A stretch of 64,000 nt of DNA, from positions 26,089,067 to 26,153,066 of the forward strand of contig OX359245.1 of NCBI GenBank assembly GCA_947179485.1, read 5' to 3'. Both the position numbers and the translations under genes were made by a program. Below are positions 1 to 64,000 of this stretch, one piece after another (position 1 is the stretch's first letter; each line of letters starts with the position of its first letter). This DNA comes from Allacma fusca (Eukaryota; Arthropoda; Collembola; Symphypleona; Sminthuridae). The notes under the pieces were generated by a model. It was given only the letters and a program-made list of their open reading frames with translations. It was not told where the DNA came from and ran no database searches.

Positions 1-304
1 ACTTGAAAATGAAAAAAAAATCATCATTGTCCTTTATATGGACTGAGGGGGAGAGAAAGGTCTTGTGACACATAATCACATATAGTAAAAAAATACTGAG
101 CTAAAATTCATAGAATCCCGGACAAAGTCCTCTGAAAGGAGAGCGATAGAAAGAGAATGACTTCAGTGTGTCTTCTACAAAAGCCCGCATCCACGGATTC
201 GACGGGCAGTCAGTGGTAACCCTTGGAGAGGAACGGGTGGAAGAGTAGTTGCTCGTCGGAGGTTCTTCAAATATATACAGGAATTGTGGAAAGGCCCGGG
301 TAAT

Positions 305-324
305 ACACACACACACACACACAC
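305..324. repeat. (AC)10 microsatellite
   Basis: Ten AC units lie 19 bp upstream of the first in-frame ATG of the GPCR, so they are probably in its 5' UTR or proximal promoter. Confidence 0.9.
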
Positions 325-343
325 GCTGTCGTTCATCTGTCAA

Positions 344-3300
344 ATGAATGGGACTCACAATCATATTGGTTCCTACCCTGGCCTTCCCGAGTCTTTTACC
401 GTCGTCAGCTCCGAGGCTTGGACAGGGATATTTATTTACACGGGAATCTTCATTGTGGCTGCCATCGGGAATGTGTCAGTGTTCATTTGCATTTTAAACC
501 TTCTCCGACGGAGACCCAGTCCCATGAATAAGTTACTCCTTCATTTGAACATTGCGGATCTTATTGTGGTCTTTGTGGTCATTCCCAGCGAAATTGGATG
601 GAGACTCTCTATCGGTTGGTACGCTGGAGAAATATCTTGTAAGAGTCTATACATAATTTAACTCTGGGGGAAAATCCCATATGTAGAGGGGGAAGCTCTG
701 TATAATATTAAAATTCATTCATTATTTCCGGCCACGTTGGAAGTTGACTCAATTATTGTGACCCCGTATATTAAATACAATTACTCGTCATTCTGTATAA
801 TTATCTATAGGTAAGTTGGTCCAGTACAGCCGAGCCTTTGGACTATACTTGAGTGCTTTGATAGTCACTTGCATCACTCTGGATCGCTACTATGCAGTTT
901 TATACCCTCTGCGATCCTTAACTGCCAATAATCGTGTAAAGATTATGATCTACTCGTCCTGGATTGGGGCATCTGTGTGCTCAGTTCCGCAAGTAGGTCC
1001 CGTCTCCCAGAATTTTTCTCTCACAGCCTGACCTTAAATTTTAGCTTGAAGCTCTAAAAATAAAAGAGCGAAAATATTGGAATTTAATTTGACTACCAGA
1101 TTTGAAGCTTGCAGTAGTAGTTAAACAGACTCTATTTATAATTAATTACACTCTTGAAGAAAATAAAATTTTGCTCCTAATATAAAATACTCTAATAAGT
1201 AAAAACAAAAAAAAAGAGTAATAAATTGGAACATATGGAAATATTTTTGTCCCAATAGAAATAATGAATTTATATCAGTCTCCTATAGCGCTTGCTAGCC
1301 AAATTATTATTTATCTTAACAACATATGTAATTAATTACATATTTACTTTTTACAAAAATCTTCTGCAGTTTTCCCCTGCTTTTGAATAAAATTCCATGT
1401 AATGTTCATGCAGGTAGTTGCTTCCCTGAATTCTTGCCTTGGGGTTATAGTATTCTAATTATTAAGGTTGTATTTTGATTTCTAGTTTATAATCTTCCGG
1501 GTCGTTAGTCACCCTGAGCACAGCCAGTTCTTTCAGTGTGTGTCGGACTCGATGGGAGAGCAAGGGGAGATTGCCAACGGGATATTTAATTTGGTGGTTC
1601 TGTACTTCGTCCCTCTTGTTACAATTATCTTTTCTTATGGGAGCATCCTACACAAAATTGCTCGGGACTCCGTCACTACCGTAACAGGTAACGTCACCTG
1701 CCTCTCTCAAATAATTCTGTGTATTTCTATCAGGGCAAGATTGTGAATTAATCCGGACGGTTAAGTTCATATTCATAGGAACTAACATTAAAGCATGGGC
1801 GGTTAGACCAGTTCCAACAATTGGATCCCCACAGCATGGCCCATCCATAAATGTGTGCCATGAGTTATTTTTACTGTAGATAAAAAAATATATAACACCA
1901 AAGATAATTACGCTAACTCATTTTTGACCCACTCTTACCCATTTTCAAAAAAGGAGATCAAAACACTCCTGAAATATTAACTCAAATAATTATACTAAAT
2001 CCTTATGGGTTACTTAATTTTAAGTAATTGCTCCTCAGGAATTCTATTCAAAGTCCTACTGTAGTCCTTCCATCAAGGGCTGGATCTTATTTGCACATAA
2101 AAGTGACATTTTCAAACTGGAAATCTAAATTGTTTACATACGTCGGAGTAGATAATATAATATAAGCGGCCTTCATAAACCTCTTATGCCCTTCCCTTGG
2201 GAGTACTTTTGGGCTCCGGTATTAACCTTATTTTAAAAGGCTCTATAATAATTATAGTATTCAAATCAGCATAATCACTATACTACATTTGCGAGTAGAT
2301 ACTCGAATATTAAGCACACAAATAGTAAATATCCACTTCATTCAATTAATTGGAATCTTAGCTTTGAACTTTTCATTAAAACATTAAGTGCAAGTTACTG
2401 TACTGTAGTGAAGGGACCACAGACTCGTTGCTCATGGAATCTTCTTAAACTCAAAAATTTGTGAATCTTTTTATTAATATCTTGTTTCCGTTTCCTTCAT
2501 ACTGAACTCAAGTCCTAGAGTGAAGAAGAGTGAAAGGAGAAGGATTCCTACACTGGTACTCCTTCAGTCTGCATAATAATCTGTAAAATACATTTATATA
2601 TTGTACATTCTACTCCCAGAAAATGAGATCTGAGGCCCCTTTTAAGAGCATTATGTGTATATCTCCATACGCCCAAAAATATTTGGATACTTTTGGAAGA
2701 CACTGCTGCCCGCAGCATTATTTCCTTCCAAGATCTCATCACATTATACCATTCAATTTCCCTGCCCTACGAGACATCTTAAAATCCAATTTAACACAAT
2801 GCTATAAGTCGGTTCACTCATCCGTATAAACGGATGTCATTGTAATCAGAATGCTGAGTGTATGCTCTTTTAGGGAAAGTACATTAGAGTCGGCACTTTT
2901 TATAATGACTGTCACTATAGCAACACTTCCCCTGGAAGGTCCACCGGAGATTCTCCTTTTAGAATTGCTAGGGTGCATTTACATTCATAATCCTTAGAAC
3001 AACATGTCCGTGATAACGGCACAAAATTTCAGGTTAAAAGGCAAGCTCAAGTTTCTACACAAGAAGTTTTTTGGGGAGCGCAATAATTTAATCAAATTAC
3101 TAGAGTAGGAATATTCTGGCATAAATCCCCCTTTACATAGCATTTCTAAAGACAATAATAATTAATTATATTTCATTTCCTTTATAGCAAGGAGGATCTT
3201 GAAGGAAATTAGGAAAATTACTACGGATGAAAATAATTTTATTATTATTAAAGTTAAAGCAGAACCTTTTTCTCTTCCCCCTATCCTAGCTCAATAATAC

Positions 3301-4970
3301 ACCGGTATCTATTCCTTGACAAATTCCTGTTCAGCCCTAAAATCATGTTCAGCTCCTGTGAAAGATAACTACTATTCACAGCTCAGAAAATTCTATAAAA
3401 TTTTATTTTATTGTAATTAATCCTGTAAGCTGAAGGAAGAAGGTGAAATAGTAACCAGAGTCATAGGAGAAGTATGTGGGTCATATTATCTGTAATATTA
3501 GATATTTATACAAATTTAGGAAAGGGAAGTAATTATGCATTCCTTTACCTCATTATGAGAACCATGGAATGTAACAAGTGAGTTTATGGACTTCCTTGTT
3601 TACTTTTATACTGTATCCTCACACCTAATCCTTAAATCAGATATTTCCTCTCAATTTACGTATTATACATTCCTTACTTGAAGGTAATGTGTCTTACGGG
3701 CTCTCATCACATGAGCTCGTCAGATTATGATCTTACAGTAGTACCTAAAAACAACATATCTAAATATAATTATTATTAATATAAACTCTATATTTATTGT
3801 GAAATATAGTCCTAGTTTGTAACAGGGCCATACTGTGTTACTCTCCACTCTACTCTGCATTTATTCTGCAGTCATTACTACCCGCATAATTTACAGTTCA
3901 CCTCCCTGATCCCCTCTCGTTAGTTCGCCCTGACTGACTAGAAGTGCATGGGATACATTCCCCCGAAATTCCCACGTCACAGAAACTTTCACTTGACCAC
4001 TGTATATCCTGACTTTCTCCCTTTCCTTGACCACTGACAGCTTGGGGAATGAAAGGGATTTAATGAACATGAAATAAAATTTGCTGCAGATTCAGGAATG
4101 AATATGTTTTACAATTGCCTCTTGAATCTGTAATAATTACACATGAGCTATAGGGATGGGGAGAAAAAAAAGGTTTTTTGATACCCTGTAAAAGCAATTA
4201 ATGTAAAGTAACTGTAAAGTAATGAATAACAATAGGAAATAATTGATGTAATGAATTATAAACAAAAATCTAAATTCCATGACTTTGAGCATATTTTTAT
4301 GCCTGAAAAGGTTTTCATTTTCTGTCATCAGATAATTACTTTTGACACAAATGTAGGCAAACATTTGGATGATTTAAAATATTCAAGAGAAAAGTTAGTT
4401 TAGCATGCATGTACGTATTCAATGGGTGTAGATATGTATAGTGTGATATAAATAGATACAGATACATAATTACATGAACACGTGCATGTATGTACATATG
4501 TTGACTATTGAGAGAGAGAGAGGGATGGAGGAAACAAAACAAATTCTTTATTGTATCTGACGGATAACTGGAGCAGAAAATTTAGAGAATAGAATCCTAC
4601 TTTTTGAAGTTGATTTACCTGACTTCTCCTCTCTATTTACATAGATACTAACAATGTTATCCTTCGTCGGAATGGAGCCTCAGTTTTGAAGCGAGCCCGT
4701 ACCCGAACAACTATTGTGACCGGGGGGATCATCAGTGTATTTCTCCTCTGTTGGACACCCTATGTCATCATTGTACTTTGGGAGTTAATTGACAGGGACT
4801 CCCTGGGACAACTCAATTCCTATCTCCAAGACTTCCTCTTCAGCATGGTCGTGGCCAACTCGGTTTTTAATCCCCTCGTGTATGGCTGGCTTTCTCGGGC
4901 AAAGTACTCACGTCAGATTCAGCGGAATTGTCTGGAATCTAATCGGACGGAAATGCACACATTTAACTGA
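344..4970 (+). CDS. Rhodopsin-like GPCR of the GnRH/AKH/corazonin receptor superfamily, 4 exons
   Basis: Coding exons are 344-638, 811-992, 1486-1687 and 4645-4970. Phases are consistent, all introns are GT-AG, and the product is 334 aa. Exon 1 has an N-terminal NGT glycosylation site, TM1 with GN, TM2 with LNIADL and the ECL1 tryptophans. Exon 2 has the conserved Cys (ISCKL), TM3 reading FGLYLS, and the DRY motif in CITLDRYYAVLYPL. Exon 3 has ECL2 (FFQCV) and TM5 (YFVPLVTIIFSYGSI). Exon 4 has TM6 with CWTPY and TM7 with FNPLVYGW (NPxxY variant), then a short tail. The FGLYLS/DRY block and the HPEHSQFFQC loop are typical of AKH/red-pigment-concentrating-hormone and corazonin receptors, which couple neuropeptides to G proteins at the plasma membrane. 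The exact ligand cannot be decided. Intron 3 (2957 bp) holds no recognised gene. The start is the first in-frame ATG; a 5' non-coding exon may exist. Confidence 0.88.
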
Positions 4971-7900
4971 ACGATTTTTACAGAGTTCCTCAATATTTCT
5001 AATTAAAAATGTACCTTGACTTGACGCATACGTGAGAAATTATATTGGGATTGCTAAACATTTCCTTTTACTATATAAAAAAGCTTTAAATATGTACATA
5101 CAGGGTTCCTATTCTAGGTGTAATTATACGGACAAAAATTATTGAATAAATCTAATTTACTCTTCTGTTAATACATTTTCGTTTCTAGAACACTGGCTCT
5201 AGAGACTTGCATACGGTGTAGCATATTTGAATGGGAATGAGTCCATGAGCACTTTATTATTAGCGCTGTTAAAAAATTCAATCTTATGTATGTAGTATCT
5301 ATCTATGTATATACAGTAATTACAAGAATGGTATTTATCTTTCAAATATGAACCAATTTATATTCCAGCAAGAAATTTTCTTCACTTTGTCCACACGCAT
5401 TGGAAATAGTAAGTCAGCATTATCCAATTTTGACGGATTCAATTTATTTCCCCGTCAAACTCCATATATTTCCGAATGAATGAGTCGGGGGGCGAGCTCA
5501 AAATGGGGATAGGATGAGGGAAATCAGGTTGTTGAATCAGTAATAAGACTCACATCCCAATAATTACATCCCATATGGAAGTAAGCACTAACTTTTACTT
5601 CCCAAACTTCAATGATTATTCCTATTCATTTCCTAACTCATCTACATCTTTTCCCCTATTTCATGCTTCATTTCCCCCCGACAAAGTTGATGGGACAACT
5701 TTCCCAGGAGGATGCATAATTATCAAGATATTGGTGATAATTGCACATGTGCAAAGTTCACAGGCAAGTATGACTACGATCCAAGCCTACTAATCTACTT
5801 TAATACGTATAATTGTCCATGTATTATGTAAGGGGTTTGATTCAAACATTTCGGGTCGTTAATTGAGACCCAATTTATAATCCTACGGATGAAATCAAAT
5901 CTAAAATTAGCCCTTGATCATGTAAAGCACGTTTTCGGTGGAAATGTCCTCAGTATTACCATCTAGTGCACTTATGTGTACCTATAGTTTCTGAATTATT
6001 ACTACACAGAGAACTTCTAAACGTTCCTGCACATATGAGTCATTAACCAATAATAATTAGCATTTAATTCAACTAGTGGTGAAAACAACTTAAAGTTTCT
6101 AGAGTGGAAAAATAATATAACCCACATTGCTGTATAGGATTAACGGTTGTAATGTGACTGATCATATGAGGCCTCAAGAGTCCTCAAATGAACGTGATAC
6201 TCACTTCTGAATTTAGTCTTAAAATTCATGACGTCAGTTCGGAAAACTCAGGCTTGAATTTCCAGGGAAAATGCAAGAAGTGAAGGGTGGGATTAAAAAA
6301 CTTTTGGTAGCAAAGAACCCTTGAAACTTTCAGGGACTATAGTGGGAGGAATACATTTCAGGGATTAGTTTTTACCGACTATTTTACTGAAGAGAAAAGT
6401 AGAATTTACTTGGGGTCAGGAGGACACACTGCCCTTAGGCCTCTCTTAAGCATGTACCTACATATGTCTTGCTCTCCAATGAACCCAACCTCATGAAACT
6501 TGGGGATAGGACATGGAGATGATGGTGCTGGAGGGAGTAAAAGTTCTCACTTACAATTTATTTTAGATATTTCTCAAGTAAATAGTTATACTTAACCATG
6601 TATAGTAAAATTGTGCCAATAAAATCTCGAAGGTTCATTGGGTTCAACTTTTGAGGGAGTAATAATAGCTGGGGAATTTGAGGAAGTTTGCTTGGAAGCC
6701 TTGAGGAGATGTTTCCGTTTTGGTTTTGAGGCCCAACCATCCAGGTTTCCCAATAGCTAAAAGCACAAAAGGATTCGGCTGAGTGTAATTGCTGGTAATC
6801 GTAATGTATGGGTAAAATTTTATTTTGCAATAGATAAGAGTCGTTAAATGTAAAGGAAATGACTTATTAAGCAAATCCCTGCACATTATTGTGTTGGAAG
6901 GATTGTTGACGAGGGCTGTAGCAAAATTTTACTTGCACACAATATATGGGTTTAACATCTAACATTATTGATCTACTCTGGGATCTCAGGCATAAAAACA
7001 TTCGATGACAGCCACACTAGGCACTCTCAAGAGAATGTACACATTGGGAATTGAACTGTTGCGTTCTTGGGAGCCTAGTAGCCTGGAGCCTATAGTTACC
7101 TGGGATTTTATTATACTTGTAATACAAAATAGAATGAAAGAAATCAATTTCCTGTATCTATCAAGTAAAAGATTCTGATGTCACAAGCAAAGATCACATG
7201 CGTGAATTTAAATAGAACTGGAAATAGTGTGTGACTACAGTTTTCTTTCTCTATCTAAAATAATCCAATTTTTAATGACGTATGCTCTTCCAGGTCAAAA
7301 AATTACACCGGTAAATTGGTTTGTGTCAATATAATTTTGCCAGTAACGTATACAACATGAAAACAGATTTCAACCTTCTGTAGTATTTAAAAGTAGCCTT
7401 TGAATCAATAAAACTGTCCATTGCTAATTTTAAAGTAAGCCCTCAAGTTGTTCACGTGTGCTTACGATCGAAACAGTTAATTAATTACATATAACTAATT
7501 AAATGTAATTATTATACGTTTGCTCACAACCGTAATGATAAATGCTACAGGGGTCTCTAAAAGTACCCTCATTGACATAAGTGTGCTCCTCCGTAATATT
7601 TGCGAGATAAAATTTTTTAGAGCAAACTATGTATGTACAGTGTAATTTAGAATGTCCGGCGGTCTTCAATCTACAAAGTGACACAAAATTTGTATCCCTG
7701 GGCCCTAAAATTTCCTTATAAAGAATCTTCGTCTGTGAATGCACAAAATTAGGTGTAGATGCGATCTAGCCTAATTTACATGCGGGAAGCGAAAGTTCGA
7801 CACTTTTGGCTTACTTAATTCCTTGCGATTAACAAGAAAACTGTGTTAACCGGTCTATATACAGGGCCCATGAGGCTATATCCTCTCCATAGTGTAGCTA

Positions 7901-9544
7901 AATGGCTAATGAGATTATCTGGAATCTGCAATTTAAAAGATCCAGTAAGCTGGGTCACGCCAAGCCTCAAGCCCTGGAGAGTAATGTAATTATATAACCA
8001 TGGACAACTTTGACCACTTAGAAGAGTAGGTTTTGGGAATCTCTCATCAAGTAACTATTGTATGGTTTATCAATTAGTTTTTCTGTTTAATTTGGAATTT
8101 AGTAGAGCAATGACTGTTCCAGGAACCGCAGCAGTTGATACTTGGCAGGCATTACTGGGTGCTGGAAGTTTCTCACTTGCGTGTCGGAAAGAGACGAAGC
8201 AGAATATCTGCAACAGTTAATTATATTTACAACTTCCTTTACAACTATCTATATATTTTATAGAATTGAATCTTTTGCTCAAGTTATCCTATGATTGCAT
8301 TTTAGATGGACATTGGAAACAGTTTTGGCAAACGGACCAGAAATAATACCTGTCGAAAAGTATAAAGTACATTTTGGTTTTAACCCACTTATCCTAATGA
8401 CTAAAGATCCAAAGCATTCCCAAGGCTACAAACTCCAAACATATTAAATAGAAAAGAGATGAGTATAATTATACTATTAAAGGGGACGGCAACAACTCTG
8501 AAAGACTCAAGCGACAAAGGACGTAATCTCGTTAACATGACTGACGTTTCATCCTCAAAATTCTTACAGAGTTAGCTGGGAAAATTCCTTCAAAGAATTA
8601 TTCTATCGCTCCTTTGCTTTGAGATGATACAAAATAAGGAATTAGCAGTTGCCAAGGATCTGCTACTATTTGTGAATAGAAAATGTCGTCATAGTAAATT
8701 TGATTTATAAACAAATAATGTGTAACATTATTTTCAAAACTATTTTTTCTATTCAAACGTTCTAACTTCTCTAACAGATTCAAAATCGTAAAATTGTGAT
8801 TTTATGAAGGTCTTTTTCCTTGATTCATTATTTTTGAAGTGGAGTACATAATAATAAAAGCTGTGAAGGAAAAAGGGACTCCCTCATTAACGGATAAACC
8901 AAGAACGGAAGTTTACGGAAGTGTGCATGAATCCCTGATTTTTCCTCTTGTGCATTACTCGTGTTCCATTGTGCGTTACGAAAGCTCTCCAACTTGCACA
9001 CAATATAAAGCCCGGATGAAAAGTGTTGAGAGAGAGAGAGAGAGAGAGAGAGAATGCGTTGAAGGCTAAAAAAGAGAGAAATAACCATAAGTGAATCCAA
9101 TTCCCAAAAGTTGTGTGTACATGAAGGTGAAAGTAGAAAATCGATTTACTTTTACTTACTCTGATCTTATGACATCGAATCGTCGGACGAAGGAGTAATA
9201 AAAACGCACAAAAAAAATTCTCACCGCGCTTCTAATTAGACTCTGATCCTGAAATTTACTCCATGCCACAAATCTCTCGGTAATAAACTTTCTCTCTGCT
9301 ACTAACATTGGCTTTGGCATACTTCAAAAGAAGGTTTCCCATCTTAGGCTTGTTATTTACTTGCACCATCCCCTCCATTATTAATATTATTTTTATTTGG
9401 AGTTTGACTAATTATTATGTGCACATTGCTGTTAACAAATCTACCCCTCTGTCTGGCTGTCAATTACAGTCACACACACAGTGTCCCAAATACAAGCCGC
9501 CTCAAAAAACAACGAAGTTGATCTTCTCAGGATTTCATAGAACA
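4971..9544. other. Intergenic region, no supported gene
   Basis: AT-rich DNA between the GPCR stop codon and the first proposed exon of the RING gene. Short open frames (for example 5575-5793 and 7499-7744) have no recognisable domain, codon pattern or splice context. Apart from the GA tract at 9028-9053, I see nothing to annotate. Confidence 0.6.
9028..9053. repeat. (GA)n microsatellite
   Basis: An uninterrupted GA run of 26 bp, about 0.5 kb upstream of the RING gene. Confidence 0.9.
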
Positions 9545-11191
9545 ATGGATTTCATTCAAAGGATATGCAAACTAGTGTCTGACGTTTGCAATGGATTTTT
9601 CTATCTCTTCGTGGATTTGAATTTACCTGCTTTGAAGTAACTAGATAATTATACTTTCATATTGGGTTACTTGAATTTAATGATCCTTGACCGATTGCCT
9701 TTACCTCCAACCTCTTTTGACCTCTTTGAACTTCAACTCTGCTCATTTGAATGTTTCCAGGAAGGATAAAGATTGGAATGAGGAATCATACTTTGGGAAT
9801 TCTGATTTAAATCGTAGACTATTTGAATGTCCGGGATGTCAAGAGATTCCGGAGCCCCCGGTGTTTACTTGCAGTTCTGGGCATATTGTTTGCACTGTGT
9901 GCAAGGGAGCGGGGAAGTGCTCTGTTTGTGGTGGGGACTACCTTGGGAATGCCAGGAACTTCATTGTGGAACGAATTGTAACCACAAATACATTCCCCTG
10001 TCGGTTTCATCATGAGGGCTGTGACCAGGTCCTCAAAGTTTCAGAGTTGCTCGAGCATCAAGCCCAATGCTTTCACAGGTGTGAGAAAAGCGTTAGAAAT
10101 TCTCTGGGCATGAATTCCTTTTGTCAAATTAGATAAATTAAATTTATATTGATCATTATAAAACCACAATGACACTTTGATCTCTCTGATCGGGATGATC
10201 TACAGGCACTGCAACTGCGGAATCATTGGGAAAAATTGCGACGGGAAATGGGTCGGATCCGTGAATGATTTGTATGCTCATTTGGTCATCTCCCATGAGA
10301 TGTTTTACGTATTTAGGGACAAGAAGGCAACCCTGAAGGCAGAGTTTGACCTGACATCAAAGACATTCCTTCGTATAATTAATTAATAATTAAAATAAAA
10401 CAAAAGAGAACTTAGCACTCATCATTGAAGGGTGTATGTAATTATGTGTAAATAGCTTTAAATTTGTTTAACGCTACACGTGAACTGATTCGGCTCAATA
10501 GGGTTCGATGGTCCCACAGTGATGTTGAAGGTGATCCAAGGGAAGAACTACATGATCAGAACCGTTTACAAGGAAGAGCTCAACATTGTCTTCACATTCA
10601 TAGTCGGACTGTACAGAGATGAGGGGAGCAGTACATCTCCGGAGTTTATTTACAAACGAGCAACGACCTCCATTAAACTTCTACAAAGGGATGCTCTCGG
10701 GGCTGCTCAAGTAAACACAGAATTAAATCAATCTTTTTGACTAAGTAAGCTTCCAAGTGGAGTCGGGTCCGTAGTCCCAAAAGCTTAAAAAGCGTCATTT
10801 CCTCTTTTGTATATTTTGACTTAATCAAGACTCCCACTAGATCTGAGAGGGTTTGGATTGGACCCGTCAACACCGTTGATGACAAGTTAGAGGACATTTT
10901 TGAAGAAGACCGAGGTCTCCTTCTACCTTGGAGTGAGCTCCTGGGGACATCCGACTTGAGTGGGAGATTCCTAACCTGGGACCTCCAAATTAATGTCTAT
11001 CCAGTGAGTTTCAATTCCTTTTATATGAAGTCTCCCATTTTGAACAGATGGACTTTAGATGAGTTCTCACTCTAATAAGATAAAGTTGTATTGTTTAAAA
11101 AAAATTAATCGTCCGTTTGAAGCCCAAGGAAGTCCCGTCTGAGGATAGTTCTCAACAGTCTCGGACTGCTAAGCAAAAATTGAAGGAGTAA
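9545..11191 (+). CDS. Divergent Siah/SINA-type RING E3 ubiquitin ligase-like protein, 6 exons
   Basis: Modelled exons are 9545-9636, 9761-10078, 10206-10372, 10502-10710, 10830-11003 and 11123-11191, which sum to 342 codons plus stop with compatible phases. Exon 2 encodes a Siah-like RING: FECPGC, then CSSGHIVCTVC and KCSVCGG (about residues 54-90). It is followed by the GNARN helix and a SIAH zinc-finger segment with CRFHHEGC and HQAQC; exon 3 continues it with a C-x-C and KNCDGKWVGSVNDLYAHLVISH. Exons 4-5 resemble the SINA beta-sandwich substrate-binding domain, ending with LQINVYP. Siah proteins dimerise and pass ubiquitin from E2 enzymes to substrates. The RING and zinc-finger assignment is firm. 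The beta domain is very divergent. Exon 1 (start ATG) is supported only by phase and a GTAACT donor. The last exon uses a weak acceptor (TTTGAAG). Confidence 0.75.
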
Positions 11192-13802
11192 GAAAAATAA
11201 TTATTTTGTATGCACGCTTGCATTTGTATGTAATTATTAGTTTGTACTTACATAAGTGAAGGAACCTAATTTATTTTCATTGGAATTGTAGATTATTGTG
11301 TTTTCTGCTCAAGCCGTTTCTTATGTCAACTTGGGCAATTGTTGCACCCGGGTTTACGCTAGTTGTCATGTTATTTTTCGTCTGTTTTGTTTGAGCTGTA
11401 CTCAATTGTGAGAGGTCAGAGTTGTCCGAAAAATAATGATTTTATTTCGTTTTGTAATAATTATGTACAGCCACACACTCCTGCACTTTCAAAGCTATAA
11501 AGGCGTAAGCTGAAATTTATCAAATATTCAAAGGGTAACGAAAGCGCTAATTACTTATTATTCCGTAAAACCTGTCTAATATTTATTAGCTACGTGTGTT
11601 AGTTACATGTGTTTGTTATTAAATCATATGAAAGATAACTGACTGATTGAAAGGATTTTTACGAGGATTTATTTTTAATTTCTAGAAAGAGAATTAAGCT
11701 GCTCTAAAAAATGTCTCAATATCCCCCAACTGCCTTCTTACCATAAAAATTTTGGTCGTGAGTTGAACAAAACTTTCTACTAGGAATAGCTTTATTTTAG
11801 TCATCAATATGAATGTCTGTAGAAGGATATGTGAGATGACGTGGTATTATGAAGATTATTTACGTTGTGGTCACTGAATCATGATTTCTTAGAAAATTGT
11901 AATGGATAGCGCAAGAGATATTGCTGAACCACAAAATAGAATCATAGGCATTTGTAATGTTTGCTAAGTAGCCACAGCGCCTTTTGCCTCTAAACTGAGA
12001 ATATGTTGAGAAGATGTTTCCTTTCCAGGAAAGATATCTGAAATGTAATATCATACAGAGACTAGTGGCTTTGTATACGATCCTCAGATCTCTAATCTAA
12101 TAATAATACGAAAAGGAGGTTGTTTCCGTCTTGAAAAACAGAATAATAATATTATATGGCTCCATCCGTAGGTATTTATTCTTGCATGGCTTGATTACAT
12201 ATAGATACATATGCCTCTATATCAGTGTTATATTTGTGTATATTCTACAGAAATTGCTGTCCCGGCATGTATTGAATTTGAGGATTAGGATCCTCCTTGG
12301 TAATCTGCTTCACCGTCACTGTTCAAATTTGGTATTCATCGGGTAAATTCTTTTGCATGGAATGTCACATTTGCAAGTTGCGACTGTGAATTGTATGAAT
12401 TTGTAACTTTTTCTTTCCTGGTGTTTAGTTGGAAAAATTCTGTCGTGGTACTTCTATCTTTCCATAAATTATAATGCGTGAGGAGCATATGTATGCCCCT
12501 TCGGTTAATTTTGACTTCTGTATGGATGACTTCAACTGTCGACGAAAAGTTAGTGCTGTGGCAAGGGACCAGTTCCCTAAAAGTTAGGAACATCCTTTTC
12601 AGTTGGGTTAGAAAGCATACATTCTTTAGCAGTCTCTGGACGTCTGAATGTGATGACCGAATGATGTCAGGATATTTATAAAACAAAATGCATAAGTCAG
12701 TTTTGCTGTATCTGCTTAATTATTTTTGACAAATGTATTTGTAGCTGACGTCCCTAACGCTGATGTACAAGGTTGACCATAGCGATTTTCCGTAGCCTAT
12801 ATTTGACTCATAACATATTTGATGCCCCCAGTTTGTAGCAAATTCAGTTTTGGATTTTATAAAATATATTTCATTGACCCAGGTCGATATTTGAGGTTAC
12901 TAGGCTCAAACACGCCAAGCTGAATCCAGTTATTTTAGAATATCAAGTTCTTAATTTCCTTAGTTGCAGACAAAACTTGTGCTTTTATATGTAGCTGTCA
13001 GAATGTGCATGATAAATAGGAAAATTCCTTCGGAACTTTATTCTCCTCCACATCTTCCACTTCATCGCTCTCGAGGCTGAATTTCTCTCAGCCTTGCCTT
13101 TCATTTTTGCTGGCCATGTGAAAAATTCCCACCTGTCCGATAATTTCTGAAAAAAAAATGAGTTAACGTCTGAAAAATATTTACTGCAGAAAAACATAAT
13201 TGAAGTTGAAATCTCTACAAAATCCTGACTGGTAATATTTTACTTCTCCCAAGCATTACGTCTATAATTATATGTTCGTCCAATTTATTCCCGAAAATCT
13301 TGTGCTTCTGAATCACATTGACAAATTCAAAATGGATCCAAAATTTCACAGATTTCCGAAAAATTTGGAATTTTAATTGGAAACATTTGAGTTCATAAAA
13401 CGGGTTACTGTGTCAAACTCTTGTCTGTCTCTGTGTAAACTCCATTTAACTCATTAAAGACAGGTCGAATGAATGTACATAGATTGCAACGAATTGATGA
13501 TATAATCTTAATCTAGGTATTTTTTGTGACCTCAGGTAATGTTGACTCATACTGTAAAATCCTAAATTATCTTAATATAATTACGGTTAACCTTCCAGGA
13601 TCTTCCTGCCTTTTTGAAATTATTAGGTTATAATTGCAGGAAACAAGTCATGTCTTCTAATCGTTCCCAAGCTTTATCACAGTCGTAAGGTCGGGGCTAT
13701 CTGTAGTATCTACAGATTAAAAAAAATTAAAAATCGTTAAAACCTCTTATTATACATTAATTGCTTCCGGGATAATCACATAATCATTTTATTGTAATGT
13801 GA
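11192..13802. other. Non-coding or decayed region
   Basis: No confident gene. On the minus strand 12336-12686 is open for 116 codons. Neighbouring minus-strand stretches near 12720-12870 also look coding-like but are broken by stops, which could mean an old degraded element. No family could be named. Confidence 0.4.
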
Positions 13803-14578
13803 AAGGATGGATTGCCATAAACAAGACAAGTATAAAATATAGTATATATTTATGATATAGTTTTATTCTACGCTAACTACATATTATCTTCGCATTTCTT
13901 AAAAATACTATAATTAAAACTAAGTGCAATATCCGTATTCACATTAAAAAACTGGCTTTCAAAAACGATTGCACGTGTGGAGGTCAATTCTTTGTCTTTG
14001 TTGACCACAAGTCTAGTCACAAGTACCTTAAAAAAGGTCATTTATTCTTTATCAGGTCAATAGATTTCCATAAATTGCGCTCCCACATTCTCACCGCCAT
14101 TTCACACTGACCAAACATCATCAACGAAAATCATGCAGTTAAGACGATTTCTTCGTTGTATGACATTTATATGTAATTACATGTGACAACAAAAAATAAG
14201 CCAATACACGGTAATGAAATAAAGGTGATAAAATAATCAAGCAATAATAATTATCAAAGTTATGCTAATTTATATTCCTCAAAGTTAGTAATGTATTTCA
14301 AAACTTTTCCATATTTGTGTAATGGGAAAATTTAATGTGTTGGAAGAAAATTAATTCAGTTTCATCATGTTTCATCTGAGTTGATTTGCATAATTTTTCT
14401 CCAATTCTATAATCGTACATCTGAAACTGAAGCCTAGCTTCCTTAATATTAACTATAGTTCACATCGTAAATTAAAATTTTCGAAGTTACATAATCAACT
14501 TCGTGTTGATGATTTTTTTGTCGTTCTCAATAAGATAAAGATTACCCAAAAGATAAGGATAGTGCTATATCTATGTAG

Positions 14579-14617
14579 TACATAACACTAATACGTAACA
14601 TAATTTTAATTTAGTCT
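14579..14617 (+). promoter_or_regulatory. Core promoter of CRAL-TRIO copy A (degenerate TATA plus initiator-like TTTAGTCT)
   Basis: TACATAA begins 31 nt before TTTAGTCT. Copies B, C and D have TATATA at the same spacing, so A carries a substituted TATA box. The ATG follows 85 nt after the end of this element. Transcription start is inferred, not shown. Confidence 0.35.
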
Positions 14618-14701
14618 TGAGGTGTTTCTTGTAGTAGTATCGCAGTTCCGACTAATCTTCTCGGGAAGAGGTATAGTTTGTTGACAAATTTTACCCCGAA
14701 A

Positions 14702-15900
14702 ATGAGACCAAATAGCAAAGACTCCGTACAATTGCAGCAAAAGGCTGTGGAAGAGGTAATTTACAAATTTGACGTTCAATTTTTGGGTCAATGGCCTAAC
14801 CATGGCTATAGTTTGTATTCATTCAACTATATATTCTTTTAATGTTCACAGCTCAGACACATAATCACTGACAAAAACTATCTGGACCAAAACAAACTTG
14901 AAAGCAATTCTTTTCTTCTTCGTTACTTGAAATTCTTTCATATGGATGTTTCCAAGGCGGAGAAAGCAATTAAAAATTACTGGAAGTATTGCAACTCGAA
15001 GAAGCTTGCATGCTTTGTTACCGAAATTCCCAACAAGTACAAAGATATTTTTCAAATATTCGCAGGAGCGAGGGATCACCAAAACCGTCCGGGTAATTAA
15101 TTTTCAACCAACATGGTCCCTCTATGATTTGAAGAACTTGATGTCTATAGAAGTTGGAATAATCAATAATATTTTTAATGTGATATAAAAATTCCAGTAA
15201 TTCAAATTCCAAACATAGGTGATTGGATCAAGAAACTGAACAACGGCTTTGACAAGCAGGACGAACTAGTTCTTGCAACATTGATCGAACGGATGCACTG
15301 GAATTTGGAGGAAAAACTTTTAGCGATGGATGCCGAATATGCAGTCATGATCTTGGATTTTAAAGACATTCCATACACATTCTCATTTTCAAAGCGAAGT
15401 TGGTGAAATATTTAATACATTAATAAATACGTCTAAGTACGGTTAAACTAATATTTAATCCGTCATAAAAAGCATTCATTATCAAAGGCTTTTAAATTTA
15501 AGTTTAATTAAATTATTTTTTTTTTTAATTTCAGTTCTCAATATAGTTGTGAAATTAATAAAGGAGATGATGCCCATATCCCCAGATGTAATTGCTCAAA
15601 CTATTATTTTAAATGGTATAGTTCTAAATATCCTTCTTAAAGCAGTATTGTGTTGTTTTGGAATACATTTAAACTAACAAGCCGTGCTATTTTCAAGCTC
15701 CAAAAATAATGAAAGTCTTAACTACTGCTGCTCACACCCTCTTGCGATTCACTCCGGAACAACAAAATCGATGTGTTATGTTCAGCCCTAGTGATGCTGA
15801 CTGGAAAGGACAGATTCTAAACTTTGTTCCTGCTAATCAGCTCCGACCGGAATTCGGAGGAACTTTCATTGGTCATCAAATGTGGTTTGAAAACAATTAA
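14702..15900 (+). CDS. CRAL-TRIO (Sec14-like) lipid-binding protein, copy A, 5 exons
   Basis: Exons 14702-14755, 14852-15092, 15198-15398, 15535-15615 and 15698-15900 join in phase to 259 codons. Exon 2 encodes a CRAL-TRIO N-terminal helical domain (SFLLRYLKFFHMDVSKAEKA, then NYWKYCNSK). Exons 3-5 encode the CRAL-TRIO fold: a MILDFKDIPY strand corresponding to the family's VxDxxG region, then APKIMKVL and FVPANQLRPEFGGTF near the C terminus, which matches the family's LPxEYGG motif. Such proteins bind small hydrophobic ligands (tocopherol, retinal, phosphoinositides) and are usually cytosolic. Intron 3 uses a weak GTTGGT donor where copy C has GTTAGT. The model is open throughout, so it is probably functional. 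The ligand is unknown. The giant retrotransposon lies 1.3 kb downstream. Confidence 0.8.
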
Positions 15901-16457
15901 GAGGACTACCCGTTTTTAATTCTGATGTTTTGAATTGTAAACGGTGCTATTTTCTGTTTACGCTACAATGTACACAAAATGCTAAAACTAATTTTGAAAC
16001 CGTTGTAGGAGTAAATAAAAAATACAAATTTTAACATACACAGTGAGTCACAAATCCCCATCGCTCCTTCATCAACCAGAGCAATTGTAAAATGAATTCC
16101 ATTCCACCATTTTCTAGTAAATCCTTTACAAAATTTTTCATGTCATCCTAATTTTTATACAGCAGGCAAGAAAAAGAAGCAAAGTCAGATTATATTAGGA
16201 AATTTATTTCCAACAAATGGGGCAACGCTGCGGCTTGTAGTGAGTTTATGGACTTTTAGAAATTTATTTGACGGGTTTGGTAAAAATGATTTGTGATGTT
16301 GTCATTTTGTCATGGACGACATGGTCGTTAAAAACATTTTAAAGCATATTTACTAAATTTAATTTTATCCTTACCAAAATTTCTACAAGGCCGCGTTTAC
16401 ACACTTGTAATAATTTAGTTTCTTAATGAATAAAGAATATTTGATTGAATTCAACGA

Positions 16458-17161
16458 TTGAGTGAAATATTATATTATTTATTTATTGTTTACATTTATT
16501 TTTGTTTATTTTTATTATTTATTGCTAGTTAATAATTTAAAGTGAAAATACAAGGTATAAGCCTTACTTGTCTCTATCGTGCATATTTCCAGGATGCTAA
16601 ATGGATGTTTCCCGTTTTTGCCCTTCCAGTGTAATATTTTGATGCAACTTCGTCGTTCATCAGCATCTGCATTGTTTTGAATACACTATTCCGAAAGTCC
16701 TTTCCTCAAACTCAATCAATTGAATTAGTCTGTTAAAAATAAATTATGACAAATATAATTATAATTTATTATAATTAATTTTTAGTTAGGATAACTAATG
16801 ATGAATGCCCATAAAACATGAGGATTTTGTAGAAACTCTCGTTGGACAGGAATGCCATGTGGTTTTGATTGTGATTAGTGACGTCGATATTTGGTAACGT
16901 ACATTTGATAAATTCTTGTGGTTCGATCTGTGGGTGGGTAATGAGGATATTTGTTAATTGTTCAAATGCGAATTCAGAAAAGAAGATTGCGTCCGTAATT
17001 AGTATATGTATGTTGATTTCCATCGTATTCCTAGTAGGTAATGCGTATTGTTTTAGTGAGGTGTAGTCTGAATAGTGGTAATCGTTAGGAGGAATGTGGG
17101 ATGTCATATTAATTAACACCATTGTTTTAAGTGTGAGGGACAACGTCGCAGCAACTTCCAC
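16458..17161. other. Flank between CRAL-TRIO unit A and the giant retrotransposon
   Basis: A minus-strand frame is open from 17161 to 16775, but it begins with GTG and in the pre-insertion sequence a stop lies two codons upstream of that GTG. No domain is visible. I treat the stretch as non-coding. Confidence 0.45.
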
Positions 17162-17165
17162 GTAT
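17162..17165. repeat. Target-site duplication GTAT, left copy
   Basis: GTAT directly precedes the LTR end TGTTACG. The same four bases follow the other LTR at 45953-45956. A 4-bp duplication fits Ty3/gypsy integration. Confidence 0.85.
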
Positions 17166-17748
17166 TGTTACGTGAATGGTATTACCCGGGTATTGATGTT
17201 GTGTGGGTAATAGTCATGTAGCCTAGGTTCGGGTGTTCCATCCCCTGAATTCCTGGAATCCGATGTTGTTGGAAACGCATGAATAAATGGAACTATTGAT
17301 TCTGTTGTGTAGATTCGTTTATAATTAATTGGGCCAATTTATTGTTCCTAGAACTGATACAATTTGCACTGAACAATTAACATTTAACACAAATAGAATT
17401 TGAAGTCTGAATCTCTTCTTCATGAAATCTCCCGATTTCATGTCGCCCCGTCTGCTACCTTTTGAGCTCCATCCCGGAGGGAATGGACTCTAGGTGCGGC
17501 TCCTCTTGATGTTGCTTGCTTGAAGTCGAGATTAGAACTTGTACTTAATCTACGTGTCTTAATCTAAATCTAATCTTATCCTATTCTTAGTTTATTGTTT
17601 ATTAAATAATCTGAATCATTTCCTTTCCTTTACTTATGATTATGTTAGGTCAGCGTTTGGTCTCACGTAGCTTCTGCTTACGACCTTCTAAACTATTTGC
17701 TGACTTAGATTATGCTTATTCTACTCTATTTATAATATATCCGTAACA
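17166..17748 (-). repeat. 3' LTR of the giant retrotransposon
   Basis: 583 bp, matching 45370-45952. On the minus strand TATAAATAG (17734-17726) lies only about 15 nt inside the LTR, implying an unusually short U3. Several AATAAA signals lie further in. Confidence 0.95.
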
Positions 17749-17758
17749 TTCCTCTTCT
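17749..17758 (-). other. Polypurine tract
   Basis: On the minus strand AGAAGAGGAA directly abuts the 3' LTR, the expected position of the plus-strand DNA primer. Confidence 0.8.
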
Positions 17759-20414
17759 GGGTAATTGTCGTCCTCGACAATGTCATCTGTCGAAGTTCAA
17801 GTTCATATTATTTGTAATTATACTAGTTGTATTTTTTTTTTGTTACCATACTTTGTAGCTATATGGTGGTCGTTATATTGACTTTGTAGCAAGGTCGTAA
17901 TGGTATTCATGGGTATTTGTTGTTAAGGCATTTTATACAATTTATCATACATGTTCATCATCATGTGTGTGTATACTTTTGTAATGCTGTACAATATTTG
18001 ATGGTGTTACTGTTTGTATACTTACGTCTGATAATCAACCATTTTCATCCTTTCATCATTTGCATATACACTATTTACATGGAATATATCGTTATTTGGC
18101 TTGATTTCTAATGTTATTTATCGTATCTAAGATTAGAAACATCGTAGCAGAATTGAAAATTTTGTACACGCAATTATAGTATATCGAAACAAGAATTCGA
18201 ATCTCGAAAGCTACGTTAAAATACTATGTTGTGAAAAGAATTTGTTTGTAAAAACTGGCAAGAATACTTGAAAGCAGATATGAAACATTTTCCCTTGTTT
18301 CTATTCTTATTTGATTTCTAATTTTTTTCTGATACCAAATTCTAGTTGTTGCAACAATTGGGGTAGCATGTTTATATGCTAAGGTTATTGTTAAAAGGTT
18401 GGGGTATTGGTTGATAATACGACTGCTAATAAGTTCTTTTGTGACTTTCCTTGTGGAACAATTTAACATGTCACAGACAAATCGTTGTGGGGAAAATTTT
18501 TGTCAAAAACTATGATTGCTCAATATCACTATCAACGGTTTGAAGTGACGGTCTTGAGCGCAGTAGTGTCGCTCTTAAACACAATTATTTGAAAAACCGA
18601 CGCTGAAACCTCCTGAGGTCTCTACAGAAAGTTTGAAGAATCTTTTTATTTTCGCCTGTGAAATATTTGAGTTGTTTTTCGGTGGCTAAATTAGGAATTA
18701 TGTCCTTCTTATGCACAACTGTTGGCAATTTCACCAAATGTGAAAACATCGTGCTCCATGAAGTTCTGTAAGTGTTTCTTACTACTCCATAAGACATAAA
18801 ATCATATTGTACCGTGAACTATTTCCTTAGTTGAGATAGGAATGTATTTTGGCGATAATCATAAATATATATATATACCTTGATCTGTAAAAATCCTATT
18901 TTGATGAAATGTGTCAAATTTGTAAGTTAAATTTTCTGTTTAGGCAAATGCTCATTTTGCGTTCGAAAATTTTTAAAGATTTCTTTCAGAGTTGTTGGAC
19001 AATTGATATTAATAAAACACAATTTATCTTGGGAAACTATGGAATGTAACAAGCAAAATAAGACGTTTGATCTTTTAAGATTTAAAACTGATCCTTTTTA
19101 TTGGATAAACGAAGTGAATTTAACGATTCCGTAAACTTATTTGTCATGAGTGAATGTCAAATGTATGTACTCAAGATTGTAAAAAGATGTCAACACTGTT
19201 TGCAATGTAGATCTTAGTTGCCTTTAAACTTTGCGATTTAGAATACGAAACAGCACTCGTATACGTCGATGACATATTAATCATGTCATATAATGTCTCC
19301 ATTACTGTAATTTTCTTACTTTTTATATTTTTATTATTTAAAGTTCCTCCTACCTATTCGTGGTATATTTTTGTTTATTCTTCTAGTCCCTAGATCATTT
19401 ATGTAGGCCCTTGGAATAGGTGAAGGTCCTTGCTCTCAAACGACATTAGGATCCTTCTGATCGGGGCACATCCATGTCAATAATTTTTGACAAAATTATT
19501 TTCTAACTATCATTTGAAATGCGAAACACTTTGCAAGTAAATAATTTTGTAAACAAACCTGTGTTACAGAAATTCTTTTGAAAGAATCTATCCTTCGGAC
19601 TTTCGTTTTACTTAATCTGTTTTCTAGGTACCTAAAATATTAGCACGTCTAGCTAAATAGATTTTGTTAAACTGAAGCTAAAAGGTAAACTGATCCTGAT
19701 CGTAGAGAACTTGCTTATACAGGGGTTCTGATTTTTGCTGGAAATTTGGTATCCCGCTCATCCCAAACGATGAGTAGGTTGGAAATTTAATTTTTATTCT
19801 TCTCATATGGAGTCGAATGACCTAATAAGTCACAAGGCATTACAATCATCACTCATTGGCTGTTGAGTGAACAAGCCTCAAGGAATTATGATATTGCCTA
19901 AAATTTTTGTTAGAACTGAACCTTATCTTGAAACAATTTCGTCTCGTTAACAAATCAGTGTTTGTTTTGAAAACACAGCCTGACTTGATAGTGTTGATAT
20001 CTAATAAAAACCTAATCACTGGAATCAATGGGGTGAAAAGGAAATTGGAAAGAAAATGGATAATGAATCCATCGAGACACGAAAGATATATTGATTTGAA
20101 TCACAATCTTTAGACTTTTCTTCCTTTTACTCCTATTGGGGATCTGTCTCTTTAACTAAATGGAACTTTTCGTTCGTTATTTGAACTTTGATTATTTTCA
20201 TTTCATTTTTATATTTTTGTTGTATATGAACTTGATTTTCTGTCTTTTCTCTTCCTAACCTTATTCTACTTATAACTACTTATCCTATTATTTTGCTAAT
20301 ACTATCTTATAACTATTAAATGTTTTTAAATATTTTTCCATACAATTTTATGGTTTTGTGTATATTTTTCTTCGTTTTTCTTTCTTGCGTTTATCCTTCC
20401 CGGTTGGGTCGGTG
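17759..20414 (-). other. 3' non-coding region of the giant retrotransposon
   Basis: 2.66 kb between the stop of the small membrane protein and the polypurine tract. It is AT-rich with no long sense ORF. It contains a short opposite-strand reverse-transcriptase-like fragment (19235-19288). Nothing else was recognised. Confidence 0.6.
19235..19288 (+). pseudogene. Reverse-transcriptase fragment (YVDD motif)
   Basis: Eighteen codons read DLEYETALVYVDDILIMS, the catalytic core signature of LTR-element reverse transcriptases. Stops and unrelated sequence follow on both sides. It is on the plus strand, opposite to the host element's own Pol, so it is not a copy of that Pol in place. It is too short to assign to a clade; chance similarity is unlikely but possible. 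Confidence 0.45.
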
Positions 20415-21146
20415 TTATAGTTGTACGGTTGCTCTGGTTGTGTGTCGGCTGGCTTGTTGTTGTGTATTGGGCCTCACAATTCTGCATCCGACTAGCTGCT
20501 CTATAGAATTTTGGACTAATGCCTGCGTGTCTGCAACATTGTCTAATTCTCTCTCATTCGGTTTTTGTTGATCTGTTTTTCTTTTCTTCATTCGAATTCG
20601 GTATAGTATTACTGTGAATATAAATATCACTACTGTGGTAATACAACCGAATGAACTAATAATGACTACGGTATAATCCGTGTCTGATGTTGGAACCTCA
20701 TTGGGTTTCCAATCAATTTCGTTGAAATGCTCCATCCATGGTGGTCTGCTATCCCTCAGCATCGTGGGCTGTTGGTTTTGTATGAATTGTTGTTGAGGTT
20801 GTAGTAAAGCCATTTGTTGGTTCCTTTCCATGATTCTCTGGGCTTCTACGTTCGGGTCGTTCGGGTCATACTGCACTATGGCTAGTTTCCCGTCATCCTT
20901 GTGGTGTAGTATGTGTACTGTTGGGTCCTTTTGTGATAGTACTGATGCTGTGATGGCTCCGCTTCCGACGGTTATGGCTGGTACCATGTAATTTGCGAAC
21001 CATTTTCCAACTTGAGTTCCTAGGGTTGCCATCAGTGGTCCTCCCCATGGTTCTGGACTTGGTTGTGCTATCGGCCTGGTTTCGGAAACGTCCATTGCAA
21101 TTAGAGTTATTGCAAGGCTCAAAAGAATATACCACTTGTATTCCAT
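20415..21146 (-). CDS. Small membrane protein of the giant retrotransposon (ORF4, Env-like topology)
   Basis: 243 aa from ATG at 21146. Residues 1-23 form a signal peptide (YILLSLAITLIAM core). A second apolar stretch (MVPAITVGSGAITASVL) lies at about 54-70. A strong TM helix follows at about 158-181 (VVIISSFGCITTVVIFIFTV) with a basic RIRMKKRK stop-transfer. The tail of about 55 aa is polar. This resembles a type I membrane protein with a short ectodomain rich in Gln and Pro. It is the last ORF before the 3' LTR, where Env sits in gypsy-type errantiviruses and retroviruses, but it lacks obvious cysteine pairs or a fusion motif. A CTACTCAG acceptor-like site lies upstream, suggesting a spliced mRNA. 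An Env role is inferred from topology and position only. Confidence 0.7.
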   Translation of the reverse strand: MEYKWYILLSLAITLIAMDVSETRPIAQPSPEPWGGPLMATLGTQVGKWFANYMVPAITVGSGAITASVLSQKDPTVHILHHKDDGKLAIVQYDPNDPNVEAQRIMERNQQMALLQPQQQFIQNQQPTMLRDSRPPWMEHFNEIDWKPNEVPTSDTDYTVVIISSFGCITTVVIFIFTVILYRIRMKKRKTDQQKPNERELDNVADTQALVQNSIEQLVGCRIVRPNTQQQASRHTTRATVQL

Positions 21147-21712
21147 CCTTGGAAAATTTTGTATCTATTTTTTGTTTCGTATTTCTGAGTAGTCTCAAGT
21201 ATTTGAGCTCTCTGTGTGTGTTGAGATTATAATGAGTACTCTGGTTTAAGAGTCTCTTATTTATATCAGTATATTGTTTATGTTTTCATCTTCCGATTGC
21301 GAAAGAGAATTCTTTTTCTAATTCCAATGTTGTAATCCGTATGTCCCACTTCCGGTGACATAATCTTTTGTTAGTATTTCTATCTTATGAACTCTATGAA
21401 ATGTGTTAGTAAGTAAAATATTTTTGTTTTGTTTTCTATTTTGTATTTTATTTTTATTTGTTTTTCATTTCTAACTACTCTGTTATGGTGACCATTATGT
21501 AACATCCGCCGTAATCCCAATGGTTGATGCTACATAAGATCTTAAAAATGTTTTATCGTAGATCCTCTCTTGCGAAATAATCTACACTTTACATTCCCTT
21601 CGGGAATTTCTTCCGTCATCAGGTAATTTGGCTTCTGCTTTCCCCGCTAGTTCTCCTTCTCTTTATACCGTGACCTGGATGGAATGGTCAGGTTGTTATC
21701 CTCTGTGACGTC

Positions 21713-24700
21713 CTAATCGTCTTCCTCGGACGGCCCTCTGAGGGTGCCTGTCTCCTCCTCTCCTTCCGCTAGTGTTCGGAATGATATGACTGCGAATCTA
21801 TTCTCGGATAAAATCTCCGGGTCCCATGTTGCTCGTTCTGATCTTTCCCATAACTGATCCATTAGCCTTCTATGCTCCACAGGGTTTGTTATGGAAAGAT
21901 AGCTGGTTCTTTGTTGTGTCACTGGGTCTCTCCTGAGTTCTTCCTGAATAAAATCATGTCCAAGGTCTCGAAAAACTATTTCGATTCCTGTTCGACCTCT
22001 GAGGGTTCGTATGAGATTTATTATATCGGGTTCATCTGGTCTTCCGCCAATGACAACTGATCGCCATTGGGGTGTTTGGAATCGATCTATAGCGCTTGGT
22101 ACCATATGTATTGGTGTTATTCCTGGTCGTCTTTCATTTCTTGGTGATAAATGATATGGTTTGTAACTTGGTCCGTCTCCACGGTTGCTAATTTGCTCCC
22201 GAATCCTGTGAAAATGTTCTCTTTGCCAGATTCGTATCGTGACAAGTTCGTTTAGGTCTCTGAAAGAACCTGTTCTCCGGGGTTGTCTTAGGGTGGCTAC
22301 TCCTCCTTTTAGTTTTCTAGCGTATAGGGTAGTTGGCTTTTGGCCTTCCCCTGCTAGTTTCATTGCGAATATCCAGTCTTCCCATTGTCCTAGTTCTTCT
22401 TCTATGTCGTCTATTGGATTGGGTTGACTTCTGCCGCTTTGGTTCATCGCTCCAAATTGTCGCCACTCCTGAATTGCCTCGTCCTGATGATAAAGAGTTA
22501 TGAGCCTTTCGGTCATACTCGCAAATTCTTGAAAACTTAGCATGTGTATTGGTATACTTGCTAGTTGTTGTAAAGCTTTCTCTCCACGTCCGGTGATGGC
22601 GTCTCCTCTCAGTAGGAAACTATTTATCCATATTTCTTGCTCTCGCCAGGTTGGTTGAGTTCCTATGTCGAACCACATCTGAGTAATTAATCTGCGTAGC
22701 TCTGTTCCCGTGAGCCCTTGCATTACTCCTTGATGTTCCCGACATGTTAGGTATGTTGGTACTTGGTGATTGTCAATACCTCTTTGACCATTGAACAGTG
22801 TTGTCCAAAGTCTCGGTATCATTTCCCCTGGTGAGATGTTCATGTCTCCTGCCATCGTTTCCAGACGGGTGTTTTCCATTGGTACGTTTCTTCGACTTTG
22901 CCCGTATAGGATGAGCAGGTCTCGCTCCCTTGGGTCTAGTCTGCGATAATCTGTGGGATGGTCCATTGCATCATACAGCAATGCCCTTCTTTCCCGGATT
23001 AATTCTCCGTGATTATTGTAGTCCATTCCTGCCTGGTGTTCGGCGTATTCTATATTTGATTCGTGAGCATCTGTTCTAGGTTCGCTTAAAGTGCTAAGCG
23101 CCCTTCGTAACTGCTCGAGTCGTAGTTGAGGTGGTTGGGTGGGTTGTTGGTGGATGTCAAGTCTCTCAATAAATGTCTCCCTGTACATTCTGTTGAGCCA
23201 TCTCACTAGATTTTGCTCTGGACTGTTGGTTGACCGGTGTGAGATATTATATGTTGGAAATCTCTCTGGGTCGATGGTAGATTTCTGGTAACAATGAGGA
23301 CACATGGTGGATCTTTCCCTGGTGTCCATGTTGTTGCTGAAGTAGTTCGTTCTCCTGGAGTACTGCGCTTCTATCTGGCTGTGGCGTTCGTCTCCGGATA
23401 TATCTTCCATCACTTGGTCCGGGAATCTTGGCGGTGGTGAGTGGTCCAATGGGTCATTGGCCCTTTCCACCATCTTTTTCACTTGAAGTCGTACCGGATC
23501 CAGTTGGCTGTATAACTGTGTCTTGTTTGGGTTGGTAAAGATGACTATTTCCGCATCCTCATCTTCCCAACTTGGTGCTACCATCCATCCACGGACTCCT
23601 ATATAAAATGATACGTGAGCTAAATCAACGAATCTTACATCAGGTGAGTCTGGTTGTGCTAGTGGGTCTTCCGGTGCTGGAGCTGGTGGGTTTTCCTGGC
23701 GTTCTTCCTTGAACTCCACCTTTCGTTGCCGTTGTCTAGCTCGTCTGGACTTCAGTTTGTCTTCAATGGGTGGTATAGGTTGTCCCGTTATCGTGGATGG
23801 TCCGGGTGACGGTGACCTTGATCCTCGTCTGTCCCTTGTATCGTTAAATATTACAGTCCTAATGGGTGAGTATACTCTAACCCTGGGTCGTTCACTTTCT
23901 GGCTCTGGACCTCGTCGTCGTCCTCTATACTGGAATGTACAGTTTGGGGCGTTGTCCCTTCCATACAACCTGTCCAACTCGGGTCTACTCCTTCGGATGT
24001 ATTGTACCGGAATGTCCTTTTGTCTTTGCCAAGCTTCATGTGCTGCTAACTTGGTCTTTGGTCGTACGGGTGGCTTATGGCCATGTTTGAGTGGGCAGTA
24101 TTCGCATCTGGTCTGCACCCACTTACTGTCTGTCTCGTTGTCTGACGAACTATCTACCTGATGTTCTAATGGTGGCTTCTCCTCGTCGTCTAAGACCTCT
24201 TCCTTGATTACGTTCAATGATGTTCCGGCTCCTTCTTCTTGCGCCTCCATAGCTTGTTCCGTTGGCACAGCCGGTTCCTCTTCTGAGGTCAAAACCGGTC
24301 CTTCTGCTCCCTCTGTCCTTCGTGGGTGGTTTCTTCCGGGGTCACCTTTCCGTATTGGGTCCTGGTTCCCTCCGAAGTCCATTCCGACGGACGTGCCAAT
24401 ATAGATTACCATTCTGAGGGTAAATCGTACAAGCTGTTGAATAATCCCTGTAGGTCTTCCTGACGATGAGTGAGCCTCCTCTTCCTCGATTCGTGCCAGC
24501 ATAAGCTGTAGCTGTTGTTTTAAGAATTGTTTACTATAACTGACGGGTGACCATGCGTTGGTCGGTCCTACGAATGCATCTCGCCTCTGTCGTTCTCTGG
24601 CTGCTCGTTCCGACGTTCGCTGGAAGAGTGGGTGGGTTTGTGAGACGTTGGCGTGTGCCTTTGTCTCCCATCCCTTAAGTTCTTCTGCTTCGAGATGGTC

Positions 24701-27700
24701 AACTCCGTTGTATATATGTGGTATGAGCAAAACTATCGTCCAGTTTGCTTCTGTGATTGTCGTTGCTAGTGCGAAGTGTACAACTTCACCTATTGCAATT
24801 TCCTCGGTGGGGTGAACATAGTCTTCCCCTTTTGTTATACTGTGAGGGTTGTTTTGGATCTGGCGTTGTAGATCATTTATCTGGTCTTTTGCCAAGATAC
24901 TTCGCCTGGTACGTGTACGTGTGTTCTTAAGTCCCAAAATTTTGATGATTTTGCTGATGAATGTTCCGTACTGTAATTCGTACTCCTTCCAAATTTCGTA
25001 TTCGGTATGTAGGGGTAACGGGATTGTCTTTGTGATTAAGTCCATTGCGACTGACTGTAAAGTTCTTGTTGTAAGGTGGTAACTGTCACGTATTGCCTGT
25101 GACATTAACCAAATGGCTTGCGGCAATTTCCGTTGGTCTCGAATTTTCTGTCTTCGTTCCTCTTCCTCCGAGGTGGGTTCAGGAGCATGTCGTCGCTCTC
25201 TCCCGTTTTCGGATTCTTCCGTGTCCACTTCTTTGCCTAAAGCTTGGTTCCACACTTTGGCTACAGAAGTTTCGTTGAGGTAATGAGCATTCCTTTGGAT
25301 ATCACCTGGTAATGCTATTAAGTTCGGAGATATTTTTGTTGCTGTTGGCTCTTCCTTAAGAAAATCTTCTAACTCTTTTTCCTCACTGGCATTGACGGGC
25401 ATTATCATCCAGATGGGTCGTTGGTCTGGTAATTGGGACTCAATGAGTACCCAGTCCTGTGGTATTTTGACTGTTTTGAGTGGTTTATTCCATCTCCTGA
25501 CTGCGTCTAGGATTGAGCTGGTATAGATTCCTACTATGACCATTCCCGTGGTACACATGCCTACGGCTCCTGCTACTCCTCGTACTACTCCATTCTGCCA
25601 GAGTTGGTGTGCTGTGGCTGAGCCGAAACCTTGGTACCGTACGGCTGAATTTCCGACCGGTGGGCATTCCCGTTGGCCGTAAGGGTCATAGTGTCCGATT
25701 TCCTCTGAGTCTTCCTTATTTTCAAAGTCTAGGCTGACATGGTCAAAGCCTCTTGGACTGGTTAGATTCTCGGTTTCCAATCGGGTCCACCACTGGTAAT
25801 GTGATGCCCGGGTTGTTGGATATGGTCCATAGTGTCCCGTCAATTCCTTTCTCAAGTTGGGTTGTCCTATAGCAGATGTAATTAAACCGAACATTAATAA
25901 AAATGATAACCAACTGTTACCGAGGTAAGGTATGGGTCCTCCTCGTCTTCCTCCTCCTCCACGTCTCATTTCCGGCGTGTGAGGTGGCGTTTGAATTGAT
26001 GAGGTTGACTGTCTTGGTTCCTCGTCGTCACTGAGGATGACGGTTCCGTCCTGGGGTGAATTGGCAAAATCAGCCAATGAAAGCTGATGGTGATTAACAA
26101 TTTCCGTTGTATCTGAAGTTATTGATGATTCTCGATCTTTGGGTCTTCTTTTTGATCTGATCACCTCAAAATCCTCTGAGCTACTGCTCTGGTCGTTGTG
26201 TTGTTCGGCTATAGATAGCTCGGATGTTGCAACTTCGACGTTTTGTGCTGGTGAGGGTGGCGTTTCCGTTGCCATTCCTGTTGGGCTTGCAGTTTCTGGA
26301 CCATTTCGCTTTTCCTGAGCGAGCAAACGCTCTAGCTCTCCGGATGTAGCTGTTGACGTTGGAATGTTCGTTGGTTCAAAATGTGCTGGAGGTAATTCTC
26401 TGGTTTGAAGGTCTATCTTTGACTCAGCACATACCAAGTGAAAGTCGTTATCATTTCTCCACTTTATCCATTCCTGGCGGTGGCGTGCTAGTTCCTTCAT
26501 TAATTCTTCCTTTTGCTTTTTCGCACTGTCTGCATTGACGTTTTGTCTGGCAAGGTTGCGGATGATTTCCCCGAGATCTTTAATTCGGTTTACCATCTCC
26601 TCGTGCTTCCCTGCTTTCCTGGAGTCCTCTCCGATCTTTAGGATGTTTGACTGCCATTTCGCCGGTGGTTGGGTTGGTGCTGTGCTCTGTCCGAATAGCT
26701 CTAAGATGGTCATCTGAGCCTCTTTCTTGACCTTCTTCTCCTTCTTCGCACGTTTCTTTGCATGATGTTCACATTCCTGTTGTACCACTGGTCCACTGTC
26801 GGTTGCAATTACTTGTCGTACCTTCTTACATCCTTTCCTACTACAGGTTTGGATGGGTACTGTCTCTTCCTCTTCTGAGTCTGAAGAGGATTCATTGGCG
26901 GTATCTCTGTCCGCTGTTGTGGCTATTTCCGTGGCTGTTTCTTCGCTCCATAGTATTACTGCTACTGGTGGTGGAGTCACTACAGGTACTTCCACGGGTC
27001 TCTCTCTTTGAGCGATGCAAACTGCACGCTGTGGTTTAGGTGGTTCACTACTGACCGGTATTGTTGGCGGTGGCATCTTTGTGACCGCTGTGTAGCTTAA
27101 AGCTGGAGCTGCTATGGGTGCTGTCAGTATTGACTCTCTTTCCATTCGGTTGTTATGATCTCTCGCCGATGGTGATAGAAATGGTGAAGGTGGTGGGGTT
27201 GACTCTCTCCTGCTCCTTGACCGCGCTGGACTATCATAGCGGCTCCTTGACCTGTCGTCTTCCCGTCGCTTCTTCCTCTCCGATGACGACTCTGTCTCCC
27301 GCTTCCTGGTCCTGCTGTCCTTAGAGCTGTGTCTTTCCCTCGAACTTTCTCTTGAGCTTCTATGATGCCTGCTCGAACTTTCTCCAGTAGTGATGGCCCG
27401 CCCGCGGCCTCTCCCGGCTGGTACCATGTGCGCCGAGTAGGCTGCGAATCTCGGAGGTTCCCTTCGTCGGTCCTCCAAGTTCCCTCGTCTCAGATCGGGT
27501 CCATAGTTATCATCAATACGTCTACTGATTCTATGGGCTACGTCCTCGACCTGTTCTTCATGTTGCGGTAACCATTCACTGATTTCGGGGATGTTGACCC
27601 GGGTAACTCCACAAATAGGGTCGGCTCCCATCACTTTCCGAGATGAGCTTCGACTTGTCTTGCCTCGTTCGTACTGAAGGCTTGGAGTAAATGCCCAGGG

Positions 27701-28282
27701 GTCATGTTCATAATCTCCCCTTGGATTCTTTTGTCCGGGCACATCCTTTTCTTGCCTGTAATTTTGGACTAGCCATGGATCATCTGGCTGTCTGTTACGT
27801 GTTCTACAGATAGGAATCTGTCGTCGTATGGGAGTGGGATTAAATTCTTGCCCTTTAAAAAGGTAAACAAGATCATCTGGCGCTCGCTCGCCTTTGTCTA
27901 CTTCCACCTGCTGCTCCGGAAAATTTATTGACCCGCAAAAGTGCGGTTCTCGTCGTAATATGCGGTAATCTAATGTTAACTCTCTAGGTTTCCTGAGAGC
28001 TCCGATTAGTACTGAATGGGTTACGATTTCTCGTCCATCTCGTCCTTGGATGATAATTCTGTGGGGTAACTTCCCGTCTACTCGGAGAACAACTTCCAGT
28101 CGTCCCGTATCTGAGTTTGGTAAGATTTTTGCTTGTGGTATTTCCACTTCAGTTTGACTCACGTATTGGGTCCAGTAACGTGGTCGATCGTCGTCGTCCC
28201 TGTCGACGGCGGGTAGGGCGTCTTGGCGTGGAGTCTCGTTGGTTCGAGACCCGGATGCACGTGACCCTCTGTTCTCTGACAT
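21713..28282 (-). CDS. ORF3 of the giant retrotransposon, 2189-aa protein of unknown function
   Basis: Uninterrupted from ATG at 28282. I do not recognise a family. Visible parts are: an arginine/serine-rich stretch at about 300-375; a Cys/His cluster (CSRKGCKKV...CEHH) near 470; and an acidic linker. A hydrophobic segment lies at about 783-803 (WLSFLLMFGLITSAIG), which could act as an internal signal or anchor. N-glycosylation sites and a second apolar stretch follow at about 897-927 (GVAGAVGMCTTGMVIVGIY). Furin-like RERR and RTRR sites lie near 1028 and 1127. A third apolar stretch is at about 1276-1300. Further CxxC motifs are near 1389 and 1654. The last 350 residues include FLLRGDA...SFQEFASMTERLITLY, faintly reminiscent of a Gag capsid segment. 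An AG acceptor (TTCAACCAG) directly precedes the ATG, so a spliced subgenomic mRNA is likely. An Env-containing polyprotein is possible but unproven. Confidence 0.75.
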   Translation of the reverse strand: MSENRGSRASGSRTNETPRQDALPAVDRDDDDRPRYWTQYVSQTEVEIPQAKILPNSDTGRLEVVLRVDGKLPHRIIIQGRDGREIVTHSVLIGALRKPRELTLDYRILRREPHFCGSINFPEQQVEVDKGERAPDDLVYLFKGQEFNPTPIRRQIPICRTRNRQPDDPWLVQNYRQEKDVPGQKNPRGDYEHDPWAFTPSLQYERGKTSRSSSRKVMGADPICGVTRVNIPEISEWLPQHEEQVEDVAHRISRRIDDNYGPDLRRGNLEDRRREPPRFAAYSAHMVPAGRGRGRAITTGESSSRHHRSSRESSRERHSSKDSRTRKRETESSSERKKRREDDRSRSRYDSPARSRSRRESTPPPSPFLSPSARDHNNRMERESILTAPIAAPALSYTAVTKMPPPTIPVSSEPPKPQRAVCIAQRERPVEVPVVTPPPVAVILWSEETATEIATTADRDTANESSSDSEEEETVPIQTCSRKGCKKVRQVIATDSGPVVQQECEHHAKKRAKKEKKVKKEAQMTILELFGQSTAPTQPPAKWQSNILKIGEDSRKAGKHEEMVNRIKDLGEIIRNLARQNVNADSAKKQKEELMKELARHRQEWIKWRNDNDFHLVCAESKIDLQTRELPPAHFEPTNIPTSTATSGELERLLAQEKRNGPETASPTGMATETPPSPAQNVEVATSELSIAEQHNDQSSSSEDFEVIRSKRRPKDRESSITSDTTEIVNHHQLSLADFANSPQDGTVILSDDEEPRQSTSSIQTPPHTPEMRRGGGGRRGGPIPYLGNSWLSFLLMFGLITSAIGQPNLRKELTGHYGPYPTTRASHYQWWTRLETENLTSPRGFDHVSLDFENKEDSEEIGHYDPYGQRECPPVGNSAVRYQGFGSATAHQLWQNGVVRGVAGAVGMCTTGMVIVGIYTSSILDAVRRWNKPLKTVKIPQDWVLIESQLPDQRPIWMIMPVNASEEKELEDFLKEEPTATKISPNLIALPGDIQRNAHYLNETSVAKVWNQALGKEVDTEESENGRERRHAPEPTSEEEERRQKIRDQRKLPQAIWLMSQAIRDSYHLTTRTLQSVAMDLITKTIPLPLHTEYEIWKEYELQYGTFISKIIKILGLKNTRTRTRRSILAKDQINDLQRQIQNNPHSITKGEDYVHPTEEIAIGEVVHFALATTITEANWTIVLLIPHIYNGVDHLEAEELKGWETKAHANVSQTHPLFQRTSERAARERQRRDAFVGPTNAWSPVSYSKQFLKQQLQLMLARIEEEEAHSSSGRPTGIIQQLVRFTLRMVIYIGTSVGMDFGGNQDPIRKGDPGRNHPRRTEGAEGPVLTSEEEPAVPTEQAMEAQEEGAGTSLNVIKEEVLDDEEKPPLEHQVDSSSDNETDSKWVQTRCEYCPLKHGHKPPVRPKTKLAAHEAWQRQKDIPVQYIRRSRPELDRLYGRDNAPNCTFQYRGRRRGPEPESERPRVRVYSPIRTVIFNDTRDRRGSRSPSPGPSTITGQPIPPIEDKLKSRRARQRQRKVEFKEERQENPPAPAPEDPLAQPDSPDVRFVDLAHVSFYIGVRGWMVAPSWEDEDAEIVIFTNPNKTQLYSQLDPVRLQVKKMVERANDPLDHSPPPRFPDQVMEDISGDERHSQIEAQYSRRTNYFSNNMDTRERSTMCPHCYQKSTIDPERFPTYNISHRSTNSPEQNLVRWLNRMYRETFIERLDIHQQPTQPPQLRLEQLRRALSTLSEPRTDAHESNIEYAEHQAGMDYNNHGELIRERRALLYDAMDHPTDYRRLDPRERDLLILYGQSRRNVPMENTRLETMAGDMNISPGEMIPRLWTTLFNGQRGIDNHQVPTYLTCREHQGVMQGLTGTELRRLITQMWFDIGTQPTWREQEIWINSFLLRGDAITGRGEKALQQLASIPIHMLSFQEFASMTERLITLYHQDEAIQEWRQFGAMNQSGRSQPNPIDDIEEELGQWEDWIFAMKLAGEGQKPTTLYARKLKGGVATLRQPRRTGSFRDLNELVTIRIWQREHFHRIREQISNRGDGPSYKPYHLSPRNERRPGITPIHMVPSAIDRFQTPQWRSVVIGGRPDEPDIINLIRTLRGRTGIEIVFRDLGHDFIQEELRRDPVTQQRTSYLSITNPVEHRRLMDQLWERSERATWDPEILSENRFAVISFRTLAEGEEETGTLRGPSEEDD

Positions 28283-28475
28283 CTGGTTGAAGATAAAATA
28301 CTTTACAGTAATCTGATCTAATGATTGTGTACGTACCTACGTATCGGATTCTCCTTCGACCTTGTCGTATGAGGTAACTAATGAGATTTATACGGTCTCC
28401 AATCTTGAGATCAATCTCGCTTTGACCAAAACTAACACAGTTTGGTATTGTTGTTAAGTATCTGGTGGTGTTCAT
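28149..28475 (-). CDS. Candidate 108-aa ORF at the Pol/ORF3 junction
   Basis: The ATG (28475-28473) overlaps the stop of the preceding coiled-coil micro-ORF as ATGA, and the frame is that of Pol, just after the Pol stop. The first 46 codons fill the only sequence between Pol and ORF3 (VSFGQSEIDLKIGDRINLIS...); the rest overlaps the start of ORF3 and is very basic (RRPTRRRQGRRR). No family recognised. A good donor (GTAG|GTACGT at 28337/28336) and the ORF3 acceptor delimit a 54-nt in-frame intron-like stretch. Could be a chance frame; the ATGA linkage is the main support. Confidence 0.35.
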   Translation of the reverse strand: MNTTRYLTTIPNCVSFGQSEIDLKIGDRINLISYLIRQGRRRIRYVGTYTIIRSDYCKVFYLQPDVREQRVTCIRVSNQRDSTPRRPTRRRQGRRRSTTLLDPIRESN

Positions 28476-28735
28476 TCGTTTTCAGACTGATCCAAATCTT
28501 CTCGTCCTTTTTCGGGTACGAGTTGGGTATCGTCTACTTTCTCCGATTTCTTCAGCGCTTCCTTCCTGAGGTGTTTCCCCTGCTTCTTTAACTCCCGAAT
28601 TTCCTCCTGAACTTGTTGAAGTTCCTGTTGGATTTGTACTCGTCGGGTTCTGAGGGTCGCTGAATGTCTCTCGGTGCTCTGACGTATTTGTTCTAATTCT
28701 CTCAGGCCTTCTGGGACTGTCTTTCGTGATGACAT
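28472..28735 (-). CDS. Overprinted coiled-coil micro-ORF 5 (87 aa)
   Basis: ATG-initiated, in the +1 frame relative to Pol, within the Pol C-terminal extension. A heptad-patterned helix runs from about residue 10 to 66 (VQIQQELQQVQEEIRELKKQ is central), with an acidic tail. It is the last of five such ORFs in the same frame and its TGA overlaps the ATG of the 108-aa ORF. Function unknown; the amphipathic pattern is the evidence that this frame is selected. Confidence 0.5.
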   Translation of the reverse strand: MSSRKTVPEGLRELEQIRQSTERHSATLRTRRVQIQQELQQVQEEIRELKKQGKHLRKEALKKSEKVDDTQLVPEKGREDLDQSENE

Positions 28736-31700
28736 CCAATGACCTGTCCTCTTCTGTAGAAAATTCTACAGGTATGTTAATGACTTCTGTATGAGTATCT
28801 ACAGAGTCTTGTCCGTTTTCGTCTGTTAGCACTTCTTGGAACTCTTCGTCCTCTTCTGTAGAATTTTCTACAAGGACTTTTCGTTCCTTGGGTTGGTTGA
28901 ATTGTTGGCTAACCTGTTGGCTGCTCGTATCTGATTTTTCAGAATATTCTTGGCTCTCTCGGTTTGTTCTATTTCTCTCTCCACTCGTGCTATTGCCTCT
29001 CTGATCCGACTGCCTTGCGCTTGTAGGCTTTGCAGTGTCTGTCTCTGAGCTTCGCTGGGTGGGCTTGGTGTTGAGTTCCACAAAGGGGGGCTCTTCCAAG
29101 GTCTTTTGCTCATCTGAGTGAAGCAATTGTGTCGAAATATCCGCCTCTACTGAGGGCCAAGGCACCTCAACTCGTGGAGTCGCTTCTGAAGGTCCTTGAT
29201 TTCCTGTTTCAATTTGTCCAGGTCTCCCTCTCTCTGTCGTAGGCGGTTGATTAATTCTCGGTTCTGATCCCGAATTTGAAGAATTTGTCTCTCTACACTC
29301 ACTGCTGTCGTCCACATCAAATTCTGTTGGACTTATCCCTGAACTACTTAATTCTTTAAGTGTTTTAAAGTCACTCTCGTCAATAAATGGTTGAGTTTCT
29401 TCCTCACCTTCGGATATTACACCTGAGCTATTTTCAGCTGGTTTATTAAATCCGAAATATCTTCTTTGGCTTTCTGAGTTTCCTGGAGGGTTGCTTTGTG
29501 ATCTCCCTCGAGTTGTTTCAATTTGTTCAGTATTTCCTGTTGTTCCGAAATCTGATGTAAAATTCTTTGTTTGAGACGAATTTCGTTCTCTTTTGCCTTG
29601 ATTAATTGGGCTTGTAATCCCTGGATGATTAGGATTAATTCTCTCTTTGTGTGTGTCATCAGTTACTCTGGTTGAACCTCGTCTTGTGATTTCTCCACTT
29701 GTGGGCAGAAACTTGACGTTTGAGGTTTTGTCTCCTGAATTAGCAGTTCTAAGTCTGCGATTCTCTGTTTGATGTACTCTTCCTGAGCTGCGTACTTCCA
29801 AATTTTTATTTGGACTAAATTCCTCTGTTGTTTCAATCCCCTTATCTCGTCCCTGATTTCCTCTAGGGTGTTCATTTACTTTCGAGCGAGTGAAATATGG
29901 GTAATTTTTATCTAAAAATTCCCGATTATCTGAATAATTTTCTGACGAAAATTTTCTTGCTTGTGTACTTGACTGCTTAGTAGTACCTTTTCTTCCCTGA
30001 ATATTATCCTTGTGTTGATGTGGTCCCTGGTTTGATTTCCCTCCTTCACTTGGGGTGATTTGAGAGTGTGAGTAATTTTTGTCACAAAATTCTCCTCTCT
30101 GTTGTACTGGCTGAGCTTGGTCACTTGAACTGTCTGAGCAATTTTCGGATGAAAATTCTCTAGTTATTTCCTCGGTTTGAGCAGGTTGAACTTTAAAAGT
30201 CACCTTCTTGCTCGTAGTTGCACTGTTATCTGAACTGGTCGAATTCTTAAGAATTGACCGTGGCTGACTCACTGTAACTTTTCCACACTTGTTCCAATTT
30301 CGTTTTGTTACCAATTCCACTATATCGGAATCTAAATCGTAACTATACTCGTCCTCAATGTGTTCTCGCTGCAGGCACTTCTTAAGCCTTTCCACATGGA
30401 CTTTCTGTCTCTTTTTAGAATTCCTAAGGTCTTGAATGATATAATTGTCTTTGGCTAAAACTTCTATGACTACAAAGGGTCCTTTGTAAGGGTGAAGAAA
30501 GCGTTCGCTCTTTCCAACTATCCTGGTCGGTGTAAAGACTCGCACTGTGTCTCCGATGTTGAATTTAACGAACCTTCTTTTCCTATCATACCAATCCTTA
30601 CTGTAGTCCTGACGTTCCCTTATCTTAGCAATGGCTTTTTCTATTCTAGTAGTGGCTTCCTCAGCACTCATAAAATTTGTGTCGATGCTGCTTAAACACA
30701 GTTGTAAGTTAAAATCATATATGGGTTGTCGCCTAAACATCATAAAATAAGGAGTTTCTTTGGTCACGTCATGGTGACTGCAATTGTAAGCATTTATTAG
30801 AAACGGTAAACAACTGCACCATAATGCTTGCTCTTTTTGAGTATAATGACTCAGCATAGTGCTTATAGTCTGGACCATTCTTTCTATTTGTCCAACACTA
30901 TTATGTCTTAGTGCTGTAGATGTAGAATGGTTCATGCCTAATCTGCGAAGTAATGCTTGAGTGATTTCCGCTCTGAATTCGGATCCTCCGTCACTCAGCA
31001 AGTTTTTAAACAGTCCGTATTTTAAAACTACTTTGTGAAGCAAAAACTCTGCTATCCTGTCAGCAGTTTTATCTGGAATTGCTTCTGCGATCACGAACTT
31101 TGAAACATAATCCTGTGCGATTATAATGTACTTATTCCCTTTTATGCTAATTTGCATGGGTCCAATGAGATCAATACATAATGCATCTCCTACATTTTCT
31201 ATCCTGATTGGATGAAGTAGTCCTGCTGGCTTCATTCTCATGGATTTAGCTGCTTGGCAACTTTCACATGACATGACATATTTTGCTACTGAGACGTTCA
31301 TTTTTCTCCAAAAATAATTTTTGTTGAGTCTATGAAGAGTTTTCTGGAATCCTAAATGTCCTCCGCATAGGATCCCATCATGAGCTTTTGATAGTAGGAA
31401 ATTTCTAAGTACTCGGGGTACGTATAACTTACGTCCATCTTTATGTACTATAGTAAGAATCCCTTCTTCATCAATTTCATATCGGCTATACTTTTCTTTG
31501 TCCTTCCAATTTAACGTATGCCGCATCTTTATTTTGTCCATGATGAATAAACAATCTGGATCGTCCCTTTGCATCTCCTGCATGTTATGTTCCTTTAACA
31601 TAGTAACTTGCTCTTCATCTTCAAGTATCCTACACACAGGCTTGTGTGTGGAAAAAATATCTTTGCTCCCTTCGCACCCCTGTAGTGCGTGAGCTCCTGG

Positions 31701-34700
31701 AACAAATTTTATTGCTCTATTTAATGACATGTCCTCAGTTTTCTGAGCGTCTTTATTCCTTTGGTCTTCATCCTGTGAAAGACATAGTGAATGTGACGTC
31801 TTTTTACTTGTCACAACACCCTGCCCTTTCAGAGGTTGAATCTTCCATGATCTTCCATCGGTGAATTTAATTTCACCTTCCCGGATATTTTTCCTCAGCT
31901 CTTCTACTGTGGTCGCCAGTAGAGAGTAATTATTTTTATTAACTGGATTCTCTGTGGATATGTACGTATGCGACGGCGGAGGGTTTTTGTTTTCCTCCGA
32001 CTCGCATGCTGCAGATCTTCGTTGGATATTTTTCATCCATTCATCCACATCTCTGGAAATCTTCATCGCCTTGATCCGCTGTGGGGTATCAAGATCCGGA
32101 TTGTTAGCATATCCTGGACTTTCTGCATCAGGAACTTGATCAGTCTTCCTGGCAGATTGTGCAGTGTATGTCTTCAATTGCGAAATAACTTCCTGTTTGA
32201 GCTTCCATTCGTCACCTTTTGCTGGAGTTGGATTCCTCCAAGCTTCTTCAAATGCAAACCATTTCTCCTCATCTGTGGGATCGTGTCCGGATGGAATGTG
32301 ATTTTCCACACTGAACTTTTCCTGTCTCAGTGTCGGTCGGTCGCATTCCTTTTGGACGTTCCTATCTTCATCCGTGAGTACCAATTTCTTGGCCTCTTTA
32401 GGACTGGCGGGATGGGTGGGCGGGTTAGTTGAGGACTTCTTTTGTGTAGTCTCAGCTGCCTGGCTCACCAGATCCGCTGTCTCCTGATTCTTCAAAGTTT
32501 GATCATGGACTTCCGTATCGGAGTCTACAATTATGGCTGGTGGTAGATGTACAGCTTTAGTTTCAGCCTCACCTGCCCCATCCATTGTTGTGAATTCCAT
32601 TGTACTCCGTGTCATCTGCCCTAGGGATTTTGGTGAGTCAATGTCGACCTTCCCATTGGCTAAACTTTGTGACGTTGTTGCTGCCGTTGACTTTGGGGTA
32701 GGAGACCAATCCGTCCCCATTCCAATGTCAATGATAGTATTTCTGTCAAAATCTTCATTCTCATTTTGAACTTTATCTGGTGATAAAAATTCCTTCATGT
32801 CTAGTTCATTTATTGTAGCATTGTGTAGCTCTATTTCCTGTATTAGTTTGAGATTTTTCTCGTAGATATACTCATTGGTGTATTTCCAGATATTTTCATC
32901 CTCTTGTGGATCATCCTCCCGAAATTCGTGGATTATAATGATGTCATCGACGGATAATTTCCATTCTTTGAGCGCTGAGTAGCTGTGTGTAACTTCATTA
33001 ACACAGCTCTTTACGCTCATTGTATGGTTCTCCCAATCCGTTTCCTCCAAATTCGGTTGAGGTACTAAAATTTCCACTTGTGGTTTGACTTTTCGCCTGG
33101 GTTGACCTTTCAATCTCCCTGACCATGGATTTTGTCGCTGTGGGATTATGGCTTCCTCTTCGTCTGAGGATTGGCTTTCGTCATCCGGCCAGTATTTTCC
33201 CTTATAGCTTTCCCTGGTCGTAAGGCTGGCTGCACACGCTGGTGGTGGCATTGTTATGTTCCCCTGAGGGATTTGTTTTTGCTCTTCCAAAGCGATTTTG
33301 TGCTCTTTGACCGGATCTGGGTCAAATTCGATCACTCGGTCCTCTGTATCTTCCAAATCTTCCTTTGTATAGGGTAGTGGAGCTCTGGATAGAAAATCTG
33401 CATCCAAGTGTAAAGCTCCTTTCTTGTATGTAACTTGAAAGTCAAATTCCTGTAGTTTATTTACAAACTTACTTATCCGGTGGTTTGGATCTTTTTGTAA
33501 TCGTAGGTAGCATAACGCTAAATGATCTGATCTGATTAAAAATTTTCTCAAATAAAGATACTGTCTGAATTTGCGAACTGCATATACGACTGCTGCTAGT
33601 TCTAATTCTGTGACTGAATAATTCTTTTCTGACTGAATTAGTGTCCTTGAAGCATAAGCTATTGGATGTTCTCCTCCATCATCTTGAAGTATACAGCATC
33701 CTAGTCCTGAGATTGATGCATCTGTATGTAGTATGCAATCCAACTCTGGATTGAAATGAGCTAGGACTGGCTGTGTCATTAACTTGGTTTTGAGAATGTT
33801 GAAGGCAATTGTTGCGTCTGCACTCCATTGGAAGCATCTTATGCGTTTTTGTCCCTCAGACTTCCCTTTGCTTTCAATCCATGATTGAGAGATGGGACTA
33901 GCAATTTTTGCGAAGTCCTTGATGTATTTTCTATAGAAACTGCATATTCCGAAAAATCTTCTTGCTTCTGTTTCGGATTTTGGTACTGGCACATGTCTAA
34001 TAGCGTCCACCTTTGCAGGATCTGGACTGGTGCCTTCCCTGGATACTTTGAATCCTAAAACAATCACTTCAAAATATCCGAATTTGCATTTCTTTGGCTT
34101 GAACTTAAAGTTCTTGTTGCTGGCTCTTAACATCAATTCTTCGAGAGATGCTAATTTGTCCAAAAGATGAATTCCGTAAGAGATTACATCATCTAAATAT
34201 ACCATGGCTCCCCTAAATTTGAGTGAGCCCAGCATTTGATCTGCTGCTCGCTGAAAAGCTGACGGTGCAATCTTGACTCCCATAGGTAGTCGTTTGAATG
34301 CATATAATCCATCCTGTGTGATGAAAGAGGTTATGACTTGGTCATCCTCATGTATTAATAATTGAAAGAAGCCTGACTCCATGTCAAGAGTGTCGAAAAT
34401 TGCAGATTTTCCAAATTGCATAAGTATGTCATCTATTCTTGCTAAAGGGTAAACTTGATCTGTGATGGTTTTGTTTAACGCTCGATAATCCACAACTGAT
34501 CTAAATGTTCCGTCTTTCTTCTTGATAAGAAATAGTGGACTGCTGTAAGGTCCGTTTACTTCCTTGATGATGTCTGCATCTAGCATCTTTTGTACTTCTT
34601 CTCGTACTTTTTGTCGCTCCATAGGTGAGCAAGGGAAAGGTTTTGCCTGAACGGGTGGATTATTTCCCGTATGAATCCGAATGGGATCAATCCACGCTGG

Positions 34701-35672
34701 TTCTTTCAAATCTCCCTTGTTAAATGCGAAACATTCTGGATATCTTGTCAATAATGCTCGGTACTTAGCTCTTCCTTCTTCATCGAGCTCTTCATTGACG
34801 TCGAAACAATCGAGCTGTTCTTGTGTGAGCCTTTTATGAGCATCACGTAATTGATTGCGTTTAATTTTGATGAGATCAAAATTTTCCTCAGCATGACCTA
34901 TAGCTGTACGTCCATACATTGTTTGTGGGCATGGAGCTGGATTAAATACATATGCGAAAGGTTCTTCATTTGGTACTACACCTGCGGCTACTAAAATTCG
35001 CTTGCTGGTGTAAAGCTTTTCTGATGGTTGCAAATAAAAATCCTTTTTGATACGTTTTGGAATTTGTATGGGCACTTTCATGTGTCCATAGGCTGGTATT
35101 GTGACTGCTTTTCGAGTCCTGCACATCATGTTCTTCGGTCCTTTGACTTCATGAAATGAAAATATTGACCTGACAAATTCTATGTCGGCCTTCTTCTCTC
35201 CGACGTAGAGATGAGTGTCCCTAGTCATTGGAACTGTTTGAAATCGGTCACTCCGTATTTCATTATTCTTGTAATCCAACGTTATTCCGTAGCGTGATAA
35301 AAGATCTTCACCTATAATCATTCGTGGCTCTAGCGTTTCCATCACTAGACCTTTGAATAAAAGTTTTTCACCTTCAATCATCATTGTGAATTTGGTGAGA
35401 CAAATTGGTTTTACCAATTCTGCATTTGCTACTGCTACTCGCAGGGCGCTTGGAACTTCTTTTATTTCCGCACATCTGGGTACTAAGTTTCTTTGGATAC
35501 AGGATCTTGTTGCTCCTGAATCTAGTAAAGCTGGTATCATCATACTGCATATTTGTACTTGTAAAGTGGACTTGTTGCCGTTTGATAAACGACATGGGTT
35601 GAGATCAATAATTTCTAATTCTTCGTCGTCTTTTGACTGACTTTTTACTCTAGTTGCTATAATTGCATTCAT
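28482..35672 (-). CDS. pol: Pol polyprotein: protease, reverse transcriptase, RNase H, integrase
   Basis: The 2396 codons counted from the internal Met at 35672 stay open upstream to the frameshift site (35720), so the natural product is Gag-Pol. Protease: LLDSGATRSCI at about 49-59 and IIGEDLL at 119-125. RT: about 350-545 with LPMG and YLDD (492-495). RNase H: about 615-765 with TDAS, E690 and SDH. Integrase: H1431, H1439, C1469, C1472, and a D1501, D1561, E1597 triad with exactly 35 residues between the last two. The domain order is Ty3/gypsy. Two oddities are a hydrophilic insert of about 600 residues between RNase H and integrase (770-1370) and a Ser/Thr/Gln-rich C-terminal extension of about 620 residues (1775-2396), within which five coiled-coil ORFs are overprinted. 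All catalytic residues are present. Confidence 0.93.
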   Translation of the reverse strand: MNAIIATRVKSQSKDDEELEIIDLNPCRLSNGNKSTLQVQICSMMIPALLDSGATRSCIQRNLVPRCAEIKEVPSALRVAVANAELVKPICLTKFTMMIEGEKLLFKGLVMETLEPRMIIGEDLLSRYGITLDYKNNEIRSDRFQTVPMTRDTHLYVGEKKADIEFVRSIFSFHEVKGPKNMMCRTRKAVTIPAYGHMKVPIQIPKRIKKDFYLQPSEKLYTSKRILVAAGVVPNEEPFAYVFNPAPCPQTMYGRTAIGHAEENFDLIKIKRNQLRDAHKRLTQEQLDCFDVNEELDEEGRAKYRALLTRYPECFAFNKGDLKEPAWIDPIRIHTGNNPPVQAKPFPCSPMERQKVREEVQKMLDADIIKEVNGPYSSPLFLIKKKDGTFRSVVDYRALNKTITDQVYPLARIDDILMQFGKSAIFDTLDMESGFFQLLIHEDDQVITSFITQDGLYAFKRLPMGVKIAPSAFQRAADQMLGSLKFRGAMVYLDDVISYGIHLLDKLASLEELMLRASNKNFKFKPKKCKFGYFEVIVLGFKVSREGTSPDPAKVDAIRHVPVPKSETEARRFFGICSFYRKYIKDFAKIASPISQSWIESKGKSEGQKRIRCFQWSADATIAFNILKTKLMTQPVLAHFNPELDCILHTDASISGLGCCILQDDGGEHPIAYASRTLIQSEKNYSVTELELAAVVYAVRKFRQYLYLRKFLIRSDHLALCYLRLQKDPNHRISKFVNKLQEFDFQVTYKKGALHLDADFLSRAPLPYTKEDLEDTEDRVIEFDPDPVKEHKIALEEQKQIPQGNITMPPPACAASLTTRESYKGKYWPDDESQSSDEEEAIIPQRQNPWSGRLKGQPRRKVKPQVEILVPQPNLEETDWENHTMSVKSCVNEVTHSYSALKEWKLSVDDIIIIHEFREDDPQEDENIWKYTNEYIYEKNLKLIQEIELHNATINELDMKEFLSPDKVQNENEDFDRNTIIDIGMGTDWSPTPKSTAATTSQSLANGKVDIDSPKSLGQMTRSTMEFTTMDGAGEAETKAVHLPPAIIVDSDTEVHDQTLKNQETADLVSQAAETTQKKSSTNPPTHPASPKEAKKLVLTDEDRNVQKECDRPTLRQEKFSVENHIPSGHDPTDEEKWFAFEEAWRNPTPAKGDEWKLKQEVISQLKTYTAQSARKTDQVPDAESPGYANNPDLDTPQRIKAMKISRDVDEWMKNIQRRSAACESEENKNPPPSHTYISTENPVNKNNYSLLATTVEELRKNIREGEIKFTDGRSWKIQPLKGQGVVTSKKTSHSLCLSQDEDQRNKDAQKTEDMSLNRAIKFVPGAHALQGCEGSKDIFSTHKPVCRILEDEEQVTMLKEHNMQEMQRDDPDCLFIMDKIKMRHTLNWKDKEKYSRYEIDEEGILTIVHKDGRKLYVPRVLRNFLLSKAHDGILCGGHLGFQKTLHRLNKNYFWRKMNVSVAKYVMSCESCQAAKSMRMKPAGLLHPIRIENVGDALCIDLIGPMQISIKGNKYIIIAQDYVSKFVIAEAIPDKTADRIAEFLLHKVVLKYGLFKNLLSDGGSEFRAEITQALLRRLGMNHSTSTALRHNSVGQIERMVQTISTMLSHYTQKEQALWCSCLPFLINAYNCSHHDVTKETPYFMMFRRQPIYDFNLQLCLSSIDTNFMSAEEATTRIEKAIAKIRERQDYSKDWYDRKRRFVKFNIGDTVRVFTPTRIVGKSERFLHPYKGPFVVIEVLAKDNYIIQDLRNSKKRQKVHVERLKKCLQREHIEDEYSYDLDSDIVELVTKRNWNKCGKVTVSQPRSILKNSTSSDNSATTSKKVTFKVQPAQTEEITREFSSENCSDSSSDQAQPVQQRGEFCDKNYSHSQITPSEGGKSNQGPHQHKDNIQGRKGTTKQSSTQARKFSSENYSDNREFLDKNYPYFTRSKVNEHPRGNQGRDKGIETTEEFSPNKNLEVRSSGRVHQTENRRLRTANSGDKTSNVKFLPTSGEITRRGSTRVTDDTHKERINPNHPGITSPINQGKRERNSSQTKNFTSDFGTTGNTEQIETTRGRSQSNPPGNSESQRRYFGFNKPAENSSGVISEGEEETQPFIDESDFKTLKELSSSGISPTEFDVDDSSECRETNSSNSGSEPRINQPPTTERGRPGQIETGNQGPSEATPRVEVPWPSVEADISTQLLHSDEQKTLEEPPFVELNTKPTQRSSETDTAKPTSARQSDQRGNSTSGERNRTNRESQEYSEKSDTSSQQVSQQFNQPKERKVLVENSTEEDEEFQEVLTDENGQDSVDTHTEVINIPVEFSTEEDRSLDVITKDSPRRPERIRTNTSEHRETFSDPQNPTSTNPTGTSTSSGGNSGVKEAGETPQEGSAEEIGESRRYPTRTRKRTRRFGSV
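28754..28771. repeat. Palindrome CTGTAGAA-AA-TTCTACAG
   Basis: A perfect 8-bp inverted repeat with a 2-nt centre, inside the Pol extension. A relative with the same GTCCTCTTCTGTAGAA lead-in lies at 28857-28872. Confidence 0.7.
28857..28872. repeat. Palindrome TGTAGA-ATTT-TCTACA
   Basis: A 6-bp perfect inverted repeat, about 100 bp from the related palindrome at 28754-28771. In Pol both encode a V-x-V-E-x-S-T-E-E-D repeat. Confidence 0.65.
28868..29113 (-). CDS. Overprinted coiled-coil micro-ORF 4 (81 aa)
   Basis: ATG-initiated, +1 frame to Pol. A Pro-rich start (residues 1-20) precedes a long amphipathic helix (about 21-68, containing IREAIARVEREIEQTERAK). TAG stop. The upstream micro-ORF 3b ends 33 nt before its ATG. 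In Pol the same DNA encodes low-complexity polar sequence, so the heptad pattern is more likely the constrained reading. Confidence 0.5.
   Translation of the reverse strand: MSKRPWKSPPLWNSTPSPPSEAQRQTLQSLQAQGSRIREAIARVEREIEQTERAKNILKNQIRAANRLANNSTNPRNEKSL
29147..29317 (-). CDS. Overprinted coiled-coil micro-ORF 3b (56 aa)
   Basis: ATG at 29317, TAG at 29149-29147, same +1 frame as its neighbours. Residues 8-50 are an almost continuous heptad helix (QILQIRDQNRELINRLRQRE is the first half, then LDKLKQEIKDLQKRLHELR), followed by a short CLGPQ tail. Fifty-six codons with strict Leu/Ile spacing in a frame overprinting polar Pol sequence are hard to explain by chance. Confidence 0.5.
   Translation of the reverse strand: MWTTAVSVERQILQIRDQNRELINRLRQREGDLDKLKQEIKDLQKRLHELRCLGPQ
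29417..29659 (-). CDS. Overprinted coiled-coil micro-ORF 3 (80 aa)
   Basis: The ATG lies one codon (CTG) after the TAA of micro-ORF 2, in the same +1 frame. Essentially the whole product is coiled coil: LILIIQGLQAQLIKAKENEI, then RILHQISEQQEILNKLKQLE and ISDLINQLK. The tight spacing suggests reinitiation or a shared mRNA. No family recognised. Confidence 0.5.
   Translation of the reverse strand: MTHTKRELILIIQGLQAQLIKAKENEIRLKQRILHQISEQQEILNKLKQLEGDHKATLQETQKAKEDISDLINQLKIAQV
29663..29875 (-). CDS. Overprinted coiled-coil micro-ORF 2 (70 aa)
   Basis: ATG at 29875, TAA at 29665-29663, +1 frame to Pol. The first 48 residues form a heptad helix (LEEIRDEIRGLKQQRNLVQI, then YIKQRIADLELLIQE); the tail is Pro/Gln/Ser-rich. 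It is the first of the coiled-coil series. The open frame upstream (30124-29912) starts with GTG and shows no heptads, so I exclude it. Confidence 0.5.
   Translation of the reverse strand: MNTLEEIRDEIRGLKQQRNLVQIKIWKYAAQEEYIKQRIADLELLIQETKPQTSSFCPQVEKSQDEVQPE
29899..29923. repeat. 25-nt hairpin, copy 1 (GGG/CCC arm)
   Basis: GGG, bulged T, AATTTTTA, short loop, TAAAAATT, CCC. One of four hairpins with the same layout at 29899, 29932, 30070 and 30136. Confidence 0.65.
29932..29956. repeat. 25-nt hairpin, copy 2 (GAA/TTC arm)
   Basis: GAA, bulged T, AATTTTC, TGAC loop, GAAAATT, TTC. The outer arm differs from the other copies on both sides, so pairing is kept. Confidence 0.65.
30070..30094. 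repeat. 25-nt hairpin, copy 3 (GAG/CTC arm)
   Basis: GAG, bulged T, AATTTTTG, short loop, CAAAATT, CTC. One extra T makes the inner arm slightly imperfect. Confidence 0.6.
30136..30160. repeat. 25-nt hairpin, copy 4 (GAG/CTC arm)
   Basis: GAG, bulged C, AATTTTC, GGAT loop, GAAAATT, CTC. In Pol the four hairpins encode a repeated E/K-F-x-x-E/K-N motif. Confidence 0.65.
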
Positions 35673-35692
35673 TCTTTCTTGGATATCCTCAA

Positions 35693-38600
35693 TTACTGGG
35701 GGTGCGTCCCCCTCTGTGCGTTTCCCGACGGATATGGGCTAGACTGTCTTTTGTGTGGGCAATTTCTCCTTAGGTGGCCCATCTCTCCACATCCGAAACA
35801 CTTTAGGTCGGTTTGAGTGGATTCTAGCGCCAATTGTCCCGGTATTGGTTGTGATTGCTCCTGGCGGTCTGGTTGATTCCTCCAGGAGTTGTTTCTGTCG
35901 GTGCTTTGGCTGTTCCGGTCCCTGGAGTTAGTTCTACTCCTGTTGTTATTGTTGTTGTACTGTTGGGGTCGTTGACCTCCTTGGTTATTGTTGGGCTGAT
36001 AACCCTGGTTCTGGTAACCTTGTGGGTTGGCCTGAATTTGCTGCATGCCAGGGTTGGCGTACCCTGCATTTTGCCCTTGACCGTATCCTTGTTGAGGTAC
36101 GTATCCTTGAGATGGTCCATACCCTTGGGTAGGTGCATAACCTTGAAATGGTGCATAACCTTGTTGTGGTGGGTATCCTTGATTCGGATTAAACCCTTGG
36201 GGTGGCATAAAGCCTTGAGTTTGATTAAATCCTTGGCTGTTATAGCCGTTGTAGGATTGGTTGTACCCTTGGTTCATCTGTTGGTCATTCCACTGACGAT
36301 TTCCCTGATTGTTAGGGTTGTTGTTGTAGTATTGTCGGTTCGGACTTTGTCTAGATCCGAAGTTTTGGTTCCGCTGCGGGTAACCTTGGTTGTTGGAGCT
36401 GTTGCCATCATTTCTGTACTGAGGCCTACTCCTGTCTTGATTATTGTAGAATCTCTCAGGTGTTGGAGATCTACCTCGGTTCCCATAATTTCTTCGGTCA
36501 TCGTAACCTTGGTTGTTACGTCCCCTGTCCGGGTAGTTGTTATTGTTACTGTAACCTGGGCTGGAATTCCGTGAGTTGTTGAAGTTTCCCTGACCTGGAC
36601 TTCGTCCCCGTTGGTCATTAGGTCTATTCTCAGGTCTCCGATAGTCCTGTTGTTCTCTCACTGCAGCTATTTTTACTACAGTTGCTTCCGCTGGAACGGG
36701 TTTCATTCCGGAGGTTAATTTCTCCAACATTTCTTGGACTTTGGCAAATCTTGTCTCAATAGATTCCGCGCCGTCTGTCTTTCGGTCTTCATCATACTGC
36801 TTGATTCCCTCTATGAAATCTGCTACAGTCCCTGCTGTCCATCCTCGGCAGAAAACTATGTATTCGGATGTTAAACCTGCGCGTAAGAGTCTGATTTTCT
36901 CCAGTTCGGGCATAAATCTGTCGACTCTATTGATTAGTGCTAATTTCGCATCTATGTATGCGCATGGATCTTCATCCGTATTCATCTTTCGCTTTTCCAT
37001 TAGTGTGCGTATCATTTGGTCGGTGATACTGTACCTTATTAAAAATTCCTCCCTGAATTCGTCCCAGTTAATGGTGTCGTAGGGTAGTTCCTCATGTAAT
37101 CTTCGTTCGGCAATCCAATTTCTGATCCAATCCCTGACGGGTGGGTCAAAGATGATCTGTACGTATTGCATCCTAGTTATGATGGTATCTCCTCCGAACC
37201 TGTTGGTCTGAAGTTCGGCTGTTGCGAAGGCTGTCTCTGGGTCATCTACACCCGGTTTGAATTCTACTTTGGGAAACATGAGGGCGGTCATGTCGTCGTC
37301 CAGATGTCTCCTTGGAATTATTCGTACTTGTTCTTGGTCTGCAACTTCCTCAATACGTATTCCCTGATTGCGATTGAGTGGTACGTATGGGTTGATGATG
37401 TTAACGTTGACCTGGTTAAAGAAATTATTTCTGTTCACAATCTGTCTATTCCTCCAGTTGTCGAAGGCTTCGAAGTCGTGAGGGTTACTTGAGTTGCTAC
37501 TACTGGAGCTGGATGATGAACTACTTCCTCCGGAACTTCCGGGGTCACTCCTTGCTCTCTGTCTGCCTCCAATGTGTCTACCTCCTCTTGAGCCTCCTCG
37601 ACCTGGATTTGACCTTTGTTGAGATGGTCGCTGATTGTGGGAGTTATTGTTATTAGCTCCTCGTGGCTGGTTTCCTCTCCCGGACCCACTTGGTCCTGGG
37701 CCTGGTGGTCTGGGTCGGTTATTTCCAATTTGACGGCGTGCTCGTAAGGGTTTACGTCTTTTTCTGACTTGAGTGAGTACTACTTGAGTTTCCGGACTAA
37801 GATCTCGGAGTCGGATTCTTGGGAAGAAGTGGGTTTCTCCGGTATTATCCACAAATCGGACTTCCTCTTGTATTTCTTCGTCTCTTTCAATTGCTCTGAA
37901 CGCAGCGTCGTAGGCGTCGTCAAGAGAGATTCTTATGGTGAATTGACCGGGTGCTTCCGGGATAATGAAGTCCTCTTCGTCAATTCCAATGAAAATGTGC
38001 TCTGTTTCTTCGCTAGACTGTGCACTGTTATACTGACTACTCTCTCGTCTCGGAGTGTCTCTTTGTACTACCTGCTCTTCTTCTTCCTCACTGGACGTGT
38101 CACTCAAGATTTCTACGTTAGGATCGTGAATTAATCTATTCAATGCCTCTTGGTGGTCGTGTTCGTTCTCGATGTTTTCCAAGAAGCCTGGTGGTACCCT
38201 TTGTCTGCGAACGCCGTTTGGTAAACTGATGTGTCGATGGTAAAGTCTAAAATTAGGTGCGATGTAGCTGGAGATCTGCCCTGGATCTAAAGATCTTCGG
38301 GTAATTATATTCCAGAAGGTAAATATCGGGTGTTCACTCAGAACAATTTCTTCGTGTTCAGCTCTTGTAGCTGCAAACGCTTCAAAGTTTGAATCCCTTG
38401 CTGGTCTGAACCTTCGTTGTATGATTCCGTCCCTTCTGTTATAGTAGATCAGGCGTCTCACTTGACCTGTCCAAGTTGCCTCGTTTTCTACACCCTGGTT
38501 TCTGAATCTGTCTTGTTGTCGCGCGATCTTAGAGTATTGTCTTACTGTTATCCTGCTTGGTACTAACTCGTCTTCGGTTGCTTCGTTCTCGCTGGTGTAT

Positions 38601-41600
38601 ACTTTGCCACTTGGTCCTGTCCAAATGTTAACTCCGTATTGTAAGTCGTCAAGCCAACTGACTTTACCTTGACTTGTGGTTGGAGTTGTTGTTACTCGAG
38701 ATGGTCCTGCTACTGCTGAATTTGGTCTGACGGGGACAGCTGGAGCTGTCGGTGTCGTTGGTCGGTTTGCTGACCTGGTTATGAACCTTCCGGTTGGTCT
38801 AGCTGGTACCGCAAAAGTCGTTGCTGCACGTGTCGTAGATGCAGGTGTTGCTGTCCGTGACCTTAAGGTGTCACCTTGGACGTACGACTCGTTGCTTCTA
38901 GATGTTTGTTCTGAAGGTGGTGGTTGTGGTGCTGTTACGAGCTCTCCACCTTCTATGATGGTCCTGTCGTTGTTGGTTGCTCGTTGCAGGATGTCTCGAC
39001 CTCGTAAAATGTGGCGGTGTATACCTGTACGTCCTATCGGTAGGCTGTTGTATAACGAGCCTCTCGGTGATTGATAGACGGTAAATCTGTCTTGGGGTCT
39101 AAATGCCTGATAGTAAGTACCTGTGTCAGAATTTCTGATGGTATTTGCGATAGTTAATGACGGATTCTGTTCCCTTATTTGTCTCCCTACTTGCACCAAT
39201 GTTCTTAAAGCTGTCTCACTAACGTCAAGTGGCGGTGCTCGCAACGCGTGCACGGGTGGGTGTACGTAGATTCGGCCTCCCGGTGACTGGTAAACTCGGT
39301 GTACCAGTTGGTCGTTATTGTTTGCCTGGGTGGAATCTGTGTTGACGTACAATTTTGTTGATGTTAAATCCCTCTTAACGTTAGCCTGTGATGTACTACC
39401 AATTTGGGTGGTCTCGACCTCCTCGGTTGGTGTCTCTAAATCGTCTTGGGTGGATTGTGGTCTAAATTGCAAGTTAGGTTGAGTTGGTCGGTTCCTTGGC
39501 GTATTTTCCGTTGAAACCTGTCTATTCTGACTGGTTGGTGAGATGTGTACTGGGTTAATTTGCTGTGTTATTTCGTGAGAGTTGCTGTGTCGGCTAGACT
39601 GCCCTTTTTCACCTGTTGCGGGTGTTGAGCGACAGGAATTACTGGACCTCGGGGTCACTCTCGGTTGTGCCGTAGAGCTCCCTGTTGGCGTCTGATTACC
39701 TGTCTGGACTGTAGGTGATGTAGTGGGTGCTCTTGGGCTACCCTTCTGAGCGGCTGTCTCGCAACGGCTGTTGCTTGGTCTCTCACGTGTCGCAATCCCT
39801 TGTGGACTGGTCCTGGGGTTTAAGTTGCTGTTCTCCTCAGCACTATCTACCCTGTAGTGTCTTCTCACCGATTTCTGGAAAAGTTGTGACCTAGGTGATG
39901 AGTAATCTACCTGGTTACTGTCCGTCACCTGGTTACTTGGTCTGAGATGGTCACGATCGGAGTTACTCAACTTCCGATTTCGAGGGGTTGTTAAACCTGC
40001 TTGAAGTGTCGCTGAGGCTATTGCCTGGGCTATAGCCTTGTTGATTGAACTTGAGCTGGTATTCAGGCTTTCCGGTGAAATCCTTCGTGACGTAACGGGT
40101 TGTACTGTAGGTTCGCCTGAGATGGTCCTTAGCGTAGATCTAGATGCTGGTTCTAATAAACCCGTAACCGGATTCCGTGTTACTGGTGGGTTTCGTTGTT
40201 CGTACCTAAGGTACCTGCTAATGATGTCGTCAGCACTGGAGTCGATTACACTTTGTTGGGTGGTCCCGTTGTTGTTTGATTCTTGTTCTGGACCTGACCT
40301 ATTCTCGTCGCTGACTCGCCTTACTTGTCGTGGTTGACCAAATTCTAGATTTTCGCTAAGTCTTCCGGATTGTATCACGGTCGTGTACCTAGGTGTATCG
40401 TTGAAGAAAATCTGGCTATCCTGGTGTGCCTGATGACTTCTCAACGACAATACCCGGTGCTCTAAAAGGTTTCGGATGACGTCTGTGGGGATGAAAATGT
40501 TGTCCCTGACGTTCCGACCGTACTCGAAGGCACGTGTACGTAGCACTTCCCTTTCTTCCCTATTCGGATCTCTGTTATTGTCCCGTCTGTGGGTGACTTC
40601 AGCTAATCTAAGGAAAAAATGTGTCCACTGGACTGTACCTGTATAAAGATTTTGAGCTAACCTGTGATACACCTCTATCAGTTGCCCTTCCAATCCTCGA
40701 ACTACCAGAAAATTTTCCACTGAGTTCCGTTGGAAGCCTGCTGTGGTCACTAGTTGTTGAAACGATCCCGCTGGTACTATCACACCTGTACCTGTCACTA
40801 ATTGTACGAAATTTTCTTCCACTCTTTGGATGTTATCTAGCCCTTCTCTGATCGGTGGTAACTGATCCTCGACTGGGCCTTCCTGTTCTGTAGACTCAGA
40901 CACCCGGCTGAGTGTCCTTTGAAAGCCTATATCTCCTCTATTGGAAAATCCTGGAGGTGGTCTTGATAGAAACCTATCTCGCACAAGTTGTTGTATGTCC
41001 GGTTGTTGAGAAACTGTAGTATTCGACTGTGACGATTTACGGTGGTCACTAATACTTAAGTTTGATAACTGCTGATTTAGTTGAGTAGTGACCTGGTCAC
41101 GATCACTCCCTATACTGTTATTGGTACGTGGCACTCCTGTTGGTGAGTCACCTTGTTCGCTCTGTTCGGTTGACTCGTCCGATTGAGTTATTGCTAAATT
41201 GTCCCTAAATGATGAGTGTGTACTGAGATTCCCTTGCTGGATAATCTCTGGTGTACTAGTTGCTATAGCTATTGGTTTGTTGGAATCCTCCAATTCATCC
41301 AATTCCGTTAAGCTTTGCTGATTAACCTGTTGTTCTGTTTGTCCAGTAGCTTTGCTGCGCATTCCTTGACTTTGTACATCCTGTTGGGATTGTACACTCG
41401 TGTCTTGAGGAATGTCTCCGTTGCCAACTGGGTTTGTCAGGTTGCTGACAACCACATTGTTGGGTGATTCATTGGTCACGTCTTCCATCTCACTTTCTGG
41501 AGTTGCGAATCTTTGCTCACCCTCCTCTACGCTTGTATGATTGCTTCCAGGATCCGTGATGATTTCAAATGATGACGTGGCAGCGCTACTAGTTGGTCTT

Positions 41601-42259
41601 TCCTCAGGTTGATTGAACTGCGACAGGATTTCCTTGATCGTGGGGTCAGCGTCGTGACTGACAAAAACCATGTCTCCTCTAGCATTTAGCATGAATTCGC
41701 CTGTGGCCTCCACCTCCTGATCTTGTTGGACCTGTTGGCCCTCCAGGTTGGTTACCTCGAGGTCGCGTAATTCTCGTTGCATAGCTAGTCTATGGAGATT
41801 CTGTCCTTGCACCACCTTTGTTTTTGAAAACTTTGGTGTTTGTGCTGTCGGTACTGTTGGTGTTCGTTTAGGACTGGTTGCCGTACCTGTTGCAGGTGTT
41901 GACACCGTGTCCAAGAACACATCCATGCTTTCATCATTATTGTCAGGATTATCTCCGTGCCCCATGGCCTGCGAGCCCGATGGACTTTGTGCAGATAATG
42001 CCAGGGTTGTACTGCCGGATTCTTCCATGACTGTAGATGTCAAAGCTGAAGATGTTGAAGAGAGGTCTACACCTGCCGTTGCTGTATTAGCTTTGGCTTT
42101 CGCTGCTTTCCTCTCCTCTTTCCTACGGGCGAGGATTTCCTCCAAGCCTGTTTCATTCTGTGGTACTGGTCCTGCAGATCGCGTAGTCCTTCGAGATGGT
42201 ATTGAAGGTGCAGGTGGTGGTTCCCTTCTTGATGGATGTTGGTTCTTTTCGGGTTCCAT
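35693..42259 (-). CDS. gag: Gag polyprotein with very long N-terminal extension
   Basis: 2188 aa from ATG at 42259, which follows an acceptor-like TTTACAG. Residues 1 to about 1600 are polar and low-complexity, with three copies of a Y/W-x-[ST]-P-x-G-x-[IVL]-Y motif near 988, 1060 and 1213 and a poly-Ser run near 1575. The capsid-like retrotransposon Gag region is at about 1660-1840 (DWIRNWIAERRLHEELPYD, INWDEFREEFLIRYSI). A prion-like stretch with about seven QGY/QGF repeats lies at 2000-2076. One CCHC zinc knuckle, CFGCGEMGHLRRNC, lies at about 2154. Typical gypsy Gags are 300-500 aa, so this is four to seven times longer. The frame overlaps Pol at its 3' end. Confidence 0.9.
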   Translation of the reverse strand: MEPEKNQHPSRREPPPAPSIPSRRTTRSAGPVPQNETGLEEILARRKEERKAAKAKANTATAGVDLSSTSSALTSTVMEESGSTTLALSAQSPSGSQAMGHGDNPDNNDESMDVFLDTVSTPATGTATSPKRTPTVPTAQTPKFSKTKVVQGQNLHRLAMQRELRDLEVTNLEGQQVQQDQEVEATGEFMLNARGDMVFVSHDADPTIKEILSQFNQPEERPTSSAATSSFEIITDPGSNHTSVEEGEQRFATPESEMEDVTNESPNNVVVSNLTNPVGNGDIPQDTSVQSQQDVQSQGMRSKATGQTEQQVNQQSLTELDELEDSNKPIAIATSTPEIIQQGNLSTHSSFRDNLAITQSDESTEQSEQGDSPTGVPRTNNSIGSDRDQVTTQLNQQLSNLSISDHRKSSQSNTTVSQQPDIQQLVRDRFLSRPPPGFSNRGDIGFQRTLSRVSESTEQEGPVEDQLPPIREGLDNIQRVEENFVQLVTGTGVIVPAGSFQQLVTTAGFQRNSVENFLVVRGLEGQLIEVYHRLAQNLYTGTVQWTHFFLRLAEVTHRRDNNRDPNREEREVLRTRAFEYGRNVRDNIFIPTDVIRNLLEHRVLSLRSHQAHQDSQIFFNDTPRYTTVIQSGRLSENLEFGQPRQVRRVSDENRSGPEQESNNNGTTQQSVIDSSADDIISRYLRYEQRNPPVTRNPVTGLLEPASRSTLRTISGEPTVQPVTSRRISPESLNTSSSSINKAIAQAIASATLQAGLTTPRNRKLSNSDRDHLRPSNQVTDSNQVDYSSPRSQLFQKSVRRHYRVDSAEENSNLNPRTSPQGIATRERPSNSRCETAAQKGSPRAPTTSPTVQTGNQTPTGSSTAQPRVTPRSSNSCRSTPATGEKGQSSRHSNSHEITQQINPVHISPTSQNRQVSTENTPRNRPTQPNLQFRPQSTQDDLETPTEEVETTQIGSTSQANVKRDLTSTKLYVNTDSTQANNNDQLVHRVYQSPGGRIYVHPPVHALRAPPLDVSETALRTLVQVGRQIREQNPSLTIANTIRNSDTGTYYQAFRPQDRFTVYQSPRGSLYNSLPIGRTGIHRHILRGRDILQRATNNDRTIIEGGELVTAPQPPPSEQTSRSNESYVQGDTLRSRTATPASTTRAATTFAVPARPTGRFITRSANRPTTPTAPAVPVRPNSAVAGPSRVTTTPTTSQGKVSWLDDLQYGVNIWTGPSGKVYTSENEATEDELVPSRITVRQYSKIARQQDRFRNQGVENEATWTGQVRRLIYYNRRDGIIQRRFRPARDSNFEAFAATRAEHEEIVLSEHPIFTFWNIITRRSLDPGQISSYIAPNFRLYHRHISLPNGVRRQRVPPGFLENIENEHDHQEALNRLIHDPNVEILSDTSSEEEEEQVVQRDTPRRESSQYNSAQSSEETEHIFIGIDEEDFIIPEAPGQFTIRISLDDAYDAAFRAIERDEEIQEEVRFVDNTGETHFFPRIRLRDLSPETQVVLTQVRKRRKPLRARRQIGNNRPRPPGPGPSGSGRGNQPRGANNNNSHNQRPSQQRSNPGRGGSRGGRHIGGRQRARSDPGSSGGSSSSSSSSSSNSSNPHDFEAFDNWRNRQIVNRNNFFNQVNVNIINPYVPLNRNQGIRIEEVADQEQVRIIPRRHLDDDMTALMFPKVEFKPGVDDPETAFATAELQTNRFGGDTIITRMQYVQIIFDPPVRDWIRNWIAERRLHEELPYDTINWDEFREEFLIRYSITDQMIRTLMEKRKMNTDEDPCAYIDAKLALINRVDRFMPELEKIRLLRAGLTSEYIVFCRGWTAGTVADFIEGIKQYDEDRKTDGAESIETRFAKVQEMLEKLTSGMKPVPAEATVVKIAAVREQQDYRRPENRPNDQRGRSPGQGNFNNSRNSSPGYSNNNNYPDRGRNNQGYDDRRNYGNRGRSPTPERFYNNQDRSRPQYRNDGNSSNNQGYPQRNQNFGSRQSPNRQYYNNNPNNQGNRQWNDQQMNQGYNQSYNGYNSQGFNQTQGFMPPQGFNPNQGYPPQQGYAPFQGYAPTQGYGPSQGYVPQQGYGQGQNAGYANPGMQQIQANPQGYQNQGYQPNNNQGGQRPQQYNNNNNRSRTNSRDRNSQSTDRNNSWRNQPDRQEQSQPIPGQLALESTQTDLKCFGCGEMGHLRRNCPHKRQSSPYPSGNAQRGTHPQ
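35698..35726 (-). promoter_or_regulatory. -1 programmed ribosomal frameshift signal at the gag-pol junction
   Basis: On the minus strand the heptamer G GGA AAC sits in the Gag frame (Gag codons GGA AAC = Gly Asn). Seven nt later there is a stem GGGGG, loop ACGCA, CCCCC. A -1 slip enters the Pol frame, which is open from here into the protease. GGGAAAC is an established slippery sequence in several retroviruses. The Gag stop TAA (35695-35693) lies just past the stem. Confidence 0.85.
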
Positions 42260-42386
42260 ACCTGTAAACGTCCTAACTTTTTCTTGATGGGCTGAAAAAT
42301 GCTAAGGCGTTTCGTAGAGTTTGGTTTTATGAATTTATTTTGACGGTTGTGAGAGTTCTTCTGTCAAATTTAATCCTGAACACCTT

Positions 42387-42860
42387 CTTAAAACTTATGC
42401 CAAATTTCAACTTAAACCGTTTCCTAAAATTTTGCCTTGTATGCCTATGCTATTTTAATTCTATTTTTTAAACTTAATTGTGCCAATTGGTGATGATAAC
42501 TTGGAAAAGAAATTTTCTGTGCTTATACCCTAAGTGTTCAATCCCTGAACGTCCCTAACCTTAGCTGTGAATCGTCTTAAAACTTAATCTCTGTAATCCT
42601 AACGTTTCCAATGAGTACCTCCTGGTGTTACCACCTGAATTTCCTTAAAACCTAAACTTTTCTAAACTTACTTTCCTTTAAAACTTAATCCTTTTAAACC
42701 TAGACTGTCGTAAACTTACTTTCTTTAGACTTAAACTCCTTAAGACCTATTCCCCTTAAAACTTAGTGTCCTTTAAAACTTAAACTTCCCTAAACTTAGT
42801 CTCCTTAATCCTATCCTCCTTAAAACTTAGCGCTCTTTAACTTACTCACCTTAAAGTTTA
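42387..42860 (-). repeat. Degenerate array of TAAGTTTTAAGG-like units in the leader
   Basis: About eleven copies of a unit reading CCTTAAAACTTA on the plus strand (for example at 42387, about 42587, 42648, 42763 and 42819), separated by short T/C-rich spacers. It ends about 130 bp upstream of the Gag start. Confidence 0.65.
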
Positions 42861-42938
42861 ACCGTTTTACAATAACTTATTTGCAATGGCTAGTTGCGTC
42901 TAACTCCTTAAATTATCAGTCTTTGTCAATCAACACTC

Positions 42939-44690
42939 CTCACATTCGGGCCGGTGTTGCCTAAATTCCCTAAATACTCCTGTAATGATTCCCAGAATTA
43001 ATAAGGACTGTATTCCTCGCTACTAATTACCCTTCTGCCCCAAAGGATATGTTTCGCGTCCTAATTCGTACCTAAGAACTTCCTTGAACCGATCCTACCA
43101 TCAGCAAGGCTTGTATCTGTTGTTAGACAGCAAAAACTGAAAGCACCAGAATTTACTGAATTCCTATCCCTATAACCAACTCTCAAAAACCATGAGCCTG
43201 TGGTTTCTTATGCCAATTCTCTCTACTCTAGCAAAATCCTTCGAGAATGGCTAATCTTATGATACACTCAAAACCATGAGTCATCTATGGAAGAAGTAAT
43301 AAATATGAAAGTCCCTATGTATGGCCATAGCTGGAAACCGCATACATAGATTTTAAAGTGAACATCCGTGCTTTGGAATGTCCCCTGTTATCCTATCCAC
43401 TAAACCATGGACCTCCTTACTAGTAATAGTCATTGCTGTTACCTATCCGCTAGCTCGGGCACATTACAAACATATACCTATATCGGTGCGTCAATCATAG
43501 CCTCTCCGATTACCTCTAGTAGGTCACAGGCTTATCGGTACTTTTGTCGGCACTCCATCCGATCACCTCCGTGCTTGGAATGACTCGAACCCTACTAAAC
43601 CATAAGGTCCCTCATAATCTTCCTAGCCTCTCGGATTCTACGTATACTAAAACTTATACACAACAATGATTCCGCTCACATTTCGGCCCTTGAATCCCTA
43701 AAACTACGTAGATGAGAAATTTTCTTATATGTATGCTTATATACTATGCCAATGTGTCCATGCTCAATGTACCTCGGCCCTTTGGACTAAATTTTGTTCA
43801 AACCTTAATTAAACTGTCCTAATCACCTCGGCGCTCATATTCGGCCCTTCCGGACAAATTTTGTTCACCTTACATACTATAATCTTTAGATGGTCTGATC
43901 TACCTATGCTCTCTAACTGAGCTATATAGGTTTTGATTTGCAAAATGACTAACTGAAATCTGATATGCTCCGTGCTCACATTCGGCCTTCCGGATTGACT
44001 TTTGAAATCCTAATATTTGCCAAAACCATGACAAATTATGTCCTAATTACCCAGCGCACAAAACGGCATTTCTGGTAGAAATGGAAAGATGGAAGAAGAA
44101 AAGATTTTTTGTGAAAAGTTTATGATAGATCCTATTGTTACCCGTGTAAACCTACACATCAGGTAAAGAAAGTAATTTTTAGCGAAAGAGTTTTAATTGG
44201 GTTTTGCCACCTTGCCATGGGGCTCTTAATTACGTAATTTGGAGATAAAGACTTTAAAGACATTCGCGCTCAATGACGGCCCTTCAAATGTACTTATACT
44301 AGAAGGAGAAAAGATGTAGAGAAAGAAGAGAGTGAAAATTATTTTGAGTTACTTACTGAAAAGATAGATCGTATTTTGCTTTAAACTAAGCTTGGAAAGT
44401 GAATTTTGAGAGTCTTGTCTTAATAAAAAATGTCCTAATTAATTGAAAGATTTTAATTGTGTTTTGGGTTCCTATCCCCTAGCCTGGGGTTTCCCAAAAC
44501 TTTAAAAAGTAATTTGAAGAGTTAAAAGAATTTCAACGCTCAGAAACGGCCCTTTTGAAATTAACCTTAAAACTTACGAAGAGAAAGATTACTATTATAC
44601 TGCGCTCAATTAACGTCGGCCCTTCAGCCGGAATAGTACCCTTTACAATACGAACACTGTTTATGCCTCCGCTCACAACGGCACTTAAGG
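42939..44690 (-). repeat. Iterated GGGCCG...TGAGCG leader element, about 10 copies
   Basis: On the minus strand each copy reads (TCCGGAA)GGGCCG, 2-7 variable nt, then TGAGCG or a close variant. Plus-strand starts are 42939, 43672, 43760, 43831, 43972, 44054, 44265, 44537, 44602 and 44669. Copies at 42939, 43672 and 43972 contain the minimal start-stop ATGTGA. Confidence 0.7.
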
Positions 44691-45351
44691 CGTCTAAAAA
44701 GATAGAAGAAGACTTATTTTACTGGAAGAAGCTAATTTTGGTGAAAATTTTGTTATGCACACACACCTACTATGTACTCTGAAAACCACAAAATACATAT
44801 ACATATATGAGCAATTTTCTAATTTAAATATATGATTTGTGTCTAAACTCTGGTTAATTACTCCTGAATATTAGCTACGCCTCGTAACTACATGACAAAA
44901 TTAATATGCTCCTAAACATGAAATTCATGAACCTTAAGGAAAAAAAAAATTTGTATTACCTTATTGGACGTCCTCTTCCCCTAATTTTCCGGTTGGAAAG
45001 AGTCCCAATTTCACTGGTCACTTAAAATAATATTTCAGGCCTAAAAAATAGTTCTTTTTATAGTGCCGCACTAGGACTTCTGAACTGTTGTTTGAATCCG
45101 CGCGTGATGATAATGGCCAAATTTTCTTTCTTGAGGTAACATTGTTGCATGTTATGACTGCCTTTCACGAGAAGTTTCGGGTGGCCCTGGAGAGAAATGA
45201 AACATCACCTCCGTTTCGGACCCCATACTTCCATCCCATGAATTTTTGAAAACTGCGACCGTACTTGCTACAAAGTTGGTCTTTGTTTCAGGGTCATCCG
45301 CAGGTCCCCGACCTACGGATCCTCCGGGTCCTTACCAAAAAAAAACCCGAA

Positions 45352-45369
45352 GGCCTGGCAGAAACACCA
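45352..45369 (-). other. Primer-binding site candidate
   Basis: Immediately inside the 5' LTR, the minus strand starts TGGTGTTTCTGCCAGGCC. TGG pairs with a tRNA CCA end. I could not match it to a specific tRNA. Confidence 0.65.
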
Positions 45370-45952
45370 TGTTACGTGAATGGTATTACCCGGGTATTGA
45401 TGTTGTGTGGGTAATAGTCATGTAGCCTAGGTTCGGGTGTTCCATCCCCTGAATTCCTGGAATCCGATGTTGTTGGAAACGCATGAATAAATGGAACTAT
45501 TGATTCTGTTGTGTAGATTCGTTTATAATTAATTGGGCCAATTTATTGTTCCTAGAACTGATACAATTTGCACTGAACAATTAACATTTAACACAAATAG
45601 AATTTGAAGTCTGAATCTCTTCTTCATGAAATCTCCCGATTTCATGTCGCCCCGTCTGCTACCTTTTGAGCTCCATCCCGGAGGGAATGGACTCTAGGTG
45701 CGGCTCCTCTTGATGTTGCTTGCTTGAAGTCGAGATTAGAACTTGTACTTAATCTACGTGTCTTAATCTAAATCTAATCTTATCCTATTCTTAGTTTATT
45801 GTTTATTAAATAATCTGAATCATTTCCTTTCCTTTACTTATGATTATGTTAGGTCAGCGTTTGGTCTCACGTAGCTTCTGCTTACGACCTTCTAAACTAT
45901 TTGCTGACTTAGATTATGCTTATTCTACTCTATTTATAATATATCCGTAACA
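45370..45952 (-). repeat. 5' LTR of the giant retrotransposon
   Basis: 583 bp, read as identical to 17166-17748. The TATAAATAG candidate promoter on the minus strand is at 45938-45930. AATAAA signals are at 45807-45802, 45800-45795 and 45547-45542. Confidence 0.95.
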
Positions 45953-45956
45953 GTAT
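45953..45956. repeat. Target-site duplication GTAT, right copy
   Basis: Matches 17162-17165. Removing the element and one copy rejoins the CRAL-TRIO A and B flanks. Confidence 0.85.
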
Positions 45957-46100
45957 TACCATTTATAAATCCTATACCTCCGCGTGTTCAGAATTACTAA
46001 GCTTTTGAAAATTTTAAATATACAATGTGAGGAATAATGAGAGGGGATATGTTTATGTTTTTACAATGTCCTATAAAATATAGTGCGCATTAATGCATAG

Positions 46101-46963
46101 TAGGGTTGGTCATATCGTTACCTTTCGAAATATCGTTAATATCGTTATCGTTCACAAAAATAATCCCGATAACGATATGGTAGAACGATAAAAACGATAT
46201 ACAATATAAATTAAAATAATAATGAAAGTAAGCAGTAACAGTACTCAATAAGTATTTAACTTATTAAAAATTACATAAGCAATATAAATAAGCCGAAATA
46301 ATGCTTCAATTTCACTTATTCACTTTTCCAACTGTCTGTTTAACAATTCCTTCTAGTACTCGGACTAATCCAATTCTGAATTGGAAATTTTCGGTTCAGT
46401 TCAATTCAATTCACTAATTTTTCGATTTAAGATGAAACTCAATCAGTTCATAACATTGAATTAAATTGAATCGTTTTCCTTGAATTTATTAAAGTTCAAA
46501 CGATTCATTCTGCCCCAAACATTTCAGCAACAGATTTACCTTTTACAAGCACAGATCCTAAAAGTAAGGATCTGTGCCCTTAGTTTAACTTCCTTCTGTT
46601 GTGCGCTTGGAAAATACTGCTTTCGTGTCTACAAAGCGTATTCTTTAAGTTTATATGCGGAAACCGTTGTTTTCGATTCAGTTCAATTCAAAAATTTGAA
46701 CTGAAATGAAATGAATGAATTTTTACTGAACTGAATTGAACGGTTTTGACCACTCCTTCCGGTTCATATGACACTTTCTAGGACATGAAATACGTCAGAT
46801 GGCCACAATATGCAATTTTTGACTATTCTACCTCCTTAGAACGATATTACGGTAGCCCGATATATCGTGTGAAATATACGAGAATTATCGTAGCATATCG
46901 TTCCTCCAAATTGGACGATATTAACGATAATATCGTATCGTTATATCGTTATGACCAACCCTA
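46101..46963. mobile_element. Non-autonomous hAT-like element 1 (863 bp)
   Basis: Ends TAGGGTTGGTCATA... and ...TGACCAACCCTA are inverted repeats. Both sides carry the 8-bp duplication ATGCATAG (46093-46100 and 46964-46971). An 8-bp duplication with TAGGG-type ends is characteristic of hAT transposons. The subterminal 100 bp on each side are packed with ATCGTTA/ATATCG motifs. The interior has GAACTGAATTGAA-type inverted repeats suggesting a nested MITE, and a central 10-bp palindrome. There is no transposase ORF. It sits at the left edge of CRAL-TRIO unit B. Confidence 0.85.
46549..46577. repeat. Palindrome GCACAGATCC...GGATCTGTGC
   Basis: A perfect 10-bp inverted repeat with a 9-nt spacer, near the centre of hAT-like element 1. 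Confidence 0.8.
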
Positions 46964-47521
46964 ATGCATAGACGTTTTCTATGCAAACTACAGATTATCC
47001 TCACATGTCTTAAAAATTCTCATGATTAAAGCCAAGAGCAAAGTCCGGTTTCAAGCTAAATAAAAAACCGGCTTTCAAAAACGATTGCACGTGTGCAGGT
47101 CAATTTTTCTACTCACAAGTCAATACCTTAAGAAAGGTCATATGTCCTTTATCAGGTCATTAGATTTCCAGAAATGGTGCTCCCTTCCCCATTTCACATT
47201 GACAAAATACCATCAATGAAAATCATGCAGCTATGACGATTTATTCGTTGTATGACATCTATATGTAATTACGTGTGGCAACAAAAAATAAGCCAATATA
47301 TACACGGTAATGAAATGAAGGTAATAAAATAATCAAGCAAGGATAACCATCAAAGTTATGCAAATTTATATTCCTCGAAACTGGTAATGTATTTCAAAAT
47401 TTTCCCGTATTTGTTCGATGGGAAAATTTAATGCTTTGGAGGAAAATTAATTCAGCATCATTTTGTTTCATGTGACCTGATTTCCATAATTTCCCCTAAT
47501 TCTATACTCGTAAATATATAC

Positions 47522-47523
<2 letters not shown>

Positions 47524-47575
<52 letters not shown>
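47524..47575. repeat. (TA)n microsatellite
   Basis: About 26 uninterrupted TA units upstream of CRAL-TRIO copy B. Absent at the equivalent place in copy A. Confidence 0.9.
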
Positions 47576-47577
<2 letters not shown>

Positions 47578-47712
47578 GTACCTAAAGCCTGACTTTGCAG
47601 ATAACTAGTTCTATTCTAACTATTAACTATTTCACAGCTCAACAGAGTTTGTTGACGCTTTGCATAACATACAGATTGCTCGATAGATAAAGTTAGTTCT
47701 ATATCAATGTAG

Positions 47713-47751
47713 TATATATCACTAATAGGTAACATATTTTTAGTTTAGTCT
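47713..47751 (+). promoter_or_regulatory. Core promoter of CRAL-TRIO copy B
   Basis: TATATATC begins 31 nt before TTTAGTCT, the same spacing as in copies A, C and D. Confidence 0.35.
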
Positions 47752-47835
47752 TGAAGTGTTTCTTGTAGCAGAACCACAGTTCCGACTAATCTTCTCGGGA
47801 AGAGGCATAGTTTGCTGACAAATTTTACCCCGAAA

Positions 47836-48992
47836 ATGAGACCAAATAGCAAAGACTCCGTACAATTGCAGCAAAAGGCTGTGGAAGAGGTAATTTACAG
47901 ATTTGACGTTCCATTTTTGGGTCAATGGCCTAACCATGGTTATAGTTTGTATTCATTAAACTATACATTATTTTAATGTCCACAGCTCAGACACATTATC
48001 ACTGGCAAAAACTATCTCGACCAAAACAAACTTGAAAGCAATTCTTTTCTTCTTTCTTCTTCGTTACTTGAAATTCTTTCATATGGATGTTTCCAAGGCG
48101 GAGAAAGCAATTAAAAATTACTGGAAATATTGCAACTCGAAGAAACTTGAGTGCTTTGTTACCGAAATTCCCCAACAAGTACAAAGATATTTTTCAAATA
48201 TACGCAGGAGCGAGGGATCACCAAACCGACCGAGTATTTAATTTTCAACCAACATGGCCACTCTTGATTTGAAGAACTTGATGTTTATAGAAGATGGAAT
48301 AATCAATAATATTTTAAATGTGATTTAAAAATTCAGTAATTCAAATTCAAACATTGGGGGTTGGCTCAAGAACTGAACAACGACTTTGACAAGCAGACGA
48401 ACTAGTTCTTGCAACATTGATCAAACAGATGCACTGGCAGATGGAGACAGAACTTTTAGCGATGGATGCCGATTATGCCGTTATGATCTTGGATTTAAAG
48501 ATATGCCATACACATTCTCATTTTCAAAGCGCTGTTGGTGAAATCCGTTATAAAAAACATATTCTTTATCAGTATCTCTTAATATAAAAATTATAAATTC
48601 AGTTGGTAAAATGTTATTTGACAAATTTCCAGTGCTCAAATTAGTTGTGGACTCAACAAAGGAGCTCATGCCCATATCCCAGATATTGCCCAAACTATTA
48701 TTTTAAATGGTAAAGTATTAAACATCCTTCTTAAAGCAATAATTATGTGATGTTTTGGAATAAATTTAAACTAACAAGCCGTGCTATTTTCAAGCTCCAC
48801 AAAATAATAAAAGTCCTAACTACCGCTGCTCATTCCCTCTTGCGATTCACTCAGGAACAACGAAATCGATGTGTTGTATTCAGCCCTAGTGATGCTGACT
48901 GGAAAGAACAGATTCTAAACTTTGTTCCTGCTAATCAGCTCCGACCGGAATTCGGGGGAACTTTCACTGGCTCTCAAATGGGGTTCGAATGA
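47836..48992 (+). pseudogene. CRAL-TRIO copy B, frameshifted pseudogene
   Basis: Clear relic of all five exons of copy A, and nearly identical to it. Exon 1 is 47836-47889 and exon 2 begins at 47986. Relative to A, exon 2 has a 7-bp insertion in the TTCTTC run near 48045 and an extra C near 48172, and loses an A near 48222. Exon 3 (about 48335-48535) has several single-base deletions (near 48350, 48376, 48404 and 48496). Exon 5 begins with an extra base near 48800. No consistent reading frame survives. The GGT end motif is preserved (RPEFGGTFTG). Decay after a recent duplication is the simplest reading. Confidence 0.85.
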
Positions 48993-49522
48993 AATTAAGG
49001 GAACTAACAGTTTTTTATTCTGAGAGTTTGATTTGTAGACGATGCTACTTTTTGCTGCTACAGCTCACACGGCAAAGACATGCTAAAACTAATTTTAAAA
49101 CTGTTGTAAGACTACTGAAGAAATGTATATTTTAACATACACGGAAACCGTCACGAATCCTGTTCGTCCCCAAACATCAACCAAAGCAATTGTAAAATTT
49201 GCATCCCACCATTTTCTAGTAAAACCTTCGGGAGATTATTCATGTCATTAGATTTTTATTTTCGATACAGGGGGATAGAAACAATCAAAGTCAGGATATT
49301 TGTTTATAGGGAATTAATGGAGTTTTAGAAACCTATTTGACGGGTCGGGAATAGTAGCAATTATACCGTAGTGATGTAATTTTATCATGGATGACCTGGT
49401 CGATAAAAAATATTTTAAGGCAAATGAATCCTAACTAAATTTTGTACAAGCCTGCGTTAACACATTTGTTGTAATAATTTGGTTCCTTAACGAATGTACA
49501 ATTATTTTTGAATGAAATCAAC

Positions 49523-52500
49523 GCGCGGTAGAGTTAAACATTTTATTTTGTTTATACACCTCCACGCAATTACTGCAACTCATTACTGTTTTCAAAATGT
49601 ATAAGCCTATAATCTGTATAATTACTTTGTGACACGAAAGAACGAAATAATAAATAATTTTCAAGAGATGGCGTCCATACAGTTGCATCTAAGAGTTTTC
49701 CAATAGCTTAAAATTATAAACGGTGTTTTTAACAACTCTTTTGAGCAGACATATAGTAAGGAGCCGACGTGTCCAAGTATAATATTTTTACAGCCGAAAT
49801 ACATAATCAATAACTACTGCTCAATACTGAAGCATAATAATTTATTTAAGATTTTATTTTCACAATAATAGTTACTTTTCCGAGAAATACTCAAAATAAA
49901 CAGAACTAGATAGTCCAAACCACTCCAACAGCGGCAGAAAATTAAATCAAGAAATTAATTAATAATTCCGAAAAATACGTACTATAATGTTATCCATGTT
50001 TGGAATACGTGCAAAATAAATTGATAGTCTTAATTAATTTGCGTCCAAGCCTTGCAGAAAATTATATTAAAAATTCCGAATCTTGTAACAGCGGGGCGGA
50101 GACATGGCGAGCGAAATGAGTATGAAAAAGTTACATATGTAATTATTCCACAGCAGGGTACCCTGATTCTTCAATTCTCAAATCAGGGCTTTGAATGAGT
50201 TTAAAAAAGTCATAAATCAGATACGTTTGAGTGCAATTTAACTATTTATATTTGGCTTGTATATGCCGAAGAAATTTGTTGATTCTAGTGTCAAAATTTT
50301 GAATGAGCTTCCTTGTGACAGGAAGTACATTGCTACATACATAGGCAAAATGTACTTGTTTACATTTTCCCTCATGATTTATTATTTTAATTTTAAATAT
50401 AATTTTTTTAATATTTATTATTTTATTCTTCCCTTTATTTCCCTTAAATATCCTTATCCTAAAAGTAAATAAATGCAAAGTTCCTTGCCATATGTACCTG
50501 CCTGTTAATTCCCGGTCCCTCAAAAGTATAAATAGGGCAGCCTTCCCAGCTTTCTCCTCAGAAATGTAATCTGATCCGGTAATTGTAAATCAACACTATA
50601 GAAATGTTCCGTTCAACTGCAGTGTAGATCATTACGAAATTAAACGGTTCGAAATTAAACTTAAAGCCATTTAACATACGGGGTAGAATTTAGGTTCATG
50701 TGTATATACATACATAGTTTTTGTTAGTATTGTGATGGACTTTATAAAAAGTAATGACAAATTTTAGTCTGTTTCCCTAAAATTCTACAAAATAATATTT
50801 TTTGGCAGTTACTTTGATATCAAGATTAAATTTAAGCTCATCAGGTGACCGTAGGTCAGATCAGGACAGTTCTGATCGATCAGGACTTGTGAGCATCCTA
50901 TTCCACAGTGACACAATTGCAAAACACCTGTATTTGGAAAGCATTTTCGAATGTTAATCTTAGGTAAAGCGTATTTTATTACCAGAACCAGAATAAAATT
51001 GTAAGTAATTGCTTCGAAAAACAACGCTGTATTTGTCCAAAATTGTATTGTTCAATGAGATTTATGAAATCCCTTTTACCCTTTACAAGTCACATTCACA
51101 TCAAAAGGCTTTTGCAAGAAATTTAAATCCCAAATTTAGTAAAACATGAAAATTCGTTGTTTTGGACTGTTTGTAGATTAAACACTTCGTGATATCCTAA
51201 GCTTTAAACAGGAGAAGTCAATAATTGATAAATTCTACTGAGGCATTTTGATAATCTATAAAAACTAAGAATTCGTGAAATATAAGCGAGATATCCATAG
51301 ATTTATAAAATGGTCGTAAATATTTCGTCTTTAATAAATTCAAGAGACATTATGAAGATCAGTACAAGAATCTTATCAGCTTTCTGATTTTACCTTTGAA
51401 TTTTTACCTTTTAAAGTTTGCTGTTCCAATCAATGGGGTTCAAAATTGCAAGTGATTGAAAAAACCTTTTCGAAAAAAAAAACGAAAATTCTGTTTTTTA
51501 TGAAGAATAAACTAAATTCCATAATAACGTGCCTAATTTAGCATGTCAATAGTTGTATTGTAGAAGCGCATTCGAAAAATGAGGAAAAAACTGAAAATCC
51601 GTATGACATAATCCCCGTTTACCAGATCAGATTTCAGAAGTTGTTTTGACCCCACGGAGATACTGGGGTTAAATTTTGAAACAAAAGTCTGATATACAAA
51701 ATTCGGGTATTTTCGGAAAATCGGTTCGTTCGGATTTTTTGTCGTTTACTCACCTACTTACATCATAAACTGTCAGCTTTGGTGGTCAAAAGCTGAATTC
51801 CAGTGACACATTCGGAAAACCAATAAAAACAAAAAAATCGGACAATAGTACCCGGGTAAAAACAGATAGTTTAAACTTGTTAATTTAGGCCTCTAGAAGT
51901 CACAGTTTAACCATTGGGGTTAACTTACAAGAAATGCATCAAACCCGGTCAATACCGAAAGTTCTGAATTTTCGCAATTTTTGCACATTGATTCCCCTTT
52001 TTGTCACAAGAACTCAAAAGAACAAGGATTTTCCGGGGTTTGTCCACAGTATATATAATTACTCCTGACTTGATCCAGATTCAAATTAGGGATAATTCAG
52101 TCATAATTGCAAATACTAAATGTTACGCCTTCAATTCCCGTAAAGAAATGAAAACAAAATACTTAAGGTGTTTGACAATGTGACACAATGATATAAGATG
52201 ACCCAATGACCATGTCAACAGTGTTTAGCGATTTGTCCAAATTTAGTTTATCTAGCTAACTTAAAATCTCTAGATAAAGCGGTATACGGAAAAGAGAAAA
52301 GTCAAGAATAATTTGAAAAAATTGGAATTAAAGTTTAAAATTGCTTGATAATTAAGATTGATGCGGCAATAGTGTAGATTTCATTGGGAATCGCTTGAAC
52401 CTTCTACGTATCATCTTCCTAAAAATATAACGCAACGCTTATTTTTTTCTTGTACCTGATTGAGTAAACAATTGATATCATTTTACTTTGGCATGGTACG

Positions 52501-52667
52501 TTCGGCACCGCACCGTAAGCTGTTACTAAAATGAATCCGTAGTATTTTCACACATGATATTTCACTTGATTCCAATTTATTACTTTATAATAAATTGTAC
52601 GCAAACGTTTAATTACAGAAAATACACAAAATACTTTGTTCAGAAATAATCATCTTAAGCAACGAGC
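49523..52667. other. Intergenic region between CRAL-TRIO copies B and C
   Basis: AT-rich with no supported gene. Short open frames (50242-50523 minus, 50809-51024 minus, 52001-52183 plus) show no domains. The stretch at about 51600-52000 may belong to an unidentified repeat but I could not define ends. Confidence 0.5.
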
Positions 52668-53271
52668 TGAGCTTGCGGGAACCACTACCATAAACAAGAC
52701 GAATATGAAATACGATTGGTAATAATTATGTCGTCATATTTTCCGCAGACTACAGCTCATCATCTTACTGTGCCTTAAATATTACTATGATTAAAATCAA
52801 CAGGAAAATTTGTCCTCCACACCAAATAAAATACTGGCCTTAAAATTGCAGGTACAAGAATTCTTGCTTCTGCTCGTTAAGTTTCCAGAGGTTTTGCCGA
52901 CCCCACCAATTCGAAATGACCCGGAAATAATCCAACTATGTAAGTTGACTACATGACAGCAAGATAATTACGTAAGCTGATGTAATCAAAAAATTATCTC
53001 TAAGGCAATAGAAATATGAACATACACTCAGGTAACGTGGGTAACAAAATTATCAGTTGTAAAGAATAACTATCACACTGATGCATGTAGAATATGTAAA
53101 TATTTATATACGGGTTCCTAGAAACTGTTTATCTCACATAGTGAATAAGCTTAGCGTAGTAATATAAAAATATCATGTTGATTTTGTTCGTATATAATAT
53201 TATACCTATATTATAATTATTATATACATTCCTTGAATATAATAAAGATTGGCAGCAGTAGCGTGATGTAG

Positions 53272-53310
53272 TATATAGCACTGTGTTGAATCCTAATTTC
53301 AATTTAGTCT
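53272..53310 (+). promoter_or_regulatory. Core promoter of CRAL-TRIO copy C
   Basis: TATATAG begins 31 nt before TTTAGTCT; the ATG follows 88 nt after this element. The element is shared with the other copies. Confidence 0.45.
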
Positions 53311-53398
53311 ACAATTATAGTTCCTTCTTTTACGGTAGCACAGCTCCGGCAAATTTTCTAGTGAAATATATTTTATTGAAAATTTTTGCCCCCCGAAA

Positions 53399-54685
53399 AT
53401 GAGCCGAAATAACAATAATTCCTTGCTATTGCAGATAGAGACGGTGGAGGAGGTAATTTACAGATTGAATATTGTGTGTTGTAGTCTTAGACTTTAATGG
53501 TTTCAAATTTAAATTGTTTACTCATACAAATATATTTTTAATGAACATAGCTCAGACGCAGAATCATTGACAAAAATTATCTCGACCCAAGGAAGCTTGA
53601 AAGCAACACTTTCCTCCTTCGTTACTTGAAATTTTTTCACATGGATATTTCCAAGGCAGAAAAAATGCTTAAAAACTACTGGAAGTATTGCAACTCAAAG
53701 AAACTTGAGTGTTTTGCCATCGAAATTCCCAACAGGTACAAACCGATTTTCCAAATATACGCAGGAGCGAGGGATTACCAAAACCGTCCAGGTAATTAGT
53801 TTCACGATCAACCCGGTCCCTTCATGATTTGTAAACATTGATTTCTATTCAGTAAGGATTAAGAATACTAATAATTATTTTAAGTGGAATGGTTTCAAAA
53901 TTTCAGTAATTCAAGTTCCTAACATCAAGGATTGGCAATGGAAACTGAGCAACGGATTTGATAAAACGGACGAATTATTTGTCTCAATGCTGTTCAAACG
54001 ATTGCACTGGTATTTAGAGAAAGAACTTTTAGCGATTGATGCCGAATATGCCATTATTATCTTGGACTTCCAAGACATGCCGTACACATTCTCATTAGCA
54101 AAACAGGGTTAGTGGTGGCTTTTATATACATATGTTTAAACATTTCGAAGTTATGGTTTTATACCATCATTAAACATATCAACATATCTATTATTATTAT
54201 ACTGTAGTTTTAAAATGTTAAGGTTATAAATTCAATTGGTAAATTGTTAATTAACGTTTTCGACATTTCAGTTTTCAATTTATGCGTGGAGTTTATAAAG
54301 GAGCTAATGCCTGTGTCCCCTAATATATTTGCTCAATCCATTGTTGTAAATGGTACAGTACTCCTAACCTAATTTCCTATTACAACATTTAATACAAATG
54401 CAAAATGTGATATCTATTATTGGGAAAAGTATGTTTTCAAAAATTATTTTGGTGTTAAGTTTTACCTAATAACAAATAATTATTTATCAAGCTCCGAAAG
54501 TAGCTAAACGTTTAAATAGAGTTGCTCAGACCGTCTTGCGATATACTCCGGAACAACGAGACCAATGTATTATTTTCAGCCCTGGTGATATTGACTGGAA
54601 AGAACAGCTTCTGAATTTTGTTCCAGCCAATCAGCTCCGACCGGAATTTGGAGGAACTTTCACTGGCTATCAAGTGTGGCCGTAA
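53399..54685 (+). CDS. CRAL-TRIO (Sec14-like) lipid-binding protein, copy C, 5 exons
   Basis: Exons 53399-53452, 53551-53791, 53907-54107, 54272-54352 and 54492-54685 have the same lengths as copy A for exons 1-4 (54, 241, 201, 81 nt) and join to 256 codons. The N-terminal CRAL-TRIO helices include TFLLRYLKFFHMDISKAEKM. The lipid-binding fold has AIIILDFQDMPYTF and ends with FVPANQLRPEFGGTFTGYQV. All introns are GT-AG (GTTAGT for intron 3). Divergence from A is spread over the protein while frame and splice sites are intact, so this copy appears to be under selection. Ligand and tissue cannot be predicted. Confidence 0.82.
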
Positions 54686-56058
54686 ATGGATTGAAGGGGA
54701 TTACCAGTTTTAAATCTTAAAGCTTGTATTTGTAGTGTAGACGATGTTATCTTTTGATGCTTCGATTTGTGGAATGAGAATAGATTAAAGGCAAGGATAT
54801 GCTCATTTTAAAATTAATTATGTTTCGTATGCGTGCATGCAGAGCATCACAATTCCAACTGTTTTTGGTAAGGACCTATAGCATATATGGGAAAAATGTA
54901 AAATATATTGTTTCACTGTTTTCTACTAAATCTTCTAGATTTTTCAAAATACATTACAAACTTGTACACAAAAACTTTCAATAATTATGCACGCTTTACT
55001 CATTGCACGCTGGTCACAGGACGCAAGTTTCTGTCCGTTTTTAGAATTCAAAATAGGTATTCTAAATAATCTTTTTTTGAGATGCCATGTTTAAACACAA
55101 CTTCTTGCAAAATAATTTTGCTCCCGCTCCACCCCATTGTGTACATTTTCATTGGGTATAAATTTCTTAAGCATAAAGGCTAAACGGTGAGAAATCTTTC
55201 ACTATTTGTCGGATTGCTGTTCGGATTTGACAGCCGTCACTTCCCACACAGTACGCTTTAATTTAATTCCTCGATCTTTTTTTGAAAATTCGTTAGACAT
55301 TAATTGACATAAATTACTTGCCGTAGTTGAATGTTGGTCGAATTGATTTTCTGGGATTATATTTTTCTGGAGACTTTTTAGAAAAAGTGGAGCTTGGAAA
55401 CATTTACTGAAGAAGTGAAATAAAGTCACCCCTGCCACGTGCAGTGCTACCATCGAATCTTCAAAACGAGGATTTCACGAGTTATATAAGCTGATACGGT
55501 TCACAAAAGTTATTGAACGAATTCGTCGGTTCCTCGTCAATACAGCTTTTACAATTGTCTATCACAGCGATGTACCATATAGCGTAACGCAAGAATTATG
55601 AATACTAACGTTTGAGTTATTTATGATACTTAGGACTTGATGTGATCGAAATAATTTGTACCAGAATTTAGTCGGGCAGAGTTTTAGACATCAGGCCAAA
55701 ACTTTAGTATTTTTGGAGTATATTGGAATGTCTGCATTTCGCATCAATTAAACTGATATTTTTTCAAATGTGATATTCGTCAAAGCAATGAGCTGAGAAC
55801 TATATCATGTTCCTACTCCAGGATTTAAGCAGAGTCAATTAGTGAACCAATCCAAAACTGAATTTACATTTATTTTTAGAATCTTTTTCTTATTAAAATT
55901 CTTTCGTAACATTATGAAAAGTTAAATTTCTTTCACCCAATAGACTTGGACTTTACCGCTGACTTAATGCGGAATTTTGAAAATTTGTTGAATATTTATT
56001 TCTACTAATTTTGTACGTAACACACGTAGGGGGGTCCACAAATGAAACTTTACGCATA
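54686..56058. other. Intergenic region downstream of CRAL-TRIO copy C
   Basis: No firm gene. A minus-strand ATG frame of 83 codons (55202-55453) has a TATATAA about 30 nt upstream of its ATG and no stop, but no recognisable domain. Confidence 0.4.
55202..55453 (-). CDS. Possible small ORF (83 aa), unsupported by homology
   Basis: ATG at 55453 with GTTTTGAAG just upstream and a TATATAA near 55485. The product begins MVALHVAGVTLFHFF and becomes basic and polar. No family recognised; it could be chance. Confidence 0.15.
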   Translation of the reverse strand: MVALHVAGVTLFHFFSKCFQAPLFLKSLQKNIIPENQFDQHSTTASNLCQLMSNEFSKKDRGIKLKRTVWEVTAVKSEQQSDK

Positions 56059-56066
56059 CCCCCTAA

Positions 56067-56946
56067 TAGGGATGGCAAATATCGCCACTTGACTCATATC
56101 GCAAATATCGGTAAAATTGCAAATGGCGATATATCGTATATCGCCGATATATCGCCAATATTCTAGCTAGCACTTGAATTCTACCACAAAGAACGTGAAA
56201 ATAGCCAATGATATTTATTTTGAAGACATGATGACGGTGGCACTAATTTATGATCAAAAATTATGCAAACAATGGTTGATTAATAAATCCGGCCAAAAAT
56301 GTCTTATACCTAATTGCCTGATAGAATAAAAGTTTCAGAAATTTAAGCTTGTTTCATTAACACGTGTAGAATATCCAAATTCTGAATTACAATTACCCAG
56401 CATTATTAACTAATAACAAGGACACCCACGCCCAAAGATATCAGTTATTATTAAAGAAGTTCCAGATTAGTTTGGAATTGTTTTTGTGGGAGTAAGGTAT
56501 ATTATTATTATGTGGCACAAGGGGAATAATTGCAAACGCAATTAAAATCAATAATAAATGCCACTTCCAATTTTTACGGTTAGAAATTCATTATGCATTT
56601 AGACTGTAAAGGTATGTCTGGTGACAGAACGTGGCTCATTTATTACAATGCGGAAAGCTGAATGAAATCATAGAGAGAATGTGCGCAGACTACGATATGT
56701 AATAAAATTGCACTAGTTAATTATAAAATGTTTAAGAAGGGAGCGCTCCTTGAAACATCACTTGCCTCCTCGGCTTACTAAAGTACCTTCAAGTTGTTGC
56801 CATTAGCCCCATTCGGATATAAACGCGATACCGATATGCCGATATTATCGATGATGTTTACGATAATTATCGCCATCAGTATCGCAAGTAAATTTGGCGA
56901 TATTTGCGATATTATCGTCTCGCCAATATCGTATTTGCCATCCCTA
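56067..56946. mobile_element. Non-autonomous hAT-like element 2 (880 bp)
   Basis: Inverted ends TAGGGATGGCAAATA... and ...TATTTGCCATCCCTA, flanked by the exact 8-bp duplication CCCCCTAA (56059-56066 and 56947-56954). The terminal 100 bp on each side are dense in ATATCG/CGATAT motifs. No transposase ORF. It is similar in size and architecture to element 1 but with different end sequence. Confidence 0.88.
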
Positions 56947-56954
56947 CCCCCTAA

Positions 56955-58200
56955 GCCAAATTGAGGAACATCCAGGCTACTGGAGTTTTAACATGCAAAG
57001 GTGACTTGCTCGGTAGTAATAAGGGTACACCAAAGTTGTGTAGGTATACATAACAAGTACATAGAACGTAAAGTACATTTACGGCGTACTACAGTATTTA
57101 ATATAAGCTTATAAAATACAATACGCAATTACATAATATTGCATATTCTTCCCAGATTACAAATCTTCTCATGTCGTAAATTTTCTCATAATTAAAATAA
57201 ATAGAAAAATCTGTTGCTTACGTGAAGTAACAAAAATGGTTTTGCGGAAAATTACAGTGAGCACAATATATTTATCCTTGCCTGGTATATTATATTTTCA
57301 AGAACGAAGAACTTCTTGCCTATGTGCCAGGGAAATTCGGTAACGCCCTAAATTGTAATTATAGGCAGTAGTGTTACCAATTTATTTCTGTGCAATAATC
57401 TATTATAATACTGCCCTCACCAAATTTAAATCCGCCAAAGACCTATCTCTGTTGAAAATAGAACGTGCCAGGACCAGGGGAGGACGAATATATTGTACCT
57501 ACTGTACACATCAATTTTTTCGCTCACAAGTCATTTCCTTATCATTCCTATACCTGCCTTAAGTTCATTATTTTAACAATTCATACGCTTTTTAGAAATT
57601 TTGCTCCACACTTTTTCTCAATGGCTAGACAATCATCAATAAAAAATATCCACTATGATAAGGTATCATGTAACAACTACATACTATTTATATAACTTGA
57701 TGTAACAAAGAATGAACCTACGTCATATAAAAGGAAAGTACATATACAATGCATGCCGCATGCACTAAAATTATCAGTGACAAAGAATGGCTAACGCAGT
57801 TATGTATGTAAATAATCATATTTTGGTCGAAACTACTATATTTCAACGCCCTCCAAAATTATCTTGATAGGGAACCATTCATTTCATATAATCTAATCAC
57901 AAAATTTAAACAGTTTCATCTTGTTTGATGGAACTTCAGTTCTATAAATTTTTTGTTAATCAAACATATGTATGTATTTTTATGTTAAAATTAAAATTTC
58001 CGAAAAACACAAACAACCTAAGTACCTTGGGTACGAAATCATATAATGTTTTAGCTTGGCGTAGAATTATTGCCATATCACGTGGATTTTATGTGTGTAT
58101 TTTATGATATGCGTTGTAATTATTATGCATTCATTATGAATGTAGGTATATATAGAGATTAAACTTTCTTTACAAGAGATATGTACATTGCATGATATAG
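56955..58200. other. Non-coding flank upstream of CRAL-TRIO copy D
   Basis: From about 57150 it aligns weakly with the upstream flanks of the other CRAL-TRIO units. Open frames at 57371-57695 have no domain signal. Confidence 0.45.
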
Positions 58201-58239
58201 TATATAGCTGTCATATGGACACAGTTTTTAATTTTGTCT
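58201..58239 (+). promoter_or_regulatory. Relic core promoter of CRAL-TRIO copy D
   Basis: TATATAG begins 31 nt before TTTTGTCT, the counterpart of TTTAGTCT in the other copies. Confidence 0.3.
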
Positions 58240-58326
58240 GCAAAATATTCCGTATAATATATAAGTAATACAGTTCCGACTAATTTTCACGGGATAGATA
58301 TTTTATTAACAAACTTTACCTCGAAA

Positions 58327-58987
58327 TTGAGTCGAAATAATAACAATTCCTTGCAATTACAGAGAGAAGCGTGGATGAGGTGATTTACAGATTTAACGTT
58401 GCATTTATCAGACTAATGGTTCATCCATTGGTATATACAATTTATTGTAAATCTTTATTTAATTCAAAATATGTTTTTTTAATAACTGCAGCTCAGACGT
58501 AAAATCAATATGAAAAACTATTTGGATGAAAGTAAACTTGAAAGGAGCACTTTTCTTCTTCGCTACTTGAAATCCAATTTGATATTTCCAAGGCAGACAA
58601 AATGTTTAAAAATTACTGGAAGTATTGCAACTCGAAGAAACTTGAGTCGTCTACTGTCGAAATTCCCAAGGAGTACAAGACGACTTTTATGCATAATCTA
58701 ACATCACTGGAATAAGCATATTTTTAAAACTTCCATAACAAACCTCTTATTGTAAAGCTCCAAAAATATTCAAATGTTTAATTGGCGTTTCTGAGACCAT
58801 TTTGCGATTCACTCCGGAACAACGCAATCAATGTATTTTATACAGCTCCGGTGATGCGAATTGGAAAGAGCAGATCCTAAGCTTTGTGCCATCCGATAAG
58901 CTCCGATCGGAAATCGGGGGAACTTTTACTGGCTATCAGCTTTGGTTTGAATGCATTTACTGTATTAAGGGGAATTCAGGTTTTTAA
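58327..58987 (+). pseudogene. CRAL-TRIO copy D, truncated pseudogene
   Basis: The start codon is lost (ATG changed to TTG at 58327) and exon 1 is one base short. Exon 2 (from 58491) has a deletion within its YLKFFHMD block that shifts frame. Exons 3 and 4 are missing: exon 2 sequence runs out near 58690 and exon 5-like sequence starts at about 58759 (APKIFKCL, ending with IGGTFTGYQLWF). Exon 5 is still open and reads past the usual stop to 58987. Confidence 0.8.
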
Positions 58988-60297
58988 TCCTAAGGGTTTT
59001 ATTTATATACAATACTACTTTCTACTGTTATTCAAAATCCAAAAAAATCCGCATTAGGAATGAAATTGAAAACAATTTGGAAGAATAGAAATTTATGCTG
59101 GTTTCATATTATTACTGAAAATCTTACTGTTATAAAATTATTGTCATGGAAATGAATCCGTACGAAATTTGCTTGTACTGCAAACCAGTGTTACTACATT
59201 TGTTGAAAAACGTTTTACTAGAAAATAAACGATTAAAACATTTTTAATTCTAAAGTGATTTCATTTCACAAATTCACACAACCAAAAAACTAGCCTATAT
59301 TTACAAAGTAAATTTGAAAAAATCACAAAATTAATTTGCTTGAAATCGGGGTGAAACCGAAATGTTTTTAAGCTAAGTGGCTTACAGTAGTCCTCAGTCC
59401 TTATATACTGTTGCATTATTTAGCCTGAGTCTATACATTCACAAGACACTGTCTTTTAAGGGCTAAAACATTTCCATTTGTTTACCGTAACGTGCAACTG
59501 ATTCAAATTTTCAGGGGTGTCCGATTTTCTGGAAGAATTCCGATTTCATCAAATGCACCAATACGTGAAATTTTAGTCGTATGAGTTTAAGGTTGCTCGT
59601 GCAGTTATCCTGACTAATGAAGATGAAGTCATTGTGTTCATGCACAATATCTTTAGTTTTGACTCATGTAAATTTCGCTTAACGCTAATGTACAAGCTAT
59701 CAATAACCTTGGCTCTACTACCAATAACCATCGAACATTTGTTCCTGGCTTGGGTCATGTCTCCAGCAATTGGTCAACCGTTTACCCGAGTCACCTTTGA
59801 CTGAGGAAAGTCATCAGCCTTTTCCACTGGATCCTAAGGCCTTGTATCTTCGTACCAGCAGAACTAATTAGACAGTACAGGTGAGAGCAACTCTCCAGTA
59901 TTATAAGCACAAGTAAAGTTCTCAGTAAATGAAACCTGTGTCAACCTTACAATTAGTAGTGACAAATTACTAATAGTTTTGAATCTCAACTTTGTTGCTT
60001 ATAGACTGATCGTTTCCTGGCCTACACTGGACTTTGTCACATTAGCTATTTTATTATATAATTGGCTTAATAGTAATTTTGATTGGCTTTATTTGACTAA
60101 CTAAGAGTATATTAAACTCAAGCCACATTATCTGAATTTCACAAAATTACACTCGCTTGTGCTTGCTTACCATCAGTTTTTACTTTGTGCTCCTATAGTT
60201 TTTTCTCACAGTCACAAATACATAACATTCGTACATCAAAATTCTCTCATTGTAAGTAGAACATACATACATCCATATTTTCCACAAGTTCACGCAC
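58988..60297. other. Non-coding flank and probable BEL/Pao 5' LTR
   Basis: The 3' flank of CRAL-TRIO copy D grades into the upstream part of the BEL/Pao element. An LTR probably ends with CA at 60298. Its left end cannot be fixed because the second LTR lies outside the window. Confidence 0.4.
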
Positions 60298-60303
60298 ATT
60301 TTT

Positions 60304-60320
60304 TGGTCCTTCGAACCGGA
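60304..60320 (+). other. Primer-binding-site candidate of the BEL/Pao element
   Basis: TGGTCCTTCGAACCGGA, starting with the TGG expected opposite a tRNA CCA end, 86 nt upstream of the Gag ATG. Confidence 0.5.
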
Positions 60321-60405
60321 TACTTTTGAGTTTTTGGTGTATGTAAATACTCTTAGTGCCCAAAAGTATTGTGAATCTTTCGTGTAATTATACTTGTGAA
60401 TCATT

Positions 60406-63400
60406 ATGGATGCGTTGAAGAGCAAAAGAAAAACTATCAAAACTGGTGTTACCAACTTAAAGAAGGTAGTTGACGCCTACAACCCTGCTGCTATAACCAA
60501 GAATGTTGTCGAAATTCACCAAGAGAAATTGATCAAGCTGGAACAAGAGCTCAATCAAAACTTCAATGACCTGGTAGTGCTGATTGCGGATGCTGACTAC
60601 GATGCAAATTCTACTTACTACACGGACTTGGGAGAGGTTATAGATAGTGTGAAGTTGAGGATTCGAGACATGCTTGACATCCTGAATCCGACGGCTCCCC
60701 CGCCACCGCCTGTTAATCCGACTCCGGCAAATACAGCTTCAACTCAAGACTCTTCCATCCGGCTTGCTCCAATTGAGATCCCGACGTTCTCAGGTGACCT
60801 TCATGATTGGATGAACTTCCATGATCTCTTTATTGCAATAGTTGACAAGAATCCAAAGCTATCACCAGCTCAGAAATTGCAGTACTTAAAGACGAGTCTG
60901 AAGGGAGAAGCAGCAAGACACTTAGGATCGTATCAGGTTCGTGACGGTAATTATGCTATTGCTCTAAAGTCTCTTGAGTCCCGATATCAAAATCAACGCG
61001 AAATAGTTTTTGATCATATTCAAAGACTAGTCAATCAAGCATCAGTTCAATCTGACAATCCGAATTCCTTAAGAAACCTGGTAGATACCACTAATGAATG
61101 CATCCGATCTTTAACCTCTCTAAAACGCAACCCTGATCAATGGAATGACCTGCTCCTGTATCTAATCCTTCAAAGGCTTGACTCAGAAACACGACGTTTG
61201 TGGGAACTTTCCCTAACAAACACAGACGTACCTAAGTTTGAAGACCTGCAAAAATTCCTGGAGCAGCACTCCATAGCACTAAAATCAATCGCATCAACCA
61301 AACCCAAGCAATCCTCATCCAGCTCTCGCAATTTTTCCAAACCCCACGAAGACAAAGCTAAGACTAGATCACATCATACGTCAACTTATGAAGGCACATG
61401 TCCCATCTGTAATGGGTCTCATTCTTCATTCAAGTGCGAGTCATACACCAAATTGTCAATCAATGACAGAAGAAACATGATCCAGAAAAAGTCCCTTTGT
61501 TTTAATTGTCTCAGATCGAACCACACAGTTACTAATTGTAAGAGTAGTGGTTGCCAAGTCTGCCATAAAAAACACCACACCACACTCCACTTACCCAGTT
61601 CATCCACCTCAGAAACCAAATCAGCTGTTATCACCACTGCTTCAAGCATTTCTTATAACAAAGTTCTTCTTAAAACCGCAATTGTCTTAGTGTGTGACCA
61701 GTATGGAAATTATCACAAATGCCGGGCATTTATTGACTCGGGGTCACAAGCTAATTTTATTACCACGGCATGTGTTCGGAAACTAAAATTAACTAAAACA
61801 GATGTTAATGTTGGTGTGTCGGGCCTCGGGTCTAATCCTGTAGGAACCGTGACACAACGAGTGAACCTGAAGTTGTCATCTTGTTTCAATAATGACTTTA
61901 AACTGAATTCTAATGCCTTTGTGTTGCGTCAGGTCACCGGACTAATGCCCTCTGATAAGATTGACATTGCTGGTTGGGATTACCTTAATGGCTTACAATT
62001 AGCAGACCCAGCTTTCAACCTCCCAGGACCAATTGAACTCTTACTTGGAGCAACTGTATTTGCTGATAGCATTATGAATAATTGCTGCAGAGGAGAAGGA
62101 ACTACCCCAGTAGCTCAGCAATCACAATTCGGTTGGCTCATTTATGGAAAAACTCCTGCTGAAGGTACACATATTATTCAGAACATGTCTATTACCTTAT
62201 CATTGGATGAGAGTGTGGAACGATTTTGGAAATTAGAAGAAATTCCTCCTAAGCGCATACTATCTAGTGAAGAGACTCTGTTCATGGATCACTATGCACG
62301 TACGCATTCTCGAGCAAAGGAAGGTAACTATACCGTTGCACTACCACTTCATGACCACATTCTACTCGGGGATTCGAAAACAGCAGCAACTCGCAGATTA
62401 CTAGCCCTGGAAAGAAGGTTCGTTTCCAATTCAAAATTAAAATCAGAATATTCAAAATGTATTCAAGAATATTTAGACCTTGACCACATGACTATCGTTC
62501 CAAATAATGAGCTCTCACTCCCAGAAGATCAAGTGTACTACATGCCCCACCATGCTGTGTTTAAGGATTCAAGCACTTCAACCAAATTACGGGTGGTGTT
62601 TGACGCATCATGCAAATCTAGCTCTGGCTTCTCCTTAAATGACAAAATGCTAAATGGTCCAGTTGTACAGAATGACATTTTCACCATTCTTCTCAGGTTC
62701 CGACACTGGATAATTGCCCTTGTTGGAGACATTGTCAAAATGTACAGACAAATTATGCATATTCCCTCCGATAGCAACTTTCTACGGATTTTGTGGTGAT
62801 TTGACTCCAAGGATCCTATCCAAGCCTACAAATTACTGCGAGTCACATTTGGAACTAAATCGGCTCCAGCATTAGCTACTCAAACTTTAATGCAACTTGC
62901 TAACGATGAGTTTGAGAATTTTCCGCAGGCATCACAAGTCCTCAAGGAAGATACCTACGTTGATGATGTGGTAACTGGCACCAGCAATGAGGCCTCAGCA
63001 ATTCAACTCCGGAAAGACTTAGACCAACTCACTAAAAACGGAGGATTTGAACTAAGCAAGTGGATGTCCAATTCTCCACAAGTAATGGATTCCATCCCTA
63101 TTAAAAATCATGGGTCTGAAACGTCTCTCAATCTGGATGTAGACAAGACTGTCAAGACACTTGGGCTACATTGGAACCCTTCTCTTGACTCCTATACTTA
63201 CAAGGTGCAACCATTCACACGTCCCACCACTCTAACCAAACGCTACATACTCTCCGACACAGCCCAACTCTTTGACCCTCTTGGGCTTCTTAGCCCTGTC
63301 ACCGTCATTCCCAAAATGTTCCTGCAAAGGCTATGGAGTGAAGACCTTGGTTGGGATCAACCTATTCCTGAAGAAATCATTCAGCCGTGGTTGGACTACA

Positions 63401-64000
63401 GGCAGGAGTTACAACTTCTCCAACAACTGAATATTCCTCGTTGTGTCCTTCCAACAAGTCCAATCAATCTACAGCTCCATGGCTTCGCAGACGCTTCTGA
63501 ACGTGCTTATGGAGCAGCGGTGTATGTAAGAGCGGTCACTACTTGTGGTAAGGTTTCCATGCAATTAATAACAGGAAAAACAAAGGTAGCTCCTCTAAAA
63601 TTTACGTCCCTGCCCAGACTTGAACTGTGTGCCGCACTCTTACTGTCAGAATTATTTATTATGGTTCATAACGCACTTGACCTAGTGTTTGACGAACTTC
63701 ACTGCTGGACAGACTCAACTATAGTTCTTAACTGGATCCGTACCCCTGCACATAAATGGAAGACATTTATTTCAAATCGAGTCAGCAAAATTCAAGAATG
63801 CAACCCTCCTCCAAAATGGCATCACATACCTGGATTGTCGAATCCTGCTGACTTTCCTTCCAGAGGAATTATTCCATCACAGCTGAGTGAAACTCACACC
63901 TGGTGGACCGGTCCAGCCTTTCTACATATTGACCCTTTCGAGATTCCCAAGGAGCCTCCGATGGTATGCGAAGAGAGAAAGGTCTTGGAAGAAAAGCCCC
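60406..64000 (+). mobile_element. BEL/Pao LTR retrotransposon Gag-Pol, cut by window end, one in-frame stop
   Basis: An open frame of 797 codons from ATG 60406 ends at TGA 62797-62799. The same frame then stays open to the last base. Order: N-terminal Gag with a BEL-type capsid region (about 125-300, IPTFSGDLHDWMNFHDLF); zinc knuckles at 332-344 and 365-378 plus a CQVCHKKHH motif; aspartic protease DSG at 444-446; RT with GDIVKMYRQI before the stop and YVDDVV after it (about 62954); RNase H with FADAS, LELCAALLLSEL and CWTDSTIVLNWI. The integrase would lie beyond the window. The stop replaces a position that is usually Arg or Asp after the RT segment ending ILW, and a single CGA to TGA change would explain it. 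This copy is probably inactivated. Confidence 0.88.

What the first reader, a model, noticed from the sequence alone, without database searches (positions are those of the whole stretch)
28472..29875. Five coiled-coil micro-ORFs overprinted in one frame inside the Pol tail
Seen: five successive ATG-started ORFs (29875-29663, 29659-29417, 29317-29147, 29113-28868, 28735-28472), all in the +1 frame to Pol, each with long Leu/Ile heptad helices. The Pol frame over the same DNA is disordered Ser/Thr/Gln-rich sequence. Inference: the overlapping frame is the constrained one and encodes a set of small coiled-coil proteins, an organisation I know of in no retroelement.
Basis: partly seen in the sequence, partly recalled or inferred. 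Interest (0 to 1): 0.9.

Follow-up and report, generated by a model that had tools for sequence, protein, structure and literature searches.

The report
Five hidden genes inside retrotransposon polymerase
A giant mobile element in a springtail hides five small coiled-coil protein genes in a second reading frame of its polymerase gene, and comparison of many copies suggests that evolution protects the hidden proteins there rather than the polymerase sequence.

Summary
The element is a 28.8-kb Ty3/gypsy-type LTR retrotransposon; the host genome matches the springtail Allacma fusca. In 64 kb and six frames, the only strong heptad helices are the five micro-ORFs; codon shuffles never approach them. 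In the 40 best-scoring genomic copies all five ORFs keep start, frame and stop. Inside them, changes silent in the micro-ORF frame but altering Pol outnumber the opposite kind 112:37; outside it is 45:77. Micro-ORF-frame stops: 0 seen, 13.7 expected. Three other long overlapping open frames lack this signal. So five real small coiled-coil proteins are overprinted. New here: in the window copy the zone's only seven sense ATGs are the starts of the five ORFs, a sixth ORF (m6) and ORF3, all in weak context in 40 of 40 copies, and 4,007 nt of Gag lack any sense ATG. The likely mechanism is scanning-dependent polycistronic translation, as in tungroviruses. Expression, the mRNA and the function are not shown.

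The parts
17166..17748 (-). 3' LTR, 583 nt, TGTTACG...CGTAACA
   Evidence: 100% identical to the other LTR over 583 nt; 4-nt target duplication ATAC
45370..45952 (-). 5' LTR, 583 nt
35693..42259 (-). Gag ORF, 2188 aa; CCHC knuckle near the C-terminus
   Evidence: Gag frame constrained among copies in the part compared
37292..41295 (-). ATG desert inside Gag: no sense ATG in any frame between ATG 41298 and ATG 37291
   Evidence: 0 observed, 22.4 expected by codon shuffle, 0 of 1000 shuffles as low; 10 of 18 other copies also have none, the rest one to three; new ATGs 10 against 27.3 expected
35693..37291 (-). Gag-frame ORF beginning at the first ATG after the desert: 532 aa, capsid/nucleocapsid part
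   Evidence: zf-CCHC E 8e-5 (above cut-off), Retrotrans_gag E 0.023 (below cut-off); the ATG is present in all 18 copies compared
28482..35672 (-). Pol ORF, 2396 aa: PR, RT, RNase H, integrase, then a tail of about 630 aa
29663..29875 (-). m1, 70-aa coiled-coil micro-ORF in the +1 frame of Pol
   Evidence: intact in 40 of 40 copies; alt-frame omega-like ratio 0.19
29417..29659 (-). m2, 80-aa coiled-coil micro-ORF, ATG 3 nt after the m1 stop codon
   Evidence: 40 of 40; ratio 0.33; one helix 5-79, pLDDT 96.4
29147..29317 (-). m3, 56-aa coiled-coil micro-ORF
   Evidence: 40 of 40; ratio 0.23
28868..29113 (-). m4, 81-aa coiled-coil micro-ORF
   Evidence: 40 of 40; ratio 0.32
28472..28735 (-). m5, 87-aa coiled-coil micro-ORF; its stop overlaps the m6 start (ATGA)
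   Evidence: 40 of 40; ratio 0.61, not significant alone
28149..28475 (-). m6, 108-aa ORF with Arg-rich C-terminus; its 3' part overlaps ORF3
   Evidence: intact in 39 of 40 copies; non-overlapping part N 15/954 against S 26/401
28283..30396 (-). start-codon desert of the Pol tail: ATGs only at the starts of m1-m6, with the ORF3 ATG as the next one
   Evidence: 32 of 40 copies have exactly seven ATGs up to and including the ORF3 start, seven have 8 and one has 9
29318..29416 (-). gap m2-m3, where the Pol frame is the constrained one
   Evidence: Pol position-3 sites vary most; gaps pooled: Pol ratio 0.53, alt 1.42
28736..28867 (-). gap m4-m5, where the Pol frame is the constrained one
21713..28282 (-). 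ORF3, 2189 aa, no family match; AG directly before its ATG lies in an acceptor-like sequence
   Evidence: no Pfam match, no homologue among 7968 candidates scored; acceptor score at the 99.5th percentile of my own scale
20415..21146 (-). ORF4, 243 aa
   Evidence: only a weak Pfam match below cut-off

Best explanation
The tail of Pol in this giant Ty3/gypsy-type retrotransposon is dual-coding DNA. In its +1 frame lie five separate genes, each read from its own ATG to its own stop, each encoding a 56-87 aa protein that is mostly one amphipathic coiled-coil helix. Selection alternates along the DNA: the micro-ORF frame is protected within the five ORFs, the Pol frame between them, and Pol inside the ORFs is mainly kept open as a disordered extension. 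The selection pattern is shown; that the proteins are made is inferred from it. Also inferred: they are translated one after another by scanning ribosomes (leaky scanning past weak AUGs, plus reinitiation) on an RNA nearly free of other AUGs, on the way to m6 and ORF3. Further inferred: the proteins act by pairing with each other, with element proteins or with host coiled-coil proteins, as accessory factors.
For: Helices beyond chance. Five ORFs intact in 40 of 40 copies. Changes silent in the alt frame and altering Pol, against the reverse: 112:37 inside, 45:77 outside, Fisher p = 2e-10; the direction holds with a 12-type mutation spectrum, inside the ORFs in every frequency class (50:17, 21:5, 41:15) and in 19 disjoint copy pairs (201:43 inside, 96:164 outside; pairs are not fully independent). 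Alt-frame stops 0 against 13.7 expected. The ATGs do not vary; the two variable stop-codon sites turn one stop into another. Constraint reaches the non-helical N-terminal parts (alt nonsynonymous 5 against 17.5 expected) and more weakly the C-terminal parts (19 against 25.9). Three control overlapping frames and the Gag desert show the opposite pattern. Scanning: seven ATGs in 2.1 kb, all ORF starts, all in weak context in 40 of 40 copies; ATG is the most depleted triplet in both deserts against codon shuffles; new ATGs among copies are fewer than expected, 7 against 20.4 in the Pol tail and 10 against 27.3 in Gag; no existing ATG was lost in the Pol-tail zone.
Against: No transcript, ribosome or peptide data were available. 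With the Pol protein held fixed, the Pol tail's ATG count is not unusual (5 against 7.2 +/- 1.7 in the +1 frame; 145 of 1000 synonymous shuffles as low), so its depletion lies in the choice and order of Pol residues; the Gag desert does survive that control. New ATGs in the Pol tail have only the third-lowest ratio, after GGT and TGT. Weak context is common in this frame of Pol anyway (30 of 62 other ATGs). No acceptor or promoter that would bring ribosomes to m1 was identified, and four ATGs lie between the nearest strong acceptor-like site (30733) and the desert. Reinitiation after ORFs of 56-87 codons is usually inefficient (recalled). m5 alone is not significant. All copies are one young family, the 40 best-scoring of 154 candidates; no divergent relative with the same layout was found, and the Pol tails of four other Ty3-type places in the genome lack such helices.
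Confidence: 0.75

Rival explanations
1. The five helices are exons of one larger spliced coiled-coil protein, as CERV of the nematode element Cer1 is assembled from exons in two frames.
For: CERV is encoded by a spliced five-exon mRNA with one exon in a frame of its own (PMC10309623, passages). All five helices share one frame.
Against: Each segment has its own invariant ATG and a stop kept as a stop in 40 of 40 copies, with stop-to-stop swaps in m2 and m3; constraint extends beyond the helices, more clearly on the N-terminal than on the C-terminal side; acceptor-like sites before m1-m5 are no better than before other ATGs.
Confidence: 0.09
2. The micro-ORFs are only a chain of regulatory upstream ORFs that throttles ORF3 translation; the peptides themselves do nothing.
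For: They lie just upstream of ORF3 with weak AUGs in an ATG-poor leader-like zone.
Against: Amino-acid sequence is conserved (ratio 0.35); helix cores a/d vary at 8 of 75 sites against 42 of 186 other helix sites (sums over, no test run); heptads far beyond shuffles. Regulation as a second role is not excluded.
Confidence: 0.08
3. Each micro-ORF has its own spliced mRNA, as lentiviral accessory genes do.
For: AG directly before the m4 ATG and an acceptor-like site 18 nt before the m5 ATG.
Against: Best acceptor scores upstream of m1-m5 are 0.4, 0.3, -1.7, 1.7 and 2.2; other ATGs of the element have median 1.1. It does not explain why ATGs are missing inside and between the ORFs.
Confidence: 0.16
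4. The pattern is a by-product of base composition and codon bias in an A-rich, Ser/Thr/Gln-rich Pol tail, with copies too young to show selection.
For: A-rich DNA in this frame yields Leu/Ile/Glu/Lys/Gln; all scored copies are 96% or more identical; the number of ATGs alone is explained once the Pol protein is held fixed.
Against: Codon and synonymous shuffles of the helices, opposite substitution pattern inside and outside the ORFs, controls in the same element and in four other Pol tails.
Confidence: 0.01

Closest known systems
Rice tungro bacilliform virus and badnaviruses: leaky scanning through AUG-free ORFs (PMC5902531, PMC3542737, passages read)
   Same: Reverse-transcribing element; consecutive ORFs reached past weak AUGs in a stretch without internal AUGs.
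   Different: There about 895-900 nt; here 2.1 kb with six small ORFs, five overprinted on Pol, plus 4.0 kb AUG-free within Gag; animal LTR retrotransposon; mechanism not tested here.
Overprinted viral genes nested in a polymerase, such as the envelope ORF in the hepadnaviral P gene (PMC5604429, start of abstract in a search listing only)
   Same: Accessory protein(s) encoded in another frame of the polymerase.
   Different: One long gene there; here five separate small coiled-coil genes in one frame, with Pol protected only between them.
Cer1 CERV protein of C. elegans (PMC10309623, passages read)
   Same: LTR retrotransposon with an extra protein using another frame and having a predicted leucine zipper.
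   Different: One 517-aa spliced protein, not five separate ATG-to-stop ORFs inside Pol.
Burro giant gypsy elements of planarians (PMC6431247, passages read)
   Same: Giant animal gypsy-type LTR element with large excess coding capacity.
   Different: One giant ORF1 polyprotein with Gag, Env and Pol and captured domains; here separate Gag, Pol and ORF3 and 583-nt LTRs; no overprinting mentioned in the passages read.
Bdelloid rotifer LTR elements whose ORF3 carries a coiled-coil domain (PMC5408684, passages read)
   Same: Coiled-coil accessory ORFs in LTR retrotransposons.
   Different: A separate third ORF there; no overlap with pol is mentioned (the term 'overlap' has no occurrence in that text).

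Membership tests
Ty3/gypsy-type LTR retrotransposon | Direct LTRs beginning TG and ending CA with target duplication | tested here: met
   583 nt, identical, TGTTACG...CGTAACA, ATAC duplication
Ty3/gypsy-type LTR retrotransposon | Pol order protease - RT - RNase H - integrase | tested here: met
   (the rve match is just under its cut-off, 32.2 against 32.6 bits; the other integrase domains pass)
Ty3/gypsy-type LTR retrotransposon | Gag with capsid and CCHC knuckle | tested here: inconclusive
   zf-CCHC above cut-off; Retrotrans_gag E 0.023, below its cut-off
Ty3/gypsy-type LTR retrotransposon | RT phylogeny inside the Ty3 group | not tested
   no tree built; best listed protein hits carry the same domain set
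Burro elements | Single giant ORF1 polyprotein containing Gag, Env and Pol | tested here: not met
   Gag, Pol and ORF3 are separate ORFs
Overprinted (overlapping) genes | Second frame under purifying selection in its own right | tested here: met
   ratio 0.35 inside against 1.33 outside; stops 0 against 13.7; m5 singly not significant
Overprinted (overlapping) genes | First frame also under purifying selection over the overlap | tested here: inconclusive
   Pol amino acids free inside (1.81); Pol-tail frame open in 39 of 40 copies
Overprinted (overlapping) genes | Both proteins shown to be made | not testable with these tools
   no RNA or protein data
Tungrovirus-like leaky scanning | No AUGs other than ORF starts over the scanned stretch | tested here: met
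   met in the window copy and in 32 of 40 copies by count; unusual against codon shuffles, not against synonymous shuffles
Tungrovirus-like leaky scanning | Weak context at the AUGs to be bypassed | tested here: met
   all seven weak in 40 of 40 copies; weak elsewhere: 94 of 307 ATGs of the region, 30 of 62 in the same frame of Pol
Tungrovirus-like leaky scanning | A capped RNA delivering ribosomes upstream of the first AUG | tested here: inconclusive
   no convincing acceptor between 30396 and 29876
Lentivirus-like accessory genes | Own splice acceptor before each ORF | tested here: not met
   scores typical of other ATGs (recalled frequencies, own scoring)

The most novel reading that the evidence does not exclude
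An animal LTR retrotransposon has evolved a battery of five different coiled-coil microproteins inside one frame of its polymerase gene and cleared its RNA of start codons to express them, and a shorter capsid protein from inside Gag, by ribosome scanning. Selection hops between the two frames along the same DNA, so the polymerase tail is largely the by-product of hidden genes. No retroelement known to me is organised this way.
Probability: 0.42. Interest if true: 0.92.

Novelty: new variant of a known kind. Interest (0 to 1): 0.86.

Why it matters
Overlapping genes are routine in small viral genomes, where space is usually given as the reason. Here they occur in a 28.8-kb element for which space is hardly limiting, five times over, with a clear alternation of which frame is protected. 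That makes the element a natural test case for how overprinting arises and is maintained. The start-codon deserts, above all 4 kb in Gag, suggest that animal LTR retrotransposons may use plant-pararetrovirus-like scanning translation. Standard repeat annotation would not be expected to report either feature.

Tried and rejected
Chance from composition: rejected for the helices; for the ATG counts it is rejected in Gag but, in the Pol tail, only against codon shuffles and not against synonymous shuffles. Mutation bias or youth of copies: rejected. The method giving a false signal in any open alternative frame: rejected with two longer ATG-started ORFs in Gag and a 121-codon open run in ORF3 and with the Gag desert. 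Own splice acceptors for each micro-ORF: not supported (that scale uses recalled base frequencies). Known protein families: m1 and m2 have almost no Pfam matches; m3, m4 and m5 have weak ones, many of them coiled-coil families; none of those shown reaches its cut-off (25 of 30 shown for m3). m2 has no homologue in the protein collection (the other four were not searched there). PDB sequence matches of m2 and m5 are weak, best E 0.48 and 0.044 (m1, m3, m4 not searched). Relatives: no close Pol relative among the 120 listed of 306, none for ORF3 among 7968 candidates scored, none in viral contigs, from which near records may be left out. Pol tails at four other Ty3-type places of the same genome (of 29 listed) carry no such helices in the three sense frames; one of the four does not match our Pol at E 1e-3 in the stretch fetched, and two have ATG-free gaps of 586 and 507 nt just after their open frame. 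m6 structure: low confidence, pLDDT 51.7. Possible homology among the five proteins: m2-m3 E about 2e-6 in an uncorrected comparison, which coil composition can explain; left open. Corrections: the merged-zone site counts printed are wrong through a script slip, and one search replaces them. An earlier count said 31 copies have seven ATGs; one search shows 32 of 40. An earlier count said 11 of 18 copies have no ATG in the Gag desert; one search shows 10 of 18. On rechecking I lowered two odds (best explanation 0.78 to 0.75, novel case 0.45 to 0.42) and raised two rivals by 0.01 because of the synonymous-shuffle result and the frame-specific rate of weak contexts.
Full report
What the element is. 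The finding lies in an LTR retrotransposon on the minus strand. The LTRs are 583 nt and identical, end in TG...CA, and are flanked by a 4-nt duplication; LTR to LTR the element spans 17166-45952, about 28.8 kb. In order it carries Gag (2188 aa), Pol (2396 aa, with protease, RT, RNase H and integrase, then about 630 aa of tail), ORF3 (2189 aa, no known family) and ORF4. The host genome has 392,743,791 bases in 91 contigs. Of the six contigs on which the fetched copies lie, four agree to the printed digit with the chromosome table of the springtail Allacma fusca, and one of these, 66,084,411, is exactly the published scaffold N50; the other two are a few kb shorter than published, and the published assembly has 95 scaffolds and 392,786,974 bases (PMC10427803, passages read). 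The species is inferred from these numbers.

The observation. In the Pol-tail zone (Pol residues 1921-2396) the +1 frame holds five heptad segments with summed score 41.5. In 200 codon shuffles the mean was 0.3 and the maximum 6.6; in 200 synonymous shuffles, which keep the Pol protein as it is, the mean was 2.7 and the maximum 13.1; the +2 frame scores zero. Over all six frames of the 64-kb window these five are the only segments scoring 7 or more. The heptad score is my own simple scheme, not a published program. AlphaFold2 gives m2 as one helix with pLDDT 96.4. The +1 frame has only five Met codons in the zone and each is the start of one ORF; random placement of five Met codons put one into each leader in 3 of 2,000,000 trials.

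Selection. The search scored 40 of 154 candidate places, at 96 to 100% identity including the window copy; being the best-scoring ones, they are likely the youngest. I fetched the other 39. All 40 keep all five ORFs intact from ATG to stop; 39 of 40 keep m6; 39 of 40 keep the Pol-tail frame open. Counting each distinct change once against the window copy, inside the five ORFs 112 changes are silent in the micro-ORF frame while altering Pol, and 37 are the reverse; outside (gaps plus upstream Pol) the numbers are 45 and 77 (Fisher p = 2e-10). With a 12-type mutation spectrum the nonsynonymous-to-synonymous ratio of the micro-ORF frame is 0.35 inside and 1.33 outside, that of Pol 1.81 inside and 0.59 outside; stops created in the micro-ORF frame are 0 against 13.7 expected inside and 14 against 13.8 outside. 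By ORF the micro-ORF ratio is 0.19, 0.33, 0.23, 0.32 and 0.61; the first four are significant singly (p from 1.3e-4 to 3.6e-3), m5 is not (p = 0.15). Inside the ORFs the asymmetry is present for changes seen in one copy (50:17), in two or three (21:5) and in four or more (41:15); outside, the three classes give 20:33, 13:14 and 12:30. In 19 disjoint pairs of copies it is 201:43 inside and 96:164 outside. The ATGs do not vary; one stop-codon site varies in m2 and one in m3, each to another stop. Constraint is clear in the N-terminal parts outside the helices (5 nonsynonymous against 17.5 expected) and weaker in the C-terminal parts (19 against 25.9). The helix cores vary less (8 of 75 a/d sites) than other helix sites (42 of 186; sums over, no test run).

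Controls. The same counting was run on the Gag desert (18 of 20 fetched copies usable), on two ATG-started overlapping ORFs in Gag longer than any of the five (114 and 110 aa; 18 of 20 copies) and on a 121-codon overlapping open run in ORF3 (20 of 20). In all four the main frame is the constrained one: main-altering/alt-silent against main-silent/alt-altering changes were 103 against 419, 3 against 35, 1 against 25 and 5 against 32. So an open overlapping frame as such does not produce the signal. Tail ends at four other Ty3-type places of the same genome, two of them with open frames of about 700 codons from the integrase part onwards, have no heptad segments.

Start-codon deserts. Looking at how ribosomes could reach these ORFs, I found that the sense strand from 30396 to 28270 of the window copy has seven ATGs in all three frames together: the five micro-ORF starts, the start of m6 (its ATG overlapping the m5 stop as ATGA) and the start of ORF3. 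Thirty-two of 40 copies also have seven, seven have eight and one has nine. The Pol tail should have about 17 ATGs in the +1 frame by codon shuffling; it has 5, and 0 of 1000 shuffles were as low. But if the Pol protein is held fixed and only synonymous codons are shuffled, 7.2 are expected and 145 of 1000 shuffles are as low: the avoidance, if selected, works through which Pol residues stand next to each other. ATG is the most depleted of the 64 triplets there against codon shuffles. New ATGs among the copies are 7 against 20.4 expected, third-lowest of the triplets after GGT and TGT, and none of the existing ones was lost. All seven starts have weak context, neither a purine at -3 nor G at +4, in 40 of 40 copies; elsewhere 94 of 307 ATGs of the region, and 30 of 62 in the same frame of Pol, are weak. 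A second desert in Gag is stronger evidence. It runs 4,007 nt from 41298 to 37291 with no sense ATG in any frame, against 22.4 expected; the minimum was 11 in 1000 codon shuffles and 8 in 1000 synonymous shuffles. CAT, the same word on the other strand, occurs 50 times. Ten of 18 other copies also have none, the rest one to three, and new ATGs are 10 against 27.3 expected, the lowest ratio of all triplets (one of the ten is counted at a site changed in 14 copies, most of which, cannot hold the ATG, presumably because a neighbouring base differs). The first ATG after the desert is in the Gag frame and would start a 532-aa protein holding the capsid-like and zinc-knuckle part.

Mechanism. Elongating ribosomes do not respond to AUGs in other frames; scanning ones do. 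A long stretch without AUGs, and weak context at those that remain, is what is known from rice tungro bacilliform virus, where ORFs I and II lack internal AUGs over about 900 nt and ORF III is reached by leaky scanning (PMC5902531 and PMC3542737, passages read). I therefore propose that an RNA whose 5' part covers the Pol tail is scanned, with each micro-ORF taking a share of the ribosomes, possibly helped by reinitiation at the two tight junctions (m1 to m2, and m5 to m6). That step is inferred. The RNA itself is not identified: an acceptor-like sequence stands directly before the ORF3 ATG, so ORF3 may have its own spliced mRNA, but none stands convincingly upstream of m1. What the proteins do is not known. 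Small coiled coils without another domain suggest oligomer-forming accessory factors; Gag, Pol and ORF3 contain only one weak coil segment each (scores 4.5, 5.0 and 4.8), so partners are more likely the five themselves or host proteins. This is inference.

Origin. Because the +2 frame of the Pol tail is full of stops (43 in the zone), the +1 frame is the only other sense frame able to host overlapping ORFs, which explains why all five share it. Whether Pol extended over older coil genes or the coil genes arose within a Pol tail cannot be settled without divergent relatives; none was found.

Novelty. Full-text searches of open-licence papers returned no title or abstract start that reports coiled-coil ORFs overprinted in a retroelement pol (listings of 16 of 16, 10 of 10, 15 of 46, 8 of 23, 10 of 113 and 1 of 1 papers); subscription papers are not covered. 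Overprinting and leaky scanning are known kinds; five in one frame of an animal LTR element, with frame-alternating selection and ATG-poor stretches of 2 and 4 kb, is a new variant.

Noticed in passing
41298-37291 (-): 4,007-nt stretch of Gag without any sense ATG in three frames, largely maintained among copies; the first ATG after it would start a 532-aa capsid/nucleocapsid protein.
   Followed up: partly
28475-28149 (-): m6, a 108-aa ORF with Arg-rich C-terminus between Pol and ORF3, intact in 39 of 40 copies and conserved as protein; start overlaps the m5 stop (ATGA), 3' part overlaps ORF3.
   Followed up: partly
28283 (-): Acceptor-like sequence with AG directly before the ORF3 ATG.
   Followed up: partly
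42849 and 42261 (-): Donor-like sequences, AAGGTGAGT in the ATG-free 686-nt stretch before Gag and CAGGTATGG overlapping the Gag start codon.
   Followed up: no
33350-31430 (-), approximate: Pol has about 640 residues between RNase H and integrase (775-1414); residues of about 845-1340 match none of the 45 relatives printed. Its alternative frames show neither ATG depletion nor strong heptads.
   Followed up: partly
L024 and L025 (G000:C1, about 24.82 and 24.79 Mb): Probably the identical pair of Pol tails (each 84 differences from the window copy; smallest pairwise distance 0), 28,192 nt apart, about one element minus one LTR: possibly a tandem pair sharing an LTR. The Gag stretch expected upstream of one of them (L065) did not match.
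   Followed up: no
15001-15900 and 48142-48999, approximate: Two similar stretches, 88-90% identical in the same orientation, lie on either side of the element; perhaps an older repeat into which it inserted.
   Followed up: no
60406-62799 (+): 797-aa ORF with DUF1759 and a weak aspartyl-protease match, as in BEL/Pao-type elements (family name recalled).
   Followed up: no
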